Assembly: GCF_002087085.1 (NCBI RefSeq)
Contig: NZ_MWQY01000001.1
Location: 124,001-188,000 of the forward strand
Direction: 5' to 3'
DNA: 64,000 bases
Source: Marispirochaeta aestuarii
GTDB taxonomy: Bacteria > Spirochaetota > Spirochaetia > JC444 > Marispirochaetaceae
The notes beneath the pieces are model-generated. The model saw only the letters and a list, made by a program, of their open reading frames with translations. It did no database searches and was not told the DNA's origin. Positions 1 to 64,000 of this stretch are shown here, in pieces; the first letter of the stretch is position 1; every line of letters starts with the position of its first letter. The translations under genes and the position numbers were made by a program.

Positions 1-1099
1 GGGACTGAATTGACAGCAGGCTGTGGATCATGTTCATGTTGTTCTTTATGCGATGGTGGGTTTCCTGGAGAAGCAGTTCCTTTTCCCTGAGCAGGTTCTG
101 GAGCTCCTGTCTGCTGTTCCGCAGATCCTCCTCAATTTTCTGTCTCTTCAGTGCAATGCTTGCCTGTCGTACGAAAGCCTCTATGGTTTCGCTGTTCTTT
201 ATGGTGTTCCCCCTTTTCATGAGGAATGTGGAGGTCGCATATATCTGTTTGTCCACCATAAAGGCCATTCCGTATATACTGCCTATCTGAAAAAAACTTT
301 CCAGGGCGCTGCAGACCCTTTTGGGAATTCCCCCGAAGGTCAGCTCATGGAGTCCCCCGGAGAACTCTTCGAGTTTTCCGCCTGCAAGTTCAAATATGGA
401 TGAATCCACCCTGTAGGTATTTCCGACGGGATTGAGACCCATTATGGAAATCAGCCTGTCGTACCTGTTTCCCACCCCCAGCAGGGCCTCCGTGGTCAGA
501 ACCCCCTCGTTCTGGTTAACCGAGTTAACCGTGATGTATGCCTCCGGGACCAGGGTGTGAAGGCATTCGCCTATGTACCTGTAGATGTTCCGGTCCACCG
601 CGGTGTCTATGAACTGAACTGCCGTGTCGGCAAGGAACCTGATATTCCTGAGCTGCTCATTCGCGGCCCCTTCGGCGGATTCCTTCCGGGCGTTCTCCTT
701 TTTCAGCTGGCTCTGGGTTTCAAACAATTCGAAGGCCATGTTTATGGATTCAATCAAAACGAACTCGCCGGCGTACTTGAGAACATAGCCGTACCTGGCG
801 ATTCCCCGCACCTGGTCTACCATCTCCTTTTCCGCGTGATTGGTACAGAAGATTATGGGAAGATCCCGTAAGGTCAGGATCTTTTCTGCGGTTCCGGTGC
901 CATCCGGTTTTCCCGGTCCCAGATCGATATCCATAAGGACCATATTTATTGAAGGGTCCCTTTTTATGCATTCAATGGCCTGTGCCCCGCTGTTTGCCGG
1001 TATGACCGCAAAACCGTACTCCTCGAGGGTCAGTTTCTGACTTGCAGCCACCAGGACTTCATCTTCTACAAGGAGGATTGTTTTTTGTGCCGCAGTCAT
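1..1099 (-). CDS. Response regulator / HisKA_2 histidine kinase hybrid, partial (3' end beyond window)
   Basis: The minus-strand frame reads from ATG at 1099 off the left edge (366 codons visible). An N-terminal receiver domain is clear: acidic pair E12-D13, phospho-acceptor D57 in MDIDLG, and a conserved Lys near residue 111. A middle region of about 200 residues resembles a GAF-type sensor. A short coiled coil leads to ETHHRIKNN near residue 350, the phosphorylated-His box of HisKA_2 kinases; the catalytic ATPase domain should follow outside the window. With the receiver first, it probably takes phosphate from another kinase and then acts on a further partner; that is inference. The start is supported by AAAGGA 6 nt upstream and by a promoter at 1166-1193. 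It diverges from alaS. Confidence 0.85.
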   Translation of the reverse strand, partial: MTAAQKTILLVEDEVLVAASQKLTLEEYGFAVIPANSGAQAIECIKRDPSINMVLMDIDLGPGKPDGTGTAEKILTLRDLPIIFCTNHAEKEMVDQVRGIARYGYVLKYAGEFVLIESINMAFELFETQSQLKKENARKESAEGAANEQLRNIRFLADTAVQFIDTAVDRNIYRYIGECLHTLVPEAYITVNSVNQNEGVLTTEALLGVGNRYDRLISIMGLNPVGNTYRVDSSIFELAGGKLEEFSGGLHELTFGGIPKRVCSALESFFQIGSIYGMAFMVDKQIYATSTFLMKRGNTIKNSETIEAFVRQASIALKRQKIEEDLRNSRQELQNLLREKELLLQETHHRIKNNMNMIHSLLSIQS

Positions 1100-1165
1100 T
1101 TGTTTCCTTTCGCAGTCGCAGTTGTACCGGCGAATACCCGTATCCGACAGCAGAATATATCTTAT

Positions 1166-1193
1166 AGTATAGCTGTTTACGGCATTTTTACAA
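1166..1193 (-). promoter_or_regulatory. Sigma-70-type promoter of the response-regulator/kinase gene
   Basis: Read on the minus strand: TTGTAA (1193-1188), 16-nt spacer, TATACT (1171-1166). It leaves a leader of about 60 nt with a normal ribosome-binding site before the ATG at 1099. Confidence 0.55.
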
Positions 1194-1224
1194 ACAGGTG
1201 GAATACCGGAAGATTCGATAAATC

Positions 1225-1254
1225 TTGACACCCCTTCGAGTTCGACGGTACTAT
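1225..1254 (+). promoter_or_regulatory. Promoter of alaS giving a (near-)leaderless transcript
   Basis: TTGACA (1225-1230), 18-nt spacer, TACTAT (1249-1254). Only 9 nt separate the -10 box from the alaS ATG at 1264, so the predicted mRNA 5' end is within about 3 nt of the start codon. There is no Shine-Dalgarno sequence. Confidence 0.7.
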
Positions 1255-1263
1255 GCTAATCCT

Positions 1264-3060
1264 ATGACAGGCAATGAACTACGAAGCAAATATCTTGATT
1301 TCTTCAGGCGCCACGGCCATGCCGTTATTTCCGGCGCAAGTCTAATACCCGAGAACGATCCCACCGTTCTCTTTACCACCGCCGGGATGCACCCTCTTGT
1401 ACCCTACATCCTTGGTGAGCCCCATCCGGCGGGAACCCGGCTGACGGATGTGCAGAAGTGTATCCGAACCGGCGACATAGACGCTGTGGGGGATCCCAGT
1501 CATCTTACCTTTTTCGAGATGCTGGGAAACTGGTCCCTGGGGGATTATTTCAAGGATGAGGCCATACGGATGAGTTACGAGTTTCTCACCTCTCCGGAAT
1601 GGCTGGGAATCAGCCCGGACAAGCTGAGTGTAACGGTGTTTGCCGGAGACGATGATGCCCCCCGGGACGATGAGTCCGCATCTGTATGGCGTTCCCTGGG
1701 AATTCCCGAAGAGCGCATTTACTATCTGCCGAAAGAAGACAACTGGTGGGGGCCCGCCGGCCAGACGGGACCCTGCGGCCCCGACAGCGAGATGTTCATG
1801 GACACCGGCAGGGAGGCCTGCGGCCCGGACTGCCGGCCAGGCTGCCACTGCGGGAAGTACTTCGAGGTATGGAACGACGTGTTCATGCAGTACAACAAGC
1901 AGGCCGACGGTACATATGCAAAACTGCAGCGGAAATGCGTTGATACCGGCATGGGAATCGAACGGACCATAACGATTCTTCAGGGTAAGGCCTCGGTGTA
2001 TGAGACCGAGCTCTTTACGCCCATCATCGAAGAGATTACCCGGATATCCGGCATCGCCTACGGTGGAGGAGACGAGGCGGATACCTCTATCCGTATCATT
2101 GCAGACCATGTAAAGACCGCAACATTTATTATCGGCGACCCCAGGGGAGTCACCCCTTCCAACCTGGGACAGGGATACATCCTGCGAAGACTGATTCGCC
2201 GGGCAAGCAGGCACGGCCGGAAGCTTGGCATAGAGGGGGCATTTCTCTCTCAACCGGCCCGGATCGTGATTGATATGTACCGGGAGGTCTATCCCGAACT
2301 GGCGGAGAAGATGGACTTTATCCTCAAAGAGCTCACTTCCGAGGAGGAGAAATTCCTCAAGACCCTGCAGAAGGGTGAACACGAGTTCGAAAAGCTTCTT
2401 CCGAGCCTTGAGAAGAACCCGAAGAAGCAGATTCCCGGACGTCTCGCCTTCAAGCTCTATGATACCTACGGCTTTCCCGTGGAGATCACAGAAGAGCTCG
2501 CAGCCGAGCACGGATTTTCTGTCGACAGGGAAGGATTTGACGCGGCCTTCGCCAAGCACCAGGAGGCCTCCAAGAAAGGTGCGGAAAAGACCTTCAAGGG
2601 AGGGCTTGCCGACCAGTCCGAACTGACTACCCGGCTGCACACCGCAACCCACCTGCTGCACAAGGCCCTGCGTACGGTCCTGGGCGAGCACGTCAGCCAG
2701 AAAGGGTCCAACATAACTCCGGAACGGCTGCGCTTCGACTTTTCCCATCCAGACAAGATGAGTCCGGAAGAGATCAGGGCCGTGGAGGACATGGTCAACG
2801 AACAGATCCGGCGGGACCTGCCGGTTACCATGGAGGTTATGACCCTGGAGCAGGCCCAAAAGGCCGGCGCCCTGGCTTTCTTCGGCGACAAGTACGAGGA
2901 AAAGGTCAAGGTCTACACCATGGGAGACTATTCAAAAGAGGTCTGCGGCGGCCCCCATGTAAGCCATCTGGGAGAACTGGGGCACTTCAGGATTCAGAAG
3001 GAACAGTCCTCTTCCGCCGGGGTTCGGCGGATTCGGGCCGTGCTGGAGTCGGTGGAGTAG
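1264..3060 (+). CDS. alaS: Alanyl-tRNA synthetase, short form lacking the C-terminal domain
   Basis: Charges tRNA-Ala with alanine in the cytoplasm. The 598-residue protein starts MTGNELRSKY and carries the class II catalytic core (FTTAGMHPL, GNWSLGDYF, GPAGQTGPCGPD), the tRNA-recognition region, and an editing domain with HTATH near residue 459 and CGGPH near 561 as zinc/deacylation ligands. It ends right after the editing domain; the DHHA1/C-Ala oligomerisation domain of the usual roughly 875-residue enzyme is absent, as I recall for treponemes. I chose ATG 1264 because the in-frame TTG at 1225 is the first codon of the -35 box. Its 3' end converges with rlmN, 12 nt away. Confidence 0.95.
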   Translation: MTGNELRSKYLDFFRRHGHAVISGASLIPENDPTVLFTTAGMHPLVPYILGEPHPAGTRLTDVQKCIRTGDIDAVGDPSHLTFFEMLGNWSLGDYFKDEAIRMSYEFLTSPEWLGISPDKLSVTVFAGDDDAPRDDESASVWRSLGIPEERIYYLPKEDNWWGPAGQTGPCGPDSEMFMDTGREACGPDCRPGCHCGKYFEVWNDVFMQYNKQADGTYAKLQRKCVDTGMGIERTITILQGKASVYETELFTPIIEEITRISGIAYGGGDEADTSIRIIADHVKTATFIIGDPRGVTPSNLGQGYILRRLIRRASRHGRKLGIEGAFLSQPARIVIDMYREVYPELAEKMDFILKELTSEEEKFLKTLQKGEHEFEKLLPSLEKNPKKQIPGRLAFKLYDTYGFPVEITEELAAEHGFSVDREGFDAAFAKHQEASKKGAEKTFKGGLADQSELTTRLHTATHLLHKALRTVLGEHVSQKGSNITPERLRFDFSHPDKMSPEEIRAVEDMVNEQIRRDLPVTMEVMTLEQAQKAGALAFFGDKYEEKVKVYTMGDYSKEVCGGPHVSHLGELGHFRIQKEQSSSAGVRRIRAVLESVE

Positions 3061-3072
3061 GGAAAGAGGTCG

Positions 3073-4131
3073 CTATTCTTTCTTCCCCTTCGTCGCCAGC
3101 TGACCGCAGGCCGCGTTTACACCCCGGCCCTTACGGTGGCGGAGGACGACCGTGAGTCCCAGCTTTTCAAGTTCTTTCTGAAACCAGTCAAGCCTGCCGC
3201 TGTCCGGTTCCTCCAGGGGGAGGCTCCCTTTTTCCGGCAGGTTTACCGGCGGCATGCCCTCTGCGGGGTTCCAGGGAATCAGGTTTATATTGCAGCGCAG
3301 GCCATTGGCGAATTTTCTGATCAGTCCGGGGTCTTCTTTTCGGTCATTTATATTCTTCAACAGTACATATTCAAGGGTTATTCTTCGCCCTCCGGCCTTC
3401 TGGTATTCCAGGAGAGCCTCTTTCAGCCGGGGGAGGGGGTTCCTGATTTCCACGGGCATAAGTTCTTTCCGGATTACTGGCTCCGCACTTACAAGGCTGA
3501 CTGCCAGGCGAACCTGGGGATGTTCCTGTACCAGGCGACTGATTCCTTCAACGAGCCCGGAGGTGCTGATGGTAATGCGCCGCTGCCCCATGTTCCGGCC
3601 TTCCGGATGGGTCAGGATCCTGATTGTCTTTGACAGCTCGTCATAGTTATTGAAGGGCTCGCCCATTCCCATAAAAACGATGTTGTCGATGCTTTTGCCC
3701 CCTGCGGTCTCCTCGAGGAGGTAGAGCTGTTCTATTATTTCCCCTGCATCGAGGTTGCGGATAAAGCCCATGGTGGCGGTCTTGCAGAAGCGGCAGCCCA
3801 TGGCGCAGCCCACCTGGGTTGAGAGACAGGCTGTCACCCGGTCCCCGGCGTCCCGCAGGAGGACGGCCTCGATAAGGGAGCCGTCGCCGAGTTTCAGGCG
3901 GATTTTGACAGTGCCGTCGTCTGCCTCTTCAACAAGGTCGACATGAGAAGTCAGAATTGTGTGCTCAGTTTCCAGTTTCTGTCTGAGGGGCTTCGGCAGG
4001 TCCGTCATTTCGCCGAAGCTTCTGACATTTTTCTGGTGGATCCAGGAAAAGATCTGACGACCCCGGAACGCCGGTTCCGAAGCAAGGACCCCGGAGATTT
4101 CCCGGGGCAGAAGGGCAAGCAGGGATTGCAC
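3073..4131 (-). CDS. rlmN: 23S rRNA (adenine2503-C2)/tRNA methyltransferase RlmN
   Basis: Radical-SAM enzyme that methylates C2 of A2503 in 23S rRNA and of A37 in some tRNAs. The 352 residues include the 4Fe-4S motif C109-x3-C113-x2-C116, the SAM-binding region with GMGEP, and the second catalytic Cys near residue 342 (GVNAACGQ) that forms the protein-RNA intermediate. Length is normal. It is the last gene of a minus-strand unit, 4 nt after the TPR gene, so it is probably co-transcribed with it. Confidence 0.95.
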   Translation of the reverse strand: MQSLLALLPREISGVLASEPAFRGRQIFSWIHQKNVRSFGEMTDLPKPLRQKLETEHTILTSHVDLVEEADDGTVKIRLKLGDGSLIEAVLLRDAGDRVTACLSTQVGCAMGCRFCKTATMGFIRNLDAGEIIEQLYLLEETAGGKSIDNIVFMGMGEPFNNYDELSKTIRILTHPEGRNMGQRRITISTSGLVEGISRLVQEHPQVRLAVSLVSAEPVIRKELMPVEIRNPLPRLKEALLEYQKAGGRRITLEYVLLKNINDRKEDPGLIRKFANGLRCNINLIPWNPAEGMPPVNLPEKGSLPLEEPDSGRLDWFQKELEKLGLTVVLRHRKGRGVNAACGQLATKGKKE

Positions 4132-4135
4132 GGGC

Positions 4136-5275
4136 TTATCTGCCCAGGCGCAGGGTATCCAGCATATTGGAAACGTAGGCGTTACGAATGCCCAGGCGCT
4201 GGAAACTGGTCAGAACCTCCAGGGCCTTCTCTTTTTCCCCGAGTTCAAGATGACAATCGGCGATCTCGGTATAGAGTCGATGGTTCTTGGGATCGTTTTT
4301 CAGGAGGCCCTGAAGGCTGTCAATGGCTTCCCGGTAATTACCCCGGGCCTTATTGATCAGGGCCAGTCCAAGAATCGCGTAGGCGTCGAACTCGATGTTC
4401 AGGGCACGACGATAATATTCTTCGGCTTTGTCAAAGTCTCCCAGGTGCCGGAAGGAGTCCCCGGCGCGGGTCAGAATAACCTTGTTCCGGGAGTCCTTCT
4501 GCAAAATCCTCTGCCAGTACTCAAGGGACTCTTCGTGCCGGTCCAGTCCTCTGTAGCAGTCTGCCATTCCAAAGAGGGCGTAGAAGTTGTTTGGTTCCTG
4601 TTCAAGGGCCTTGCCAAAATAGACCAGCCCTTTTTCGTAGGTTTTCAGCTTGCGGTGACAGTTTCCAAGAGAGGTGAGGACCCGGATATCAACATCGTCC
4701 TGCTTTACTTCCAGCATCTTTTCCCAGTACTGCAGGGCTTCCTCGTATTCCCGGAAGTCATAGTGCAGATGACCGAGGCCTATCAGGGCATAAGGGTTGT
4801 TCTCTTCCATCTCCAGGACCTTCAGGTAGATTTCCTTGGAGCGGCGGAAGTCCCGCACTTTGCGGTAGGCGTCGGCGACCCTGGTCAGGACGGTAACGTT
4901 GCTGGAGTCGTGCTCCAGATAGCGCTCCCAGATGTCGATGGCGTTGGAATACTGGTGCAGGGCTTTGTAGCAGTCCGCCAGGCCGAACAGGGCGTAGTTG
5001 TTCCCCGGATGGGAGGCCAGACACTGCTGGTAGTATTTTATTGCGTCCCTGTGCCGGTTTTTCTTCCGGGCTGCATCTCCCAGTCCGACCAGGGCATAGT
5101 TATTGTTATCGTCCATTTCGAGGATCCTGTTGAAACAGACAATGGCATCCTCGATGAGATTCTCTTTTAAAAGCTGATATCCTCGTTTCGAGAGTTCGGA
5201 TATTTCGTTCAGCCGCTCTTCTTCGGCCTGCTCTTCGGGTGTGAGCTCCCTGATTTCTTCGTTATTGTCGCTCAT
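4136..5275 (-). CDS. Tetratricopeptide-repeat protein
   Basis: 379 residues made almost wholly of TPR units (ALVGLGDAARKKNRHRDAIKYYQ and about eight further copies), after a short acidic N-terminus. No signal peptide or membrane segment, so a cytoplasmic scaffold is likely; the partner is unknown. The units are regular, many containing NNYAL-type consensus positions, so the protein is probably one continuous superhelix. It starts 7 nt after the small TPR-like gene and ends 4 nt before rlmN, suggesting one operon. AGAGGGG upstream of the ATG is the likely ribosome-binding site. Confidence 0.85.
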   Translation of the reverse strand: MSDNNEEIRELTPEEQAEEERLNEISELSKRGYQLLKENLIEDAIVCFNRILEMDDNNNYALVGLGDAARKKNRHRDAIKYYQQCLASHPGNNYALFGLADCYKALHQYSNAIDIWERYLEHDSSNVTVLTRVADAYRKVRDFRRSKEIYLKVLEMEENNPYALIGLGHLHYDFREYEEALQYWEKMLEVKQDDVDIRVLTSLGNCHRKLKTYEKGLVYFGKALEQEPNNFYALFGMADCYRGLDRHEESLEYWQRILQKDSRNKVILTRAGDSFRHLGDFDKAEEYYRRALNIEFDAYAILGLALINKARGNYREAIDSLQGLLKNDPKNHRLYTEIADCHLELGEKEKALEVLTSFQRLGIRNAYVSNMLDTLRLGR

Positions 5276-5282
5276 ATATCGT

Positions 5283-5627
5283 TTACCCCTCTTCTTTTAA
5301 CCATTTACGTACAATTGATGACATTGTTTCTATTAAAGCATCCCGTTTTTCCGGAGCCGGAGCAATCCAGTACATACGCAATGCGTCAATATGTCTATTC
5401 TGCTGTTCATAATACCGGCCGATTCTTATAAGGCCGTCTGAATAACTGGTAGTTAGAAAGATCCGTTTTGCCAGTTCAATCTCACCGCGATTGAACATTT
5501 CATTACCTTTACGAATAAGTGCAGAACGGTCCCGACTGTCCAGGGGGACCTTTTTTTCTGTTGCTACCTTAATAAAACCGTCTGTCGGTATAAGCTCAAG
5601 TGCCTTCTCTTTATTCATCAACGGCAA
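5283..5627 (-). CDS. Small TPR-like hypothetical protein
   Basis: About 111-114 residues; I do not recognise a named family. The helical pattern from residue 38 on (RKGNEMFNRGEIELAKRIF, then a second YYEQQNRHIDALRMYW unit) looks like one or two degenerate TPR hairpins, matching the long TPR gene 7 nt downstream. The start is ambiguous: TTG at 5627 has AGGA about 10 nt upstream, whereas the more conventional ATG at 5618 lies about 19 nt from it. No signal peptide. First gene of the TPR-TPR-rlmN unit. Confidence 0.65.
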   Translation of the reverse strand: MPLMNKEKALELIPTDGFIKVATEKKVPLDSRDRSALIRKGNEMFNRGEIELAKRIFLTTSYSDGLIRIGRYYEQQNRHIDALRMYWIAPAPEKRDALIETMSSIVRKWLKEEG

Positions 5628-5744
5628 AACCCGCTTTTCCTACTATAGTAAAATCACACGGCAAAATCAATATAATATGCCTAAACAACTATTAAAATAA
5701 TCAAAATTCTCCAAACATTCATGTGAATTGAAAGCTGTCCTGGC

Positions 5745-6335
5745 TTATTCGTGAAGGGAACCTTTTGTGGAAGCAGGATTACCCTGTTTTCTGATAAAAG
5801 CCTGTCCCAGGGCTTTTCCGAGAGCCTTGAACAGGGCTTCCGCCATATGGTGGCTGTTGTCTCCGTAGCGGCAGCTGCCGTGAACAGTAAGGCCTCCCCG
5901 GGTGGAGAGGGCTGTAAAGAACTCCTTCAGCAGACAGAGGGGAAAGCTGCCGGCGTATTCCTGGGGAAAATCGGCATTGAAAACGAGAAAGGGACGGCCC
6001 GAGGCGTCGACGGTAACTTCACTCAGGGCATCGTCCATGGGGATTACCGAGTGGCCGAAACGCTGTATCGATCCGTAGCTCATTACAGCCTCTCTCAGGG
6101 CATCCCCCAGGACCAGACCCGTATCCTCCACAAGGTGATGGGGATCCACGTCGATATCTCCCGATGCGTTTATCTGAAGGAAGAATCCGCCGTGAAAGGC
6201 CATGGAATTGAGTATGTGGTTGAAGAAGGGAACCGGGGTATCGATCTGCGGCTCCTTCGGGCTGTCGAGGTCGAGGATCAGTCTGATCCGGGTCTCTTTT
6301 GTGTTGCGTTCCTGTGTAATCCGTCGTGTTTCCAT
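5745..6335 (-). CDS. hisB: Imidazoleglycerol-phosphate dehydratase
   Basis: Catalyses the sixth step of histidine synthesis, dehydrating imidazole glycerol phosphate to imidazole acetol phosphate. The 196-residue monofunctional protein has the diagnostic metal-binding boxes FFNHILNSMAFH, DPHHLVEDTG and DNSHHMAEALFKA. It lacks the phosphatase domain found in the E. coli fusion. It lies 15 nt after hisG in hisZ-hisG-hisB. The 117 nt beyond its stop are A+T-rich and show no convincing terminator. Confidence 0.95.
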   Translation of the reverse strand: METRRITQERNTKETRIRLILDLDSPKEPQIDTPVPFFNHILNSMAFHGGFFLQINASGDIDVDPHHLVEDTGLVLGDALREAVMSYGSIQRFGHSVIPMDDALSEVTVDASGRPFLVFNADFPQEYAGSFPLCLLKEFFTALSTRGGLTVHGSCRYGDNSHHMAEALFKALGKALGQAFIRKQGNPASTKGSLHE

Positions 6336-6350
6336 GGCTCTTCCTTGTTT

Positions 6351-6965
6351 TTAACCTTTTACAGTATCGACGAACTCCCGGATTTCCTGAAACCGCAGTT
6401 TAAAATAGGCGGGATTCGCTATCAAATGGACCCTGATCTCCGCCAGTTTTTCCAGAACTTCCAGATTATTGGCCTTCAGGGTGTTCCCTGTTTCCACCAG
6501 GTCCACTATATAGGGAGTCAATCCCAGGACGGGAGCAAGCTCCACGGATCCGTTGAGTTTGATAACCTCCACCGGGATTCCCCGCTCATGGAAATAGTCC
6601 CGGGAGAATCGGGTGAATTTGCTTGCCACCTTGATCATGCCGTTATTCAGGCTGAAACGGGCCCCCTTTTTTCCGGCCAGACACATAGCGGTGGATCCGA
6701 AATCGAAGGTGTGGAGTTTAACGAAGGGGTAGCCGTGTTCGTACAGAACGTCCTCGCCGCAGACGCCAAGGCCGGCGATACCATTGTTCACGTATACCGG
6801 CAGATCGGCGTTCTTTACCAGGAAGATTTTTATCCGCCCGTCGGCATCGTAGGCCACGAGTTTTCTCTTTTCAAATTCGACCTTCAGGCCTACGGTTTCC
6901 ATTCTTTCCAGGACCTGGTCCGTCAGACGTCCCTTCGGGAGTGCAAGGGTCAGCGGGCTGTTCAT
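6351..6965 (-). CDS. hisG: ATP phosphoribosyltransferase, short form
   Basis: Joins ATP and PRPP in the first committed step of histidine synthesis. At 204 residues it is the short form (HisG-S), lacking the C-terminal ACT-like regulatory domain, so it should need HisZ for activity and histidine feedback. Family features include LALPKGRLTDQVLERM at the N-terminus and VELAPVLGLTPYIVDLVETGNTL. Its ATG overlaps the hisZ stop by 4 nt, matching the obligate partnership. Confidence 0.95.
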   Translation of the reverse strand: MNSPLTLALPKGRLTDQVLERMETVGLKVEFEKRKLVAYDADGRIKIFLVKNADLPVYVNNGIAGLGVCGEDVLYEHGYPFVKLHTFDFGSTAMCLAGKKGARFSLNNGMIKVASKFTRFSRDYFHERGIPVEVIKLNGSVELAPVLGLTPYIVDLVETGNTLKANNLEVLEKLAEIRVHLIANPAYFKLRFQEIREFVDTVKG

Positions 6966-8053
6966 AGGCGTACGATCCTTCCCCGGGCGCGTTTTTGTAC
7001 AGCATCCCTGTATTTTTCCTGCAGAGTCTCTCCCCGGGCCTGTTCGATGCTTCCCGGAAGGGCGAAACGCTCCGGATTACCCACCAGGGGTTCGATTTTC
7101 CGCAGGAGCAGGGAGAACCCGACGGAGGGACTGTCGAACCCGAAGGTCTCCAGGAGCCTGTCGTAGCGTCCGCCGGAGAGAAAGGCGGAATCCACTCCCT
7201 CCAGGTAGGCCTGAAAAACAATACCGGTGTGGTAATTCTGGCTGCCCGTCTCGGACAGATCGATCCTGACCGGTCCGGAGGAACCGCTGGTTTCGATAAT
7301 TTTTGCCAGTTCCAGGAGCCTGCTCAGATGGGGACTGCAGGCGGGACCAACGGAATCTCCCTGCCGTCTGAGAAACTCTTCGAACTCTCCCGAGCTTCCC
7401 AGAAAGCTGAAAAGCCCGATCAGTGGTTCCGGATCCGCGGCTCCCCCCTGAAGCAGGAGGTTTTTCATGGTTTCCGTGTCCCGCAGGGCAATAGCGGAAA
7501 AGAGTTCCTTTGCTTCTTCGTCCTGCAGGCCCCTGGCGGCTTCATGGGCAAGGGCCGCGGAACCGAGGTGCAGAACCGCATCCACCTTGAGAAACTCAAG
7601 AATCTCAGCCGCCATGAGCAGCACCTCAGCGTCTCCCTCCAGCCCCGGTATGCCGATAAGTTCGGCCCCGATCTGGTAGAATTCATTTTTCGAGATATCG
7701 TCGCTCTGCTGATGCCGCAGTATTGAATCGGCATACCAGACCCGGACGGGAAGGTCTTCCCGGTTCAGGGCCATACCCATCTGCTTGGCAAGAAAAAGGG
7801 TCACGTCGCTGCGAAGCAGGAGCAGTTCTCCCTCCCGGTCCATGAGCCGGTATACCCGTTCGGAGGAGGAGGTATCCAGCAGGGGTTTATAGATATCGTA
7901 AAAATCAAAAACCGGCGTTTCCGCGGGAAGATATCCCCATCCGGTAAAAATGCCGTCGATTTCGCTCAGGATTCTGCGGTGCCGGAAGGCTTCTTCCAGA
8001 AAGAACCCTTCTGTTCCCGGGGGAATCTGAAGCAGCCGTCGTTTCGGGGTCAT
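6962..8053 (-). CDS. hisZ: ATP phosphoribosyltransferase regulatory subunit HisZ
   Basis: A HisRS-like paralogue without synthetase activity that forms the hetero-octamer with short HisG. 363 residues with class II synthetase-like motifs: TPVFDFYDIYKPLL, LLRSDVTLFLAKQ, and the C-terminal FLSGGRYDRLLETFG. It lacks the anticodon-binding domain of a true HisRS. The start is ATG 8053, with GAGGAG 8 nt upstream; the in-frame TTG at 8059 is only 2 nt from that site. First gene of hisZGB, divergent from the HD-GYP-like gene. Confidence 0.93.
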   Translation of the reverse strand: MTPKRRLLQIPPGTEGFFLEEAFRHRRILSEIDGIFTGWGYLPAETPVFDFYDIYKPLLDTSSSERVYRLMDREGELLLLRSDVTLFLAKQMGMALNREDLPVRVWYADSILRHQQSDDISKNEFYQIGAELIGIPGLEGDAEVLLMAAEILEFLKVDAVLHLGSAALAHEAARGLQDEEAKELFSAIALRDTETMKNLLLQGGAADPEPLIGLFSFLGSSGEFEEFLRRQGDSVGPACSPHLSRLLELAKIIETSGSSGPVRIDLSETGSQNYHTGIVFQAYLEGVDSAFLSGGRYDRLLETFGFDSPSVGFSLLLRKIEPLVGNPERFALPGSIEQARGETLQEKYRDAVQKRARGRIVRL

Positions 8054-8083
8054 AGTCAAAGCTCCTCATATTCAGTCCGGGCT

Positions 8084-8113
8084 ACTATAACAGATACGCC
8101 GGGGGTTTACCAA
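8084..8113 (-). promoter_or_regulatory. Promoter of the hisZGB operon
   Basis: Minus-strand TTGGTA (8113-8108), 18-nt spacer, TATAGT (8089-8084). Its -35 box overlaps the -35 of the divergent promoter at 8106-8133, so the two directions probably compete for polymerase. Confidence 0.55.
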
Positions 8114-8133
8114 GAGACGAAGAGGGATATAAT
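8106..8133 (+). promoter_or_regulatory. Promoter with -10 box 7 nt before the 8141 start codon
   Basis: TTTACC (8106-8111), 16-nt spacer, perfect TATAAT (8128-8133), then 7 nt to ATG 8141. The predicted start of transcription falls at or next to the A of ATG. The only purine-rich stretch (8121-8127) lies upstream of the predicted 5' end. Confidence 0.65.
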
Positions 8134-8140
8134 TTAAGCT

Positions 8141-9730
8141 ATGCCTTCCATAGAAATGAAAAGCGTGGACCGTCTTGGAAAGGGTGACAGGCTGCTCTTT
8201 GATGCCGGACCCTTTGCCAAAGCCGGTACCATTGTCGATGAACGGATTATCAGGCATCTCGGACGTCATCGGGTACCTGTTGTACCGACCCTTGCCCTGA
8301 GTTACGAAGAGCAGCATAAGACCGAAGGGAAGAGTGAGGATGAGCTTATCCGTCGTTTCCTGGACTCCCAGGAGGATGCCTGGGAACATGTACGCCGGAG
8401 GCTCTATGAAAAACTCAAGAGCAGTTATGTTCCTTTTTCAGAGAACGAACGTCAGTTCCAGGCGTCGGGAAAGCGGAAGCAGATAACGAAGGGTGTTCTG
8501 CTGGAGCCTCGGCCGGAACGTCTCTACCTGGCGGATATCGATGCCGGAAGTCACGCCATTCTGCCGGAGTCCACTGTTCATTACCTTCGGGACGGGATCA
8601 ATACTCTCTACTCCATGCTCTCAAAGCTGAACGTGAGGTCGTCGGAGACCAGGGGAAAGAAACGACGCATTCCCCGTGTGGGATTTCATACCATTCGTCT
8701 GCAGTCCCTGTATGACGGAGAGCGTATTGCCACCGTGGGAGACGCCTTTGTTCTGCACGCCCTGGACTGCTGCTGTTATTTTCTGAATACCATGGTGAAT
8801 ATAAATAAAAAGCGGATTCTTGCCGGAGCTCCCCTTACGGAGCGGAGGTTCGATCCCGGCAACAAGGCCCAGCAGGACTCCCTTTTTCAGTACAGCCAGG
8901 AGTTTATCGTTGACGCGGCTTTAGGGGTGCTTATCGGTTTTCTCGGGTTCTTTCAGGAGGATATACATCATCAGGTCAGCGTTTCGTCGATTATCGACGG
9001 CAGCTCGGCCGCGGAAAAACGCTGCATAAAACTCCTGCAGCGTAATATCCTTGTCCTGCGCAACCTGCTGCGGGACCGGCATGATATTTCCGCCCTCACC
9101 CGGATGACCGCCCTGATGCAGAAGGTCTATGCCGACGGTACGGGTTTTCCTCCCCCCAACGAGAACCGCTATCTTCATGAATTCGTACGTCTTTTTCAGA
9201 TAATAGCTGTCTATGACGAGCTGACCAATCCTGTTATCGGACACACCGGCTACAGCCGTATGGAGGTGATCGGATATCTCCGGCGGAACTCCGGACCCTA
9301 CCGTCACGACTGGGAGCGTTTTACTCCCCGGCCGCGCTTCGACTCAGGCCTTCTTGATGAGTTCCTGCAGATCCTTGCCCCCTTCCGTGCGGGGGAGAAG
9401 GTGTATCTTTACAGCAGGGGAAAGCGCAGCGCCTACATCTTTGTCGGCCGGGTCTACACATACAGCGATGATACAATGCCCCTTATCTCAATTCTGAAGG
9501 ACGAACGTTCCGGAAAAAGCTACCCCTTCGGCCGGCTCCTGATCCACATACCATCTTCGTCGGGCTTCTTTATGCAGAACGGAAAGATCATAAAGCGCTT
9601 CAGGGCCGACTGGGTGGGTGGGCTGCAGATACACGATACAGCGGTGAATCCGGGAGATCTGAGCGAATACCAGGACTTTCTTTACGGCGAAGCCCTGCCC
9701 CTGGCGAGGGGAGTCAAGGGGAGTTTTTAG
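8141..9730 (+). CDS. Degenerate HD-GYP-like protein
   Basis: 529 residues, no signal peptide or membrane segment. The region about 325-420 matches the end of an HD-GYP domain: DGTGFP (family DGSGYP), then a helix with VYDELTNP (family VYDALTS), and later GEKVYLYSRG as in the usual C-terminal strand. The metal-binding parts appear lost: the HDxGK box is replaced by IGFLGFF, and the HHE preceding DGTGFP reads LMQK. It is therefore unlikely to hydrolyse cyclic di-GMP; a binding or scaffold role is inference. The N-terminal 130 residues are unassigned. Predicted to be translated from a leaderless mRNA. Confidence 0.65.
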   Translation: MPSIEMKSVDRLGKGDRLLFDAGPFAKAGTIVDERIIRHLGRHRVPVVPTLALSYEEQHKTEGKSEDELIRRFLDSQEDAWEHVRRRLYEKLKSSYVPFSENERQFQASGKRKQITKGVLLEPRPERLYLADIDAGSHAILPESTVHYLRDGINTLYSMLSKLNVRSSETRGKKRRIPRVGFHTIRLQSLYDGERIATVGDAFVLHALDCCCYFLNTMVNINKKRILAGAPLTERRFDPGNKAQQDSLFQYSQEFIVDAALGVLIGFLGFFQEDIHHQVSVSSIIDGSSAAEKRCIKLLQRNILVLRNLLRDRHDISALTRMTALMQKVYADGTGFPPPNENRYLHEFVRLFQIIAVYDELTNPVIGHTGYSRMEVIGYLRRNSGPYRHDWERFTPRPRFDSGLLDEFLQILAPFRAGEKVYLYSRGKRSAYIFVGRVYTYSDDTMPLISILKDERSGKSYPFGRLLIHIPSSSGFFMQNGKIIKRFRADWVGGLQIHDTAVNPGDLSEYQDFLYGEALPLARGVKGSF

Positions 9731-9799
9731 AGATGTCCTTACGAGAATCCGGTGAAAAAACCGGGACTGTGGTATATTTCTGGGGAAGGAAGGTCATCA

Positions 9800-9955
9800 A
9801 TGAACGAGAATCCCCCGGCAGAACTGCAGCGGCGGCTAAAGGAGTACGGCGATTATCAGGCTCAGACAGATGAGCACAGGCCCCTGGAACACGACTTTGT
9901 GCCGGATGATATTCCCCGGCGCTTACGGAGACTGCTCACACTGCTGAACAGCTGA
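9800..9955 (+). CDS. Small hypothetical protein, 51 residues
   Basis: Starts MNENPPAELQRRL and ends RRLRRLLTLLNS; highly charged, with no signal peptide, membrane helix or cysteine. I do not recognise it. ATG 9800 is preferred over the more upstream TTG because GGAAGGAAGG lies about 6 nt before it. It follows the HD-GYP-like gene by 69 nt on the same strand and converges on rsmD. A short inverted repeat, CCGG/CCGG around an A-run, lies in the gap before it (about 9751-9766). Confidence 0.5.
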   Translation: MNENPPAELQRRLKEYGDYQAQTDEHRPLEHDFVPDDIPRRLRRLLTLLNS

Positions 9956-9972
9956 AACGCCATCCCTGCCCG

Positions 9973-10500
9973 TTAATCCCTGAAGCGGTAAAAACCCAGC
10001 CTGGACCTGCCGAAGAGCCGCAGATCGAAACGTACAAGCCTCCCTGTTGTTTCTCCCGGATCATCCTCTTCGGGGAAATGTATCATCAGCAGTCCGTCAT
10101 CCTCCAGACGTCCCTCGGCCATCTGTATGAATTCCTTTTTCCCTCCCAGAGGAAAAGGGGGGTCAAGGTAGATGTAGTCGAATAGACTGTCACCCGTCTT
10201 CAGGAAATGTTCGGCCCCCATGATATGGGCCCTGATGGGCGTTTCCACCATGGAGATATTCTCAAGGAGCACCGGGCGTTTCCCCCGGTCTTTTTCCACC
10301 AGGACCACCGGTTCCGCTCCCCGGGAGGCCGCTTCTATACCCACCACCCCTGAGCCGGAAAAGAGGTCCAGAAATGACTCCCCGGAAATGTTCCCCAGAA
10401 TATTGAAGAGGGATTCCCGCATCCGGTCCATGGCCGGCCGGATGACCCCCTTCGGGCATTTTACTGTCCTGCCGCGGTAGCGGCCTCCGGTAACGCGCAT
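9973..10500 (-). CDS. rsmD: 16S rRNA (guanine966-N2)-methyltransferase RsmD
   Basis: Methylates G966 of 16S rRNA on the assembled 30S subunit. 175 residues with the N-terminal MRVTGGRYRGR, SAM site FLDLFSGSGVVGIEA, and catalytic DPPF (YLDPPFP near residue 120). Its ATG immediately follows the recG TGA, so translation is probably coupled. Last gene of dnaE-yggT-recG-rsmD. Confidence 0.93.
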   Translation of the reverse strand: MRVTGGRYRGRTVKCPKGVIRPAMDRMRESLFNILGNISGESFLDLFSGSGVVGIEAASRGAEPVVLVEKDRGKRPVLLENISMVETPIRAHIMGAEHFLKTGDSLFDYIYLDPPFPLGGKKEFIQMAEGRLEDDGLLMIHFPEEDDPGETTGRLVRFDLRLFGRSRLGFYRFRD

Positions 10501-12570
10501 TCAGCCTCCGTTTATCAGCTCTTCTTCAAAGGGTCGGGTACGATTGATAACCTGTCTCAAGAGGGAGTTCTCCGGTTTCAGCAGTCCAGGATCATCCTGC
10601 AGGATTTTTCGCGCCAGATTGCGGGCCCTGAGCATGGTTTCTCCATCCGCCGCGGGGTCCGCGAAGCGGAGGCGCAGGAATCCCGCCTGTTCGGTTCCTG
10701 TCATGTTTCCCGGGCCGCGGATCTTCAGGTCCTCCTCGGCCACTGCAAAGCCGTCGGAGTTCTCCATCATTACCCTGAGGCGCCGTTTTCCTTCCTCGCT
10801 CAGATCCGGTGCGTAGACCAGGAACATATAGCTCTGAAACTCTCCCCGGCCGACCCGGCCCCGGAGCTGATGGAGGGCGGCCAGGCCGAAGCGTTCCGCA
10901 TGTTCCACCACCATGCAGGTGGCGTTGGGAACGTCCACGCCGACCTCCACCACGCTGGTGGAGACCAGGATGTCGATCTCTCCCGAACTGAAGGACCTCA
11001 TCACCGAGACCTTCTCCTCCTCGTCCAGGCGGGAATGAATCAGTCCGAGGCGGAAATCGGGGAAGCGCTGCTTCAGGGCCTCGTACATACCTTCCGCGTC
11101 TTTCAGGTCCATCTTACTGCTTTCGGCGATCAGGGGATAGACGCAGTAGGCCTGTCGTCCGGTCCGGACCTCCTTTTTAAGCCATTCGTAGACCTTCTCT
11201 TCCCGCCCCATGCGGGCCAGATGGGTTATTACCGGTTTACGTCCCGGCGGCATGCTGCGGATAACGGAGACGTCCAGGTCGCCGAAAACGGTCATGGCCA
11301 GGGTACGGGGAATGGGGGTGGCGGTCATGACCAGCGTGTCGGGCTCCTCCCCCTTCTGCGACAAAGCTACCCGCTGGAGGACCCCGAAGCGCTGCTGTTC
11401 GTCGATTATTGCCAGCCCCAGGCATCTGAAACGGACCCCCTCGGAGAAGAGGGCGTGGGTTCCGATAAGCAGGTCGATCTCCCCGGATTCCAGCCGGGAG
11501 AGGATTTCCTCTCTGGCCCGGGACTGCACCGAACCTGTAAGAAGGGCCAGTCGCACCCCCGCGGGTTCCAGAAGTCGGGCGGCGTTTTCCGCATGCTGTC
11601 GGGCCAGGAGTTCGGTGGGGGCCATGAAGGCGGCCTGTTCACCGGCTTCGATGCTTTCACAGGCTGCAAGAAATGCGGTGAGGGTCTTGCCGCTTCCCAC
11701 GTCTCCCTGTATGAGACGCGCCATGGGCCGTGAACCCCTCAGATCCTCCCGGATCTCCCGGAGGACGGTTTTCTGATCCCGGGTCAGCTCAAAGGGAAGG
11801 GACTCCAGTACCCGGCGGGCAAGGGTTCCCCGGGCTGTGGTCCTCTCCTTTCTGGTGGAACGGAGAGCCAGACCCCGGCGGGCGATGCTGAGCTGGAGAT
11901 AGAAAAACTCCTCCCAGGCCAGGGCTCGCCGGGCAAGTCGGACCTCGTCAAGGGTTTCGGGACAGTGAAGTCCCTGGAGCTGCTTCTTTTTACTGACGGG
12001 AATTTCCTCCCGGGCGTATATGGGGGGGAGTTCGTCTTCTATCTGGTCGATGTATTTGGCCAGGCCTTCGTGTATCGCTTTACGGATTGCTCCCTGACGC
12101 AGGCTGGCCCCCGCCGGATAGATCGGTACCAGCGAGCCGAAGGAGCTTGTTCCGGAGGGAGTTTCCGATGCTTCAAACTCGAATGACGAAGCCTGGATTT
12201 CCCCGAAGCGGTAAGAAAACTGTCCGTAAATCCGGATCTGTGCTCCCACGGGGAGCTTCTGCTGCAGAAAGTTGCGGCCGAAGCAGTTCAGGGCGGCCCT
12301 GCCGGAGGAGTCCTCGATCCAGACCTTCAAGGTACGTCTCCTGCCGAAACCAAACCAGTCGTGGGCAATGACGGTGGCGATGGTGTTGACCGGACTGCCG
12401 CCGACTCCTTTGGACAGGGGAACTTCCGTCTTCCGGTCCTCGTAGTATCGGGGGGCGTGGAGCAGGAGATCTCCGAGGCTTTCAATTCCCAGGGAGGCAA
12501 AAGCCTCGGCGGTTCGAGGGCCGATCCCTTTGAGTTCCCCTGGTTGTGTCCGCAGCTCCCGCAGAAACAC
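10501..12570 (-). CDS. recG: ATP-dependent DNA helicase RecG
   Basis: Branch-migrating helicase that reverses stalled replication forks and processes Holliday junctions. 689 residues: N-terminal wedge/OB-fold, Walker A GDVGSGKT near residue 293, DEQQRFG near 390, TATPIPRT, and the C-terminal TRG region with QLRGRVGRG. The start is GTG 12570, 9 nt after the yggT stop and without a clear ribosome-binding site, so coupling to yggT is likely. Length is typical. Confidence 0.95.
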   Translation of the reverse strand: MFLRELRTQPGELKGIGPRTAEAFASLGIESLGDLLLHAPRYYEDRKTEVPLSKGVGGSPVNTIATVIAHDWFGFGRRRTLKVWIEDSSGRAALNCFGRNFLQQKLPVGAQIRIYGQFSYRFGEIQASSFEFEASETPSGTSSFGSLVPIYPAGASLRQGAIRKAIHEGLAKYIDQIEDELPPIYAREEIPVSKKKQLQGLHCPETLDEVRLARRALAWEEFFYLQLSIARRGLALRSTRKERTTARGTLARRVLESLPFELTRDQKTVLREIREDLRGSRPMARLIQGDVGSGKTLTAFLAACESIEAGEQAAFMAPTELLARQHAENAARLLEPAGVRLALLTGSVQSRAREEILSRLESGEIDLLIGTHALFSEGVRFRCLGLAIIDEQQRFGVLQRVALSQKGEEPDTLVMTATPIPRTLAMTVFGDLDVSVIRSMPPGRKPVITHLARMGREEKVYEWLKKEVRTGRQAYCVYPLIAESSKMDLKDAEGMYEALKQRFPDFRLGLIHSRLDEEEKVSVMRSFSSGEIDILVSTSVVEVGVDVPNATCMVVEHAERFGLAALHQLRGRVGRGEFQSYMFLVYAPDLSEEGKRRLRVMMENSDGFAVAEEDLKIRGPGNMTGTEQAGFLRLRFADPAADGETMLRARNLARKILQDDPGLLKPENSLLRQVINRTRPFEEELINGG

Positions 12571-12579
12571 GTGGGCCGG

Positions 12580-13167
12580 TTAAAAGGGCAGGGAGGCCAG
12601 GAGCCCCTGAATCTGGTAGAACACCAGGTTGCCCAGAAGCCGGGTCAAAAGGAGTATGGCGCCGCTGAGGGCAAGGCCGGTCTGATAGGTCACGTTCTGT
12701 CCCCGGAGGATGACACGGGAGAAATATCGGAGGATCGGGGCGATAATAATGTCCAGGGTCTGAATAAAGGGGGAGACCATGGAGGCGCGAAAGAGAAGGG
12801 TAATAAAACGAATCAGAACAAGAATAAAGAAAAAGGTGAGAACCCAGCCGACGGCCCCCCACAGGGAGCCCACGATAATGGCAAGAACGATCCCCAGGGA
12901 TATGCTTCCCGTCAGGGCCAGGCGGTTTGTAATGTTCAGGATAATTACCAGCACGATAAGCGCGGCCAGGGGAGAAAAGTCCATGGAACCCGCCCGCAGA
13001 AAGGGGAACCTGCGGAACCAGTAGAGGTAGGGGTCCGTAACCGAACGGAGAACCTCCATGGCTCTTCCGTAGCTCGCTCCCTGGAACCAGGTCATCAGAA
13101 CCCGGATAAAGATCAGAATCATGTAGACCGAGAGGGCCCCGGAGATAAAGCGCATTACCTGTTGCAT
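12580..13167 (-). CDS. YggT-family integral membrane protein
   Basis: 195 residues with two tandem YggT modules, each a pair of membrane helices around an RxLMTWF-type loop and DPYLYWFRRF (first copy near residues 10-80; second near 115-190, with APILRYF). The family is conserved but poorly understood; links to division or envelope ion balance are known from other bacteria. AAGGAG lies in the last dnaE codons 7-8 nt before the ATG, so it depends on dnaE transcription. Confidence 0.85.
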   Translation of the reverse strand: MQQVMRFISGALSVYMILIFIRVLMTWFQGASYGRAMEVLRSVTDPYLYWFRRFPFLRAGSMDFSPLAALIVLVIILNITNRLALTGSISLGIVLAIIVGSLWGAVGWVLTFFFILVLIRFITLLFRASMVSPFIQTLDIIIAPILRYFSRVILRGQNVTYQTGLALSGAILLLTRLLGNLVFYQIQGLLASLPF

Positions 13168-13170
13168 AGA

Positions 13171-16100
13171 CTACTCCTTCCAGACTTCTTCTATTAAGGG
13201 ATGGGAACCGATTTTCGGTATTACCTCGGGGCTCGTTGAGAGCTGGGCGTTGGCGCGGATAATAACCTCCCGTCCGGCGCTGCCGTTTCCCAGATGAAGA
13301 TACACGGAACAGTCCCCGCTGTGCTCTATCAGGGCAGAGCGGAACTCGTAGAGGAGCTCTTCATCGTGAACATCCCGGGATATACGGATATGGATCTCCG
13401 ATACCGTGGACTCCTTCAGTTCCGCGGGATCGACGATGCGGTCCACCAGAAACTTGGGGTCCTCTTTATTCTTGTCGATTTTTCCTTCCAGGCCTGTTAC
13501 CATATCCACGCTTACCACATCCCGTAGCTGGGCCCAGGTTTTTGGAAAGAAGATCAGCTCCATGCTGCCGTTAAAGTCTTCGTACATGGCAAAGGCCATC
13601 TGATCGCCCTTTTTGGTAATAATCGTCCGCAGAGACTTGATCATCCCCAGCAGGGTATATGTCTTATCCGCTGCGGCATTTTCCGCCCGGGAGACATTGA
13701 GGCTTACGCATTTTTTGAAGATATCCCGGTACTTGTCCAGGGGGTGCCCGGAGAAGTAGTTGCCCAGGTTCTCCTTTTCCATACGCAGGAGTTCCATCTG
13801 GTCGAACTCCTCCCGGGGATCGAACTCAAAGCTGGACAGGCTGGCTTCATCAGCGGGATCGAAAAGAGATGTCTGGCCGAACTCCCTGCTCTCTTTCTGC
13901 TTTATGGTCCACTCCAGTACCTGCTCCAGGTTCCCCAGCAGAGTCGCACGGTTGAGTCCGAAGCGGTCAAAGAGACCCGCCTGAATCAGGGTTTCTATTA
14001 CCCGGCGGTTGACCAGCTTCAGGTCGATCCTGTCGAGAAAATCGGTAAAAGAGTCGTAGGGACCTTCTTCTTCCCGTATCCGGATAATCTCTTCCACCGC
14101 GCCGGTCCCGACATTTTTGATTCCCTGGAGACCGTAGAAGATCTTCCCGTCAACCACGGTAAAGGTCTTTTCCGAAAGGTTTATATCCGGGGGCAGAATC
14201 TCGATTCCCATCTCCTTGGTGGAGGTAAGGTAATCGGAGAAGGCGTCGGGACTGTTTATTTCGTTGGTCAGGTTGGCCGCCATGAACTCGGCAGGATAGT
14301 TGGCCTTGAGGTAGGCGGTTTTATAGGCCACCACGGAGTAGGCGGCGGCGTGGGATTTATTGAATCCGTATCCCGCAAAGGGTTTCAGCATTTCGAAGAT
14401 GTCATCGGCGAGTTTCTTGTCGTAGCCCCGGACGGCGGCTCCTTCAAGGAACTCCTTCTTCATCTTCTCCATTTCCTTCTCTTTTTTCTTACCCATGGCG
14501 CGGCGCAGTATGTCCGCTTTGCCCAGGGAGAAGCCGCCGATTATCTGGGCGACCTGCATTACCTGTTCCTGGTAGACTATTACCCCGTAGGTGGGTTCCA
14601 GTACCTCCTGCAGGTCCGGGTGGGGGTAGCGGATAGGGGCGCGGCCCATCTTGGAGTCGATGTACTGGGGGATGAACTGCATGGGCCCGGGACGGTACAG
14701 GGCGTTCAAGGCTATCAGTTCTTCGATACTTGAGGGTTTTGCCTGTTTCAGGATTCCCTGCATACCGGAGCTTTCGAACTGGAAAACCGCGGTACTTTTG
14801 CCTTCTCCCAGCATTTTGAAGGTGCTCGGGTCGTCCTCGGGGATTTTTTCGATATCGAAGCCGGGATCAATCTTGTGGATGAGCTTTTCCGTGTTCTTTA
14901 TCAGCGTAAGGGTTTTCAGTCCCAGGAAGTCCATCTTGACCAGGCCGCACTCCTCCAGCTGGTCCATGGTGAACTCGGTGGAGACCTGCCCTGTCTTGGA
15001 GTCCTTGTAGAGGGGTACGTAGTCGGTGAGTTTGCTGCGGCCGATGACCATTCCGCAGGCGTGGGTTGAGGAGTGGCGGTTCATACCTTCCAGAACCAGG
15101 GCGGTGTCGATCAGCCGGCGGTAAATGCCTCCCTTTTCCCGGTAATCCTTGAGGCGGGGCTCCATCTCCAGGGCCTTTTCGAGGTTGATCTTGGGGCCGT
15201 CGGGAACGAGCTTGCTGATTTCGTTGGATTCGTTGAAGGGTATATCCAGTACCCGGGCGACGTCCTTCAGCACAGCCTTGGTCTTGAGGGTTCCGAAGGT
15301 ACAGATGGCTCCGACCTTGTCGGCGCCGTACTTGCGGGTAACGTAGTCAATGACTTCGCCCCGGCGTTCGAAGCAGAAATCCACGTCAAAGTCGGGCATG
15401 GAGATCCGCTCGGGGTTCAGAAAGCGCTCAAAAAGGAGATTGTACTTCAGGGGATCGATGTCTGTAATCCGCATGGCGTAGGCCACAAGGCTCCCCGCAC
15501 CGGAACCCCGACCGGGCCCGACGGGGATACCGCTGTTTCGCGCAAAATCAATAAAGTCCCATACGATAAGAAAATAGCCGGTAAACCCCATTCCCTGAAT
15601 AACGCTGAGTTCATACTCGGCGCGTTTGCGGATCTCTTCTGTTATTTCAGGGTAGAGCCTGGCAAGACCCTGGAAAACAATGTGGCGCATATACTCTTCC
15701 GGGCTGGAGAAATCCTCCGGGATTTCGTAATCCGGAAGCAGCGGACCGGGGAGGGGGATCTCGAGACTGCACTGTTCGGCGATTTTCAGGGTATTGGAGA
15801 TGGCTTCCGGGGTATCCCTGAATATGGCGGCCATCTCATCGGGGGTCTTGAAATAGAACTCCTGGCTGTCGAAGCGCATCCGCTTTTCGTCGGAGACCTT
15901 TTTCCCGGTTCCGATGCAGATCAGGATATCCTGAGCTTCGGCGTGGTCTTTTTCCAGGTAGTGAATATCGTTTGTCGCTATCAGGGGAATCCCGGTCTCC
16001 CTGGAAAGCTCTATGATCCGGGGATTTACCTGTTTCTGTTCCGGGATACCGTGGTCCTGCAGCTCGAGATAGAAGCCCTCCGGCCCGAAAAGTTCGCGGT

Positions 16101-16587
16101 AGAACTCCGCCGTCTTTCTGGCTTCTTCGTACTGACCGTTGAGAAGATGCGTCGGAATCTCGCCGGCGAGACAGGCGGAGGTGCAGATGAGCCCCTCGGC
16201 ATGCTCCTGTAAAAGCTCGTTGTCGATGCGGGGTTTGTAGTAAAACCCATCCAGGTAGCCCCGGGATACCAGGACCAGAAGGTTCTGATAGCCCTGACGG
16301 TTCTTCGCCAGCAATACAAGGTGATAGTACTTGTTCTGGTTTTCCGAGCCGCTTTTTACCAGTCTCGATTTCGGTGCCACGTAGAATTCGCAGCCTATGA
16401 TGGGATTGATTCCCTTGTTTTTGCAGGCCTTGTAGAAGCGCAGGACCCCGAACATGTTTCCGTGGTCCGTAAGGGCCAGGTGTTTCATTCCCAGCCCCGC
16501 GGCCTTGTCTACCAGCTTGTCGATACTTGCCGCTCCGTCCAGGAGCGAATAGTCGGAATGGTTATGAAGATGAACGAATTCCGGCAT
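13171..16587 (-). CDS. dnaE: DNA polymerase III alpha subunit
   Basis: Replicative polymerase catalytic subunit. 1138 residues: PHP domain at the N-terminus (FVHLHNHSDYSLLDGA, LALTDHGNMFG), palm with PDFDVDFCFERR carrying the catalytic aspartates, fingers with GYGFNKSHAAAYS, tandem HhH region, and a C-terminal OB fold (YTLLGMIKSLRT). This is the DnaE1 type, without a built-in DEDD exonuclease. GAGGGG precedes the ATG. First gene of a four-gene minus-strand unit. Confidence 0.96.
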   Translation of the reverse strand: MPEFVHLHNHSDYSLLDGAASIDKLVDKAAGLGMKHLALTDHGNMFGVLRFYKACKNKGINPIIGCEFYVAPKSRLVKSGSENQNKYYHLVLLAKNRQGYQNLLVLVSRGYLDGFYYKPRIDNELLQEHAEGLICTSACLAGEIPTHLLNGQYEEARKTAEFYRELFGPEGFYLELQDHGIPEQKQVNPRIIELSRETGIPLIATNDIHYLEKDHAEAQDILICIGTGKKVSDEKRMRFDSQEFYFKTPDEMAAIFRDTPEAISNTLKIAEQCSLEIPLPGPLLPDYEIPEDFSSPEEYMRHIVFQGLARLYPEITEEIRKRAEYELSVIQGMGFTGYFLIVWDFIDFARNSGIPVGPGRGSGAGSLVAYAMRITDIDPLKYNLLFERFLNPERISMPDFDVDFCFERRGEVIDYVTRKYGADKVGAICTFGTLKTKAVLKDVARVLDIPFNESNEISKLVPDGPKINLEKALEMEPRLKDYREKGGIYRRLIDTALVLEGMNRHSSTHACGMVIGRSKLTDYVPLYKDSKTGQVSTEFTMDQLEECGLVKMDFLGLKTLTLIKNTEKLIHKIDPGFDIEKIPEDDPSTFKMLGEGKSTAVFQFESSGMQGILKQAKPSSIEELIALNALYRPGPMQFIPQYIDSKMGRAPIRYPHPDLQEVLEPTYGVIVYQEQVMQVAQIIGGFSLGKADILRRAMGKKKEKEMEKMKKEFLEGAAVRGYDKKLADDIFEMLKPFAGYGFNKSHAAAYSVVAYKTAYLKANYPAEFMAANLTNEINSPDAFSDYLTSTKEMGIEILPPDINLSEKTFTVVDGKIFYGLQGIKNVGTGAVEEIIRIREEEGPYDSFTDFLDRIDLKLVNRRVIETLIQAGLFDRFGLNRATLLGNLEQVLEWTIKQKESREFGQTSLFDPADEASLSSFEFDPREEFDQMELLRMEKENLGNYFSGHPLDKYRDIFKKCVSLNVSRAENAAADKTYTLLGMIKSLRTIITKKGDQMAFAMYEDFNGSMELIFFPKTWAQLRDVVSVDMVTGLEGKIDKNKEDPKFLVDRIVDPAELKESTVSEIHIRISRDVHDEELLYEFRSALIEHSGDCSVYLHLGNGSAGREVIIRANAQLSTSPEVIPKIGSHPLIEEVWKE

Positions 16588-16608
16588 GATTCCCCTCTCG
16601 TTTCCACC

Positions 16609-16637
16609 ACTATACCGCTATACGATATCAAGGTAAA
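16609..16637 (-). promoter_or_regulatory. Promoter of dnaE-yggT-recG-rsmD
   Basis: Minus-strand TTTACC (16637-16632), 17-nt spacer, TATAGT (16614-16609). It leaves a leader of about 15 nt containing the GAGGGG ribosome-binding site of dnaE. Confidence 0.6.
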
Positions 16638-16670
16638 GCCAATTAAAACCCGGGAAAAGCAAAAATCGTA

Positions 16671-16699
16671 TTGACAAATACATTCTCCGTACATATATT
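16671..16699 (+). promoter_or_regulatory. Promoter of the small lipoprotein gene
   Basis: Consensus TTGACA (16671-16676), 17-nt spacer, TATATT (16694-16699). The last two bases of the -10 box belong to the palindrome at 16698-16714. Confidence 0.75.
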
Positions 16700-16714
16700 A
16701 CACATAGAGTGTAA
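16698..16714 (+). promoter_or_regulatory. Operator palindrome, probable TetR-family binding site
   Basis: TTACAC-ATAGA-GTGTAA is a perfect 6-bp inverted repeat overlapping the end of the -10 box. Its core CACATAGAGTG recurs exactly at 17737-17747 in front of the exporter gene. The tetR gene lies between the two copies. Occupancy here would block polymerase. Confidence 0.65.
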
Positions 16715-16758
16715 ATAAAACATTGCAAGGGTAATTTTCTTGTGATGGAGGAGTTGAT

Positions 16759-16914
16759 ATGAAACGAACTGTATTGATGGTGGTGTTGTCCTTACTGACG
16801 GTGTCTCTTCTGAGCGGGTGCATTCATCTGAAGGAATTCACCCAGGAAGAACTGGACAGAATAAGTCTCAATAACACTGTTCAGACAATTCAACCCGTCG
16901 GCGTCGCCGCATAG
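16759..16914 (+). CDS. Small secreted lipoprotein, 51 residues
   Basis: A Lys-Arg N-terminus, a hydrophobic stretch and the lipobox LLSGC (Cys21) predict a type II signal peptide; the mature part would be only about 31 residues (CIHLKEFTQEELDRISL then a Thr/Gln/Val-rich tail). A strong GGAGGAG precedes ATG 16759. Sole gene of its unit, ending in a terminator, behind a consensus promoter with the TetR operator. It resembles the tiny envelope lipoproteins of stress regulons but has no recognisable family. Confidence 0.7.
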   Translation: MKRTVLMVVLSLLTVSLLSGCIHLKEFTQEELDRISLNNTVQTIQPVGVAA

Positions 16915-16934
16915 CAGGATACGCTGATCCCTAC

Positions 16935-16970
16935 GGCCGCCGGTTTTTCCATGCGGCGGCCCGTTTTTTC
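16935..16970 (+). terminator. Rho-independent terminator after the small lipoprotein gene
   Basis: GGCCGCCG (16935-16942) pairs perfectly with CGGCGGCC (16954-16961) around an 11-nt loop, followed by CG and six T. It separates the lipoprotein transcript from tetR. Confidence 0.8.
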
Positions 16971-17039
16971 TGAAAAAAGAGTGCATGCTGTGTATAATAG
17001 ACGGCGAATTGATGTACGTATCGGGATGGAGGACAGGCT

Positions 17040-17675
17040 ATGGGGATTCAGGAACGGAAAGAGCGGGATAAGAAGCGGCGTATCAGCGAGATTATTACCG
17101 CTGCCCGGCAGATTTTTATCTCCAAGGGATATACGGATACCACCATGCTGGACATCGCCGAAAAATCGGAGCTGAGTCGCCGTACCCTTTATCTGTATTT
17201 CAAGAGTAAAGAGGAGATTTCCTTCGCTCTTATGTACAATGCCTTCAGGGAACTCTATAAACGGATTCAGGCCTCCTACGAGGGGGGCGGAACGGGGATG
17301 GAAAAGATCGGACGCCTGAAACGTGCCTACCTCGATTTCTATAAGGATGATTTCGATAACTTCTATTTTACCGTCTATTTCAATGTCAAACTGAATTTGC
17401 GCAACATGGAGCAGGAAGATGCCAGGCGCTGTTTTGACGTGATAGAAAAAATACTCTCCCTCTTTGCCGTTATTCTTGAGGAGGGGACCCGGGACGGCAG
17501 TTTTCGGCCCCTGAAGGACTTCAAGTTGACCGCACTGGTTCTCGGAGAGATGATTCAGGCCTCCATGCAGCAGGTGGCGAGCCAGTATGAGCTTCTGGAG
17601 CGTGCAACAGGAAGAACCCAGGAGGAAATCCTGACCGAGCTCTTCGATTTGTCTATTCATTCCATAATCGCGTAA
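17040..17675 (+). CDS. TetR-family transcriptional regulator
   Basis: 211 residues. The N-terminal helix-turn-helix is canonical: IITAARQIFISKGYTDTTM, then DIAEKSELSRRTLYLYFKSKEE (about 18-60). The C-terminal ligand domain is rich in Phe and Tyr (FYKDDFDNFYFTVYFN), suggesting a hydrophobic effector. It lies between two copies of the CACATAGAGTG operator and precedes the exporter by 96 nt, so it probably represses both the lipoprotein and the exporter operon. TATAAT at 16993-16998 may be its own -10 box. GGATGGAGGA is the ribosome-binding site. Confidence 0.9.
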   Translation: MGIQERKERDKKRRISEIITAARQIFISKGYTDTTMLDIAEKSELSRRTLYLYFKSKEEISFALMYNAFRELYKRIQASYEGGGTGMEKIGRLKRAYLDFYKDDFDNFYFTVYFNVKLNLRNMEQEDARRCFDVIEKILSLFAVILEEGTRDGSFRPLKDFKLTALVLGEMIQASMQQVASQYELLERATGRTQEEILTELFDLSIHSIIA

Positions 17676-17694
17676 ATGATGTAAAGAATAATTC

Positions 17695-17705
17695 ACACCA
17701 TGTGT
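17695..17705 (+). promoter_or_regulatory. Short inverted repeat upstream of the exporter operon
   Basis: ACAC-CAT-GTGT is a perfect 4-bp inverted repeat about 32 nt upstream of the CACATAGAGTG operator copy. Its ACAC/GTGT half-sites match those of the 16698 palindrome, so it could be an auxiliary site with a shorter centre. Confidence 0.3.
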
Positions 17706-17736
17706 TGATCTTTGCAGCGTATGTTTACCTGAATAT

Positions 17737-17755
17737 CACATAGAGTGCATATAAT
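17737..17755 (+). promoter_or_regulatory. TetR operator core plus -10 box of the exporter operon
   Basis: CACATAGAGTG (17737-17747) is identical to the core of the perfect palindrome at 16698-16714, though its outer arms are less symmetric. TATAAT follows at 17750-17755; the best -35 candidate (TTTACC at 17724-17729) has a long 20-nt spacer. The site lies between the -35 and -10 regions. Confidence 0.55.
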
Positions 17756-17771
17756 GCATCAGGAGTTTTTA

Positions 17772-20462
17772 ATGAGCTGGATAACGAAGCATCCAAAGTT
17801 TGTGCTTGCCATGACATTGATTATAACTATCATTACCGGTCTGCTCATTCCCGGAATTGTCATTAATAACAGCGTAAGGGTCTTTTTCCCCGATGATCAT
17901 CCCTCGAATGTGAAACTTGAGCAGCTTGACGAGACCTACGGGAATCAAATACTGATGGTTGTCTCTTTGACTGATGAAGAGAAGGGCATTCTGACCCCGG
18001 CGCTTATTAATCATGTTTCAGAGCTGGTGAAAGAAATAGAAACCTATGATTTTGTCGAGGATGTAAAGGCCCTGACCAATACGGACTATCCCGTGGGGAC
18101 CGAAGAAGGAATGGAGGTCGGTCCCCTCATCCCCAGGGATTTCTCCGGAAGCGGCGAGGAGATCGAAGAGATCCGCCGCAGGCTGATGGACTGGCCCCGG
18201 ATGTACAGAAAAATGGTCTACAGCGATGACTTGAAAGCTACCCAGCTGATCATTTCAATTGACTATGATCATGAGGCCAGGGACCTGGATATCCTCTATT
18301 CAAAGGTCGTATCCCTGATCAGGGAGAAAGGTCTTTCCGGTGTCGAGTATCGCATGGCGGGACATCCGGTCATAACCCAGCGGGCCAGGGCATACATGTA
18401 TCATGATCTTCTGATCCTGATTCCAGTAGTCCTGGCGGTCATTCTTACGATTCTCTTTCTGGCCTTTAAACGGCCCCGGGCGACGCTGCTTCCGGTAATC
18501 ACTGTCGCAATTGCAACCGTCTGGACCTTCGGTGTAATGGCCCTGGCCGGGATCGAGTTCACCATTATCACCACGTGTCTGCCGGTTCTGTTGATCGCGG
18601 TGGGCAGCGCCTACGGCATCCATGTTCTAAATCATTATTACGATGAACTTTCAGAGACGGATTCCGGGCTTGAGCACACTGAACTGGTCGCCAGGTCTGT
18701 TCGAAGGGTAAGCAAGCCTGTGCTCATGGCAGGCCTTACCACCATTGCCGGCTTTATGTCCATCGTAACCTCCCGGATTGTTCCCCTGCGGATGTTTGCG
18801 ATTTTCTCTTCCCTGGGGACTCTTTTTTCCCTGATTCTGGCAATGACCTTTATTCCGGCAATACTGTGCCTCAAGCCGCCCAAAGATCATGCAAAGATGC
18901 GCGACTCCGGCCATGCAGCTGAAATGCGGGAGCGCTTCTATATAAAGATCTTCAGCTATCTGCGCAGCCGTAAACCGGCGCTCCTTCTGGGAACCGTGAT
19001 CATTATCGCTTTTTCGATCTACGGTCTGACGCAGATCGATATCGAGAGTTCGATGCTCGATTACTTTCCAAAGCAGAGTACCATGCGGCAGCATAACGAC
19101 TACATTGCAAAGACGTTCAGCGGTACCAATATCTTCAGTCTTGTCATCAAAGGAGAGAAGTCGGGGGATCTTGCCAGGCCCGAGATTCTGAAGGTCATGG
19201 ATGACCTGAAAACCTATCTGATCGAGCATCATGAAAAAATCGGCAAGATTATATCCTACTCGGATTTTATCCGGCGGATGAACATGATAATGAACTACCC
19301 CCCCGCGGAGGTTCCGGCGGACGGCGACGTTGTCACGCCTGTGGAGTCCTCATTTTCCTCAGACGACGACGTGGAATTTGCGAGTTTCTTCGACGACGCT
19401 GAACCGGAGGAGGATGCCTCGTTCTCGAGTTTCTTTGGCGAAGAAGATTCCGGGAAAGGGGCCGCGGGAGAGGTGGTTTCCACAATAGCTGAAAAGAAGG
19501 AATCCCCCTTTCCCTACGAACAGTATGCAAAAGAGATGACGTACCGCGATTTTCTTGAACTCATCAGTGAAGCGGCCCTGGAGAAATCCGGCACTGAGCT
19601 GACCGGAGGTGAGCTTGTTACGCTTATCCAGCGAAGGTTCAACTATCGCGGAGCTGCCTTCGACGAAATTCCCTGCGATCCCGGCAGATATCCGGTGGAA
19701 ACCCGGGAGGACCTGGCCGATCTGATCAGCCAGTACCTGCTGCTCTATTCGGGCTCCCTGGATGAGTTTGCCGATGACGCGCTTGAACCGACTGAGGCCT
19801 GCATGACGATACAAATGACCAATAACGCCACCGGACCTGTAGCCGAGGTCATCAAAGACGCCAGGGCCTTCGCGGAACGGAATTTTCCCGATGGGTATGT
19901 GCTCGAAGCGGGGGGTACCGCCGAAATGGAGCTGGCGCTGACCAGGATGGTCACCAGTTCACAGATAGTGAGTCTCGTCGTGGCCCTGGTCATCGTTTTC
20001 ATCATCATTGCCCTGGCCTTCCGCAGTATCCTGGCGGGATTGATCGGCTGTGTTCCTTTGAGCATGGCGATTCTGATCAATTTTGGAATCATGGGGCTCA
20101 CCGGCATCAATCTCGATATTGTTACATCCCTTATAGCATCCATCGCGATCGGTATCGGAGTGGATTATACGATTCACTTTATGACCAACTATCACGAGGA
20201 ACGGTTAAAGAGCGGCGATCTGCAGCAGGTAACCAGGAATTCCCTGAAGCTCTCCGGACGGGCAATCCTGATCAACGCGCTGGCGGTAGGTCTCGGCTTT
20301 GCGGTGCTGCTGTTCTCTGGTTTTGTCGTTCTGCGCTATATCGGCCTTCTTGTGGCGATAATAATGGGAACTTCATCCCTGGCGGCACTGGTTCTTCTGC
20401 CCATTATTCTGAATACCTTCCGCCCCTCTTTCATGACCCGGAAGTCAGGCGGGAAGCAATAA
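17772..20462 (+). CDS. MMPL/RND-superfamily exporter
   Basis: 896-residue inner-membrane protein with duplicated RND architecture: TM1, a large periplasmic loop, five or six TM segments (about 215-380) including an SSD-like bundle, then a second copy (TM7 near 410, second loop, and a final helix bundle from about 735). AIGIGVDYTIHFMTNYHEER near 790 is typical of MMPL-type lipid or hydrophobic-substrate exporters. The second loop contains an acidic, Ser/Phe-rich insert (about 520-570). I chose ATG 17772 because AGGAG lies 6 nt before it. First gene of exporter/LolA-like/beta-barrel; the proton-driven mechanism is family knowledge and the substrate is unknown. Confidence 0.9.
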   Translation: MSWITKHPKFVLAMTLIITIITGLLIPGIVINNSVRVFFPDDHPSNVKLEQLDETYGNQILMVVSLTDEEKGILTPALINHVSELVKEIETYDFVEDVKALTNTDYPVGTEEGMEVGPLIPRDFSGSGEEIEEIRRRLMDWPRMYRKMVYSDDLKATQLIISIDYDHEARDLDILYSKVVSLIREKGLSGVEYRMAGHPVITQRARAYMYHDLLILIPVVLAVILTILFLAFKRPRATLLPVITVAIATVWTFGVMALAGIEFTIITTCLPVLLIAVGSAYGIHVLNHYYDELSETDSGLEHTELVARSVRRVSKPVLMAGLTTIAGFMSIVTSRIVPLRMFAIFSSLGTLFSLILAMTFIPAILCLKPPKDHAKMRDSGHAAEMRERFYIKIFSYLRSRKPALLLGTVIIIAFSIYGLTQIDIESSMLDYFPKQSTMRQHNDYIAKTFSGTNIFSLVIKGEKSGDLARPEILKVMDDLKTYLIEHHEKIGKIISYSDFIRRMNMIMNYPPAEVPADGDVVTPVESSFSSDDDVEFASFFDDAEPEEDASFSSFFGEEDSGKGAAGEVVSTIAEKKESPFPYEQYAKEMTYRDFLELISEAALEKSGTELTGGELVTLIQRRFNYRGAAFDEIPCDPGRYPVETREDLADLISQYLLLYSGSLDEFADDALEPTEACMTIQMTNNATGPVAEVIKDARAFAERNFPDGYVLEAGGTAEMELALTRMVTSSQIVSLVVALVIVFIIIALAFRSILAGLIGCVPLSMAILINFGIMGLTGINLDIVTSLIASIAIGIGVDYTIHFMTNYHEERLKSGDLQQVTRNSLKLSGRAILINALAVGLGFAVLLFSGFVVLRYIGLLVAIIMGTSSLAALVLLPIILNTFRPSFMTRKSGGKQ

Positions 20463-20493
20463 CACAGCACTATCTTTTTTAGGAGTTAACAAG

Positions 20494-21264
20494 ATGATCA
20501 AAAGAATCGCAGCAGTTGCAGCAGCAGTAATGATCCCCTTGAGCCTCTTCGGGCTGGACGGTACAGAGATCGCCCGCCGGGCTCATGATATTGAGGATGG
20601 GGACACAAGTCACAGTGCGGTACAGATGGACCTTATCGAGAGTGACGGCGAAGTAAAAAGCCGGCTTATCGAGGAATGGGGCAGGGATGAGGGAGACCTG
20701 ACATCCATGGTAATGGTCTTCCGAAGTCCCGCGTCAGTCAAGGATACCCGGTATCTGCAGATTGAGAACGAGAACAGGGACGATGATAAATGGATCTATC
20801 TGCCGGCCCTGAAGCGGGTGAGGCGTATCGCGTCTTCCGAAGGAGACAAATCCTTTATGGGTTCTGATGCGACCTACGACGACATGGAAACACGGGAAGT
20901 GGAGCGGGACCATCACGAGCTTCTGCGGGAAGAGCGCTTCGAGAAATGGGATTGCCATGTGGTCAAGGCCTGGGCCAAGGACCCTGAAGACAGCCAGTAC
21001 TCCTACCGGATCACATGGTTCGATACAGCGAGTTTTGTTCCGGTAAAAGTCGAGATGTACGATAAGCAGGAGACGCTTCTCAAAGTGCTCAGTGTCGAGG
21101 TGCTGGAGCAGGTTCAGGGCTACTGGACTCCGCTGCAGACTCTGATGGAGAACGTCCAGACCGGTCACGCCACCAGGCTTACCTTCAAGAAGATTGTCTA
21201 TGACGAGCCCCTGCCGGATGCGCTCTTTTCCACCTCTTTCCTGGAAACCGGACGCGTCCGCTAG
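20494..21264 (+). CDS. Outer-membrane lipoprotein-sorting (LolA-like) protein
   Basis: 256 residues; a signal peptide ends near residue 22 (MIPLSLFGLDG). The rest matches the periplasmic LolA-like family found beside MMPL exporters: VFRSPASVKDTRYLQIENEN, DDKWIYLPALKRVRRIASSEGDKSFMGSDATYDD split over residues 85-135, and LTFKKIVYDEPLPDALF. LolA folds shield acyl chains, so a periplasmic lipid or lipoprotein carrier is the natural inference. Strong AGGAG before ATG; 31 nt after the exporter and 11 nt before the barrel gene. Confidence 0.85.
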   Translation: MIKRIAAVAAAVMIPLSLFGLDGTEIARRAHDIEDGDTSHSAVQMDLIESDGEVKSRLIEEWGRDEGDLTSMVMVFRSPASVKDTRYLQIENENRDDDKWIYLPALKRVRRIASSEGDKSFMGSDATYDDMETREVERDHHELLREERFEKWDCHVVKAWAKDPEDSQYSYRITWFDTASFVPVKVEMYDKQETLLKVLSVEVLEQVQGYWTPLQTLMENVQTGHATRLTFKKIVYDEPLPDALFSTSFLETGRVR

Positions 21265-21275
21265 GGAGGAACGGG

Positions 21276-22685
21276 ATGAAACGAATCTTTACAGCCGTGG
21301 TGCCGGTATGTATTTTGGCTTTTGTTCTGATCGTGCCGGTGTCAGCGGATGATTTCAGCTTTGATGAAATAGAAGGTTTTGACGAGGAGGGCGCTGTTAC
21401 AGGCGCCCTCGAGATAGACGGAGAGCTGATCTTCCGCACCCGTGCCTATGTAAGCGAAAAAGCCCTGGAGGATGCCGGCGACCTGTCGGCGGAGGGAGAT
21501 TCCCTTGAGGCCCTGCCCGGCGCACGAATCAATTTCAGTTATGCCGCGGAAAAGGCCGATATCTTCGTCAACCTTTACGCCGATCGTGCAAAGCTGGCTG
21601 AGCATCCGGAAAAACTGCTGGATGAAGCCTGGTTCCGCTATTACGGCAAGGGGTATGAGCTTGAAGCCGGTCTGATGAAAGTCGTCTGGGGTAAGGGCGA
21701 TCAGCTGCATGTCGTCGATTTCCTGAATGCGGATGATCTTTCCGACGCGGTAAACCCGGATTATCTTGACCGGCGACTGGCGACTCCGATGATAAAGCTC
21801 AACCTCTATCCCGGGGAGAGAGGAAAACTGGAGATAGTCTTCCTGCCGACGCTGAGGGCAGACGAGATACCTCTCGAGGGCCCCTGGGCGCCCGGGGATG
21901 CTCAGGCCCTGGCCGGATACGCGGAAACCCTTGTTGATAATCTTGATCCCGATCCCTCCGGACTGGCAGATTTTCTGGACGGTGATGCCCTGTATCCCGA
22001 TACTGATACCCTGGACTATTCCCAGGCTGCCCTGCGATATACCGATACCGTCGGGGCCCTGGATTGGGGCGTCAGCTACTACTATGGCTTCCTGAAACAG
22101 CCCTCAGTCAAGGTAAGCTTTGTGGATCCCCTTGATCCGGCAACCGTGAACGGACTGAAGCTCTCTTACGACCGGGTAAATGCCTTCGGTCTGGAGGCGG
22201 GAGCTGTCTTCGGCGGCTTCAACATGCGGGGTGAGTCGGCCTTGTATCTGAGCGAGGATGCAGACGGAGACGATCCCTATGTTCACAACAGCAGAATGAG
22301 CTGTCTGGCCGGCTTCGATCGGGATCTGCCCTTCAGTAATATGAATATCAATCTTCAATATACCGGGAACCTGGTTTTGGATGACCGGGAGATCGTCCGT
22401 TCGGATGATGTGGATTACGATCCCGACGGTCGCTACTTCAGGCAGCGACTGATCCTGAAGCTCACCGACTCCTGGGACCATGAGATGCTCAAACCGGAAC
22501 TCAAGGGGATATATACCTTCGAAGACCGGGACTATCTGATTGCTCCTGGAATCGTATTCAAGCCGGCGGACAATTTCGAAGTCGAGCTCCAGGCAGGCTT
22601 CTACGGTGGCGAAGAGGATTACACCGATCTGGCGCAGTACGATGATGCGGATTACGTCGAACTTGGATTCACCTGCGCGTTCTAG
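21276..22685 (+). CDS. Outer-membrane beta-barrel protein (DUF1302-like)
   Basis: 469 residues with a signal peptide cleaved near VSADDF (about 25). The body alternates amphipathic strands rich in Tyr/Phe and Asp, and the last residues (DYVELGFTCAF) end in Phe with an outer-membrane beta-signal pattern. AGLMKVVWGKGDQLHVVDFLN near 130-150 resembles the DUF1302-type barrels found with MMPL/LolA-like pairs. Likely the outer-membrane partner of the exporter. GGGAGGAA precedes ATG and a terminator follows, so it ends the operon. Confidence 0.75.
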   Translation: MKRIFTAVVPVCILAFVLIVPVSADDFSFDEIEGFDEEGAVTGALEIDGELIFRTRAYVSEKALEDAGDLSAEGDSLEALPGARINFSYAAEKADIFVNLYADRAKLAEHPEKLLDEAWFRYYGKGYELEAGLMKVVWGKGDQLHVVDFLNADDLSDAVNPDYLDRRLATPMIKLNLYPGERGKLEIVFLPTLRADEIPLEGPWAPGDAQALAGYAETLVDNLDPDPSGLADFLDGDALYPDTDTLDYSQAALRYTDTVGALDWGVSYYYGFLKQPSVKVSFVDPLDPATVNGLKLSYDRVNAFGLEAGAVFGGFNMRGESALYLSEDADGDDPYVHNSRMSCLAGFDRDLPFSNMNINLQYTGNLVLDDREIVRSDDVDYDPDGRYFRQRLILKLTDSWDHEMLKPELKGIYTFEDRDYLIAPGIVFKPADNFEVELQAGFYGGEEDYTDLAQYDDADYVELGFTCAF

Positions 22686-22706
22686 GAATTATCGCCCCTT
22701 TCTGCC

Positions 22707-22758
22707 GCCCGGCGCAACTTCCCTGTTCTTCTGCAGGCGGAGGACGCCGGGCTTTTTT
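22707..22758 (+). terminator. Terminator of the exporter operon
   Basis: GCCCGGCG (22707-22714) pairs perfectly with CGCCGGGC (22745-22752) across a 30-nt loop, followed by six T. The loop is long but the stem is strong and the position fits. It also lies just beyond the 3' end of the converging DUF4954 gene. Confidence 0.65.
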
Positions 22759-22771
22759 ACGCCCCCCGGGG

Positions 22772-24784
22772 CTATTTCAGAAGCTGCCGTACCGAGCGGA
22801 AGCGTCTGATCATGACATCGCTCTCTTTCCGGATCTGCCGTACGAACTCATTCCCGTCAATCGTGCCCAGAACGGCGGTTTTTTCTGCCTCGTTCTGGAA
22901 GTTTACTGTCCTGAAGGGGTCGAGAAAATCTTTGCTGCGGCTTTTATAGACCTCCCCGGCAATCTGCTCCTGAATCTGTTCCGCCGCGGTAAAGAGTCTT
23001 TGCCATCCCGGGGCATCAGGGATATTCCCTTCGAGCAGAAGAAAGCAGGCCCAGGCGTCCCGTATTTTTTCCGCCGGATAGGTCTTATCCCACTTTTCAC
23101 AGCGACGATGGATATCCTGCCATCCCGCCAGGTTTCCGCTGCGGATCTCGTCCCGCAGGAGGTCGACTTTCCGCTCCGGAACCAGCTGTCCTCCCATGTT
23201 GATCCATTCCAGGGGATCCGCCGTATCCGTATCGCCGGGAAGCCCGGCGATCAAACCGGCTCCTTTTTCTTCCAGACCGGGCAGAAGGGTGCTGGCGATG
23301 TAATAGAGAAGCATTTCCCGGTAGGCCTGTCGTGCCGCAGCGGCTTTCAGAATCCGGACTCTCCGCCGGGATCGTTCCACCAGGCCCCGGGGAGCTTCCA
23401 GGTTGTCGGCTTCCCCCGTCGGATCCCACTGGTCAAGAAGTTCCAGGGCGGATCGGATTTCCGCGGCCGTGTCGGGGGCCAGAAAATCAAACTCCAGGTG
23501 CTGACGGGGCTGTATGCGCCTGTCCCTGGCGGCATATTTTCGCGAGTTCCGGACCAGGGCATACATGTTGTAGTTCCACCAGAAGGCGGGGATTATATCA
23601 AGGCACCCGTCATGTTCGTTGTTGTTCACCAGGGAAAAGGGAAGGGGGATGTCCAGTTCCGACGGATAGCTGCCCTTGGCGATCAGGGTGAAGGAGGCGA
23701 ATCTGGAGGGGTGCTTCAGGCTGACGTTCAATCCGGGCCAGAAGCCCCTGCCCGCATGAAGTTCGTTGTCGGCGCTCCGGCTGTTGTGATTCGATCCTAC
23801 GGTTGCCCCGGCGGCCAGATTGCTCTGACCCATGAGCAGGGATGCGATAAGGAAGGAGTTGTTGTGGTGCTGCTCGTGAAAGGGAAAAATCAGGCTGTTG
23901 GAGACTTCGCAGCAGGCAATGGTGGAGTTGTCTCCCACAAAACAGTGGGAGAGACGCAGCCCCTTTGTGAGCGTAACATGGGAGGCCAGAACGAAATCCT
24001 CCGCCATTGCTCCATCGAGAATGCTGCATCCGGGACCGGTAATACCCCTTCGCAGTATGGTACCGAAGCCTATGCTGGTCGGCTCATCCCCGGAAGAATC
24101 AATGCTCAGGTCCTCCAGTACATCCGCTCCCCTGATTCGGCAGAAGCTGCCGATTCGCAGATCGATCAGGCTGCGGCAGCCCTGGATAAAGGTGTTTTCG
24201 CCGATTTCTCCCCTGTCTGATCCGCTGAAGGAGCGGTCTGTAATCTCTTCCAGGCGCCGCATCAGCTCTGAATCCTCCCGGTAACGGGACCAGAGAAAGG
24301 CGTCTGATCCCGTCATTCCGGGGAAGGGCGGTACCCCGCGGTCTCCGGCTTCGTTGATCAGGGAGATGCGCCGACGGGAGGATTCTTCCTCGCCGGGATT
24401 GCGTATTCCGCAGCCGAATTTTGCTCCGGGGCGGGTATAGATCTCCTGTATATCCGAGAGGATGCATCCCTGCCCCAGGTTGAAATTTGCGCAGTACGCC
24501 AGGTTTCTGATTACCGTCTGCCCTCCGATGCGGCAGTCGCGGATTTCGCTGTTGCAGATTCCGACCTCCAGCGTCCTGCCGTCATGACTCCGTCTTTCCG
24601 GATGGAGGCCCTGTATCCTGATCTCTCCGCTGAAGCTGGTGTTTCTGATCAGGTCGGGAAAAAAAGGATCGCAAACAAAAAAGGTGCTCCAGTCTTCCAC
24701 CCTGTTACCGTTGGCAAGGAGCTGCTTTTTCTCTTCCGGGCTGAGCTGCCGGTATTCCTCCGGACCAGGGTTCCGTATAGTCAT
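22772..24784 (-). CDS. DUF4954 family left-handed beta-helix protein
   Basis: 670 residues. From about 60 to 370 it shows hexapeptide-like periodicity (GQTVIRNLAYCANFNLGQG, IGSFCRIRGADVLEDL, NSTIACCEVSNSLIF), as in left-handed beta-helix acyl/nucleotidyl transferases. GSNHNSRSADNELHAGRG is strongly conserved-looking, with His and Asn residues that could form an active site. The C-terminal 250 residues are helical. The family occurs in Bacteroidetes and spirochaetes; its function is unknown to me. Start 6 nt after the FAD-subunit stop, last gene of the NusG-paralogue operon. Confidence 0.8.
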   Translation of the reverse strand: MTIRNPGPEEYRQLSPEEKKQLLANGNRVEDWSTFFVCDPFFPDLIRNTSFSGEIRIQGLHPERRSHDGRTLEVGICNSEIRDCRIGGQTVIRNLAYCANFNLGQGCILSDIQEIYTRPGAKFGCGIRNPGEEESSRRRISLINEAGDRGVPPFPGMTGSDAFLWSRYREDSELMRRLEEITDRSFSGSDRGEIGENTFIQGCRSLIDLRIGSFCRIRGADVLEDLSIDSSGDEPTSIGFGTILRRGITGPGCSILDGAMAEDFVLASHVTLTKGLRLSHCFVGDNSTIACCEVSNSLIFPFHEQHHNNSFLIASLLMGQSNLAAGATVGSNHNSRSADNELHAGRGFWPGLNVSLKHPSRFASFTLIAKGSYPSELDIPLPFSLVNNNEHDGCLDIIPAFWWNYNMYALVRNSRKYAARDRRIQPRQHLEFDFLAPDTAAEIRSALELLDQWDPTGEADNLEAPRGLVERSRRRVRILKAAAARQAYREMLLYYIASTLLPGLEEKGAGLIAGLPGDTDTADPLEWINMGGQLVPERKVDLLRDEIRSGNLAGWQDIHRRCEKWDKTYPAEKIRDAWACFLLLEGNIPDAPGWQRLFTAAEQIQEQIAGEVYKSRSKDFLDPFRTVNFQNEAEKTAVLGTIDGNEFVRQIRKESDVMIRRFRSVRQLLK

Positions 24785-24789
24785 CTGTA

Positions 24790-25647
24790 CTACTCCGAAT
24801 CGTTGAGGATCTGGAGAAACCAGTTCAGGCTGCGCCGTATGCGGTGGACGTTGAATTTGTCCATCTCCGGATGATTCCGTTCGATCTGCTGGTGAAGCAT
24901 CCGCCCCATTTCGAGTCCGTCCTCCGGGGGTATCGGAAGCTTCCTGCCGATGAGTTCCGCCTCGATGTTTCGTGTGCGTATTGTCAGGCGGTTGCCGATG
25001 CAGAAGCTGGTTCTCAGGTCGCTGATCACATCCTTCTGTTTGCGGACCACCCCGCAGAAAATAAAATGCTCCGGTGTAAAGAGCCGTTCCTGCTGACGGA
25101 ACTGCTCCACATCCCAGTCCATAAAGGGGATACGGATTCTTGTTACCAGTTCTCCCGGCTCAAGGAGCGGTCCTTCGTCTCCGCTGATAAAGCGGTTGAG
25201 GTTTACCCAGCGGGTATTGCCGACGCGACGCAGTTCCAGGCGTACATCCAGCAGCAGCAGGACCGGATATGTCGAAAGCCTGTGACTCCGGGCGCAGATG
25301 TTGCCTCCCAGGGTTGCGTGGTTGCGGACCGCGGCGTTACCGATGTTTCTCAGCGCGGCATACAGGGATCTGGGCATGACATGCCGCCCGGTATTGATTA
25401 TTTTGCTTATGGAGACCGCAGGCCCGATTTCCATGTAGCGTTCGGTACGGCTGATCTGGGATAGTTCGGAAACGTGGCCGAGATCGATAAGCTCACCGCC
25501 GAAACCTTCCCTCGGACCTTTGGACAGAAACAGGTAGGTTCCCCCCGCAAAGGGAACAGCCCCGGGGTGGTCCCGGTAATAGGAAAGAAGGTCCTGCAGG
25601 GTCGTCGGGGAGAATACCTTTGTGTTCCTCTGTTTTCTAACTGACAC
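24790..25647 (-). CDS. FAD-binding subunit, molybdenum-hydroxylase type (CoxM/XdhB-like)
   Basis: 285 residues. VPFAGGTYLFLSKG near 35-48 matches the AGGTDL FAD loop, and NHATLGGNICARSH near 110 matches TxGGN, but the Asp that normally follows the second loop is absent. The C-terminal domain (GVVRKQKDVISDLRTSFC) fits the CO-dehydrogenase flavoprotein C-terminal fold. It probably moves electrons from the Fe-S subunit to an acceptor. It overlaps the 2Fe-2S gene by 11 nt. Divergent enough that FAD binding is likely but not certain. Confidence 0.8.
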   Translation of the reverse strand: MSVRKQRNTKVFSPTTLQDLLSYYRDHPGAVPFAGGTYLFLSKGPREGFGGELIDLGHVSELSQISRTERYMEIGPAVSISKIINTGRHVMPRSLYAALRNIGNAAVRNHATLGGNICARSHRLSTYPVLLLLDVRLELRRVGNTRWVNLNRFISGDEGPLLEPGELVTRIRIPFMDWDVEQFRQQERLFTPEHFIFCGVVRKQKDVISDLRTSFCIGNRLTIRTRNIEAELIGRKLPIPPEDGLEMGRMLHQQIERNHPEMDKFNVHRIRRSLNWFLQILNDSE

Positions 25648-26116
25648 GGTGCCGGTTCCTTCGCAGACGGCCGGTGTATTGAACCGCCTTCAGGTAGGTA
25701 CGAAAATCGGTACAGCGGCACTTTACGGCCCGATAGTATTCGGCAATCTCTTCCTCTCCCGGGTTCGGGGATATCTCCAGCAGGGCATGGGTGGTCAATA
25801 TTCTGCCTGCGGCGCAGAACCGGCATGGTGAAAGCCCCGCTTCCCGAAAGCCTGCCAGGACCTCCTTGTAGGCGTGCTGCTTGGCGAAACCCTCGATGGT
25901 GGTAACCCTCATTCCCCGTACCCGGAAGAGGGGAGTCATACAGGAGTGGAATATCTCCCCGTTTATCAGGACTATACAGGAGCCGCACTCCCCGGAATAG
26001 CAGCTGGCATGGGTCCCTATCAGGTGGTAACGCTCCCGCAGCACATTGATCAGTCTGGTGTCAGCCTCGGCGTCAACGGTTTCTGAACTACCGTTCAACA
26101 TGAACTGAATTCTCAT
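25637..26116 (-). CDS. 2Fe-2S subunit, molybdenum-hydroxylase type (CoxS/XdhC-like)
   Basis: 159 residues with both Fe-S motifs: plant-type CYSGECGSC plus a later Cys (FHSC), then PCRFC and VKCRC in the helical domain. All eight expected cysteines are present. The residue before the third motif is Pro, where canonical subunits have Gln (QCGFC) touching the molybdopterin cofactor. That fits the unusual catalytic subunit next door. Its ATG overlaps the large-subunit stop by 4 nt. Confidence 0.85.
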   Translation of the reverse strand: MRIQFMLNGSSETVDAEADTRLINVLRERYHLIGTHASCYSGECGSCIVLINGEIFHSCMTPLFRVRGMRVTTIEGFAKQHAYKEVLAGFREAGLSPCRFCAAGRILTTHALLEISPNPGEEEIAEYYRAVKCRCTDFRTYLKAVQYTGRLRRNRHRVS

Positions 26117-28143
26117 GTCCCCTCCATATACTGGTGAATATTTCTTGGGGGAAGGGGAAAGCGGTCAAAATAGACCCCCGCCGCCTGACTCAGGGCGGCG
26201 GTGAATGCGGGGGGAATCATGATGTAGGGCAGATCTCCGATACCGGAGGAAAACTTCTGCCGGGAACCGCGGTTGAAGCTGATTTCCACCGGGGGTATGT
26301 CCTTGAGCTTCGGGAGATGAAATGGGGATTCCGAGGTTTCCAGATTCTGCAGGTTTACCGTGCAGCCTTCCACAGCATGCAGGATGCCGGTTTCCAGGAC
26401 GCTTTCGGCCCGGTGGCGGTGGAGAACTTCGCCGCAGTCCACAGCCACCCAGACCCCCCGAACGCTCTTTTCCAGCAGTATGGGATCGAGTTCCAGTTCC
26501 ACCACGCAGGCCGCCCAGCTTCTGGCGGCATAGGGACTTCCCTGAAGCTGGGATTCCTCCCAGCGCCCTTTCGCGGGTAGCCTGAACGACCTGGAGGCTT
26601 CTAGGGGCAGGGGGTTCCGGAAGCGTTTTTTCTGAATGGCCTCGCAGCATCGCTCCACCAGCCGGTACACCACCGTGATGTTTCTGGAAAGTCCCGACGG
26701 CCCGCTCTCCGGAATGCGGTCGGTGTCGTCATTGATGATATGGACCCCGCTCCGGGGAATCCCCAGGATTTCCGCCGCCCGGCGCCGTGCGAGGGATGCT
26801 GTTTTATGCATACCCGAAAGGCCGGAGGTAAAGATGTAGAGGTCTCCTTCCGACTCCAGCCGGGCTGTGACTTTGAAGCGTTCTGTCTCTTCTCCCCGTC
26901 CGAAGAAGCCGTTCCCCTGATAGACCCCGGCGATTCCGATTCCCCGGAGAGGACGGTTTTCCTGCTCGGGACTGCTGCGCCGTTTTTTCGCCAGCTCGTA
27001 GGCGGCATGTTTGCGGCTGAAATCCGAAGCCGCAGCGACTTTGGTGAGGAGTTCCGGCAGAGGGCTCTCCTTTTCATCCAGGTTCCGGAGCTTCCAGTTG
27101 AGAGGATCCGTCTGGGATACCTCGGCTATCAGGCTGGCATGGGTCTCGGAGGCAAAGAAACAGCCCGCAAGACCCGCTCCCGGAGAAAAGTCCAGGGGGC
27201 GCCGGGTTGTTTCTATGAGCCGGGTTGTAACGGAGACGTTTTTGCAGTTGTAGTTTCCCGCCGCCGCCGAGGAAGCCCTCTGCAGGGCTTCTTCGGAATA
27301 GACGGGGAAGGCCCCGGATTCAAGGTTAACCGTCACGTCGATGGCAGCCAGGTCGCCGTTCTTGTCCACCGCGGAGCGATGTTCTATGGCCACCGGGGTC
27401 CCCCGGGGACCGTGATGGAGGAGCTCATTGGCGCTGAGGATCAGTTTGCAGCTTTTTCCGGAAACCTGTGCCGCCAGGGCCGCGTAGGCCGCCAGAAAGG
27501 AGGGGTACCAGAGTTTCTCGTCAAACTGGGCGCTGAAGGCGGTGCGGCGTACGGTAACATCGGTCGGTCGTATATCAAGAACTCCGGCTACCGTTGATCG
27601 CACATGGTGCAGCCACTGGGTAGACGAGTAGACCACGAGGCGTCCTTCTTCATAACGGGCGAATGCTCCCTGGGCATCCAGGGACCAGGGGAGGGTTTCG
27701 TCCACATAATAACTGCCCTCGAGGATCTGAAAGGCCTCCTTCAGAACCTTTTCGGGGTTTCCCCGGCTGAGTCGATGCTCTTTGATGATCTGTTTCTCGA
27801 AAAAGTTCTCGAAAGAAGGCAGCACCGTAATGTCCCGGTAATCGATGCTTACATAGCCGGCGAACTCTTCCATCTCCTGCCGGTTATTGCCGGCGATCAG
27901 GAGCACCGGCTGGCCGAGGTAGTGGATTGTTCCTTCCGCCAGAATGGGGATTTTTCCCGAGGAGAGGTGGATACAGTTCTCTCCCGGAATATCCTGGGCC
28001 CCCAGCACGAGCATTCCGTCGGGGGGGTCAGGGTAGCTGATCAGGTTGATTTTACCCCGTTCAACCTGGGATCGCAGGATGGATACATGGAGCATGGGGG
28101 AGTCGAAGTAGTCGTCTATGTACTGAATGCGCCGTTGTTCCAT
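26113..28143 (-). CDS. Divergent xanthine-dehydrogenase-like large subunit with altered Moco motifs
   Basis: 676 residues, shorter than the usual 750-plus. Family layout is visible: hammerhead domain with GQPVLLIAGNN, STQWLHHVRSTVAGVL, RGTPVAIEHRSAVDKNG. Three active-site signatures differ: the VGGGFGGK loop reads RTAFSAQFDEK, the AYRGxG loop reads SPGAGLAG, and the catalytic Glu motif GEPP reads GIGDLP near residue 640. The protein may therefore bind an altered cofactor or be a non-catalytic paralogue; I infer this and cannot decide. 8 nt after the aminotransferase gene and overlapping the 2Fe-2S gene. Confidence 0.75.
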   Translation of the reverse strand: MEQRRIQYIDDYFDSPMLHVSILRSQVERGKINLISYPDPPDGMLVLGAQDIPGENCIHLSSGKIPILAEGTIHYLGQPVLLIAGNNRQEMEEFAGYVSIDYRDITVLPSFENFFEKQIIKEHRLSRGNPEKVLKEAFQILEGSYYVDETLPWSLDAQGAFARYEEGRLVVYSSTQWLHHVRSTVAGVLDIRPTDVTVRRTAFSAQFDEKLWYPSFLAAYAALAAQVSGKSCKLILSANELLHHGPRGTPVAIEHRSAVDKNGDLAAIDVTVNLESGAFPVYSEEALQRASSAAAGNYNCKNVSVTTRLIETTRRPLDFSPGAGLAGCFFASETHASLIAEVSQTDPLNWKLRNLDEKESPLPELLTKVAAASDFSRKHAAYELAKKRRSSPEQENRPLRGIGIAGVYQGNGFFGRGEETERFKVTARLESEGDLYIFTSGLSGMHKTASLARRRAAEILGIPRSGVHIINDDTDRIPESGPSGLSRNITVVYRLVERCCEAIQKKRFRNPLPLEASRSFRLPAKGRWEESQLQGSPYAARSWAACVVELELDPILLEKSVRGVWVAVDCGEVLHRHRAESVLETGILHAVEGCTVNLQNLETSESPFHLPKLKDIPPVEISFNRGSRQKFSSGIGDLPYIMIPPAFTAALSQAAGVYFDRFPLPPRNIHQYMEGT

Positions 28144-28151
28144 ACAGCCCT

Positions 28152-29330
28152 TTATTCCGCTTTACAACCATTCTTGACCGCCTGTATCACCCTGTCAACC
28201 TGGGCATCGTTCATACCCGGATAGATGGGCAGGCTCAGGCAGCGGGAATAGGCATCCATGGCATTGGGAAAGTCTCCGGGAGAAAAGGCGTAGCGGTCCC
28301 GGTAGTAGGGCATCAGATGGAGGGGGATGTAGTGAACGGAGGTGCCGACACCCCGGCGTCGCAGGGATTCAATCAGATTGTCCCGGTTTATCCGGGAATC
28401 CCGGGATACCTTGAGGATGTAGAGATGCCAGGCATGGTCCCCGGAGGTCCGGGGTATATCCAGTTCAGGCATCTCCCGGAAGGCTTCGGTATAGGCTGCG
28501 GCAATCTCCTTTCTGCGGGCGAGAAAGGTCTCCGCTTTTTCCAGCTGGACCCTGCCCAGGGCCGCCGCCAGGTCGGTCATGTTGTACTTGTACCCCGCTT
28601 CCACCACCGAGTAGGCCCACTGGGCCCTGTCCGAGGTGTAGCGGTCCCATATACTGCGGTCGATTCCATGGAGACGCATGGTACGTATGCGTTCGGCGAT
28701 TTTATCGTTGTCCGTCACAACCATACCGCCTTCGCCGGTGGTTATGGTCTTGGTTGCGTAGAAGGAGTATACCCCGGTATCTCCCGATGTTCCTGTCCAG
28801 CGGCCGTCGTCAGATCTGACCGGAAAAGCGTGGGCGGCGTCTTCGACAATGGCGAGGCCGAACTCTCCGGCGATACTTTGAAGTTCCGTCATCCCGCAGG
28901 CTTCGCCGCCGATATGCACAGGTATGAGGGCCTTGAGTCTGTGGCCGTTTTTTTCTGCAGCACGGAGGGTTTCCCGCAGAATCCGGGGGTCGATATTGAA
29001 GCCTCCGGGAGTGATGTCCGAAAAGACGAGCTCCGCCCCCAGGTAGCGTACAACCTCGGCGGTGGCGGTAAAGGTGTAGGGACTGGTCACCACGGTGTCG
29101 CCGGGGCCGATACCCAGGGCTTCCAGGGAGAGGTGCAGTCCCGCGGTGGCGGAATTGAGGGCCAGGGCGCAGGTGCTGCCCACTTTCGAGGCGAACTCCG
29201 CCTCGAAGGCCTGAGTCTCTTTTCCGGTGGTAAGCCAGCCGGAGCGCAGGACCTTCAGCACCGCCTCCTCTTCTTCCCGGCCGATGGAGGGCAGGGCAAA
29301 GGGGATAAACTCAGTACCGGGGTTCGTCAT
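28152..29330 (-). CDS. DegT/DnrJ/EryC1/StrS sugar aminotransferase
   Basis: PLP enzyme that aminates keto-sugar nucleotides, typically the product of a 4,6-dehydratase as encoded just upstream. 392 residues: SGWLTTGKETQAFE, SPYTFTATAE, VEDAAHAFP with the PLP-binding Asp, and YATKTITTGEGGM with the Schiff-base Lys near 195. The start MTNPGTEF (29330) overlaps the dehydratase 3' end by 20 nt; the longer reading from 29417 runs deep into that gene and is less likely. The pairing suggests an amino-deoxysugar for glycoconjugates. Confidence 0.9.
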   Translation of the reverse strand: MTNPGTEFIPFALPSIGREEEEAVLKVLRSGWLTTGKETQAFEAEFASKVGSTCALALNSATAGLHLSLEALGIGPGDTVVTSPYTFTATAEVVRYLGAELVFSDITPGGFNIDPRILRETLRAAEKNGHRLKALIPVHIGGEACGMTELQSIAGEFGLAIVEDAAHAFPVRSDDGRWTGTSGDTGVYSFYATKTITTGEGGMVVTDNDKIAERIRTMRLHGIDRSIWDRYTSDRAQWAYSVVEAGYKYNMTDLAAALGRVQLEKAETFLARRKEIAAAYTEAFREMPELDIPRTSGDHAWHLYILKVSRDSRINRDNLIESLRRRGVGTSVHYIPLHLMPYYRDRYAFSPGDFPNAMDAYSRCLSLPIYPGMNDAQVDRVIQAVKNGCKAE

Positions 29331-30786
29331 CGGGGACCTCGAAGCTTGGAATATGCCTCGCCAGGGTGGAACGGAGGACCCGGCGGTCACGGAAGGTTTC
29401 GGGCTTGAGGGGATCAAAGAAACAGACCGGCTTCAGGTCACGGATCAGATCATCCAGGCTGCCCGTGATTCTGCTGCGATGCCTGAGTCTCAGAATCCGC
29501 TGAAAATCGGTGGCCTCCCCGGTTTCACCTTCCGCCCACAGTCGTTCGCTCAGTTTTTCCCCCTGCCGGAGGCCGATGTAATTAATGGGAATATCCGTTC
29601 CCGGTTCGTACCCGTAAAAACGGATCATCTGCTCCGCCAGCTCCCGTATGGGTACCGGTTCTCCCATATCCAGTACGTAGAGATCCCCTCCGGTTCCCAG
29701 ACCTCCCGATTTCAGCACCAGGGAGACGGCTTCGGGGATCGTCATGAAGTAACGGGTTGCCCTGGGGTCCGTGATGGTTACCGGTCCCCCTTTGAGAATC
29801 TGCTTCTTGAAGAGGGGCACGATGCTTCCCCGGCTGTCCAGTACGTTTCCGAAACGGACAACCATAAAGTGCTGATCGCCGTTGTTCCTGGCGAGGGCGA
29901 GCTCTTCGGATATCATCTTGGAGGCGCCGTATACATAACGGGGTTCCACCGCCTTGTCGGTGGAGATCAGTACCAGCCTGGGCACAGCGCTTTCCCGCAC
30001 CGCCTCCACCAGATGGAGGGTCCCGAAAACGTTGTTCTTGATTACCTCTACGGGATTGCTCTCCGCCATGGGAACGTGCTTGTAGGCGGCACAGTGAAAA
30101 ATAATGTCCGCCTTGAGGCGCTGGATTATGAAGCGGGTATATTCCCTGTCCTTGAGGTCTCCCACCACCGGTACCAGGGTGGCCTTTTCTCCGACTCCCT
30201 CTTCCTGGAGGATCTTCAGCTCCTTTTCAATCTCATAGACGTTGTTCTCGCCGTTGTCGAAAAGGTAGAGACGTTCCGCCCCCGCGGACAGGAGCTGCCG
30301 GGAAAGTTCCGAACCGATGCTTCCCCCCGCACCGGTTATCAATACCCGCTTGTCCCGCAGGTAACTGAGGGTCTCCTTAAGGGGAATACGGACGGGTGTG
30401 CGTCCAAGAAGATCTTCCACGGCAATCTCCCTGGTCTGTATCAGATGAGCGTCGCCGTCGATTATCTGTGCCAGGTTGGGAAGAATGCGGATGCGGTCAA
30501 AGGAAGCGGAAGAGAGATGTTCGTAGATGGTCGTGAGCTGGTCGTTCGTGGCTCCCGGAATTGCGATCAGGGCCTCATCCGCGGGACGGGTCTCAAAAAT
30601 TTTGCTGATACGGGCAATGGGGCCCAGAACGGGGATATCATCAACCTTGGTGCCGATTTTCCCGGGATCATCGTCCAGGAAGGCGACAAGCCGGCCAAAG
30701 GTTCCCTTGGTCTTTATCTCTTCCGCGATTTTGCGGCCTGCGAAGCCTGCGCCCACTATATATATGGTTCTACCGCTTTTTTGCAT
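29311..30786 (-). CDS. Nucleoside-diphosphate-sugar 4,6-dehydratase/epimerase, CapD/FlaA1-like
   Basis: 491 residues without the N-terminal membrane helices of WbpM/PglF proteins. It has an N-terminal CoA-binding-like Rossmann domain (IYIVGAGFAGRKIAEEI), then the SDR domain with GAGGSIGSELSRQL near 155, ISTDKAVEPRYVYGASK near 285, and IGLRQGEKLSERLW. The catalytic YxxxK is intact (Tyr where many membrane dehydratases have Met), which is closer to FlaA1-type enzymes. Probable product: a UDP-4-keto-6-deoxy-hexose for the next enzyme. Starts 2 nt after the NusG-like gene. Confidence 0.87.
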   Translation of the reverse strand: MQKSGRTIYIVGAGFAGRKIAEEIKTKGTFGRLVAFLDDDPGKIGTKVDDIPVLGPIARISKIFETRPADEALIAIPGATNDQLTTIYEHLSSASFDRIRILPNLAQIIDGDAHLIQTREIAVEDLLGRTPVRIPLKETLSYLRDKRVLITGAGGSIGSELSRQLLSAGAERLYLFDNGENNVYEIEKELKILQEEGVGEKATLVPVVGDLKDREYTRFIIQRLKADIIFHCAAYKHVPMAESNPVEVIKNNVFGTLHLVEAVRESAVPRLVLISTDKAVEPRYVYGASKMISEELALARNNGDQHFMVVRFGNVLDSRGSIVPLFKKQILKGGPVTITDPRATRYFMTIPEAVSLVLKSGGLGTGGDLYVLDMGEPVPIRELAEQMIRFYGYEPGTDIPINYIGLRQGEKLSERLWAEGETGEATDFQRILRLRHRSRITGSLDDLIRDLKPVCFFDPLKPETFRDRRVLRSTLARHIPSFEVPDDEPRY

Positions 30787-30788
30787 TC

Positions 30789-31334
30789 CTATTTTTCTTC
30801 TTCCGATGATGTTTCGATCAGTTCAAAACCGAAATCTACCATAAAAGAGTCTTCGTACATATTCAAGCGGACTTTCGCCCTTCGTTTTCGTCTGTCCACT
30901 TTGATAATTCTGCCTTCAAGGCCTTTCAGGGGGCCTTCCTTGACCTGTATCCGGTTGTTCTCATCAAAGCGTACCTTTGACGCCGCAACCGTTTCCCCGT
31001 GCTCGAGAAAATGGAGGAGTGTCCGGCGGTCTTCCCCGTGGAGGGGTTCGATGTTGGTGTTCGACTTGAGAAACTTGTAAATCCCCTGAACGGGCCGCAG
31101 GGCCCAGTAGACCTCCGGTTCCAGCTTCTCAGCTTCAATGAAGAGATATCCCGGGTAGATTGCGGTGGTTTCCTTCCGCGTTTTTCCCCGCCGTCGGATC
31201 ATAAGGGTTCGCTGAGGGAAAAGCAGACGTCCATAGTTCTCTTCATCCAGTCCCGCCACGCGCATCGCCGCCCGGGCAAGTTTGAGGGCCCTGGCTTCTC
31301 CCCGGGTTTGAACCTGCAGTACAAAATACTCCAT
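30789..31334 (-). CDS. NusG paralogue (RfaH/LoaP/UpxY-type antiterminator)
   Basis: 181 residues from MEYFVLQVQ: an NGN domain with AIYPGYLFIEAEKL and LRPVQGIYKFL, and a C-terminal KOW domain (VKEGPLKGLEGRIIKVDRRKRRAKV). Housekeeping NusG normally sits in the secE/rplK region, so this is a specialised paralogue. Such proteins usually head a polysaccharide operon and help RNA polymerase through it; that fits its place as first gene here. The start has no clear Shine-Dalgarno. A weak promoter (TTGATC at 31375-31370, TAATGT at 31351-31346) would leave a leader of about 5 nt. Confidence 0.85.
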   Translation of the reverse strand: MEYFVLQVQTRGEARALKLARAAMRVAGLDEENYGRLLFPQRTLMIRRRGKTRKETTAIYPGYLFIEAEKLEPEVYWALRPVQGIYKFLKSNTNIEPLHGEDRRTLLHFLEHGETVAASKVRFDENNRIQVKEGPLKGLEGRIIKVDRRKRRAKVRLNMYEDSFMVDFGFELIETSSEEEK

Positions 31335-31415
31335 TGATGATGGGCACATTACCACGGATATGGAAAAGCGATCAAGTCGGAAAAAAAGCAGTCGATACTA
31401 GAACCGGAGGTATCC

Positions 31416-31946
31416 ATGGTTCGTCGTTTGCCAGGCATCGTGTTAGTTCTTGTCTTCTGCGGGGCTGCTCTTTACAGTGATGCGGTTCTTATTTTCACCA
31501 CCAATTCCCTGGATCCTGAACGTCTGTCGGTGATGGAACTGCAGTCGGCCGTGGAGGACGGAGCAATGGCGGCGCTCTTCGACGCAGGACACATTGTGTT
31601 CAATGCCGGAGTGGTTGCCGGGAATCCCAGGTTGAAGGGGCCTTCCGACAGACTCTCCATGAGGATGGCAAAAAGCGGCGGAGCCCTCTTTTTACTGGAG
31701 ATCGATCTGCTTTACGAAGAGCCTGAAACAGACGAGGAACAACTGAATGCCCCTTCGGCGCAGTATCGTCTTTATGATGTTATGCAGGATACGCTGCTGA
31801 CCCAGGGGAGCCTTTCCCCCGGGGATGTCAGGAACCGTGAGGATGCCGGTCCGGAAGAACTCAGTACAGCCCTTGGCAGTGCCATCGCCGATCATGCGGT
31901 TTCGATGCTGCGGCGTCAGGGAAACGGGGAGGCCGGCGATGTATGA
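31416..31946 (+). CDS. Hypothetical secreted protein
   Basis: 176 residues with an N-terminal hydrophobic signal (LPGIVLVLVFCGAALYSDA), probably cleaved near residue 22 and periplasmic. No lipobox is obvious, since the Cys lies inside the hydrophobic core. The rest is acidic, with no family I recognise; AVEDGAMAALFDAGHIVFNAG resembles small periplasmic domains but is not diagnostic. GGAGG precedes ATG. It is 15 nt before the SPOR-domain gene, so the pair is probably co-transcribed. Confidence 0.7.
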   Translation: MVRRLPGIVLVLVFCGAALYSDAVLIFTTNSLDPERLSVMELQSAVEDGAMAALFDAGHIVFNAGVVAGNPRLKGPSDRLSMRMAKSGGALFLLEIDLLYEEPETDEEQLNAPSAQYRLYDVMQDTLLTQGSLSPGDVRNREDAGPEELSTALGSAIADHAVSMLRRQGNGEAGDV

Positions 31947-31961
31947 TGAGGAGACAAATGT

Positions 31962-33329
31962 ATGATCAGGACGACAGCTAAAGTTCTTATATTCAGCATA
32001 TTATTCTCTCTGATTTCCTTTTCCCTTTTTTCTCAGTCCGAATGGGAGGGTACCACCGCCATGGGACGCTATGGGGAGTTTCCTTCCTCGGGGCTCTACG
32101 GGGCCTCCAATTCCTTTCCCCGGAATACCCTGGTGGAGGTGGAGAACCTGGAGACAGGTATGTCCGCCACCGTTCTCATTGTCGATCGTCTGGATGATCC
32201 GGGGCTGTTTCTGCTTCTTTCCCGGGAGGCTGCCGAGAATCTCGGCATCGAGGATGACCAGATCGTCCGGTCCCGGGTACAACTGGCGGATAACTCACGG
32301 CGTCTTTCCATAGAGGACAAGGACCGTCCCTATCATCCCGACCCGGATATCAACCCCGGTGCGGAGGATGAGCTCTCCTTCCTGGACCGCTACGCGGCTA
32401 CAGAGGCTGCACCCGGGACAGCGCCTGTTCCCCCGGCAGCCCTGGCTGTTGTTCCGCCGGAACCGGAAGAGACCGGGGATACAGAAGAGTCCCCGGCCCG
32501 ACCTGAACCCGAAGCAGCAGCTGAAGCGCCTCCGGCGGTGGTGGCGGACATCGCAGTGGAGCCGGAGCCTGAACCTGAGGCCCCTGAATTGACCGAAACT
32601 GCCGAACTGGACGAAGGACCTCGTGTTGAAGAGCTCGTGGCCACCGCCCCGGAAGAGGATGTCCCGGATCTTCCCCTGGCCGAACCGGAGCTGAAGGACC
32701 AGGCAGTCGCAATGGGAATAACGGACAACCTCTACGGTGCGGCTCCCGGCGAGGAGGAACTCGCACTGGGCGAGCTCCCGGTACCTTCCGAGGCTGCTGA
32801 ACGGGAAGCCGCCATTGCCGAGCAGTTTCCCCTGCCTCAGCCCCCCTACAACGGAGAAGAGGAGAGCTTCGTTGCCGCCGTTCCACGGCTGATCGAGGAA
32901 CCCCGGCTGGAAGCTGAAGAGGAGCCCGCGGAAGAAGAGATGGCCGCCGCACCTGCGGAGGAGCCTCAGGGCGAGACCGTGGTGGTGCTGGAACCCGCGG
33001 AAGCCCGGCCGCCTGAACCCTCTGAAGGGGAGGAGTCGAAGGCCTTGGTCCAGGCTGAAAAGGAAGAGGTCGAAACCCTGGATGTGCCCACGGCTCTTCA
33101 GGTTGAACCCGACTCCCTCTATCTTCAGCTGGGGGTCTACACCTCGCCGGTAAGCGCCGAATCCACGGCGGCACGTTTTAAAGGTACCTATCCGGTGCTG
33201 GTATTGAATCAGGATAACGCCTATTATAAGGTTCTGGTCGGTCCCTTATCGCCGGATGAAAGCGGAGCCCTCCTGATGAACTTCAGGGCCAGGGGGTTTC
33301 GGGACGCCTTTATCCGCAAAGGGTACTGA
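31962..33329 (+). CDS. RlpA-like/SPOR-domain envelope protein with a long acidic linker
   Basis: 455 residues. A signal peptide (VLIFSILFSLISFSLFSQ) is followed by a beta-barrel domain of the RlpA type (GLYGASNSFPRNTLVEVEN, near 40-105). Residues about 130-370 form a Pro/Glu/Ala-rich, low-complexity linker. The end (LYLQLGVYTSPVSAES to the terminal RKGY) is a SPOR domain, which binds denuded septal peptidoglycan. A role in septum cleavage or cell-wall remodelling is a reasonable inference. GAGGAG lies before ATG 31962. ligA follows after 29 nt. Confidence 0.8.
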   Translation: MIRTTAKVLIFSILFSLISFSLFSQSEWEGTTAMGRYGEFPSSGLYGASNSFPRNTLVEVENLETGMSATVLIVDRLDDPGLFLLLSREAAENLGIEDDQIVRSRVQLADNSRRLSIEDKDRPYHPDPDINPGAEDELSFLDRYAATEAAPGTAPVPPAALAVVPPEPEETGDTEESPARPEPEAAAEAPPAVVADIAVEPEPEPEAPELTETAELDEGPRVEELVATAPEEDVPDLPLAEPELKDQAVAMGITDNLYGAAPGEEELALGELPVPSEAAEREAAIAEQFPLPQPPYNGEEESFVAAVPRLIEEPRLEAEEEPAEEEMAAAPAEEPQGETVVVLEPAEARPPEPSEGEESKALVQAEKEEVETLDVPTALQVEPDSLYLQLGVYTSPVSAESTAARFKGTYPVLVLNQDNAYYKVLVGPLSPDESGALLMNFRARGFRDAFIRKGY

Positions 33330-33358
33330 CAGAATAAACCGGAGAACAAGAGAGACTG

Positions 33359-35425
33359 ATGCCGGACCCGAAACAGGAAATAGACTCGTTATCGGAAAAG
33401 CTGCTTGCATGGCAGCACGAATATTACCAGCTGGCCCGGCCCTCGGTCTCCGATACCGAGTACGACCGGGTTTTTGATCGTCTTCAGGAGCTCGAAAAGA
33501 AGCATCCCGAACTCAAAAAGCCGGATTCTCCCACCCTCAGGGTGGGAAGCGATCTTTCCGCAGAACTCCCGGAGGTCGAGCATACCATTCCCGTCCTGAG
33601 TCTCGACAAGGCCTACAGCGCTGCGGAGGTGGATGCCTGGGTAGCCAAGACCGCGAAAAATGCCGAGGAAGAGCTCTCCTTCGTCGTGGAGGAGAAGATC
33701 GACGGGGCCTCCATCGTTCTTTATTACGAGAACGGGGTCCTGGCCAGGGGAGTTACCCGGGGTAACGGCCGGGTGGGCAACGATGTAAGCGCCAATATCC
33801 GCACAATCCGCTCGGTACCTCTGCGGCTTTCGCAGCCCGTCTCCATCGCCGTCCGGGGAGAGGTTTTTCTGCCCCTGGACCGTTTTGACGAGATCAACGC
33901 CGAGCAGGAGGTTCCCTTCGCGAATCCCCGCAACCTGGCGGCGGGCACCCTGCGGCGCAAGAAGAGCAGCGAGGTTGCCCGGGTGCCCCTGGAAATCTTC
34001 GTCTACGAAGGCTATATGTCCGGCAGCGAAGAAGAGCCCTTCGATCAGCACCACCTTGTCCTGGATTACCTGCTGAGCCTCGGTTTCAAGGTCAATCCCC
34101 GGCTGGGGATTTTCGGGTCCGCCTGTGAAGGCCCGGTTTTCCGTACCGGCAGCGGACTTGAGTTCTCTTCAGGACCCCTTGAAGCAGTGGGCCCTTTCCT
34201 GGAACGCATGAACCGGGGGCGGAGCGGTCTTGGCTATGAAATCGACGGTCTGGTGATCAAGGTGAACGAGCTTGCCCCCCGGGAGCGTCTCGGCTATACC
34301 GGTCACCATCCCCGCTGGGCCATCGCCTACAAGTTCGAGTCCCCCCAGGCTGTAAGCACCGTGGAAAGCATCGATGTCCAGGTCGGCCGTACCGGGAGAA
34401 TTACCCCGGTGGCCAGAATAAAGCCGGTCAGAATCGGAGGATCCACGGTCTCCAACGTTACCCTGCACAATCAGCAGTACATCGAAGCCCTTGAGCTGTC
34501 CGCGGGAGACCAGGTGGCGGTTTCCAAACGGGGAGACGTTATTCCCGCGGTGGAGAAGGTGATAGAAAAGGGTGAATCCTCCGCCCCCGTATGGGCGATG
34601 CCCGAAACCTGTCCCTCCTGCGGGGAGGACTTGAGTCTCCGGGGGGCCCACCACTTCTGTACCAACCGGCGCTGCCCCGACCAGGTACGGGGAAGGATCA
34701 ACTTCTTTATTGCCCGGGACCAGATGGACATCGACGGGCTGGGGCCGGAAACCGCCGCCGTTCTGATGGACGAGGGCCTTGTCGCCGGGATCGAGGATCT
34801 CTACACCTTCGAAACCGAAAAGCTGAACGGGCTTCCCGGTTTCGGCGAGAAAAAGATCGACCTTATACGCCGGGGAATTGAAGAGAGTAAAAAGCGCCCG
34901 TTCAGGATCGTTCTCCCCAGCCTGGGGATTCCGGACCTGGGGCAGAAGGCCGCGGAGCTGCTGATAGAGGCAGGCTTTCGGGATATCGACTCCCTCCTCG
35001 AGGCTGCGGATAACAGGCAGGAGGAAAGACTGGCGGAAATTCACGGCATCGGCGAAAAAACGGCGGCCTCGATTCTCGAGAGTCTCCGGGACCCGGAAAT
35101 CCGGGGACAGATCGATGCCCTCCGCAGAGCAGGACTGAATTTCCGTGAAGAAGAAACGGAAACCCATCGGCAGCTGCCCCGGATCTTCGAAGGCCAGGTC
35201 TGGTGCGTTACCGGGAGCTTTGAAAACTTCAAACCTCGTTCAAAGGCCATGGAAGAGGTCAAACTCAGGGGAGGCCGGGCTGTGGGTTCCATTACGGGCT
35301 CTGTAAGCCATCTTCTTGCCGGGGAGGGTGCCGGAAGCAAGCTGAAGAAGGCCCGGGAGCTGGGAATCCGGATTGTCGACGAGGATGAGTTCCTGAAACT
35401 CCTGGGACCGGAGAGGGAATCCTGA
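33359..35425 (+). CDS. ligA: NAD-dependent DNA ligase LigA
   Basis: Seals nicks in replication and repair using NAD. 688 residues: Ia domain with YYQLARPSVSDTEYD, adenylation domain with the nucleophilic Lys in VEEKIDG near 112, OB fold (GRTGRITPVA), four-Cys zinc finger (CPSCG then CTNRRC, near 417-440), HhH repeats, and a C-terminal BRCT domain (VWCVTGSF to the end). Length and order are typical. ATG 33359 follows GGAGAACAAGAG. The stop overlaps the next ATG by one base. Confidence 0.96.
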   Translation: MPDPKQEIDSLSEKLLAWQHEYYQLARPSVSDTEYDRVFDRLQELEKKHPELKKPDSPTLRVGSDLSAELPEVEHTIPVLSLDKAYSAAEVDAWVAKTAKNAEEELSFVVEEKIDGASIVLYYENGVLARGVTRGNGRVGNDVSANIRTIRSVPLRLSQPVSIAVRGEVFLPLDRFDEINAEQEVPFANPRNLAAGTLRRKKSSEVARVPLEIFVYEGYMSGSEEEPFDQHHLVLDYLLSLGFKVNPRLGIFGSACEGPVFRTGSGLEFSSGPLEAVGPFLERMNRGRSGLGYEIDGLVIKVNELAPRERLGYTGHHPRWAIAYKFESPQAVSTVESIDVQVGRTGRITPVARIKPVRIGGSTVSNVTLHNQQYIEALELSAGDQVAVSKRGDVIPAVEKVIEKGESSAPVWAMPETCPSCGEDLSLRGAHHFCTNRRCPDQVRGRINFFIARDQMDIDGLGPETAAVLMDEGLVAGIEDLYTFETEKLNGLPGFGEKKIDLIRRGIEESKKRPFRIVLPSLGIPDLGQKAAELLIEAGFRDIDSLLEAADNRQEERLAEIHGIGEKTAASILESLRDPEIRGQIDALRRAGLNFREEETETHRQLPRIFEGQVWCVTGSFENFKPRSKAMEEVKLRGGRAVGSITGSVSHLLAGEGAGSKLKKARELGIRIVDEDEFLKLLGPERES

Positions 35426-36177
35426 TGGCCCTCTCCTTTGCAGAGCGGGAAAATCTCAAAACCCTTCTTGAAGCCGAAGGATACGGAGTGATTCCCAACG
35501 ACCGGTTCAGGATCGATATGGAGGAATCCTTCAGGCAGCTCTGGAAACGGGTGGAGTCCTTTACCATGACCGGCATGGAACGGGGATACGGCCTCTACCA
35601 GGCGGTACGGTATCTTGAGGAGCGGAATATCCCCGGGGATTTCGTGGAGTGCGGCGTCTGGAAGGGGGGCAGCTGCATGCTCATGATGGGGGCCCTGCAG
35701 GAGCTCGGAGCTGCAGCAAGGACCATCAGGCTCTACGATACCTTTACCGGAATGCCGGAACCGGGGGATGAGGACATCATCGCCTGGAACCGGCGGCCGG
35801 TAAAAGAGAAATGGCAGAGCCACGCCCTCGATTCCTGGGCCGTGGGGCTGGACGAGGTCCGGGCGAATCTTGGCCTGATGAATTACCCGGCGGAAAAGAT
35901 ACTCACCATTCCCGGGGACGTGGCGGAGACCCTGGCTGCCGACCGGCCCGAAGGGATCGCCCTGCTGCGCCTTGATACCGACTGGTACGCCTCCACCCTG
36001 CTGGAACTGGAGCTTCTGTACCCCCTGCTTTCCCCCGGGGGGGTGCTGATTATCGACGACTACGGCCACTTTGAAGGGGCCCGCAGGGCGGTGGACGAGT
36101 ACTTTTCCCGTCCTGAGGTTCCGGGGATTCTGCTCTCCCGGCTGGATTATACCGGCCGTATGGGGATAAAGCATTAA
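35425..36177 (+). CDS. TylF/MycF-family O-methyltransferase
   Basis: 250 residues. The SAM site is the family form DFVECGVWKGGSCMLMMGAL (about 73-92), followed by YDTFTGMPEPGDEDI and LLRLDTDWYASTL, whose acidic residues bind Mg2+ in the macrocin methyltransferases. The closing LIIDDYGHFEGARRAVDEYF is also diagnostic. Non-actinobacterial members often modify surface glycans, but the substrate here is unknown. Translation is coupled to ligA by a TGATG overlap. Confidence 0.85.
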   Translation: MALSFAERENLKTLLEAEGYGVIPNDRFRIDMEESFRQLWKRVESFTMTGMERGYGLYQAVRYLEERNIPGDFVECGVWKGGSCMLMMGALQELGAAARTIRLYDTFTGMPEPGDEDIIAWNRRPVKEKWQSHALDSWAVGLDEVRANLGLMNYPAEKILTIPGDVAETLAADRPEGIALLRLDTDWYASTLLELELLYPLLSPGGVLIIDDYGHFEGARRAVDEYFSRPEVPGILLSRLDYTGRMGIKH

Positions 36178-36217
36178 GCCCCTTGACGATCCCCCGCTTT
36201 TTCAGGATTTTATACAC

Positions 36218-36240
36218 GGGCACATATAGTACAGGTGCCC
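36218..36240 (+). promoter_or_regulatory. Inverted repeat centred on the -10 region of the Bax-inhibitor-1-like gene
   Basis: GGGCAC (36218-36223) and GTGCCC (36235-36240) form a perfect 6-bp inverted repeat with an 11-nt centre containing TATAGT (36225-36230), a good -10 box. A weak -35 (TTCAGG at 36201-36206) fits with an 18-nt spacer. The layout suggests a repressor operator on the promoter. Confidence 0.45.
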
Positions 36241-36281
36241 ATACAGTATATTTTTGACAACAGAATAAGGAGACCTCACAG

Positions 36282-36979
36282 ATGACTCGTGAACAAATAC
36301 TTCAGAACGCCCAGGTGCGGGAGCAGAGCATCCTGCGCAATGTCTATGTCTGGATGACCCTTGGTCTTGGGCTTACCGGGGTTATCAGCCTCGGTATGGC
36401 CTCCAATCCAAACCTGGTCATGTCCCTGGTCCGCAATCCCCTCCTGTTTTACGGGGCAATAATTGGGGAGCTGGTCCTGGTAATGTTCCTCTCCGCCCGG
36501 CTCATGCAGATGAGCGCCACCGCCGCAACCCTCGGATTCGCCGGATACGCCGCCCTGAACGGTGTTACCCTGTCGGTGATATTCCTCGCCTATACCGGGC
36601 AGAGCATCGCCCAGGCCTTTTCGTGGCAGGCGGTACCTTTGCAGGAATGAGCCTCTGGGCCACCACCACCCGACGGGACCTGTCGTCCATCGGCAACTAC
36701 CTCTTTATGGGGCTTATCGGGCTGATCATCGCCATGGTAGCCAACATGTTCTTCCGCTCCGACAGCTTCTCGCTGCTCATCAGCCTGGTGGGTGTGGCTC
36801 TTTTTCTGGGGCTTACTGCCTACGACACCCAGATGATCAAGAGCTGGAACCGGCAGTTCGGTTCTTCCATCGACGAGGCGGGCTATATAAAGCTCTCCAT
36901 TATGGGAGCCCTGAAGCTCTACCTCGATTTTATCAATCTCTTTCTCTTTTTCCTGCGCATCTTCGGCCGCAGGGACTGA
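36282..36979 (+). pseudogene. Bax-inhibitor-1 (YccA/YbhL) family membrane protein, frameshifted
   Basis: Two overlapping frames (36282-36650 and 36623-36979) together make one roughly 232-residue BI-1 protein with six to seven membrane helices. Frame one ends in SIAQAFSWQAVPLQE, whereas the family continues AQAFFVAGGTFAGMSLWATTT, which is exactly what frame two reads. Adding one T to the four-T run at 36618-36621 restores a single frame. Frame two contains GLTAYDTQMIK and ends normally. The intact protein would be an inner-membrane channel-like protein. It may be a real loss, a sequencing error in the T run, or a recoded gene. AAGGAG precedes ATG 36282. Confidence 0.85.
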
Positions 36980-36983
36980 CCCT

Positions 36984-37733
36984 TCAGCAGCCGTCGCGGC
37001 TGCTGTGGCTTAAGGGGTGCCGCAGAACCCGTGCCCGTATCCGGCTGTCGTCGCAGGGCACGAGTTCCGGCAGCTCTCCGGCCATGGCGACGGAGTCATC
37101 GATCAGTATAAGTACTCCCCGTACCCCCGGAAGCCCTGCGATACGTTCCGCGGCTTCCCGTGCACTCGCCGGGTCTCTGCTCAGGTTTCCCGCCAGGGTA
37201 GCTGCGGCATCCGCCAGGGATGCGTCCCCGGCTGATACGGTGGCCAGGCTGCAGTTTCCCAGGGAGAGGGAGTGTCCCATTTTTGAGGATGATGAGCAGA
37301 GGGCAAGGGGAGTCTCTTCCGGAGAAATCTTGAAGGCCACCCTCCCGGAGAGGGCGCTTTCCCCTCCGTACAGGCCGATATAGGCCTCCTCCCGTACATG
37401 CAGAAAGATATCCCCGCCGTTGTTGATTATCGTATCCCGGCAGCCTTCAGTTCTGGCGGCTTCGGCGGCCATCTGGGCCACCGTACCGGCTACCGCGGCC
37501 ATGGGGCCGACGCCGACCAGGAGGGAGGCTTTGTGCATGCGCCGTACCGCCTCCGGGGGCTCCCCGGGCAGCTCTTCCAGGGGGGCCATGGCCCGCAGAA
37601 AATCCGGAAACGCATCGATATAGGCGGCCAACTCCCGGCGGATTCCTTTAACCGCGGCTTTAACGATATCGAAACGTTCAGTTGCCACTATAAAGGCCGC
37701 CTCCCGGTGGCGGAACTCGATAAACTCGTGCAT
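36984..37733 (-). CDS. UPF0280 (COG2122) protein of the homocysteine module
   Basis: 249 residues starting MHEFIEFRHREAAF, with an ApbE-like fold signature: MHKASLLVGVGPMAAVAGTV, NNGGDIFLHV, and SKMGHSLSLGNCSLATVSAGDASLADA split over 165-195. In methanogens the COG2122 gene belongs with the COG1900 sulfurtransferase and NIL-ferredoxin in homocysteine synthesis; the same three genes sit in a row here. Start coupled to the upstream gene by TGATG. Its exact biochemical step remains unclear. A GC-rich hairpin lies in its last codons. Confidence 0.85.
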   Translation of the reverse strand: MHEFIEFRHREAAFIVATERFDIVKAAVKGIRRELAAYIDAFPDFLRAMAPLEELPGEPPEAVRRMHKASLLVGVGPMAAVAGTVAQMAAEAARTEGCRDTIINNGGDIFLHVREEAYIGLYGGESALSGRVAFKISPEETPLALCSSSSKMGHSLSLGNCSLATVSAGDASLADAAATLAGNLSRDPASAREAAERIAGLPGVRGVLILIDDSVAMAGELPELVPCDDSRIRARVLRHPLSHSSRDGC

Positions 37734-38143
37734 CAGATTATGGAGGAACAGGCTCCGTAGGGGCAGTTCTCGATGCAGCTCAGGCATTCAACGCATTTTG
37801 AATCATCGAAAACCACCTCCCGGCCCGGCTCGCCGTTGAAATGGAGGGCCCCGGTGGGACAGTGGGGAATGCAGTTTCCGCAGGAGACGCAGAGGGATTC
37901 ATCCCAGCGGAGGCCCTTCTGGTGTTCCCGGACCTCGATGTTGAGCTCCCGTACCCAGTCGATTCCCCGGGCGATGTCCTCGTCGGAACCGGTCAGGTCC
38001 AGAACAAGGAAGCCCTCTTCGTCGGGGGTCACCTTCGCCCGGAAAATGTTGATGATAAGGTCGTAGTCCTTTACCAGGTGGTAGACGATGGGTTTTTCCG
38101 TCTCGCACCGGGGAAAATAGAGCATCAGGCGCTTGGTTGTCAT
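37733..38143 (-). CDS. NIL-domain 4Fe-4S ferredoxin (sulfurtransferase iron-sulfur subunit)
   Basis: 136 residues: an N-terminal NIL domain (about 1-78), then two 4Fe-4S binding sites, CVSCGNCIPHCP (84-95) and CVECLSCIENCP (116-127). In Methanosarcina the equivalent protein supplies electrons or sulfur for forming the homocysteine thiol from aspartate semialdehyde. It abuts the COG1900 gene and overlaps the UPF0280 start by one base. Cytoplasmic; no signal peptide. Confidence 0.9.
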   Translation of the reverse strand: MTTKRLMLYFPRCETEKPIVYHLVKDYDLIINIFRAKVTPDEEGFLVLDLTGSDEDIARGIDWVRELNIEVREHQKGLRWDESLCVSCGNCIPHCPTGALHFNGEPGREVVFDDSKCVECLSCIENCPYGACSSII

Positions 38144-39369
38144 CAGCGTACTCCCTGCAGGGCTGCGGGCATTGGGGATGAGCTGCCCGTGGCCGGAAGC
38201 GGGGCAGCCGGGGTGTTGACGGTAAAATCTCCGGCTCTGATCTGGTCGGCCAGAAGGTTCGCCGCCTTCAGGGCCTTTGCATAGGAGGAGAGGCTTCCGG
38301 TCTCAACACTTCGTCCGAAGAGCCGGACCTCTCCCCGGCGCAGATCGGCGTAGCTGACATGGGTCAGAACCTTGCCGGTATTCTTCGGGTAATCCACGGC
38401 ATAGTCGATTACCGGGGCCATGATATCCTCGTCCCGTACGGTACAGCCTTTGAGCACCTCCGGACCGGTGATGGGTATGGGAATGGCCACCCCCAGAGCC
38501 AGGCTGACGCCGTAGCCCCGGATTGAGACCCCCCGCACGAACTCCGGGTCCATCTGCTTGAGATCCCCGGTAAGTCCCAGGGTCCCGGCCCCGTCGACGG
38601 GGACGCCGGTGTCCCCCCTGGGGGCATCCGGACTGTGCTGGGTCCCCGGGGCATAGACGATTCCCGGCGCTCCCGCGAGCCATACCTTGCTTCCGATACC
38701 GATGGAACGGTACCAGGGGTCGTTTAAAAGGGGGCTCAGCTGTCCTGCGGAGGAGTAACCCAGGGAGCCGTAGGCCGGTTTCAGGGCTCCCAGGTAGGTG
38801 TGTATCAGCTTGTCCGAGGAGTTGACCGCCGCGTTGTAGTTCTGGTAACAGTTCCTGGGATTCGTCATGATCGCCTGGTTTATTTCCGCCAGGCTGAACT
38901 CACTGCGAAGCTCCCGTAAAGGGTACTCGTCGGTACCGTAGGAGCGGGCGTAGAGCTGTACCTTTTCTCCCCGGACGAGCTTTTCTATGACATGTCCGCC
39001 GCCGAAGCGAAACTCCCCGGGATAGTAGAGGTTGGCGGGATCGTTGACCTGGAGCTGGGTCGCGCCCAGGTACAGATCCACCGCCGCGATTCCGGAATAG
39101 ACCTCCACATCGTCTATCCAGGCCTGGGTTATGCGGATCTTGGGTTTCGAGTGCCCCAGGTTCATGAATACCCCGGAGGAGCACATGGGACCGAAGGTGG
39201 CAGTGGTAACCACGTCGATCTCCCGGGCCGCCTCCTGGAGGCCCTTCCTTTCCACGTAAGCGATAACCTCTTCGGCGGTCATTACCACGGCCTTGCGGGA
39301 TTCGATCTTTCTGTTGATATCGTCGATGCTTTTCAGCTGATTCTGTCTCTGAGCTTCTGGTTTTTTCAT
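38143..39369 (-). CDS. L-aspartate semialdehyde sulfurtransferase, DUF39/COG1900 (homocysteine synthesis)
   Basis: 408 residues. Converts aspartate semialdehyde to homocysteine with a protein persulfide, by-passing O-acetyl- or O-succinyl-homoserine. Two cysteines in conserved surroundings, C63 (FGPMCSSGVF) and C174 (NPRNCYQNYN), correspond by position and context to the essential cysteines I recall for the Methanosarcina enzyme. GIVYAPGTQHSPDAPRGDTG near 250 is also typical. AGGACAGG precedes ATG. It lies 11 nt after the SMP-30 gene and directly before the NIL-ferredoxin. Confidence 0.88.
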   Translation of the reverse strand: MKKPEAQRQNQLKSIDDINRKIESRKAVVMTAEEVIAYVERKGLQEAAREIDVVTTATFGPMCSSGVFMNLGHSKPKIRITQAWIDDVEVYSGIAAVDLYLGATQLQVNDPANLYYPGEFRFGGGHVIEKLVRGEKVQLYARSYGTDEYPLRELRSEFSLAEINQAIMTNPRNCYQNYNAAVNSSDKLIHTYLGALKPAYGSLGYSSAGQLSPLLNDPWYRSIGIGSKVWLAGAPGIVYAPGTQHSPDAPRGDTGVPVDGAGTLGLTGDLKQMDPEFVRGVSIRGYGVSLALGVAIPIPITGPEVLKGCTVRDEDIMAPVIDYAVDYPKNTGKVLTHVSYADLRRGEVRLFGRSVETGSLSSYAKALKAANLLADQIRAGDFTVNTPAAPLPATGSSSPMPAALQGVR

Positions 39370-39380
39370 TTCCTGTCCTT

Positions 39381-40259
39381 TTATCCCCTGTATCGATAAC
39401 CGGGAGCGCCGCTGACACCGGGCTCGAAGGCGAAGATTCCGCCCGCCTCAGGATACTTCCTGAGCCCCTCAGGGTCCATCCCCTGCCGGGCGGTGGTCAC
39501 GAAGAGGGTCGCCCGATCTTTGCCGCCAAAGCAGCAGGAGGTAACATGGGGTGCGGGGATTCCGACCTGTTCGATCATTTCCCCGTTTTCCGGATTCCAC
39601 CTGGCGACGCAGGCTCCCCGGTAAAAGGCAATCCAGAGCATTCCTTCATCGTCGATGGTCATGCCGTCGGGGCTTCCAAGTTCCGGGGGGGTGGAAAAGG
39701 CGATCCGCGGCGAGGATATCTCCCCGTTTTCCATGTTGCAGGAGAAGGCAACCACGCATTTTGTGGGGGTGTCGATATAGAACATCAGCGAGCGCTTCAG
39801 GTCCCAGGCAAGGCCGTTGGAGACAGTAACCCCCTCCACCCTGCGGCTTACAGCCCCTTTCTCGTCGAGACAGTAGAGGGCGGCCGTACCGGTGGTGCGG
39901 CTCAGGGACATGGTTCCGGCCCAGAACCTTCCGGCGGGGTCGCATTTGCCGTCGTTGAAGCGGCTGTCCGGATTGTCCGTCTCGGGAGAGGCGATTTCCT
40001 CAGAGTCGCCGCCTTCGGAGGAGAGGCGGAAGAATCCCTTTTCTCCGGCGGCGATAAAATTGCCCTCCCTGTCGAGGACCGCCGCTCCCACCTTCTGGCC
40101 GGCTGTAACGAGGGTATCCGTACCCGGAGAGGGATCACAGCGATGGATCTCTCCGGCATTGATATTGACCCAGTAGAGATGCTGGTCCTCTTCGTCCCAG
40201 AAGGGTCCCTCCGCAAGCTCCGCCCGGGCGTCGAGAATGGTACGTACTGCGTATTTCAT
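39381..40259 (-). CDS. SMP-30/gluconolactonase/regucalcin-family lactonase
   Basis: 292 residues forming a six-bladed propeller: LAEGPFWDEEDQHLYWVNI at the N-terminus with the metal-binding Glu, SRFNDGKCDPAGRFWAGTM, VSNGLAWDL and GSPDGMTIDDEGMLWIAFY with the Asn and Asp ligands. Likely hydrolyses a sugar-acid lactone using a divalent metal. Start MKYAVRTI (40259) rather than the longer frame at 40331, because the promoter -10 box lies in between. First gene of the homocysteine operon, though its link to that pathway is unclear. Confidence 0.88.
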   Translation of the reverse strand: MKYAVRTILDARAELAEGPFWDEEDQHLYWVNINAGEIHRCDPSPGTDTLVTAGQKVGAAVLDREGNFIAAGEKGFFRLSSEGGDSEEIASPETDNPDSRFNDGKCDPAGRFWAGTMSLSRTTGTAALYCLDEKGAVSRRVEGVTVSNGLAWDLKRSLMFYIDTPTKCVVAFSCNMENGEISSPRIAFSTPPELGSPDGMTIDDEGMLWIAFYRGACVARWNPENGEMIEQVGIPAPHVTSCCFGGKDRATLFVTTARQGMDPEGLRKYPEAGGIFAFEPGVSGAPGYRYRG

Positions 40260-40265
40260 CCCTCT

Positions 40266-40294
40266 ATGGTAGAAACTTGCAGGCGTCTTGTCAA
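40266..40294 (-). promoter_or_regulatory. Promoter of the SMP-30/homocysteine operon, leaderless geometry
   Basis: Minus-strand consensus TTGACA (40294-40289), 17-nt spacer, TACCAT (40271-40266), then 6 nt (AGAGGG) to the ATG at 40259. Transcription should begin at the A of ATG; AGAGGG directly touches the start codon and is too close to act as a ribosome-binding site. Confidence 0.7.
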
Positions 40295-40339
40295 AGACTT
40301 TATTGGTGTTCCGGTTCCCTGGAACGGACACGGTCAGCC

Positions 40340-40368
40340 TTGTCCCGGTCCGGCAGGAACAGTACTAT
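40340..40368 (+). promoter_or_regulatory. Promoter of the amidohydrolase gene, near-leaderless geometry
   Basis: TTGTCC (40340-40345), 17-nt spacer, TACTAT (40363-40368), then 10 nt to ATG 40379. Divergent from the promoter at 40266-40294, with 45 nt between the two -35 boxes. Confidence 0.6.
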
Positions 40369-40378
40369 AGAGCACAGC

Positions 40379-41860
40379 ATGAGATTATTTACCAATGCCC
40401 GCTTCTGTTCCATGGAAGCCCCGGACGACCATTACGACGCCCTCCTCGAGAAGGGGGGATCCATTCTCCGCCTCTATCGCCGGTCCGGGGAGATTCCCGC
40501 CGACCTGCACGCTGAGCGAATCGATCTCGACGGGGCATGGGTATACCCGGGCTTTACCGATACTCATACCCATTCCTTCGACGGAGGTCTCTATTCCCTC
40601 TGCCTTGACCTGGGAGGCTGCAGCAGCCTCAGGCAGGTGATCGAGGCCCTGGCGGGAGTCCGCCCTCTCGGTGGGCTTGCCTTTGCCTGGAACCTGGATG
40701 TTCACAGGATTCGCGAGGGACGCTTTCCGAACCTGACTGAACTGGACAGGGCGGTTCCGGATATCCCCCTTATCGTCAAACGGGTTGACGGCCACTCCTG
40801 CATGGTCAACAGCGCCGCCCTCAGGGCGGTCCCCTGGAAAAGCGGTTCTGCTCCCCAGTTACTGCCCCTGACCCGGGAGCTGAGCAGGGAGGCTTCCGCC
40901 TGGTTTCAGAGTATGGTGGATGAGGAGGGAATCCTCTCCGCCTACGACGCGGCCTCTCGAATCGCCCTGAAGGCGGGATTGACCCGTGTCCATACCATGG
41001 TGGGGGACGGAGAGAGCGACCCCCGTCATTTCGTCCTGCTTCGGGACAACCTGGAGCGCTTTGACGTCGACTTTGTTCCCTATCCCCAGATCAGCAACGT
41101 GAACAGGGCCCTGGAGCTTGGATCCCCCCGGGTGGGGGGCTGTCTCCTGAGCGACGGCTCCATCGGCAGTCATACGGCGGCCCTGAATGCACCCTACGCC
41201 GACCAACCGGAGAGCAGGGGAACACTCTACCGTGACCAGGACTTCTGGTACCGTTTTGTCCGGGAGGCCCACAGGGAAGGTCTTCAGGCCTGCGTGCATG
41301 CCATAGGGGAGGCTGCGGTGGAACAGATAGCCGGGGTGCTCAGAAGGGTGTACGATGAAGATCCCAAAGCGCTTCATCATCAGATTATTCATTGCGAGAT
41401 GGTGAGCGACAGGAGCCTCGAGCTCCTTGAGGGACTGCCCGCAGCGGCTCCGGTACAACCGGCCTTTGACGCCCTCTGGGGAGGCGAAGGGGGATTGTAC
41501 GAGAAACACCTGGGGAAGGAAGGTCGTGCCCGGTGCAACCGCTACGCTTCCCTCGCCCGGGCGGGGGTACTGCTTACGGGAGGTTCCGACTGGTATATAA
41601 CGCCCCTGGATCCTCTGGGGGGTATTCGGGCCGCGACCCGGCTGTCAAACCCTGCCGAAAGGCTTTCTCCCTTCGAGGCGATCCGTCTCTATACCGTAAA
41701 CGCAGCAAAGCTCACCGCTTCGGATGACCGGCAGGGATATCTCCGGGAAGGATACGAATGCGACCTGAGTATTGTCTCCGGTCCCGGGGAGGGGGAAAAA
41801 AGTGCCGTAAAAGGGGTGGTAAAGGAAGGAAAACTCCTCTTCCTGCGGGGACGGACTTGA
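40379..41860 (+). CDS. YtcJ-like metal-dependent amidohydrolase
   Basis: 493 residues. GAWVYPGFTDTHTHSFDGG near 50-68 holds the HxH zinc motif; VKRVDGHSCMVNS, SDGSIGSHTAAL, HAIGEAAVEQI and LLTGGSDWYITPLDPLGGI supply the other metal ligands (His, His, Asp) in the order of the YtcJ/amidohydrolase-3 family. Cytoplasmic, substrate unknown. I chose ATG 40379 (MRLFTNARF) because the longer frame from 40277 covers the promoter and the divergent gene. No Shine-Dalgarno sequence. Confidence 0.87.
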   Translation: MRLFTNARFCSMEAPDDHYDALLEKGGSILRLYRRSGEIPADLHAERIDLDGAWVYPGFTDTHTHSFDGGLYSLCLDLGGCSSLRQVIEALAGVRPLGGLAFAWNLDVHRIREGRFPNLTELDRAVPDIPLIVKRVDGHSCMVNSAALRAVPWKSGSAPQLLPLTRELSREASAWFQSMVDEEGILSAYDAASRIALKAGLTRVHTMVGDGESDPRHFVLLRDNLERFDVDFVPYPQISNVNRALELGSPRVGGCLLSDGSIGSHTAALNAPYADQPESRGTLYRDQDFWYRFVREAHREGLQACVHAIGEAAVEQIAGVLRRVYDEDPKALHHQIIHCEMVSDRSLELLEGLPAAAPVQPAFDALWGGEGGLYEKHLGKEGRARCNRYASLARAGVLLTGGSDWYITPLDPLGGIRAATRLSNPAERLSPFEAIRLYTVNAAKLTASDDRQGYLREGYECDLSIVSGPGEGEKSAVKGVVKEGKLLFLRGRT

Positions 41861-41884
41861 ATTTTTCGCCTCCTTCGTTAGAAT
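41857..41884 (+). promoter_or_regulatory. Promoter of the CheY-like gene
   Basis: TTGAAT (41857-41862), 16-nt spacer, TAGAAT (41879-41884). It overlaps the amidohydrolase stop codon, giving the response regulator its own transcript with a leader of about 45 nt. Confidence 0.5.
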
Positions 41885-41935
41885 TATTAATCAGACACCC
41901 TGGTGCGTGCATATCCAGGAACGGGGGTAGATGAT

Positions 41936-42376
41936 TTGAAAACCAAGATGGACTTTCCCTCCATAAACCAGAAGGATCCCGAAGGGATCGGCCCCAACGG
42001 CAAACCCTACCGGGTCATGATAGTGGACGATTCCATGTTTGTAAAAAAGCAGCTCGGACAGATTCTTACCTCCGAGGGCTTTGAAGTTGTGGCAACCGCC
42101 GGAACCGGCAAGGAAGCCCTGGAAATCTATCAGGAGAAGAAGGGCGGCATCGATCTGGTTACCATGGATATCACCATGCCGGTGATGGACGGGGTTACCG
42201 CCCTGGAGAGGATCATGGCGCTGGATAAGGATGCGAAAATCATCATGGTCAGCGCCCTGGGAAAGCAGGACCTGGTAAAAAAGTCCTTCATGCTTGGAGC
42301 AAAGAACTATATTGTGAAACCCCTGGACCGGAAAAAGGTGCTTGAACGGATAAGCAGGGTTCTGCAGGGCCTGTAA
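41936..42376 (+). CDS. Single-domain response regulator (CheY-like)
   Basis: About 146 residues: a short N-terminal tail, then one receiver domain, VMIVDDSMFVKKQLGQIL with the acidic pair, LVTMDITMPVMDG with the phosphorylated Asp, VSALGKQ and the Lys in NYIVKPLDRKKV. No output domain, so it probably acts on a protein partner. TTG 41936 is preferred because GGGGG at 41923-41927 is 8 nt upstream; ATG 41948 is the alternative. The M-P-V-M-D-G and VSALGKQ details resemble CheY proteins of chemotaxis-like systems, but no kinase is nearby. Confidence 0.88.
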   Translation: MKTKMDFPSINQKDPEGIGPNGKPYRVMIVDDSMFVKKQLGQILTSEGFEVVATAGTGKEALEIYQEKKGGIDLVTMDITMPVMDGVTALERIMALDKDAKIIMVSALGKQDLVKKSFMLGAKNYIVKPLDRKKVLERISRVLQGL

Positions 42377-42447
42377 GGGCCGCAATAGTAAAATTGTTCA
42401 GTTTTTTGGTAACTTCCGTCTATTTACAGGTGACTGTCCCGGCCCCA

Positions 42448-42478
42448 TACTGGTACCGCTGAATCATCAGTACCAGTA
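42448..42478 (+). repeat. Perfect 9-bp inverted repeat in the leader of the UroD-like gene
   Basis: TACTGGTAC (42448-42456) and GTACCAGTA (42470-42478) pair perfectly around a 13-nt loop. The right arm ends 2 nt before the AAGGAG-type ribosome-binding site of the gene at 42493, so the hairpin could affect translation, or the DNA could be an operator. No T-run follows. Confidence 0.5.
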
Positions 42479-42492
42479 AAGGAGATACCGGA

Positions 42493-43541
42493 ATGTTACC
42501 TGAACAATGGAACACCCTGGAGAGACTGGTCCAGGGTAAAGAGAAGAATGTAAACGCTGCATTGATTGTCGACAGCCCCTGGATTCCCCCGTTCCTGAAT
42601 ATTTCCACCGCCGAATACCTGAAGAACCCGGAACTTCATTTCCGATCGAACATGGAGATAATCCGGAAGTACCCGGAGATTATCTTTTTCCCGGGGTTCT
42701 GGGTGGAGATGGGAATGGCCGCCGAACCTTCAGGCTATGGTACTCCCGTTGAGTATTACGACAATCAGCCTCCCACCATCAAACATATAATCGAGGATAT
42801 CAGCGAGGTCGACCGCCTCAAACCGCAAATCCCGCCAGGGACGGACTGATGCCGGATATTCTAAAACGCTACCGGGAGCTTCTTCCCCTGGTCAGGGCGG
42901 AGGGTATGGAGATCAACGTGATCGCCGCCCGGGGACCCATGACCCTGGCGTCCCATCTTATGGGGGTGACCAACTTCCTGATCGGGCTGAAAACAGAGCC
43001 GGAGCTGACCCATCGTCTTCTGAAGATGACGACAAAAACGGTAATACAGTGGCTCGAAGCCCAGGCTGAGGTTCTCCCGGAAGTCCGGGGTATATTTGTT
43101 CTGGACGACATTATGGGTTTTCTCTGCGAAGAGGATTATCTGGAGTTTGCCCATGACTATTTCAGGGAGATCTTTTCCCTGCCGGCAAAGATAAAGGTTC
43201 TCCATAACGATACCCCCAACCCCGTATCCTTCAGGTTTCTTACGGACCTGGGAATAGATATGTTCAATTTCTCGCATCAGGTTCCCATACCTGATCTTCG
43301 AAGGCTCGTTGGAGACAGGATTGTGCTCATGGGCAATATCTCTCCCCTGGACATCATGGTAAAGGGGAGCGAAGAGGAGGTCTATGAGGCCGCGGTTTCC
43401 TGTATTGAACAGAACGCCGGAAACCCCCGTTTTCTGCTCTCCGCGGGGGGAGGGGTTTCCATGGGGACCCCGGAATCGACCCTGGGAGGGATTATCCGGG
43501 CGATTTCCGACGCAAACAGCGGGAAAATTCAGCTCCGGTAG
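42493..43541 (+). pseudogene. Uroporphyrinogen-decarboxylase-like (MtaA/CmuA-type) protein, frameshifted
   Basis: Two frames, 42493-42849 (118 residues) and 42849-43541 (230), together match one roughly 348-residue UroD-fold protein. Frame one ends EVDRLKPQIPPGTD, whereas the continuous reading would be DRLKPPNPARDGLMPDILKRY; adding one C after 42826 gives that. Frame two has GPMTLASHLMG, VLHNDTPNPVSF and LSAGGGVSMGTP, typical of corrinoid or cofactor methyltransferases of the MtaA class rather than HemE. No His-x-Cys-Cys zinc set is obvious. It may be pseudogenised, mis-sequenced, or translated as two coupled pieces through the TGATG overlap. Confidence 0.8.
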
Positions 43542-43568
43542 ACAGAGGGATCATCGCACCTGTATATT
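43539..43568 (+). promoter_or_regulatory. Promoter of hflX with leaderless geometry
   Basis: TAGACA (43539-43544, overlapping the upstream stop), 18-nt spacer, TATATT (43563-43568), 6 nt, then ATG 43575. Transcription should start at the ATG itself. No Shine-Dalgarno sequence. Confidence 0.6.
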
Positions 43569-43574
43569 TCACTG

Positions 43575-44885
43575 ATGAACCGCAGCGATCATGAGGCGGA
43601 AGGAATTCTTTCCACCTATGCAGAAACAGCCCTTCTTGTTGTTCCCCGTTTTCCCGGTCAGAGCGATCATGACTGTACCGCCGCCCTTTCTGAACTGGCG
43701 AGCCTGGTGGACACCATGGGGCTGGAGGTCCGGGAGGGCCTCATTGCCCCGGTCCGTGAGCCGAAATCGCGGTACCTCTTCGGCAGCGGAAAGGCTCAGG
43801 AGATTGCCGATCTGGCGGAAGAGCTGGAAGTGGACTGCATTATCTTCGACGAGGATCTTTCTCCCTCCCAGCAGCGCAACTGGGAAACCTTGAGCAGGCG
43901 CTGCGTTATCGACCGGCATGAGGTAATCCTGGATATCTTCGCCTCCCGGGCTTCAACCAGGGAGGCGGTGCTGCAGGTGGGTCTTGCCCGGATGGAGTAC
44001 TCCCTGCCGCGGCTGACCCGGGCCTGGACTCACCTGAGCCGTCAGCGGGGAGGCAGCCGGGGTACCAGGGGCGAGGGTGAGACCCAGCTCGAGGTCGACC
44101 GGCGCATCGTCCTTCGCAGGATCGCCCGCATGAAGGAGGAGCTGGAACAGGTCAGGCGGAACCGCAGCACCATGCGCAAACAGCGTGAATCGGTGCCCGT
44201 ACCCACCGCGGCGATCGTGGGGTACACCAATGCGGGAAAATCCTCCCTGCTCCACAAACTGACCGGTGCGGATCTGCTGATCGAAGACAAGCTCTTCGCC
44301 ACCCTGGATCCCACAACCCGCAGGATTAAGCTGGAGGGCGGAAACGAACTCCTTTTAACCGATACGGTAGGTTTTATCCGCAAGCTGCCCCACGATCTGG
44401 TGGACGCCTTCAAGTCGACCCTGGAAGAGACGGTCCTGGCGGATTTCCTGCTCCATATCCTGGATGCCTCGAACCCGGAGGTGGAAGACCATATGGCGGT
44501 TACCCGGCAGGTCCTTAAGGAGATCGGCGCCGGGGACAAGCCCGTCCTTACCTGTTTCAACAAGACCGACGCCTGCGACAGGGAGACCCTTGATCACCTG
44601 ATGCTCCGTTACCCCGGGGCCGTGTTCTTTTCCGTCCGCAGCGGCGAAGGGCTTGATAAGCTGCCGGAGGCACTGGAAAAGATGCTCTACCACGGCCTTG
44701 AGGTGGACCGATTTCTGATTCCCCCGGACAGACACGATCTTGTCGCCCTGGTACACCGGAACGGGAAGGTGAGCAGGGAGGAGTACTCTGAAGAGGGTAT
44801 TCTGCTTGTGGCCAGGGTCCCCGACAAGGTCAGGGGACTCCTGAAGGAGTTTCGGACCGGGAGGGATCAGAATGTCCGGGTTTGA
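43575..44885 (+). CDS. hflX: Ribosome-splitting GTPase HflX
   Basis: Rescues stalled ribosomes by splitting 70S particles. 436 residues: N-terminal HflX domain (YLFGSGKAQEIADLAEEL; LSPSQQRNWE), the glycine-rich linker SRQRGGSRGTRGEGETQLE near 155-173, and the G domain with GYTNAGKS (about 215-222), DTVGFIRKLPHDLV and NKTD. A short C-terminal domain follows. Its stop overlaps the SrkA-like gene by 14 nt, so translation is coupled. Confidence 0.95.
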   Translation: MNRSDHEAEGILSTYAETALLVVPRFPGQSDHDCTAALSELASLVDTMGLEVREGLIAPVREPKSRYLFGSGKAQEIADLAEELEVDCIIFDEDLSPSQQRNWETLSRRCVIDRHEVILDIFASRASTREAVLQVGLARMEYSLPRLTRAWTHLSRQRGGSRGTRGEGETQLEVDRRIVLRRIARMKEELEQVRRNRSTMRKQRESVPVPTAAIVGYTNAGKSSLLHKLTGADLLIEDKLFATLDPTTRRIKLEGGNELLLTDTVGFIRKLPHDLVDAFKSTLEETVLADFLLHILDASNPEVEDHMAVTRQVLKEIGAGDKPVLTCFNKTDACDRETLDHLMLRYPGAVFFSVRSGEGLDKLPEALEKMLYHGLEVDRFLIPPDRHDLVALVHRNGKVSREEYSEEGILLVARVPDKVRGLLKEFRTGRDQNVRV

Positions 44886-45855
44886 TCTGCTTACCCCTGA
44901 GCTTGTCCTTCAGGCGGTGACCCAGGCCTGGGGATTCTCTCTTGAAAGCAGCCTGAGCCCTTTTCCCAGCTATATAAACCGGGTCTACGGTCTCAGGGAC
45001 GATGACGGCAGGGAGTACGTTACCAAATTCTATCGGCCCGGCCGCTGGAGCTACGAGGCGATCCTCGAAGAGCACCGGTTCCTGGAGGACTGTCGCGAGG
45101 CGGAACTTCCGGTTGTAGTGCCTGTCCCGGACGAAGAGGGATATACCCTCCAGGATGTGATTGCCGTGGATGACGAAGGAAACGAAGAGGAGTATCTCTT
45201 TGCTCTTTTTCCGAAGCGGGGAGGGCGGAATTTCGATGCCGAGGGCGAAGAGGAGTGGCTGCGTCTGGGGAGGCTCCTTGGTCGGCTTCACCAGGTGGCC
45301 GGCGAGCGGGAAGCTGAACACCGGCTGGTGCTGCATCCGCAGGAAACGACCATGTCCCACATCCGGGAGCTTTCCGACCTTGTACATCCGGATCTGCGGG
45401 TGGAGTTCGAGGATTTTTGCCTGGAGGCGGTGGAAAGAATCAGCCCGGCTTTTGAGGGTCTCGACTATCACCGGATTCACGGGGACTGCCACCGGGGAAA
45501 CATCCTGGACCGACCGGGGGAGGGGCTTCTTCTGATTGATTTTGACGATATGGCCGTCGGTCCCGCCGTTCAGGATTTGTGGCTCCTTCTGCCCGGCCGC
45601 CGGGACGAGTGCTCCCGGGAACTCAACCTGCTCGTGGAGGGCTATGAGGAGTTTTTATCCTTCCCCCGCCGCTCCCTGGACCTGATAGAAGCCCTTCGCT
45701 TTATGCGGATCCTCCATTACAGCGCCTGGTGTACCCGGCAGCGTAAGGACGCAGGCTTTTTCAAACACTTTCCCGGATGGGGGAGCAAGGCCTACTGGAC
45801 CAAGGAGCTGGAGGACCTGAAGGACCAGGTCAGGCTGGGGCTTTCGGCGGTATAG
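44872..45855 (+). CDS. srkA: SrkA/RdoA-like stress-response protein kinase
   Basis: 327 residues, the same length as E. coli SrkA (YihE). It has the aminoglycoside-phosphotransferase fold: YVTKFYRPGRWS with the ATP-binding Lys near 51, EEHRFLEDCREAELPVVVPV, the catalytic loop HRIHGDCHRGNIL near 203, and LLIDFDDMAVGPAVQDLWLLLPG with the Mg2+-binding Asp. It phosphorylates Ser/Thr in a pathway that limits death under envelope or oxidative stress. GGGAGG precedes ATG. It follows hflX in the same unit. Confidence 0.9.
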   Translation: MSGFDLLTPELVLQAVTQAWGFSLESSLSPFPSYINRVYGLRDDDGREYVTKFYRPGRWSYEAILEEHRFLEDCREAELPVVVPVPDEEGYTLQDVIAVDDEGNEEEYLFALFPKRGGRNFDAEGEEEWLRLGRLLGRLHQVAGEREAEHRLVLHPQETTMSHIRELSDLVHPDLRVEFEDFCLEAVERISPAFEGLDYHRIHGDCHRGNILDRPGEGLLLIDFDDMAVGPAVQDLWLLLPGRRDECSRELNLLVEGYEEFLSFPRRSLDLIEALRFMRILHYSAWCTRQRKDAGFFKHFPGWGSKAYWTKELEDLKDQVRLGLSAV

Positions 45856-45861
45856 ACAGAT

Positions 45862-46512
45862 CTAATTCATCAGGCTGGAAAAATCGATCTCAGCTCCCAG
45901 CAACTCCTCGATCTTCTTCTCGGCCCGGCGCTGCTTGAGGCGATCTTCTATTCTCCGTACTCCCCGTTCAAGGCGCTCCTTTGTATTCTGCATTTCCAGG
46001 AGGGTCTGTTTTTCTTCCAGGGAGAAGAGCCCGGTTCCGCAGATCAGAAGGGATACCGCCTCCGGTTCAAGGCTCTGAAGAAGTTCTCCGTCCACGTTGA
46101 ACTCCTCCAGGGCGGCAAGACTCATGAGCCCCCCGGACGCACGGCTGGAGAGATCTTTAAGCCGCGGAAGTTCCGGCGCAGATACTGGAAGGTCCCGGAA
46201 AAACTGGACCTCCGCCTCCAGGTGGGACTGGTCTTCAAAGAAGCGGCGCACCATAAAGCGTTCATGCCCGAGGGACAGGATGTCGAAGCGTCCGTCCGCG
46301 TATTCCTTGAGAAAGCCCTCGACCTTCGCTGTGCAGCCGACCCGGGTCAACTCCTTTCCGGTATGCAGAATTACACCGAACTCCTCCTTGTCTTCAACAC
46401 AGCGGCGAATCATGCGCCGGTACCGCAGTTCGAAGATGTGCAGCGGCAGGGGCATGTTGGGAAACAGAACCAGATTAAGGGGAAAAAGGGGTATTCGCTG
46501 GACTCGTACCAT
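45862..46512 (-). CDS. Stand-alone LON substrate-binding domain protein
   Basis: 216 residues with only the N-terminal domain of Lon protease: IPLFPLNLVLFPNMPLPLHIFELRYRRMIRRC split over 7-38, then FGVILHTGKELTRVGCTAKV. The C-terminal coiled coil (EEKQTLLEMQNTKERLERGV) resembles the helical region after the domain in Lon. There is no ATPase or protease part, so it cannot degrade proteins alone; an adaptor or substrate-binding role is inference. It converges with srkA, 6 nt apart. Confidence 0.88.
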   Translation of the reverse strand: MVRVQRIPLFPLNLVLFPNMPLPLHIFELRYRRMIRRCVEDKEEFGVILHTGKELTRVGCTAKVEGFLKEYADGRFDILSLGHERFMVRRFFEDQSHLEAEVQFFRDLPVSAPELPRLKDLSSRASGGLMSLAALEEFNVDGELLQSLEPEAVSLLICGTGLFSLEEKQTLLEMQNTKERLERGVRRIEDRLKQRRAEKKIEELLGAEIDFSSLMN

Positions 46513-46587
46513 ACCTGTTCTTTACCTCTCCTGTCAGTAAAATACCGCTTTTTCAGGGGAAAGAACAGGTTTGCCCCGGGATTAAAG

Positions 46588-46616
46588 TTGACAAATATAG
46601 TAATGTATAGTACATT
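46588..46616 (+). promoter_or_regulatory. Promoter of pflBA
   Basis: Consensus TTGACA (46588-46593), 17-nt spacer, TACATT (46611-46616). The operator at 46614-46628 overlaps the -10 box and the probable start of transcription. Confidence 0.7.
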
Positions 46617-46628
46617 GGTCAGACCAAT
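46614..46628 (+). promoter_or_regulatory. PdhR/FadR-type GntR operator in front of pflB
   Basis: ATTGGT-CAG-ACCAAT is a perfect palindrome apart from its central base. It fits the TNGTNNNACNA consensus of FadR-subfamily GntR repressors and specifically the ATTGGTnnnACCAAT form known for PdhR. It lies over the transcription start, a repressing position. No gntR gene is in the window. Confidence 0.65.
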
Positions 46629-46684
46629 AAGAAAAACGTGCATAGTGTAAACCGTGGGAAAACTTTATTAACAGGAGTGTTTCA

Positions 46685-48955
46685 ATGAAATCTCATACTT
46701 TTTCGTCCGCAGGTGTTTCAGCCGAACAGGAAGCATGGAGGGGATTCTCCAGGGCTGACTGGTGTGGAGAGATTGACCTGCGGGACTTTATACAGAGTAA
46801 CTACGAACCCTACACCGGGGGAGCCGATTTTCTGCAGGGGCCCAGCGCTGATACGCTGAAGCTCTGGGAGAAGCTCAAAGATCTTCTGGGGGAGGAAAAC
46901 CGTAAAGGAGGTACCCTGGATGTGGATACCGACACGGTCTCCGGAATAAACGCCTATTCCCCGGGCTATATCGACAGGTCCCTGGAAAAGATCGTGGGCC
47001 TGCAGACCGATGCGCCCCTCAAGCGGGCGGTCATGCCCTACGGCGGCATACGCATGGCCTCGAAGGCCTGCGAGGCCTACGGTTACACCCTTTCGCCCCA
47101 GATGGAGAAGATCTTTACCCGATACCGGACCACCCACAACGACGGGGTTTTCAGCGCCTACACCGAAGAGATGAAGGCCGCCAGGAAGGCGGGAATCATA
47201 ACGGGCCTGCCCGACGCCTACGGGCGGGGACGCATTATCGGAGATTACCGCAGGGTGCCCCTCTACGGTGTGGACCGGCTGGTTGAGGACAAGCTTTCCC
47301 AGCAGCGGAGTATCCGCCCCGCGGCCATGGACGAGGAATCCATCCGCTTGAGGGAGGAGATTACCGGGCAGCTGAGGGCCCTGAAAGAGCTGGCCGCCAT
47401 GGCGGATTCCTACGGCTTTGATATCCGAAAGCCCGCCCGGAATGCTGCGGAGGCGGTTCAGTGGCTCTACTTTGCCTATCTTGCTGCGGTGAAGGAACAG
47501 AACGGCGCCGCCATGAGCCTGGGAAGGGTCTCCAGCTTTCTGGATATCTACATCAAACGTGACCTGGATGAAGGAGTAATTACCGAACAGGAAGCCCAGG
47601 AGCTGATAGACCAGTTCGTCCTCAAGTTGCGGATCGTGCGCTTTCTGCGTACCCCGGAGTACAATGATCTCTTTTCCGGGGATCCCACCTGGGTTACCGA
47701 GTGTATCGGTGGCATGGGCCTGGACGGGCGGACCCTGGTTACGGCTACATCCTTCCGAATGCTCCAGACCCTGATAAATCTGGGTGCCGCACCGGAGCCG
47801 AACATGACGGTCCTCTGGTCGAAGGATCTGCCCCGACCCTTCAAGGAGTACTGCGCCAGGGTTTCCGAGGAGACCAGCTCGATTCAGTACGAGAACGACG
47901 ACCTGATGCGCCCCTACTGGGGAGACGATTACGGTATCGCCTGCTGCGTCTCCGCCATGCGTATCGGCAAGCAGATGCAGTTCTTCGGTGCACGCTGCAA
48001 TCTTGCAAAGGCCCTGCTGTATGCGATCAACGGCGGCCGGGACGAGATCAGCGGCGCCCAGGTTGCACCTCCTCTGGCCCCCCTCGAGGGGGAGGTCCTG
48101 GATTATGATGAACTGACAGGTCGCTTCGATGCGGTTCTGGACTGGATCGCCGGTCTCTACATGGATACCCTGAACGTCATCCACTACATGCACGACCGCT
48201 ACAGCTACGAGAGCCTGCAGATGTCTCTCCACGACCGGGACGTCTACAGGACCATGGCCTGCGGGGTCGCCGGGATTTCCGTCTGTGCCGACTCCCTGGC
48301 GGCGGTTAAATACGCGAAGGTGCGGCCGGTGCGGGACGAGAGGGGTCTGGCGGTGGATTTCGAGATTGAAGGGGAGTACCCCGCCTTCGGCAACAACGAC
48401 GACCGGGTGGACAGCCTGGCATCGGATCTCGTAAAGAGCTTCATGAGCAAGCTCAAGGAGCGGAAGACCTATCGGAACGCCGACCCGACCTTGTCAATCC
48501 TGACCATCACCTCCAACGTTGTCTACGGCAAGAAGACCGGAGCAACCCCGGACGGCCGCAGAAAAGGAGAACCCTTCGCTCCGGGAGCCAACCCCATGCA
48601 CGGACGGGACACCCGGGGCGCCCTGGCCTCGGCATCCTCGGTGGCAAAGCTTCCCTACGACTACGCCCGGGACGGCATCTCCTACACCTTCTCCATCGAG
48701 CCCGGGACCCTGGGCAAGGCGGGGGAGGACCGGGTGCGGAACCTCATTTCCCTGCTGGACGGGTATTTCGGCCTCAAGGGGCACCATATCAATGTGAACG
48801 TCCTGAACCGTTCCGTACTCATGGATGCCATGGAGCATCCCGAGCTCTATCCCCAGCTGACCATCAGGGTATCCGGGTATGCCGTCAACTTTGTCAAGCT
48901 GACCCGGGAACAGCAGCTGGATGTCATCAACAGGACCTTCCATGAAAGGATTTGA
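46685..48955 (+). CDS. pflB: Pyruvate formate-lyase (formate C-acetyltransferase)
   Basis: Glycyl-radical enzyme converting pyruvate and CoA to acetyl-CoA and formate in anaerobic fermentation. 756 residues. The paired active-site cysteines lie near 419-420 (GIACCVSAM), close to E. coli C418-C419, and the radical Gly is about residue 731 in RVSGYAVNF. The N-terminal half has the usual MPYGGIRMA and [19 protein letters not shown] precedes the ATG. Overlaps pflA by 14 nt. The operator suggests pyruvate- or lactate-responsive control. Confidence 0.96.
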
Positions 48956-49742
48956 GGGAAACAGAAGCAGGATAGAAAGCCCCACGAGTCTCGGAAACAA
49001 AGTCGCCCGGATTCATTCGGTGGAGACCTTCGGTACCCTGGACGGGCCGGGAATACGCTATGTTATCTTCTTCCAGGGATGTCCCCTGCGCTGCAAATAC
49101 TGCCAGAACCGCGACAGCTGGGACCCCCGCCTGGGGAGCATCAAGACCCTGGACGAGGTGGAGGAGGATATCCTGCGCTACAGTTCCTTCTTTCTCTCCT
49201 CCGGCGGCGGGCTTACCGCCGGCGGGGGGGAGCCCCTGCTGCAGGCGGAATTTCTCTTTTCTCTCTTTAAAAGACTGAAAAAACGGGGTATCCACACAGC
49301 CCTGGATACCTCGGGCTACTGTTCCCTTTCGCCGGCGGTCAGGGAGCTTCTTTCGGTGACGGACCTGATTCTTCTCGACATCAAGCACAGCGATGAGTCC
49401 CGGCACCGGGAGCTTACCGGGGTCTCCCCTGCGCCTGTCAGGGCCTTCGCGGAATACGCCGCCTCCCGGAAAGTGCCGTTCTGGATCCGTCATGTGGTCG
49501 TTCCCGGTTACACTGACGACCCTGAGTCCGCCGAAAGAACGGCGGGTTTTATCAGCACCCTCCCGGGGGTCGAGCGGGTGGACCTGATTCCCTACCATGA
49601 GCTGGGAAAGTTCAAATGGGAGGCCCTGGGGCAGAAGTATCCGCTGGAGGGTGTGAAACCCCCGGGAAAGGAGACCATGAAGATGGTGGAGGAGATTTTT
49701 ACCGCCTGCGGGCTGCCTGTGGCGGGAGGCGGAGGTGAATAG
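48942..49742 (+). CDS. pflA: Pyruvate formate-lyase activating enzyme
   Basis: Radical-SAM enzyme that installs the glycyl radical on PflB. 266 residues from [30 protein letters not shown] with the first Cys of CPLRCKYC near 45-52, then [14 protein letters not shown] and LDTSGYC, all standard for PflA. An N-terminal tail of about 20 residues precedes the core. ATG 48942, with CAGGA upstream, is preferred over the earlier frame start inside pflB. Chromosomal-type composition ends here; the restriction island begins about 150 nt later. Confidence 0.95.
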
Positions 49743-49900
49743 CGCTACGTCAAAATATAAAACTGGCCGACGGTTGTCCAAGAATATAGGAGCAGAATTG
49801 TGATTATTGTTGCATGTTTATCGTAGCCGCATTATTCGGATTTAATCAATATCCCCATACCCTGCAGCGAGGATAGTTTAAATTGGAAAGTGATAAGTAG

Positions 49901-50617
49901 TCATTCCCGCCATTCTTCTGCGGCTAAAGGCAATTCGTTAAGTTCAGCTCGGGCCTCTTGCCAGCCTGGATAGTGCTTTGTGAGCAAGGAAATAAAACGG
50001 TCGCTGTGAGTTGGCTCTACCAGGTGGAGCATCTCATGTACAACAACGTATTCTATCAGATCCTTTGGTTTTTTGACTAGTTCAGTGTTTAACCTGATAT
50101 GCCCCGCCGTGTGATTGCACCCACCCCATTTGGTCTTCATTCGCTGAAGAAAATAGGCTGTTACCTGTACACCGAGTTTTGGTTCCCACTTACTGATCAG
50201 GGTGGGGATAAGCTCATGCAGGAGGGTCTTATGCCATTTGTGGATAATTGATGCTCTTTTAGACTGATCGCTTCCTGGTCGAATACTCAGTGTGATCCGT
50301 TTATGGTCAACCTTTACAAAAGGTTTTGCGTCCTGTTCAAGAACTGAAAGCAGGTGTCTCCGTCCCCATAAATAATGGCTTTCCCGTTCAATGAATTCCC
50401 GTGGTGTTTCCCGATCCTGGCTACGCAGTTTTTCTTGCTGCTCACGTATCCAACCAATCTTTGTGATCGCGTAGGCACGAGCTACTTCAAGTCGTGTTTC
50501 CTTAGGGGCGGATAATGTCACACGGCCTTCTGGCGGATGAACGGAAAGATGGACATTTTTAATGTTCTTCCGTGTCACCGCAATTGCGATATCACCAATT
50601 AAAATCGTCTCGTTCAT
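49901..50617 (-). CDS. YgjP-like metallopeptidase domain protein (M48/DUF45)
   Basis: 238 residues. [17 protein letters not shown] near 198-214 holds HExxH plus a third zinc ligand; [19 protein letters not shown] and a WxxxxLPLA-like end are also typical. The family is often the last gene of type I restriction operons and may process proteins of the system; the mechanism is unknown. Its ATG overlaps the hsdR stop by 4 nt, so it is made with HsdR. The 158 nt beyond it (49743-49900) are A+T-rich and show no gene. Confidence 0.88.
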
Positions 50618-53600
50618 GCATAGCCCGGCTGGTTCTTGATAATTTCAAATATCGCCTTTGTTGCTTCACGATCCCGCCCAACAAGAGGAAACAGCGCATT
50701 GAGGACTTGTTTCTCACGTGTGTCGTCACCCCTCCATCCTGCCGGGGCTTTTTCTCTCATGGCATGGTCGATTTCAAGCGTCAGGTCAAGTCGCGTTGTT
50801 CCGAAGTACTCCGGGGTTTCTCTTGCTTCTCCGGCAGCAGTCGGATCGGCAAGAATCGAGGGCAGATTATTGTAGATCACCATCGCTTCACGTTTACCAA
50901 CCAGTTCAGCCGGGATTTCCTCATCAGCCTGACCTTTGGCCATCTGCTCAACCAGAGCTTCAGCTTTACGGAGAAAAGCTTCATAGGATTCCGTGTCATC
51001 GCGCTTTTGTTTTATAAGGTCATCAAACAACTTCGACAGTTCTTCGTAAAACCTGGGATCGGTCAACTGATCGCGAATGATCGTCTTGCGAACGTTGTTG
51101 ATTATGCCCTCGGCAACAGCATTCTTTGAGAGTTTTCCTTTATCGTTGAGCTTCTTCGCGATGGCGTCATGGATACCGGTCTCTATGATCAATTCAACCA
51201 GTGAATAGTTGTTCACCGTTCCCAGAGGGTCAGCTGGTTCGGCTTGAATATAGGTGTTGATGAGGTGGCGCATGTCCGCCTCATAGGGCTTGATGTCAAG
51301 CTCTTCACCGGAGTGCTTCTTGATCGCAGCACGAATCTCACTGAAGAATTCAACTTCTCTGTTCAGCAAGGCGATTTCGGTAGAGGAGTAACCGGCTTCT
51401 TCGAGATCCTGAGAAATGGCGGCAAAAGCCCGAACAAAGGTTGCCACCGATTTGTAGAACGAAATACGCAGAGCCTCAGTGTCATTCAGCGCATTTGGAT
51501 CATTGGCGTCACCACAGAAGTAGCGCAGATACTGCTCTACCTCACGCGGTGCAGGAACCGGCTCACAAAGATATTTCAAGGCTTCGCGGGCAGCTTCGAG
51601 CTTCGCTTTTCCCTCTTTCAACCAATCCCTGAGATGGATGTTGTTGCTCCCACCGCTGCCTTCGTCAATGTCCAACTTGTCCGAGCTGTAAACCGCAATG
51701 GCCTGCTGCACGTCCCTAAAAAGCTCCTTGAAATCGACGATATACCCATAATCCTTATCGTCTCCATCGAGACGGTTTGTGCGACAAATGGCTTGAAATA
51801 GATTATGGTCGTGTAGTTCGTTATCGAGGTAGATATAAGAACAGGATGGGGCATCGAAGCCGGTTAAAAGCTTGCTGACCACGATCAGCAATTTGCAGTT
51901 GGCAGGCTCTTCAATAAAGCGCCGCTTGGTTTCATCCTCATACTGTTTGGTCGTCTGGCCGTTCTTCAGCACATGCTGGGTGTAGGTATCGAACTTGTAG
52001 CGCTCATCGCTGTTGGCGGGCTCTCTTGAGATCGCGTTATGGTTTGGCTCGTAAGAGGTGATGATGCCACAGTACTGGCCAAAAGAAGTGTTCTGGAACA
52101 GCCGGAAATAGTGACAGGCGTCATAAATGGAAGCCGCAACCAGAATGGCCGTACCCCGATCGTTATTCAGACGCGGTTTGAGGCCAAAATCCTCGATTAT
52201 GTTGGCGACAATGCGTTGCTTGCGCTCCCCTGCGCTCATTAATTCTTCCATGGTTGCCCATCGTTTGCGCAGAATAGCCTTCTGGAAATTATTCAGGTTC
52301 CTGGTCTTTCGATCGAACCAGGCATCAATGGCGTTCTGTGATGTCAGTCGCTGCGGTACGTCGCGGGCTTCGTATTTGAGGTCAAGAATTACGCCGTCGG
52401 CGACTCCTTGATGAAATTTATAGGTATGGATATAAGTACCGAACACCTCACGGGTGGTCTTCCTGTCTTTACGCAGCAACGGGGTACCGGTAAAGCCGAT
52501 GAAGATGGCGTCTTGCATCCAGTGTTTCATCTGTTTGTTCATATCGCCACCTTGGGTCCGGTGGCACTCATCCACAAAGATGTAAAAACGCCCATGAATC
52601 GGCGGCGGGTCATTCTTGATGCCAGGATCGAACTTGTGGATGAGCGCACAGAGCAGGCGTGGTGTGGTAGCGCTGAGTTTCTCCAAGAACTGCGCTCGCG
52701 AGGTAATACGAGGCGATGGTGCTTCCTCGCCGATCACCCCGGCGTTGCGCACGACACCCTCGATTTGCTTATCCAACTCGTCGCGGTCGGTTATAACCAG
52801 AATTCGCGCATTCGGATCGTGCTCCATCAGCCATTTGGCGATCAACACCATGAGAATGCTTTTGCCGCTGCCCTGGGTATGCCAGATGACTCCCCCTTCT
52901 CGTTGTCGGATGCGCTCCTGAGCTGCTTTGACGCCGAAATACTGGTGAGGTCTGGGTACCTTCTTCTGACCCGCATCATAAATTATGAAGTTGCGGATCA
53001 TGTCCAGCAGTCGCTTTTTATCGCACATCTGGGCTATAGGTCTGTCGAGCAATGTCCCGGTCTCCATTGCACTGCCACCTTCCTCGTCTTTCCATTGAAC
53101 GAAGAACTGCTCGGGGGTACCGGTGGTGCCGTAACGGAGTCCCTGAGAATCGCTGCCCGCGAAGACGAGCTGAACCGTGCTGAAAAAGCCGATATTAAAA
53201 ATCTCTTCCTGGTTGGTAATCAGCTGGCGTACACCGTCAGCCAGTTCCACTGAACTGCGTTTAAGTTCGATCACGCCGATGGCGATACCGTTGATATACA
53301 AAACCAGATCGGGGCGTCGTTCATAGCCGCCTTTCAGAGTTACTTCCTCGGCCAGGGCAAAATCGTTTTCCTCCGGATGCTCCCAGTCGATGATGTGCAC
53401 ATCTACGTGTGGTTGACCTGGTGCAAGCAGCACCTTGACCGGGTAGCGCAACAGGTTATAGGTGCGCATGTTGGCCTGGTAGAGGGCGACGCCAGTGGTG
53501 TCGGCAGCGGTTTCCAGCTTTTGCAGAGCGGCGGATATGTGGGCATCCGAATAGCCGCGCCTATTGAGGTTTTCCCTGAGATAGTCTGTCTCGATTGGAC

Positions 53601-53727
53601 GGTTGTTTTCTCGTTTGTGCCAGTCTCCAAGGTAGTGATAACCCAGATAACTCGGGTTGGTTGCATCTGTAAAAAGAGATATTACCCGGGTTTGGGTGGT
53701 TCGTTCGGGTCGTACTCTCTCCATCAC
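50614..53727 (-). CDS. hsdR: Type I restriction enzyme R subunit (translocase/nuclease)
   Basis: 1037 residues. N-terminal PD-(D/E)xK nuclease with [21 protein letters not shown] split over 135-157; SF2 motor with HTQGSGKS near 282, DECHRTQGG near 387 and GFTGTPLL; then [19 protein letters not shown] and [10 protein letters not shown]-terminal helical region contacts the methylase. It translocates DNA and cleaves at a distance when the HsdMS target is unmethylated. ATG overlaps the DUF262 stop by 4 nt. Confidence 0.95.
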
Positions 53728-55658
53728 GTTAAACCATCCCGTGGCTGACCCTCGAATACCGCCTCTTCTACATCCTCGTCGCGAAGGCGGTCAATTTCAT
53801 CATCGTCTTCTGTTGTAGTATCAAAAGCATCTGCAATGTAGAGCAAATTCCCCAACTCTTCTCTAAGAATTTCTCGTCGGGCATTGAAGAATTCCGGGAA
53901 GTCGTCAAACGCTAACTTCAATTCCTCAGGGAAATAGTTGCTCGTGATGAAATGCTCACGTTCACGATTGGACATTCTCTGAAGCCAGTCCTTCAATGGT
54001 GTTGCGTTCTTGGACTGATTCTGCGACCCTTCCATAAGTTGCAGATTGGGAACCTGGTCGCGCCATTCCCACCATTGTGCGTACTGCTCAGAATTAATGC
54101 CCATTGCCTCAAATTCTTCACGACAGAACTTTGAAGCCGGATGGATATGGTCCTGATGGAAAGAATTCTCTCCGTACCGTAGCTGAGGATAAAGCAGTTG
54201 TAGTACGGCAAATGCGGCAGGTCCTTTGCGGTATTCAATAAACCGATTTACATCTTCTGCGGTAACCTTGAGTGATTTGCCGCCCGGCAACTGTACATCG
54301 GCAAAACATCTAAAGTCAAATGTCTTGTAGGTATCTCTAAGTGGATAAAACCCATCGGATTGTCGGGCGTCTGCTCGTAATGTATTTCGAATTTTGCTGA
54401 GGAGCTGGTCCTGGGATGATCCAAAAACTTGTTTCAGTAATGCATGAACCAGATAAAGTCTCAGCTCATTCCGGGACTTTTTATCCAGAGAACCACCTTT
54501 ATATATGTAGTACACAATTGGGATAGTAGCATTGTTGGATGTGAGTGTCTCTTTTGAAAAACCGAACTCTACCAATAGTTCAACCGTTCTCACTATGGCT
54601 TTGGCAATCTTTTGCCACTGTTCACGTATTGTCTGTACATTTTCAGCCTTGAACGAATGAACCTTATAAAGCACAGGGCCGTCGCTGAGAACAAGACAAC
54701 AACGCATAAGATATTCTGTACCAAATCCAAAACCCTGACCTAATCCGTTAATTGTTTTTTGAATTGTTTCGATCTCTTCTCGCCCGTTGTCCCAGGTGGC
54801 TACAATGGTCGAAAACAGAAGATCTGTTTTGCTTAATACAGTCCCGCCACTGTTGACTCGCACGAATATCTTCAGGATGTCTTCTAGGTCATCCTTGGAG
54901 ACCTCAAAATAGTTAATCAGAGGTTCTTCCCGAACCCGCTTGTTAAGATCCGCCAACCCTTTGCGGACAAACCTGCGTGCACCACGAAGCGCTTCCGCTT
55001 GTGACGAATCAACGCAGGAGATGGCCACCTGGTCGATGTAGTGATCAATGTCGGGATCTTTCGGCCATTCCATAATCTCTCCGACGCGGAACCAGCACAT
55101 ATGTTCTTTGTTTGTGGGATTATCCTGCGTTTGACGCATGGTGTGGCTATTGACAGCAGCCGTGGTTAGAAAGCGAAATTCAAAATTTCGCTGTTCATCT
55201 TGTTCTAGCCCCCCGTCTATGTTCTGTCGATAGGGCAGGGAGAGAAGGTTTAGATATAGATATGTTTTCTTGTATGCATCCGGGCTTGATGAACGTTTCC
55301 GGTAGCCCTTTTCGGTATGTGTACCCTGGAGCCCAATATAGATTGAGCTCAGTCGTTGCTGGCCGTCTAGTACACCGGTAATTTTATCCGGTGTAAAGGC
55401 ACCGACTTTCCTATCATTGAAAGGTGTTCGCTCGTCGTAGAATCTATTGAACTCGTAAAACACATAGTTATTCGCGTTCTTTTTATCGAGTTTCCAAAAA
55501 AGAAAAGTCCCAAAGGGATAACCACGCATAATCGAGTCGAATAGCAACTCAATTTGCCCTTTGCCCCAAACAAAGCGTCGTTGCAGTGCGGGCAGAAACA
55601 TACGGCCGCCTTCGATCTCGCTTATAGCATCATACAGAGACATTTTATGGTAACTCAT
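53724..55658 (-). CDS. DUF262/DUF1524 (GmrSD-like) putative nuclease
   Basis: 644 residues. The N-terminal DUF262 domain has [19 protein letters not shown] and the NTP-binding DGQQR near 98; the C-terminal part has [12 protein letters not shown] near 500 and [14 protein letters not shown], the HNH-type nuclease motif of DUF1524. This matches single-chain GmrSD or BrxU-type modification-dependent restriction enzymes, which cut glucosylated or otherwise modified phage DNA. It is placed between the restriction genes and overlaps hsdR by 4 nt. The 120 nt before it hold no clear promoter. Composition is strikingly A+T-rich. Confidence 0.87.
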
Positions 55659-55778
55659 ATCAACCTCTTTTTCTCGTTAATAGTTTGCACATTATGGCAG
55701 AACGGAACATACAGGAGATTTTACGCCGCTGTTTAAGTTCTGCGAGCCCTGGATCCAATAATATTTTGTCGATTTCTT

Positions 55779-56789
55779 TTATAGCTTGTATAGTGTGCGA
55801 TACCAATCCGCCCACTCCTTAAGTGAATTATTTCGAAGTGTTTCTGCTGCCTGGATAACATCCCTCGAAGTAAATATTGAAAATTTCGAATTGTTGCCGA
55901 TCAGGTCTATGTAGTCTTTGATGGAAGCATCAAGAGCCGTATTCCTGGGATGCCGAACAACTGAGAAGTGGGCATGCATGAAGGTCCCTTGCTGTTCTAC
56001 TGCGAATGTCAGCAGTTGGTTACGCCAAAGCTGGTTCATGCCTCCCTGGAATGGACACTCTTCGTGTTTTGCATGATTTACAAAGAAATCTCGGTGGATT
56101 TCAGAAATGTCCCAGTACCTGTACCCACAGATATCGTGGTAGTAGCAGGAATCTTTGCTTTCCATAATCTCACGGAAGTTTCGCGTACAGTCGTGGCGTA
56201 TTTTATCCGTACGCCCCTTGCTCTTATATCCTCCACATTTCGTGAACTCCTTTTCCGTCAACTTGTGTTCAATCAACCAAAGGCATGGTTCGTCGTTGTG
56301 GTTGTAGTAGGCAATCGCCAGATCAGCATCGGTTCCGGCCATTGCGCTCTTATCGTTAAGCGCACCTGTGGGTTCATCCCAATATTCAATTCTCCAGCCG
56401 TGATCCAATTTATCAGTGGCGAGACGTGCGAAGTCTGGATTAAGTTTTCTGATAATCTCATTTGCTCCGGGATTCAGTAAAATTGGCAAGAACAGATTAA
56501 TGTTTGCCGCCTGCGAGCTGGCCATGTGGTTGAAGTACTTGTGGATACGGAAAGGGAAACGATCATGGTGTTCCATCATCCGTGAGACAAGGTCCCTGTG
56601 CAGAACCCGGAGATTTTCAGCGTACCGTTCTGGCAGGATGGCATCATATTCAATGCCGCGGTCGTGTCCAGGATCCTTGGTGATATTTTCCCATTTCCAG
56701 TTGATTAGGTGGACATACATTTCGAGTTGGAAGTTGTTTAGATTATTGGGCAGTTTGTAATCTTGTCCGTCTATTTTTTGTATTCTCAT
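55779..56789 (-). CDS. Putative PD-(D/E)xK nuclease with cysteine cluster
   Basis: 336 residues, no signal peptide. GTDADLAIAYY (D154, D156) followed after about 18 residues by LIEHKLTE (E174, K176) is a PD-(D/E)xK active-site pattern. Cysteines C185, C201, C215, C221 and C245 surround the region after the core, as expected for a bound metal or Fe-S cluster like that of AddB or Cas4 nucleases. The whole resembles the PGN_0703-type putative restriction endonucleases, from memory. Lies 34 nt after DUF1643 in the restriction operon. Confidence 0.6.
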   Translation of the reverse strand: MRIQKIDGQDYKLPNNLNNFQLEMYVHLINWKWENITKDPGHDRGIEYDAILPERYAENLRVLHRDLVSRMMEHHDRFPFRIHKYFNHMASSQAANINLFLPILLNPGANEIIRKLNPDFARLATDKLDHGWRIEYWDEPTGALNDKSAMAGTDADLAIAYYNHNDEPCLWLIEHKLTEKEFTKCGGYKSKGRTDKIRHDCTRNFREIMESKDSCYYHDICGYRYWDISEIHRDFFVNHAKHEECPFQGGMNQLWRNQLLTFAVEQQGTFMHAHFSVVRHPRNTALDASIKDYIDLIGNNSKFSIFTSRDVIQAAETLRNNSLKEWADWYRTLYKL

Positions 56790-56823
56790 ATCAATATAGT
56801 CCTGCGGATAAGGTGTCTGTTCA

Positions 56824-57369
56824 TCATGATTTCACAATAAACGGTTGAGGGCTTAGATTTCCCGGTAGATATAACGGATGAGTCGGTGTTCCGTTTTTTG
56901 TCAGGCGCAGATAGCAGAGTCGCGGATGATCGCTGAGGAGAGCGACCACTTCGTTGCTATGCCGATGAAGTGCTTTGGGAGGCAAGCCGTACGCCAGTAC
57001 CACGGTTTCGGCTTCGGCGGCCATCTCAATAATCATTTGATCGTTTTGCGGGCCCACCGGGTCATGCACCTTAAGCAGTCGATTCTTGTCGGTTGCCCGG
57101 TAGGCATGGACATTGCCTACCAGCTGTCCGCCAAAACCCCAAGAGCGTGAAAACTTGCCTGTCTTACGGAGCGTTGGATCGCTGAAGTCGAGGCACGCTA
57201 CGCTGGGATTCATCAACAGCCAGAGCACCAGCGGTCGAGACGGGTCCCAAATTTCGCGCAACTGATAACGGTATCGCTGGCATGGGGAAAATACGGCGGT
57301 GACCTTGGAATCGTCCGGCCAGGCGGGGCGTACCTTGCCGCTTGGGTCGTGTTTTGGAGACGGGCTCAT
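56824..57369 (-). CDS. DUF1643 domain protein
   Basis: 181 residues; FSPCQRYRYQLREIWD, VLWLLMNPSVACLDFSDPTLRKTGKF (split over 47-72) and GNVHAYRATD identify DUF1643, common in mobile and defence regions and of unknown function. No membrane segment. Its ATG overlaps the hsdS stop by 4 nt, so it is translated together with the specificity subunit. Confidence 0.85.
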   Translation of the reverse strand: MSPSPKHDPSGKVRPAWPDDSKVTAVFSPCQRYRYQLREIWDPSRPLVLWLLMNPSVACLDFSDPTLRKTGKFSRSWGFGGQLVGNVHAYRATDKNRLLKVHDPVGPQNDQMIIEMAAEAETVVLAYGLPPKALHRHSNEVVALLSDHPRLCYLRLTKNGTPTHPLYLPGNLSPQPFIVKS

Positions 57370-58658
57370 ACAGTTGTTCTCGACGTTGCTACGAGTCGTG
57401 TCTTCCCGGTCAGCAGTTCCTGCATCATGGTCAGTTTGAGATCTTTGGTTTTGTCGCGGCGCTGTTCCAGAACGGCGATCTCGGCGTCCATGTCGGAGAG
57501 GACGGTGGCGATGGCGGTTTGCTCTTTGGTCTCTGGGACTGGAATATCGATCTCAAGATATTCATTTATTCGGATGTTGGGATATGTCGATGCCTCACAC
57601 AATGATGGCAACATACTTTTTATGCGATTTGAAGTGAGGAAAAAATATAAGAAGTTCGGGAAAATCGCTTTCGGACGAAGTCGCATCAGGAAATTGCTGA
57701 ATAGAAAAGCTCCAGCCAATGACCGATCAATAAGGACCATCTTTCCGGACTGAATGCTTGCCGCTGAGCCACTGGATTTCACAACGACCAAATCGCCAAC
57801 CGAAACGCCATAAGTCGCTACCTGTTCAGAGGTAAAGAACCGTGTTTGCATGATTTTGCCATTCCATCGGTCATCGTTCGAAATTTGGGCGGTTGTTGCG
57901 ACTGGCATTGGCAACAAAGTTGGTGATTGCCGTTCGACACCATATGTCCCACTCGGAGCGCAGTCGACTATCTCCCTAAGGCGCTTAACCTCCCACTCCC
58001 CCTCAAACCCCGGCAGGCGGGTCTCGCCGGTGAGGAGTTGCTGCATGGCAGCCTGTTTGAGATTGCGCTTCTTGGCGATCAGCCGGTCAAGTCCATCCAG
58101 CAGGGCATCCACGTCGCTCAAGGCGGTGGCGATGGCGCGTTGCTCGGGAAGCGTTGGAATGGGTGCAAGGACAAGCCCGAGATTCTGTTGCCCAACATTG
58201 GCGCGAACTGCGCCTTGTCCCATTGGAACAATTTGTGAACGGATGACGGAAGCGCGGAGTGCATACCCGGAATATACAGGGTTAAGGCGCTTGTTGAGCG
58301 GTCTACCTCGAATGACAAATCCTCCAAAAACGACACGTTCGGTTCCAAGATATGTTGCCGCTAAAGCAACCTCATCCTGCGTCTCCGAGGTGCGATTGAA
58401 TAGCACGTCACCCATGTGGACTGCGTAAGAAGAAATTACTGATTCAGGCAACGTAACCTGGCCGGTAACTTCAGGCCCGTGAATATGAGTATAGGTAATC
58501 GGTTCAAGCACATTGATAAAGCGGACACCCTGACCATACGATGCTTTGTCTGCATTGACACCGTTGCGGAATGCAAAGAGCTCAGCAAATGGTACTATCT
58601 CCCAATCTTCCGGAATCACCCCCACCTCGGTTTGTTTGTATCCCGGCTTCAGTTCCAT
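57366..58658 (-). CDS. hsdS: Type I restriction specificity subunit
   Basis: 430 residues with the duplicated layout of S subunits: a first target-recognition domain (about 15-170), conserved helix with IPTLPEQRAIATALSDVDALLDGLDRLI split over 170-197, LTGETRLPGFEGEW, second target-recognition domain (about 225-370), and a repeat helix (ETKEQTAIATVLSDMDAEI). The two recognition domains set the two halves of the split DNA site. Overlaps hsdM by 10 nt. Confidence 0.95.
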   Translation of the reverse strand: MELKPGYKQTEVGVIPEDWEIVPFAELFAFRNGVNADKASYGQGVRFINVLEPITYTHIHGPEVTGQVTLPESVISSYAVHMGDVLFNRTSETQDEVALAATYLGTERVVFGGFVIRGRPLNKRLNPVYSGYALRASVIRSQIVPMGQGAVRANVGQQNLGLVLAPIPTLPEQRAIATALSDVDALLDGLDRLIAKKRNLKQAAMQQLLTGETRLPGFEGEWEVKRLREIVDCAPSGTYGVERQSPTLLPMPVATTAQISNDDRWNGKIMQTRFFTSEQVATYGVSVGDLVVVKSSGSAASIQSGKMVLIDRSLAGAFLFSNFLMRLRPKAIFPNFLYFFLTSNRIKSMLPSLCEASTYPNIRINEYLEIDIPVPETKEQTAIATVLSDMDAEIAVLEQRRDKTKDLKLTMMQELLTGKTRLVATSRTTV

Positions 58659-61387
58659 ACCGCCCCCATTCGCTTGAGGTGTTCATCGACACGGGCCGAC
58701 AGGTCTGTCACTTCGCTCACCAGTTTCGGGAGCGGCGTGTCGTACCGTTCGGCAAGCTGACGAATGCGGGTGGTGAGAGTCTGAGAGACGCGATCCAGTT
58801 CACCCTGCACGGCCATGGCCAGAGTGGCCAGCCACTTGTCATCTACGACCAGGGTCTTGATCTCGTCCACGCTGAGCTGTGGGTATTTTTCATAGGCCAG
58901 CTTGTCCAGTGCGGCATCCGCTTCCTTGACCTTGCTTTTGAGTGCGCTTTGCTCGTCGAGCAGCGCCAGGAAACGAACTGTGGCATGCAGATCGACAAGA
59001 TTCTCCGGCAGAGGGTCGGCCTTGAGTCGCTTCTGGTATTGCTTCTCTACTTTGGCGAGAAGCTCAGACGCTTCTTTGGTTGCAGCCTTCTGCTCTTTGT
59101 CCGCTTCAAGATAACTGGTAAGTATCGCGCTCTCCTTCGGATCGCTGGTCGCGGCCAGTCGATCTTTGACTGCCTTGAGGGTCAAATTGCCCTTGTTGTT
59201 CTTCAACACGGAAATAAAGTGGTGATCGGTGAGAACTCGGATCTGCGTAGCGTGTTCCTCGGCCTGATCCATGAGGGCGCTGTAAGCGCGACTTGCGGTT
59301 TTGTCTTCCTCATTCCACACAGCGACGAGCGCCTGGGTGTATGCCTCCTGGGCGTCGCCCTTGGTGGAAACATCCTTCAGCGCACCCTCTTCACCGCCGT
59401 GCTCTTCGGCTAACTCGATGAGGCCGGTGCTAACAGCATCCAGTTCGTTTTGAAGGGCATCCAGCTCGGCCTGCTCTTCGGCGAAATAGCGAGCGACGAT
59501 AGTGGGTTTGGGGATCAGGTCGCAGACCCAGCCTTTGTCTTTCATCTCGCCCTTTTTCTTGCCGCTCTTGACCTCTTCCATGACACGATAGGGCCTGGCC
59601 ACCCAGCCATCGGCGGCGATCAGGTAGCAATCGTCCTGGATGGCTTCAGCCCAATAATCCATGAGGTGCTGGTAGATGTCATAGGCATCAAGCAGCGGGG
59701 CATTACGGAAATTTGTCAGCAAGTCCTCGGCAATGGTCTCAATCAGCGCTTTGGGGTGTCCTTCCTTGTTAAAGCCTTTCAGGGCCGGTGTGTTGGTTGT
59801 GCGCCAATGATCAAAGATTTTCGTTACGGCCGTTTTAAATGCCGTAAATTCGCTGTGACCCAGAATGGCCGACTTCACAGTAGAAATAGGCGATTTCAAC
59901 CTGGAATAACCGGGACGACCAGCGCTTTCGAAGAGTTCTTGCCGAACGCCGGGGATCACCTGCCAATAGGCATTCAGTGCATTGATATCCCGGTCGGGAA
60001 TCCCTCCGCGCAAATGACCGTCGATGTCCTGAATGTCCTCCGGGGAGGTAGAGTCGATGTAGCGTGGCAGATTAAGGTTGTAATCGTTTTTGGGGCCGGA
60101 AATCTCGTCGAAAGGCACCATGCGGGCATAGCGGGGTGTATTGGTCTGCTTGTTAAAGGTGTCGACAATCCTATGGATGTCCTGCTCGCGCAGACGGTTC
60201 TTGTTGCCGTCCTTGATAAAACCCTTGGAGGCGTCGATCATGAATACGCCCTTGCGCGCAGGCGCATTTTCCTTGTCGAGCACCAGGATGCATGCGGGAA
60301 TACCGGTGCCGTAAAACAGGTTGGCAGGCAGCCCGATGATACCTTTCAGATACCCGGAGCGGACCAGACGCTTGCGAATAACGGCCTCGGCATTGCCGCG
60401 AAACAGCACACCGTGCGGCAGGATGCAGGCCGCTTTGCCGGTACTTTTCATAGAGCGAATAATATGCAGCAGGTAAGCATAGTCACCCTGTTTTGCAGGT
60501 GGCTCTCCCCATTCAAATCGCTGGTACAGATCAGCGGCAGGCGAGAATCCGGTACTCCAGGCTTTGTCCGAAAACGGCGGATTTGCTACAACAAAGTCGT
60601 AGGTCCGCAAGTTCTCGCCATCCTTGAACTTTGGAGATGCGAGCGTGTTCCCATTAAGGATATTGGCTGTCGGAAAATCGTGCAGTATCATGTTCATGCG
60701 GGCAAGACCTGCGTTGGTCACGTCTTTTTCCTGCCCTTCAAGGGTGATGCGTGTGTCTGCCTCGGCAGCCACCTTTAAAAGCAGTGATCCGGATCCACAG
60801 GTCGGGTCATAGGCTGTAGTTGAGGCAACAGCATTCTGTGCAGAAATACCTATGACCTTCGCCATGACGCGGCTGACCTCAGAAGGTGTATAGAACTGCC
60901 CTTTGCTCTTGCCGCTCTCAGTAGCAAAGTGCCGCATGAGGTACTCGTAGGCATCCCCTAGAATATCGTCGTGATCGGCGCGGTTCCTGGAAAAATCGAG
61001 CTCAGGCTTTTGGAAGATGCTCACCAGATTGGTGAGTCTATCCACCATCGCCTTGCCCTCTCCGAGTTTGTTCGGGTCGTTAAAGTCGGGAAAGTCGCTG
61101 CGGGCCAGACGTGTATTGTTGTCAATCAGCGGCTGAATGATCTGCGTGTTGATCTTGTCGCCGATATCGCTCTTGCCCTTGAGTTTAATCATATCCTGAA
61201 AGCTGGAACCTTTTGGTATGACTACTGGTGGCTCAAACCCATCGTAGTTGGCGTATTTATCGGATATATATTTTATAAACAACATAAAAAGGACATAGTC
61301 CTTGTACTGGCTGGCATCCATTCCGCCGCGTAATTCATCGCAACTAGCCCAAAGGGATGAGTAAAGCTCAGATTTCTTGATGGCCAC
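58649..61387 (-). CDS. hsdM: Type I DNA adenine methyltransferase subunit, long form
   Basis: 912 residues. N-terminal helical bundle (YKDYVLFMLFIKYISDKYA), then the N6-methylase core with GQFYTPSEVSRVM, DPTCGSGSLLL for SAM, and VANPPFSDKAW near 268 for catalysis. The C-terminal roughly 350 residues are a long charged coiled-coil-rich extension, making it well above the usual 500-550 residues. GTG 61387 is chosen because AAAGGA lies 8 nt upstream, and the family start AIKKSELYSSLW follows. First gene of the island operon. Confidence 0.93.
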   Translation of the reverse strand: MAIKKSELYSSLWASCDELRGGMDASQYKDYVLFMLFIKYISDKYANYDGFEPPVVIPKGSSFQDMIKLKGKSDIGDKINTQIIQPLIDNNTRLARSDFPDFNDPNKLGEGKAMVDRLTNLVSIFQKPELDFSRNRADHDDILGDAYEYLMRHFATESGKSKGQFYTPSEVSRVMAKVIGISAQNAVASTTAYDPTCGSGSLLLKVAAEADTRITLEGQEKDVTNAGLARMNMILHDFPTANILNGNTLASPKFKDGENLRTYDFVVANPPFSDKAWSTGFSPAADLYQRFEWGEPPAKQGDYAYLLHIIRSMKSTGKAACILPHGVLFRGNAEAVIRKRLVRSGYLKGIIGLPANLFYGTGIPACILVLDKENAPARKGVFMIDASKGFIKDGNKNRLREQDIHRIVDTFNKQTNTPRYARMVPFDEISGPKNDYNLNLPRYIDSTSPEDIQDIDGHLRGGIPDRDINALNAYWQVIPGVRQELFESAGRPGYSRLKSPISTVKSAILGHSEFTAFKTAVTKIFDHWRTTNTPALKGFNKEGHPKALIETIAEDLLTNFRNAPLLDAYDIYQHLMDYWAEAIQDDCYLIAADGWVARPYRVMEEVKSGKKKGEMKDKGWVCDLIPKPTIVARYFAEEQAELDALQNELDAVSTGLIELAEEHGGEEGALKDVSTKGDAQEAYTQALVAVWNEEDKTASRAYSALMDQAEEHATQIRVLTDHHFISVLKNNKGNLTLKAVKDRLAATSDPKESAILTSYLEADKEQKAATKEASELLAKVEKQYQKRLKADPLPENLVDLHATVRFLALLDEQSALKSKVKEADAALDKLAYEKYPQLSVDEIKTLVVDDKWLATLAMAVQGELDRVSQTLTTRIRQLAERYDTPLPKLVSEVTDLSARVDEHLKRMGAVWN

Positions 61388-61468
61388 AATTCTATCCTTT
61401 TGATGTTCTTTTAGTCGACGTTCCGCCGGATTTTTTGAAGCGCTGAGTCGTAAGATCACACACCGTTA

Positions 61469-61498
61469 TTTATAACATATTTTTGGCCTCGATGTGAA
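61469..61498 (-). promoter_or_regulatory. Probable promoter of the restriction-modification operon
   Basis: Minus-strand TTCACA (61498-61493), 18-nt spacer, TATAAA (61474-61469), in an A+T-rich gap. It leaves a leader of about 75 nt before hsdM. Confidence 0.45.
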
Positions 61499-61510
61499 AT
61501 TACAAACGAT

Positions 61511-62431
61511 CTATACTGGAACCGCCCGGCCTCCGGGCTTCGCCCGGGAGATCCCTTCCATGATCCGGGCGAGATTCAGAGCGTCTTCTCCGCTGCAAAG
61601 GAGGGGAGAGCCGGCGGTCAGGGATTCCACAAAGTTCTCGACAATCCCCCAGTGACTGAAGGGAAGCCCCGGAACGGAGAGGCTGATCTTCTCTTCTCCA
61701 CCCCGGGCAATAACGAGGATCTCTCCCCCTTTAAGGTCCTGCAGATGGACTATCCCCTGATCGCCTTCAACAAGCAGCCCTTCGGGCATTCCCGTCTCCG
61801 TCCATTTCAATGACATGGTCACCGGTATGCCCTTCCCGGTCATGAGGCAGAGGAGGGGTGATGCCGTATCGTACCCGATATCGGAGACATCGGCGGATCT
61901 CAGGGAGATCTCAGCCATCTCTCCCATAAGATAGCGCATAAGGTCGATACGCTGGCTGGTGGAGAATTCACTGTTGACGTAGCCCGCAATAGGAGTACCG
62001 ATGAGGCCGCTCTGAACCACAGTCCTTACCTTCTCTACGGAAGGGTATCCCCTGCGGTAGAGGGCAACGCCGAGTTTTCGTTTCGCCCTATCCGCTGCCT
62101 GAAGCATTCGTTCACAGGATCCGGAGCCCGGTGCCATGGGGTGCTCGACGAGAACATGCTTTCCCGCTTCCAGCGCGCCCAGGGCCTGCTCCTCGTGGAG
62201 CTCCGTGGGAGTGGCGATATACACCGCATCGATGTCGCCGCTCTCGACAAGTTCGCTGAAACTTTCCACGTAGCGTCCCTTGCCGTGGCGGATGACGAAC
62301 TCCTCTCCCTCTTCGCGGTTCCGCCGGTGAACCAGCTCCAGGGATGAGTGTGCCACGAGATACAGGGGAGGCCCCGACATGTTTTCGCAGACATGACCGG
62401 CTCCGACGACGCCCCAGCGAACATGTTCCAT
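61511..62431 (-). CDS. Gfo/Idh/MocA-family oxidoreductase
   Basis: 306 residues: NAD(P)-binding WGVVGAGHVCENM at the N-terminus, then DAVYIATPTELHEEQALGAL and HVLVEHPMAPG. In the motif usually read as EKP the third residue is His (VEHP), so the catalytic Lys is not in its normal place. Probably a sugar or inositol dehydrogenase or a relative. ATG 62431 has no Shine-Dalgarno; a weak promoter at 62438-62467 would again leave almost no leader. It flanks the restriction island. Confidence 0.85.
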   Translation of the reverse strand: MEHVRWGVVGAGHVCENMSGPPLYLVAHSSLELVHRRNREEGEEFVIRHGKGRYVESFSELVESGDIDAVYIATPTELHEEQALGALEAGKHVLVEHPMAPGSGSCERMLQAADRAKRKLGVALYRRGYPSVEKVRTVVQSGLIGTPIAGYVNSEFSTSQRIDLMRYLMGEMAEISLRSADVSDIGYDTASPLLCLMTGKGIPVTMSLKWTETGMPEGLLVEGDQGIVHLQDLKGGEILVIARGGEEKISLSVPGLPFSHWGIVENFVESLTAGSPLLCSGEDALNLARIMEGISRAKPGGRAVPV

Positions 62432-62533
62432 AGAATAAGGCTACCATGGAACAGGGGAGTTGTCGACACAATCCGGACCGACAGCTGAAAGCGGCTTGCC
62501 CTTTACGGTAAATTACGGCATCCTTGAAGCGGT

Positions 62534-63592
62534 ATGGAAAACCGAACAATTCTGCTGCTGATCCTCACAGGGGCCCTGATCCTGTTTGCCTATATTACGC
62601 GCTTCTTTTTCGTTCCCATTGTTGTGGCCCTGACGATCGCCAATCTTTTTTATCCCCTCCATGAAAGGATAGTCCGCTCTCTTAAGGGGCGCCGCGGTGC
62701 GGCTTCGTTTTTTACAACCTTTCTGATATTCCTGGTTGTGGCTGTCCCCGTCTATCTTGTGGCCCAGCTTCTGGTCGTGCAGGCCCTGGATCTCTACAGT
62801 TTTCTGCGTGCTTATCTCAAGGACCCGGGAATCGAGGGCCTGATAGGGCAGATCAAGGGCCTTACCATTCTGCAGCGCTTCGATCTGCCCAGGGTAGACT
62901 GGGCTTCCGTGGCCAGCCGGAGCCTTTCCCAGACAGCCTCCTTTGTGTCGGATCTTATAAACAGGACCTCCGCGGGCATCCTCTCCGGGATAGCGGATAC
63001 CTTCGTAATCTTCTTTTCCCTCTTCTTCTTTTTCAAGGACGGCCCGACCATGCTGGAGGGGTTGAAAACGGCTCTGCCCCTGGAACCCCGGCATGTTGAA
63101 CGGCTGGCGGGGGAGTTCCGCCGGACCAGCAAAGCGGCGGTTTCCGCAACGGTAATAATCGGGCTCATTCAGGGATTCATCGGCTCCCTGACCTTTCTGT
63201 TTGTCGGTATCAAGGCCTGGCTGCTCTGGGGAGTCATCATGACGATTCTCTCCATCGTGCCCCTGGTGGGCTCCTACCTTATCATGGTGCCCGGAGCCCT
63301 GATACTGCTCGCCCAGGGCAGGGTCTGGGCCGCGGTCTTCGTGCTCTTCATGGCAAGCGCAGTCTCCTACGGAGCCGATTACCTGCTGCGTCCGCGCCTG
63401 GTGGGACGGGACGCCAGGCTGCACGATCTGCTTGTGTTTGTCGCTTCCCTTGGGGGGCTCGCGGTCTTCGGGCTTATGGGATTCATCGTTGGGCCGGTAG
63501 TGGCCAGCGTCCTGGTGGCCATGCTGAACATCTTTAAAGAGGGCTTTGAGCTTCCCGGCTTGGAAGACGGGGCAGTGGGGGAAGAGGAGTGA
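62534..63592 (+). CDS. AI-2E/PerM-family permease
   Basis: 352 residues with the family pattern: membrane helices near 8-50, FFTTFLIFLVVAVPVYLVAQLLV (about 60-82), a soluble stretch (about 90-150), then FVIFFSLFFFFKDGP and four to five more helices with GLIQGFIGSLTFLFVGI and PLVGSYLI. Members export small molecules or act as sodium/proton antiporters; the cargo here is unknown. Its stop overlaps the next GTG by 3 nt (GTGA), so the two are coupled. No strong ribosome-binding site is visible. Confidence 0.9.
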   Translation: MENRTILLLILTGALILFAYITRFFFVPIVVALTIANLFYPLHERIVRSLKGRRGAASFFTTFLIFLVVAVPVYLVAQLLVVQALDLYSFLRAYLKDPGIEGLIGQIKGLTILQRFDLPRVDWASVASRSLSQTASFVSDLINRTSAGILSGIADTFVIFFSLFFFFKDGPTMLEGLKTALPLEPRHVERLAGEFRRTSKAAVSATVIIGLIQGFIGSLTFLFVGIKAWLLWGVIMTILSIVPLVGSYLIMVPGALILLAQGRVWAAVFVLFMASAVSYGADYLLRPRLVGRDARLHDLLVFVASLGGLAVFGLMGFIVGPVVASVLVAMLNIFKEGFELPGLEDGAVGEEE

Positions 63593-64000
63593 TCCCCTGC
63601 GCCATAATCGGGCTCGGGCGTATCGCCTCGCTCCTGGAAGACGATACAAAAAGGGAGAAACCTGCCAGCCACGCCGGTGCTGTCAGCGCCCACCCTGAGA
63701 CCTTTATCGCCGCCGGCATGGACAGCGATCCGGAGCGGAGGGAACTCTTTTCCCGGCGCTGGGGCGACGTGCCGGTCTACGACGACCCCCGGCTGATGCT
63801 GCAGGACAGCTCCCCCGAAATCCTTCACATCTGCACCCACGCGGACTCCCATCTCGATTATCTGGCCCTCGCCCTGGAGTACCGGATACCCGTGGTGGTC
63901 CTGGAAAAGCCGGTAAGCGATTCCCTGGGCAGAGCGAAACGCATGCTGAAGCGTCTTCAGCGCAGCAGTACCAGGGTCGTGGTCAACCATGAACGGCGTT
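63589..64000 (+). CDS. Gfo/Idh/MocA-family oxidoreductase, partial (3' end beyond window)
   Basis: 137 codons visible from GTG 63589, read as MIPCAIIGLGRIASLLEDD. The Rossmann NAD-binding loop GLGRIAS, ILHICTHADSHLDYLALAL and VVVLEKPVSDSLG with the conserved EKP Lys identify the family. GAGGAG lies directly before the start, inside the AI-2E gene, and the GTGA overlap suggests coupled translation. Unlike the protein at 61511-62431, it keeps the EKP motif. Confidence 0.85.
   Translation, partial: MIPCAIIGLGRIASLLEDDTKREKPASHAGAVSAHPETFIAAGMDSDPERRELFSRRWGDVPVYDDPRLMLQDSSPEILHICTHADSHLDYLALALEYRIPVVVLEKPVSDSLGRAKRMLKRLQRSSTRVVVNHERR

Follow-up and report, generated by a model that had tools for sequence, protein, structure and literature searches.

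A class-wide spirochaete operon combining a LoaP gene, two nucleotide-sugar genes and a xanthine dehydrogenase-like trimer that has lost its Moco pocket

Gene content of the locus

The window, a stretch of 64,000 nucleotides from Marispirochaeta aestuarii, contains a run of seven genes, all encoded on the minus strand. Their order and families agree with those given in a preliminary description of this DNA. From the upstream end, the features are:

30789..31334, minus strand: LoaP-type NusG paralogue (NCBIfam NF033641 antiterm_LoaP, 143.3 bits)
29311..30786, minus strand: CapD, soluble UDP-GlcNAc 4,6-dehydratase-like protein of the WlaL/PglF type (Polysacc_synt_2, 353 bits)
28152..29330, minus strand: DegT/PseC-like PLP sugar aminotransferase (DegT_DnrJ_EryC1, 402 bits)
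26113..28143, minus strand: xanthine dehydrogenase (XDH)-like large subunit without Moco pocket (MoCoBD_1 and MoCoBD_2 folds, Pfam)
25637..26116, minus strand: [2Fe-2S] subunit (Fer2 and Fer2_2, with all 8 cluster cysteines)
24790..25647, minus strand: FAD subunit (FAD_binding_5, with AGGT and TLGGN motifs)
22772..24784, minus strand: DUF4954 protein (PF16314, 178 bits)

Two starts differ from those in the list of open reading frames: LoaP begins at ATG 31334 rather than GTG 31355, and DegT at ATG 29330, where it overlaps the CapD stop, and not at TTG 29417. Successive junctions are a 2 nt gap (LoaP/CapD), a 20 nt overlap (CapD/DegT), an 8 nt gap (DegT/XDH), overlaps of 4 nt (XDH/2Fe-2S) and 11 nt (2Fe-2S/FAD), and a 5 nt gap (FAD/DUF4954). 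A sigma-70-like match is present at 28198-28170, between the degT and XDH genes. The region has 6 such matches where shuffling predicts 5.2, which is no excess, so this one provides no evidence of an internal promoter.

Like the LoaP antiterminators (Bacillus velezensis), the first protein passes the NF033641 cut-off of 125 bits, but the UNCG hairpin that LoaP is known to target was not seen around the window gene. Near LoaP in 23 relatives there are only 2 short candidate hairpins, and the target could be in another operon. LoaP has been reported previously in Spirochaetota beside biosynthetic operons (PMC12691694); a literature search found no description of LoaP with the cargo of this operon.

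Conservation of the operon and its link to flagellin

The six genes for LoaP, CapD, DegT, the XDH-like large subunit, the [2Fe-2S] subunit and the FAD subunit are one operon, conserved class-wide. The genes from CapD to the FAD subunit are contiguous in 28 of 39 relatives, while 4 further relatives of the 39 have DegT with the three trimer genes, so that for these six genes the coupling proposed in the preliminary description is upheld. LoaP heads the operon in 23 of the first 42 loci. The operon is ancient; most spirochaetes of the treponeme type have it, the syphilis bacterium apparently among them. On the 3′ side of the FAD gene, relatives differ by family (dnaE-yggT-recG, 3-dehydroquinate synthase, TP_methylase or PilZN3), and these varying genes look incidental.

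The best solved match of CapD is Campylobacter jejuni WlaL (E 7e-72), and the catalytic D-K/YxxxK residues D277, K278, Y286 and K290 are invariant in 29/29 operon copies. The PLP lysine of DegT (K223 in the numbering of the TTG reading frame) is likewise present in 33/33 copies. PMP-type dehydrases have histidine at this position, so DegT is not of that type; a role as PMP-dependent 3-dehydrase fed by the FAD and [2Fe-2S] proteins is thereby ruled out.

The presence of CapD and DegT follows that of flagellin glycosylation. Operon CapD is found in 124 genomes, all of which have flagellin, and in 0/41 flagellin-less genomes, a co-occurrence that rests on about four independent losses. Maf and strong NeuB matches co-occur with operon CapD, Maf is missing in nearly all flagellin-less genomes, and loss of CapD accompanies loss of the Maf glycosyltransferase. 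A Borrelia-like group is flagellated, yet lacks Maf, a strong NeuB match and operon CapD alike.

The trimer may itself belong to the pathway that makes the flagellar nonulosonic acid, as an enzyme that oxidises or reduces, say, the sugar or its unusual N-acyl group. Its gene adjoins that of DegT in 32 of the 39 relatives, an XDH match (not necessarily always of the Moco-less type) occurs in 122 of the 124 genomes with operon CapD, and NeuB lies 7-10 kb away in six genomes. Against this, six flagellum-less, CapD-less genomes keep the trimer, and in flagellum-less genomes LoaP and XDH are present while just the two genes otherwise found between them, CapD and DegT, are absent. This weakens the claim that the trimer acts on a flagellar sugar, which we regard as possible but doubtful. 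Since the trimer survives with CapD and DegT gone, the single shared pathway suggested in the preliminary description is not established.

Loss of the Moco pocket and retention of the trimer

The window large subunit aligns to Desulfovibrio desulfuricans aldehyde oxidoreductase (1dgj, E 1e-22), but all Moco-binding motifs examined are lost: FSAQFDEK replaces GGxFGGK, FSPGAG replaces FRGFG, SGMHK replaces GQG, and GD replaces GE, with aspartate for the catalytic glutamate of GxGE. The molybdo-hydroxylase had been called degenerate, a term that proves apt and even too mild. Forty-five Moco-less sequences form one clade against 18 intact paralogues (SH-aLRT 100), and Moco-binding residues are lost in the whole clade. 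The arginine of FRGFG is retained in 0/45 members, the glutamine of GQG in 1/45 and the glycines of the GGxFGGK loop in 2-4/45, the loop itself being missing in all 45; scaffold positions are retained in 41-45/45. The 18 intact paralogues keep the Moco contacts, including the GGxFGGK loop (GGGYGSK in one of them), and none of the 18 lies in the operon. On this phylogenetic evidence, the Moco-less trimer arose once from xanthine dehydrogenase. Plasmid matches are distant members of the XDH family. Structure prediction of the large subunit from a two-row alignment gave no usable model (pLDDT 33).

MoaC is missing in 20 of the 38 genomes searched, nine of these being single-contig, and MoeA in 24 of 38, again including single-contig ones. 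Nearly all MoaC-less genomes carry the Moco-less type; the genome of the window has both MoaC and MoeA. The catalytic-loop glutamate persists in 22/45 clade members, among them several from MoaC-less genomes (G130 is one of three examples), and therefore does not follow Moco supply.

The large subunit has a dN/dS of 0.09-0.19, and the ratio is low in all reliably compared subunits; a value of 0.43 for the [2Fe-2S] subunit in one pair is an artefact of an over-extended start and was disregarded. A pseudogene or decaying trimer is thus ruled out. Because the Moco pocket is lost yet the gene is under selection, the protein is probably a molybdenum enzyme that has evolved to work without molybdenum. 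The window [2Fe-2S] subunit has the cluster cysteines C39, C44, C47, C59, C98, C101, C133 and C135. All eight are found in 32/39 operon-type copies, and the FAD motifs in most copies. The FAD-side cluster ligands are lost in a Treponema pallidum-like genome (G056) and in four others, of which G130 has lost both clusters, so the full electron chain cannot be universal.

That cluster ligands were lost step by step in several lineages, and that the large subunit evolves fast and has long tree branches, could mean that the trimer is a remnant without catalysis, serving as scaffold or regulatory complex and able to do without its redox centres. Such a remnant is rather unlikely, given the eight cysteines and flavin motifs that persist in so many copies and the uniformly low dN/dS.

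A three-module operon and its relation to known systems

The last gene of the run, DUF4954, is a local newcomer outside the conserved unit that landed behind the operon, and in the window genome it is probably co-transcribed with it. DUF4954 is near the XDH genes in 0/39 relatives, and the two occupy separate sites in genomes where both were located. About 11 relatives have the FAD gene and dnaE side by side; in the window an inserted stretch separates the two, and DUF4954 is part of it. These observations do not support the transferase-like pathway partner envisaged in the preliminary description, which we reject; the similarity of DUF4954 to LbH proteins is weak and under the cut-off (Pfam). 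Across relatives, consistent separation from the NusG paralogue, CapD and DegT genes was thus found for DUF4954 but not for the XDH genes.

DUF4954 would fit a view of all seven genes as chance neighbours, or as merely co-transcribed, with no common function, and in some treponemes LoaP-CapD is split from DegT-XDH-FeS-FAD. For the other six genes this is improbable, as the same order and spacing recur in many genera and families at 25-37% large-subunit identity. Hardly credible is a working molybdenum hydroxylase holding Moco in an altered pocket: the kept fold, the glutamate in 22/45 and the MoaC and MoeA of the window genome speak for it, but the remaining Moco contacts are gone across the clade, many hosts lack MoaC, and the glutamate is retained even in some of these.

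We consider it probable that the operon comprises three modules, namely LoaP, a flagellar-sugar pair and a molybdenum-free flavin/iron-sulphur trimer, with an unrelated DUF4954 gene behind. In the first module, LoaP would probably act as antiterminator for this or another operon. In the second, CapD and then DegT would perform the first two nucleotide-sugar steps, 4,6-dehydration and 4-amination; judging from the co-occurrence described above, they may supply the nonulosonic-acid glycan with which Maf-type enzymes decorate flagellin. The third is a heterotrimer with a single descent from xanthine dehydrogenase. It is bereft of Moco pocket and catalytic loop, but selection has maintained it along with the flavin subunit and, for the majority of lineages, two [2Fe-2S] clusters. 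It most likely works as a molybdenum-free flavin/iron-sulphur oxidoreductase, in which NAD(P)H or a substrate may exchange electrons with FAD, the clusters may carry electrons, and the former Moco domain may bind a substrate or partner protein. More tentatively, a xanthine dehydrogenase may have been rebuilt once into an enzyme of this kind with a new reaction, class-wide in spirochaetes including the syphilis agent, perhaps making an unusual group on the flagellar sugar.

In the T. pallidum-like genome, CapD-DegT-XDH-FeS-FAD are contiguous, and LoaP, MoaC and MoeA are absent. The genome is only 1.14 Mb, a size at which little survives without use, and CapD and DegT are its likely two-gene source of flagellar glycan. 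T. pallidum TP0077-TP0081 is probably this operon, the numbers other than those of TPASS_0079 and TPASS_0081 being assigned from gene order. A search for literature on TP0077-TP0081 or on Moco-free XDH returned none. TPASS_0079 and TPASS_0081 are annotated as xanthine dehydrogenase (PMC4403809). The current database labels, xanthine dehydrogenase and quinoline oxidoreductase, would mislead.

The CapD-DegT pair resembles PglF/WlaL-PglE and PseB-PseC in joining a 4,6-dehydratase to a 4-aminotransferase, with NeuB and Maf in the same genomes. In contrast to PseB and PseC themselves, the operon proteins fall under both equivalog cut-offs (DegT scores 382.6 bits with the PseC model, against 423.5). 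The trimer shares its three subunits and their gene order (large, 2Fe-2S, FAD) with the heterotrimeric xanthine oxidase family of molybdenum hydroxylases, to which its MoCoBD folds, two [2Fe-2S] clusters and FAD_binding_5 domain assign it by descent. It differs in the loss of all Moco-binding loops, in its occurrence in genomes without Moco synthesis, and in the adjoining sugar and LoaP genes. "Orphan molybdoproteins" of the xanthine oxidase and DMSOR families have been surveyed in several hundred genomes without complete Moco synthesis; no sequence-level mark was found, and tests of Mo or W use were called for (PMC6147048). Whereas that survey had no marking feature, the spirochaete proteins are one clade with plain loss of the Moco pocket, and this clade makes the orphan-molybdoprotein question testable, with a clear mark, a single origin, species suitable for testing and, to serve as controls, the intact paralogues.

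The operon and its conservation

All seven genes lie on the minus strand with tight junctions, in the order given by the preliminary description, as the gene map and profile searches confirm. LoaP, a NusG paralogue, scores above its NCBIfam cut-off; the remaining profile matches are Polysacc_synt_2, DegT, the XDH-like large subunit, the [2Fe-2S] subunit, the FAD subunit (the last three forming the trimer) and DUF4954. The source genome, G000, comprises 4.2 Mb in 78 contigs.

Features of the region (window coordinates)
10501-16587: dnaE-yggT-recG
16890-22685: RND-type transporter, LolA-like, weak DUF1302-like, 268-aa protein without a Pfam match
22772-31334, minus strand: LoaP, CapD, DegT, XDH-like large subunit, 2Fe-2S, FAD, DUF4954
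31416-35425, plus strand: divergent upstream neighbours (176-aa protein, SPOR-domain protein, LigA)

The large subunit served as query against 393 genomes of the phylum, and 40 match neighbourhoods were mapped. The relatives are spirochaetes, a Treponema MAG among them; this MAG is counted in, and three canonical paralogues are left out, in the 39 operon-type loci. CapD-DegT-XDH-FeS-FAD stand in a row in 28 of these, DegT-XDH-FeS-FAD in 4, and the trimer has no adjoining CapD or DegT in 7, counts that are not unbiased frequencies because loci were picked from the best matches and then for spread of families. Most full operons among the 39 are headed by LoaP, and in several treponemes LoaP-CapD has relocated as a pair, apart from the rest. 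Synteny with the divergent upstream neighbours is kept in many relatives, which makes the entire loaP region an old one.

DUF4954, proposed earlier as a transferase-like partner, does not belong to this real and unusual operon: it is absent beside the trimer in all 39 relatives, within the neighbourhood stretches fetched. Wherever both were located, DUF4954 is on a different contig or distant (0.52 Mb vs 1.87 Mb in G212). In about 11 relatives the FAD gene is followed directly by dnaE; in the window, the RND, LolA-like and DUF1302-like genes together with DUF4954 separate FAD from dnaE-yggT-recG. An insertion or rearrangement in the window's lineage is the simplest reading of these intervening genes.

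Loss of the molybdenum cofactor site

Four canonical Moco motifs were compared (GGxFGGK, FRGFG, GQG, GxGE). They are kept almost without exception in 18 intact spirochaete paralogues, none of which adjoins CapD, DegT or LoaP. The first three are lost in 45/45 operon-type sequences, which upholds the description of the molybdo-hydroxylase as degenerate. None of the 45 retains the FRGFG Arg, one retains the GQG Gln, and 2 to 4 retain key glycines of the GGxFGGK loop; scaffold positions (e.g., A646, G571, G401, G277) persist in 44-45. A conserved LDGKLWYPSL-like stretch often stands in place of the GGxFGGK loop, which suggests remodelling. A single branch (SH-aLRT 100) divides operon-type from intact sequences; branching inside the Moco-less clade is unsure owing to long branches and uneven composition. 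Four loci added later likewise belong to the Moco-less type.

No match was found to MoaC in 20, or to MoeA in 24, of the 38 genomes searched, which include G118, a canonical-only control from outside the class that has both. Nine MoaC-less genomes are single contigs (G056, G288, G281, G019, G356, G194, G311, G130, G203). The catalytic-loop Glu is present in MoaC-less G194, G311, G130 and G359; keeping this residue is therefore no sign of Moco use. G000 is predicted to make Moco and carries an intact XDH elsewhere: G000:C16 (L034:16412-19876 and L035:4216-7086) encodes a canonical trimer with intact motifs alongside another XDH-like protein, 956 aa long, whose motifs are partly altered (GGGYGSK, AYQGYG, SVSE). 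An XDH-like protein of ~900 aa occurs in treponemes G276, G354 and G369, which have MoaC and no MoeA match, and in treponeme G288, which matches neither; these four may have a divergent Moco pathway or lack part of it.

Sugar genes and flagellin glycosylation

The flagellin glycan of T. denticola is a nonulosonic acid bearing an unusual acyl group. Of 393 genomes, 124 carry the operon CapD (E <= 1e-135), and every one of these has flagellin; this CapD is absent from all 41 flagellin-less genomes (family f12, genus g13 of f9, two genomes of f13). With family f5 excluded, it is found in 124 of the 138 flagellated genomes of the class, by hand count from the CapD and flagellin lists. Maf-type glycosyltransferases (PF01973) and strong NeuB matches accompany the operon (67 genomes); T. 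pallidum-like G056 has one NeuB and four Maf matches. Flagellin-less genomes tested have no Maf except one weak match in G250, and flagellated f5 genomes, which we infer to be Borrelia-like, lack CapD, NeuB and Maf together. There is good support, not proof, that the sugar genes track flagellin glycosylation, with some four independent losses. In T. denticola, filament assembly and motility depend on a 450.2 Da glycan attached to the flagellins (PMC9481697). Six genomes (L070, L063, L065, L055, L057, near L083) encode NeuB at a distance of 7-10 kb from the operon, with queA, ruv genes and yebC in between in the two treponemes examined.

The trimer and known systems

In four flagellum-less genomes (G238, G266, G318, G372) CapD and DegT are missing and the trimer comes immediately after LoaP; in G281 and G224 the trimer sits beside LigA without LoaP, CapD or DegT. 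The trimer thus has a use independent of the flagellar glycan. The single pathway first proposed, taken strictly, fits less well than shared regulation or a helpful but non-obligatory link.

Between close relatives, large-subunit dN/dS is 0.09-0.19, and most other operon genes have similar or lower values. FAD motifs are largely intact, and all eight cysteines are kept in 32/39 operon-type 2Fe-2S subunits (35/42 with canonical ones). A scaffold role is a serious rival, favoured by cysteine loss in the other seven: at the FAD-side cluster in G056 (L072), G276 (L073) and G288, at the other cluster in G293 and the Treponema MAG, and at both in G356 and G130 (L066). As the cysteines and FAD motifs are mostly kept, the trimer is likely a redox complex in most lineages, though this is not provable for all. 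In G276, G056 and G130 the 2Fe-2S gene remains intact within the operon despite the lost cysteines.

Foremost among the results is that proteins descended from xanthine dehydrogenase form a single clade, spread across the class, that lacks the Moco pocket and is kept under selection. LoaP was already known in Spirochaetota close to biosynthetic operons (PMC12691694). Orphan molybdoproteins, mainly of the DMSOR and XO families, are described in a survey of molybdenum use, which found no sequence feature to distinguish them (PMC6147048). G056 is likened to the T. pallidum group by comparing the position of its DUF4954 gene with the published one (PMC6953169); in T. pallidum, TPASS_0079 and TPASS_0081 had earlier been annotated as xanthine dehydrogenase (PMC4403809).
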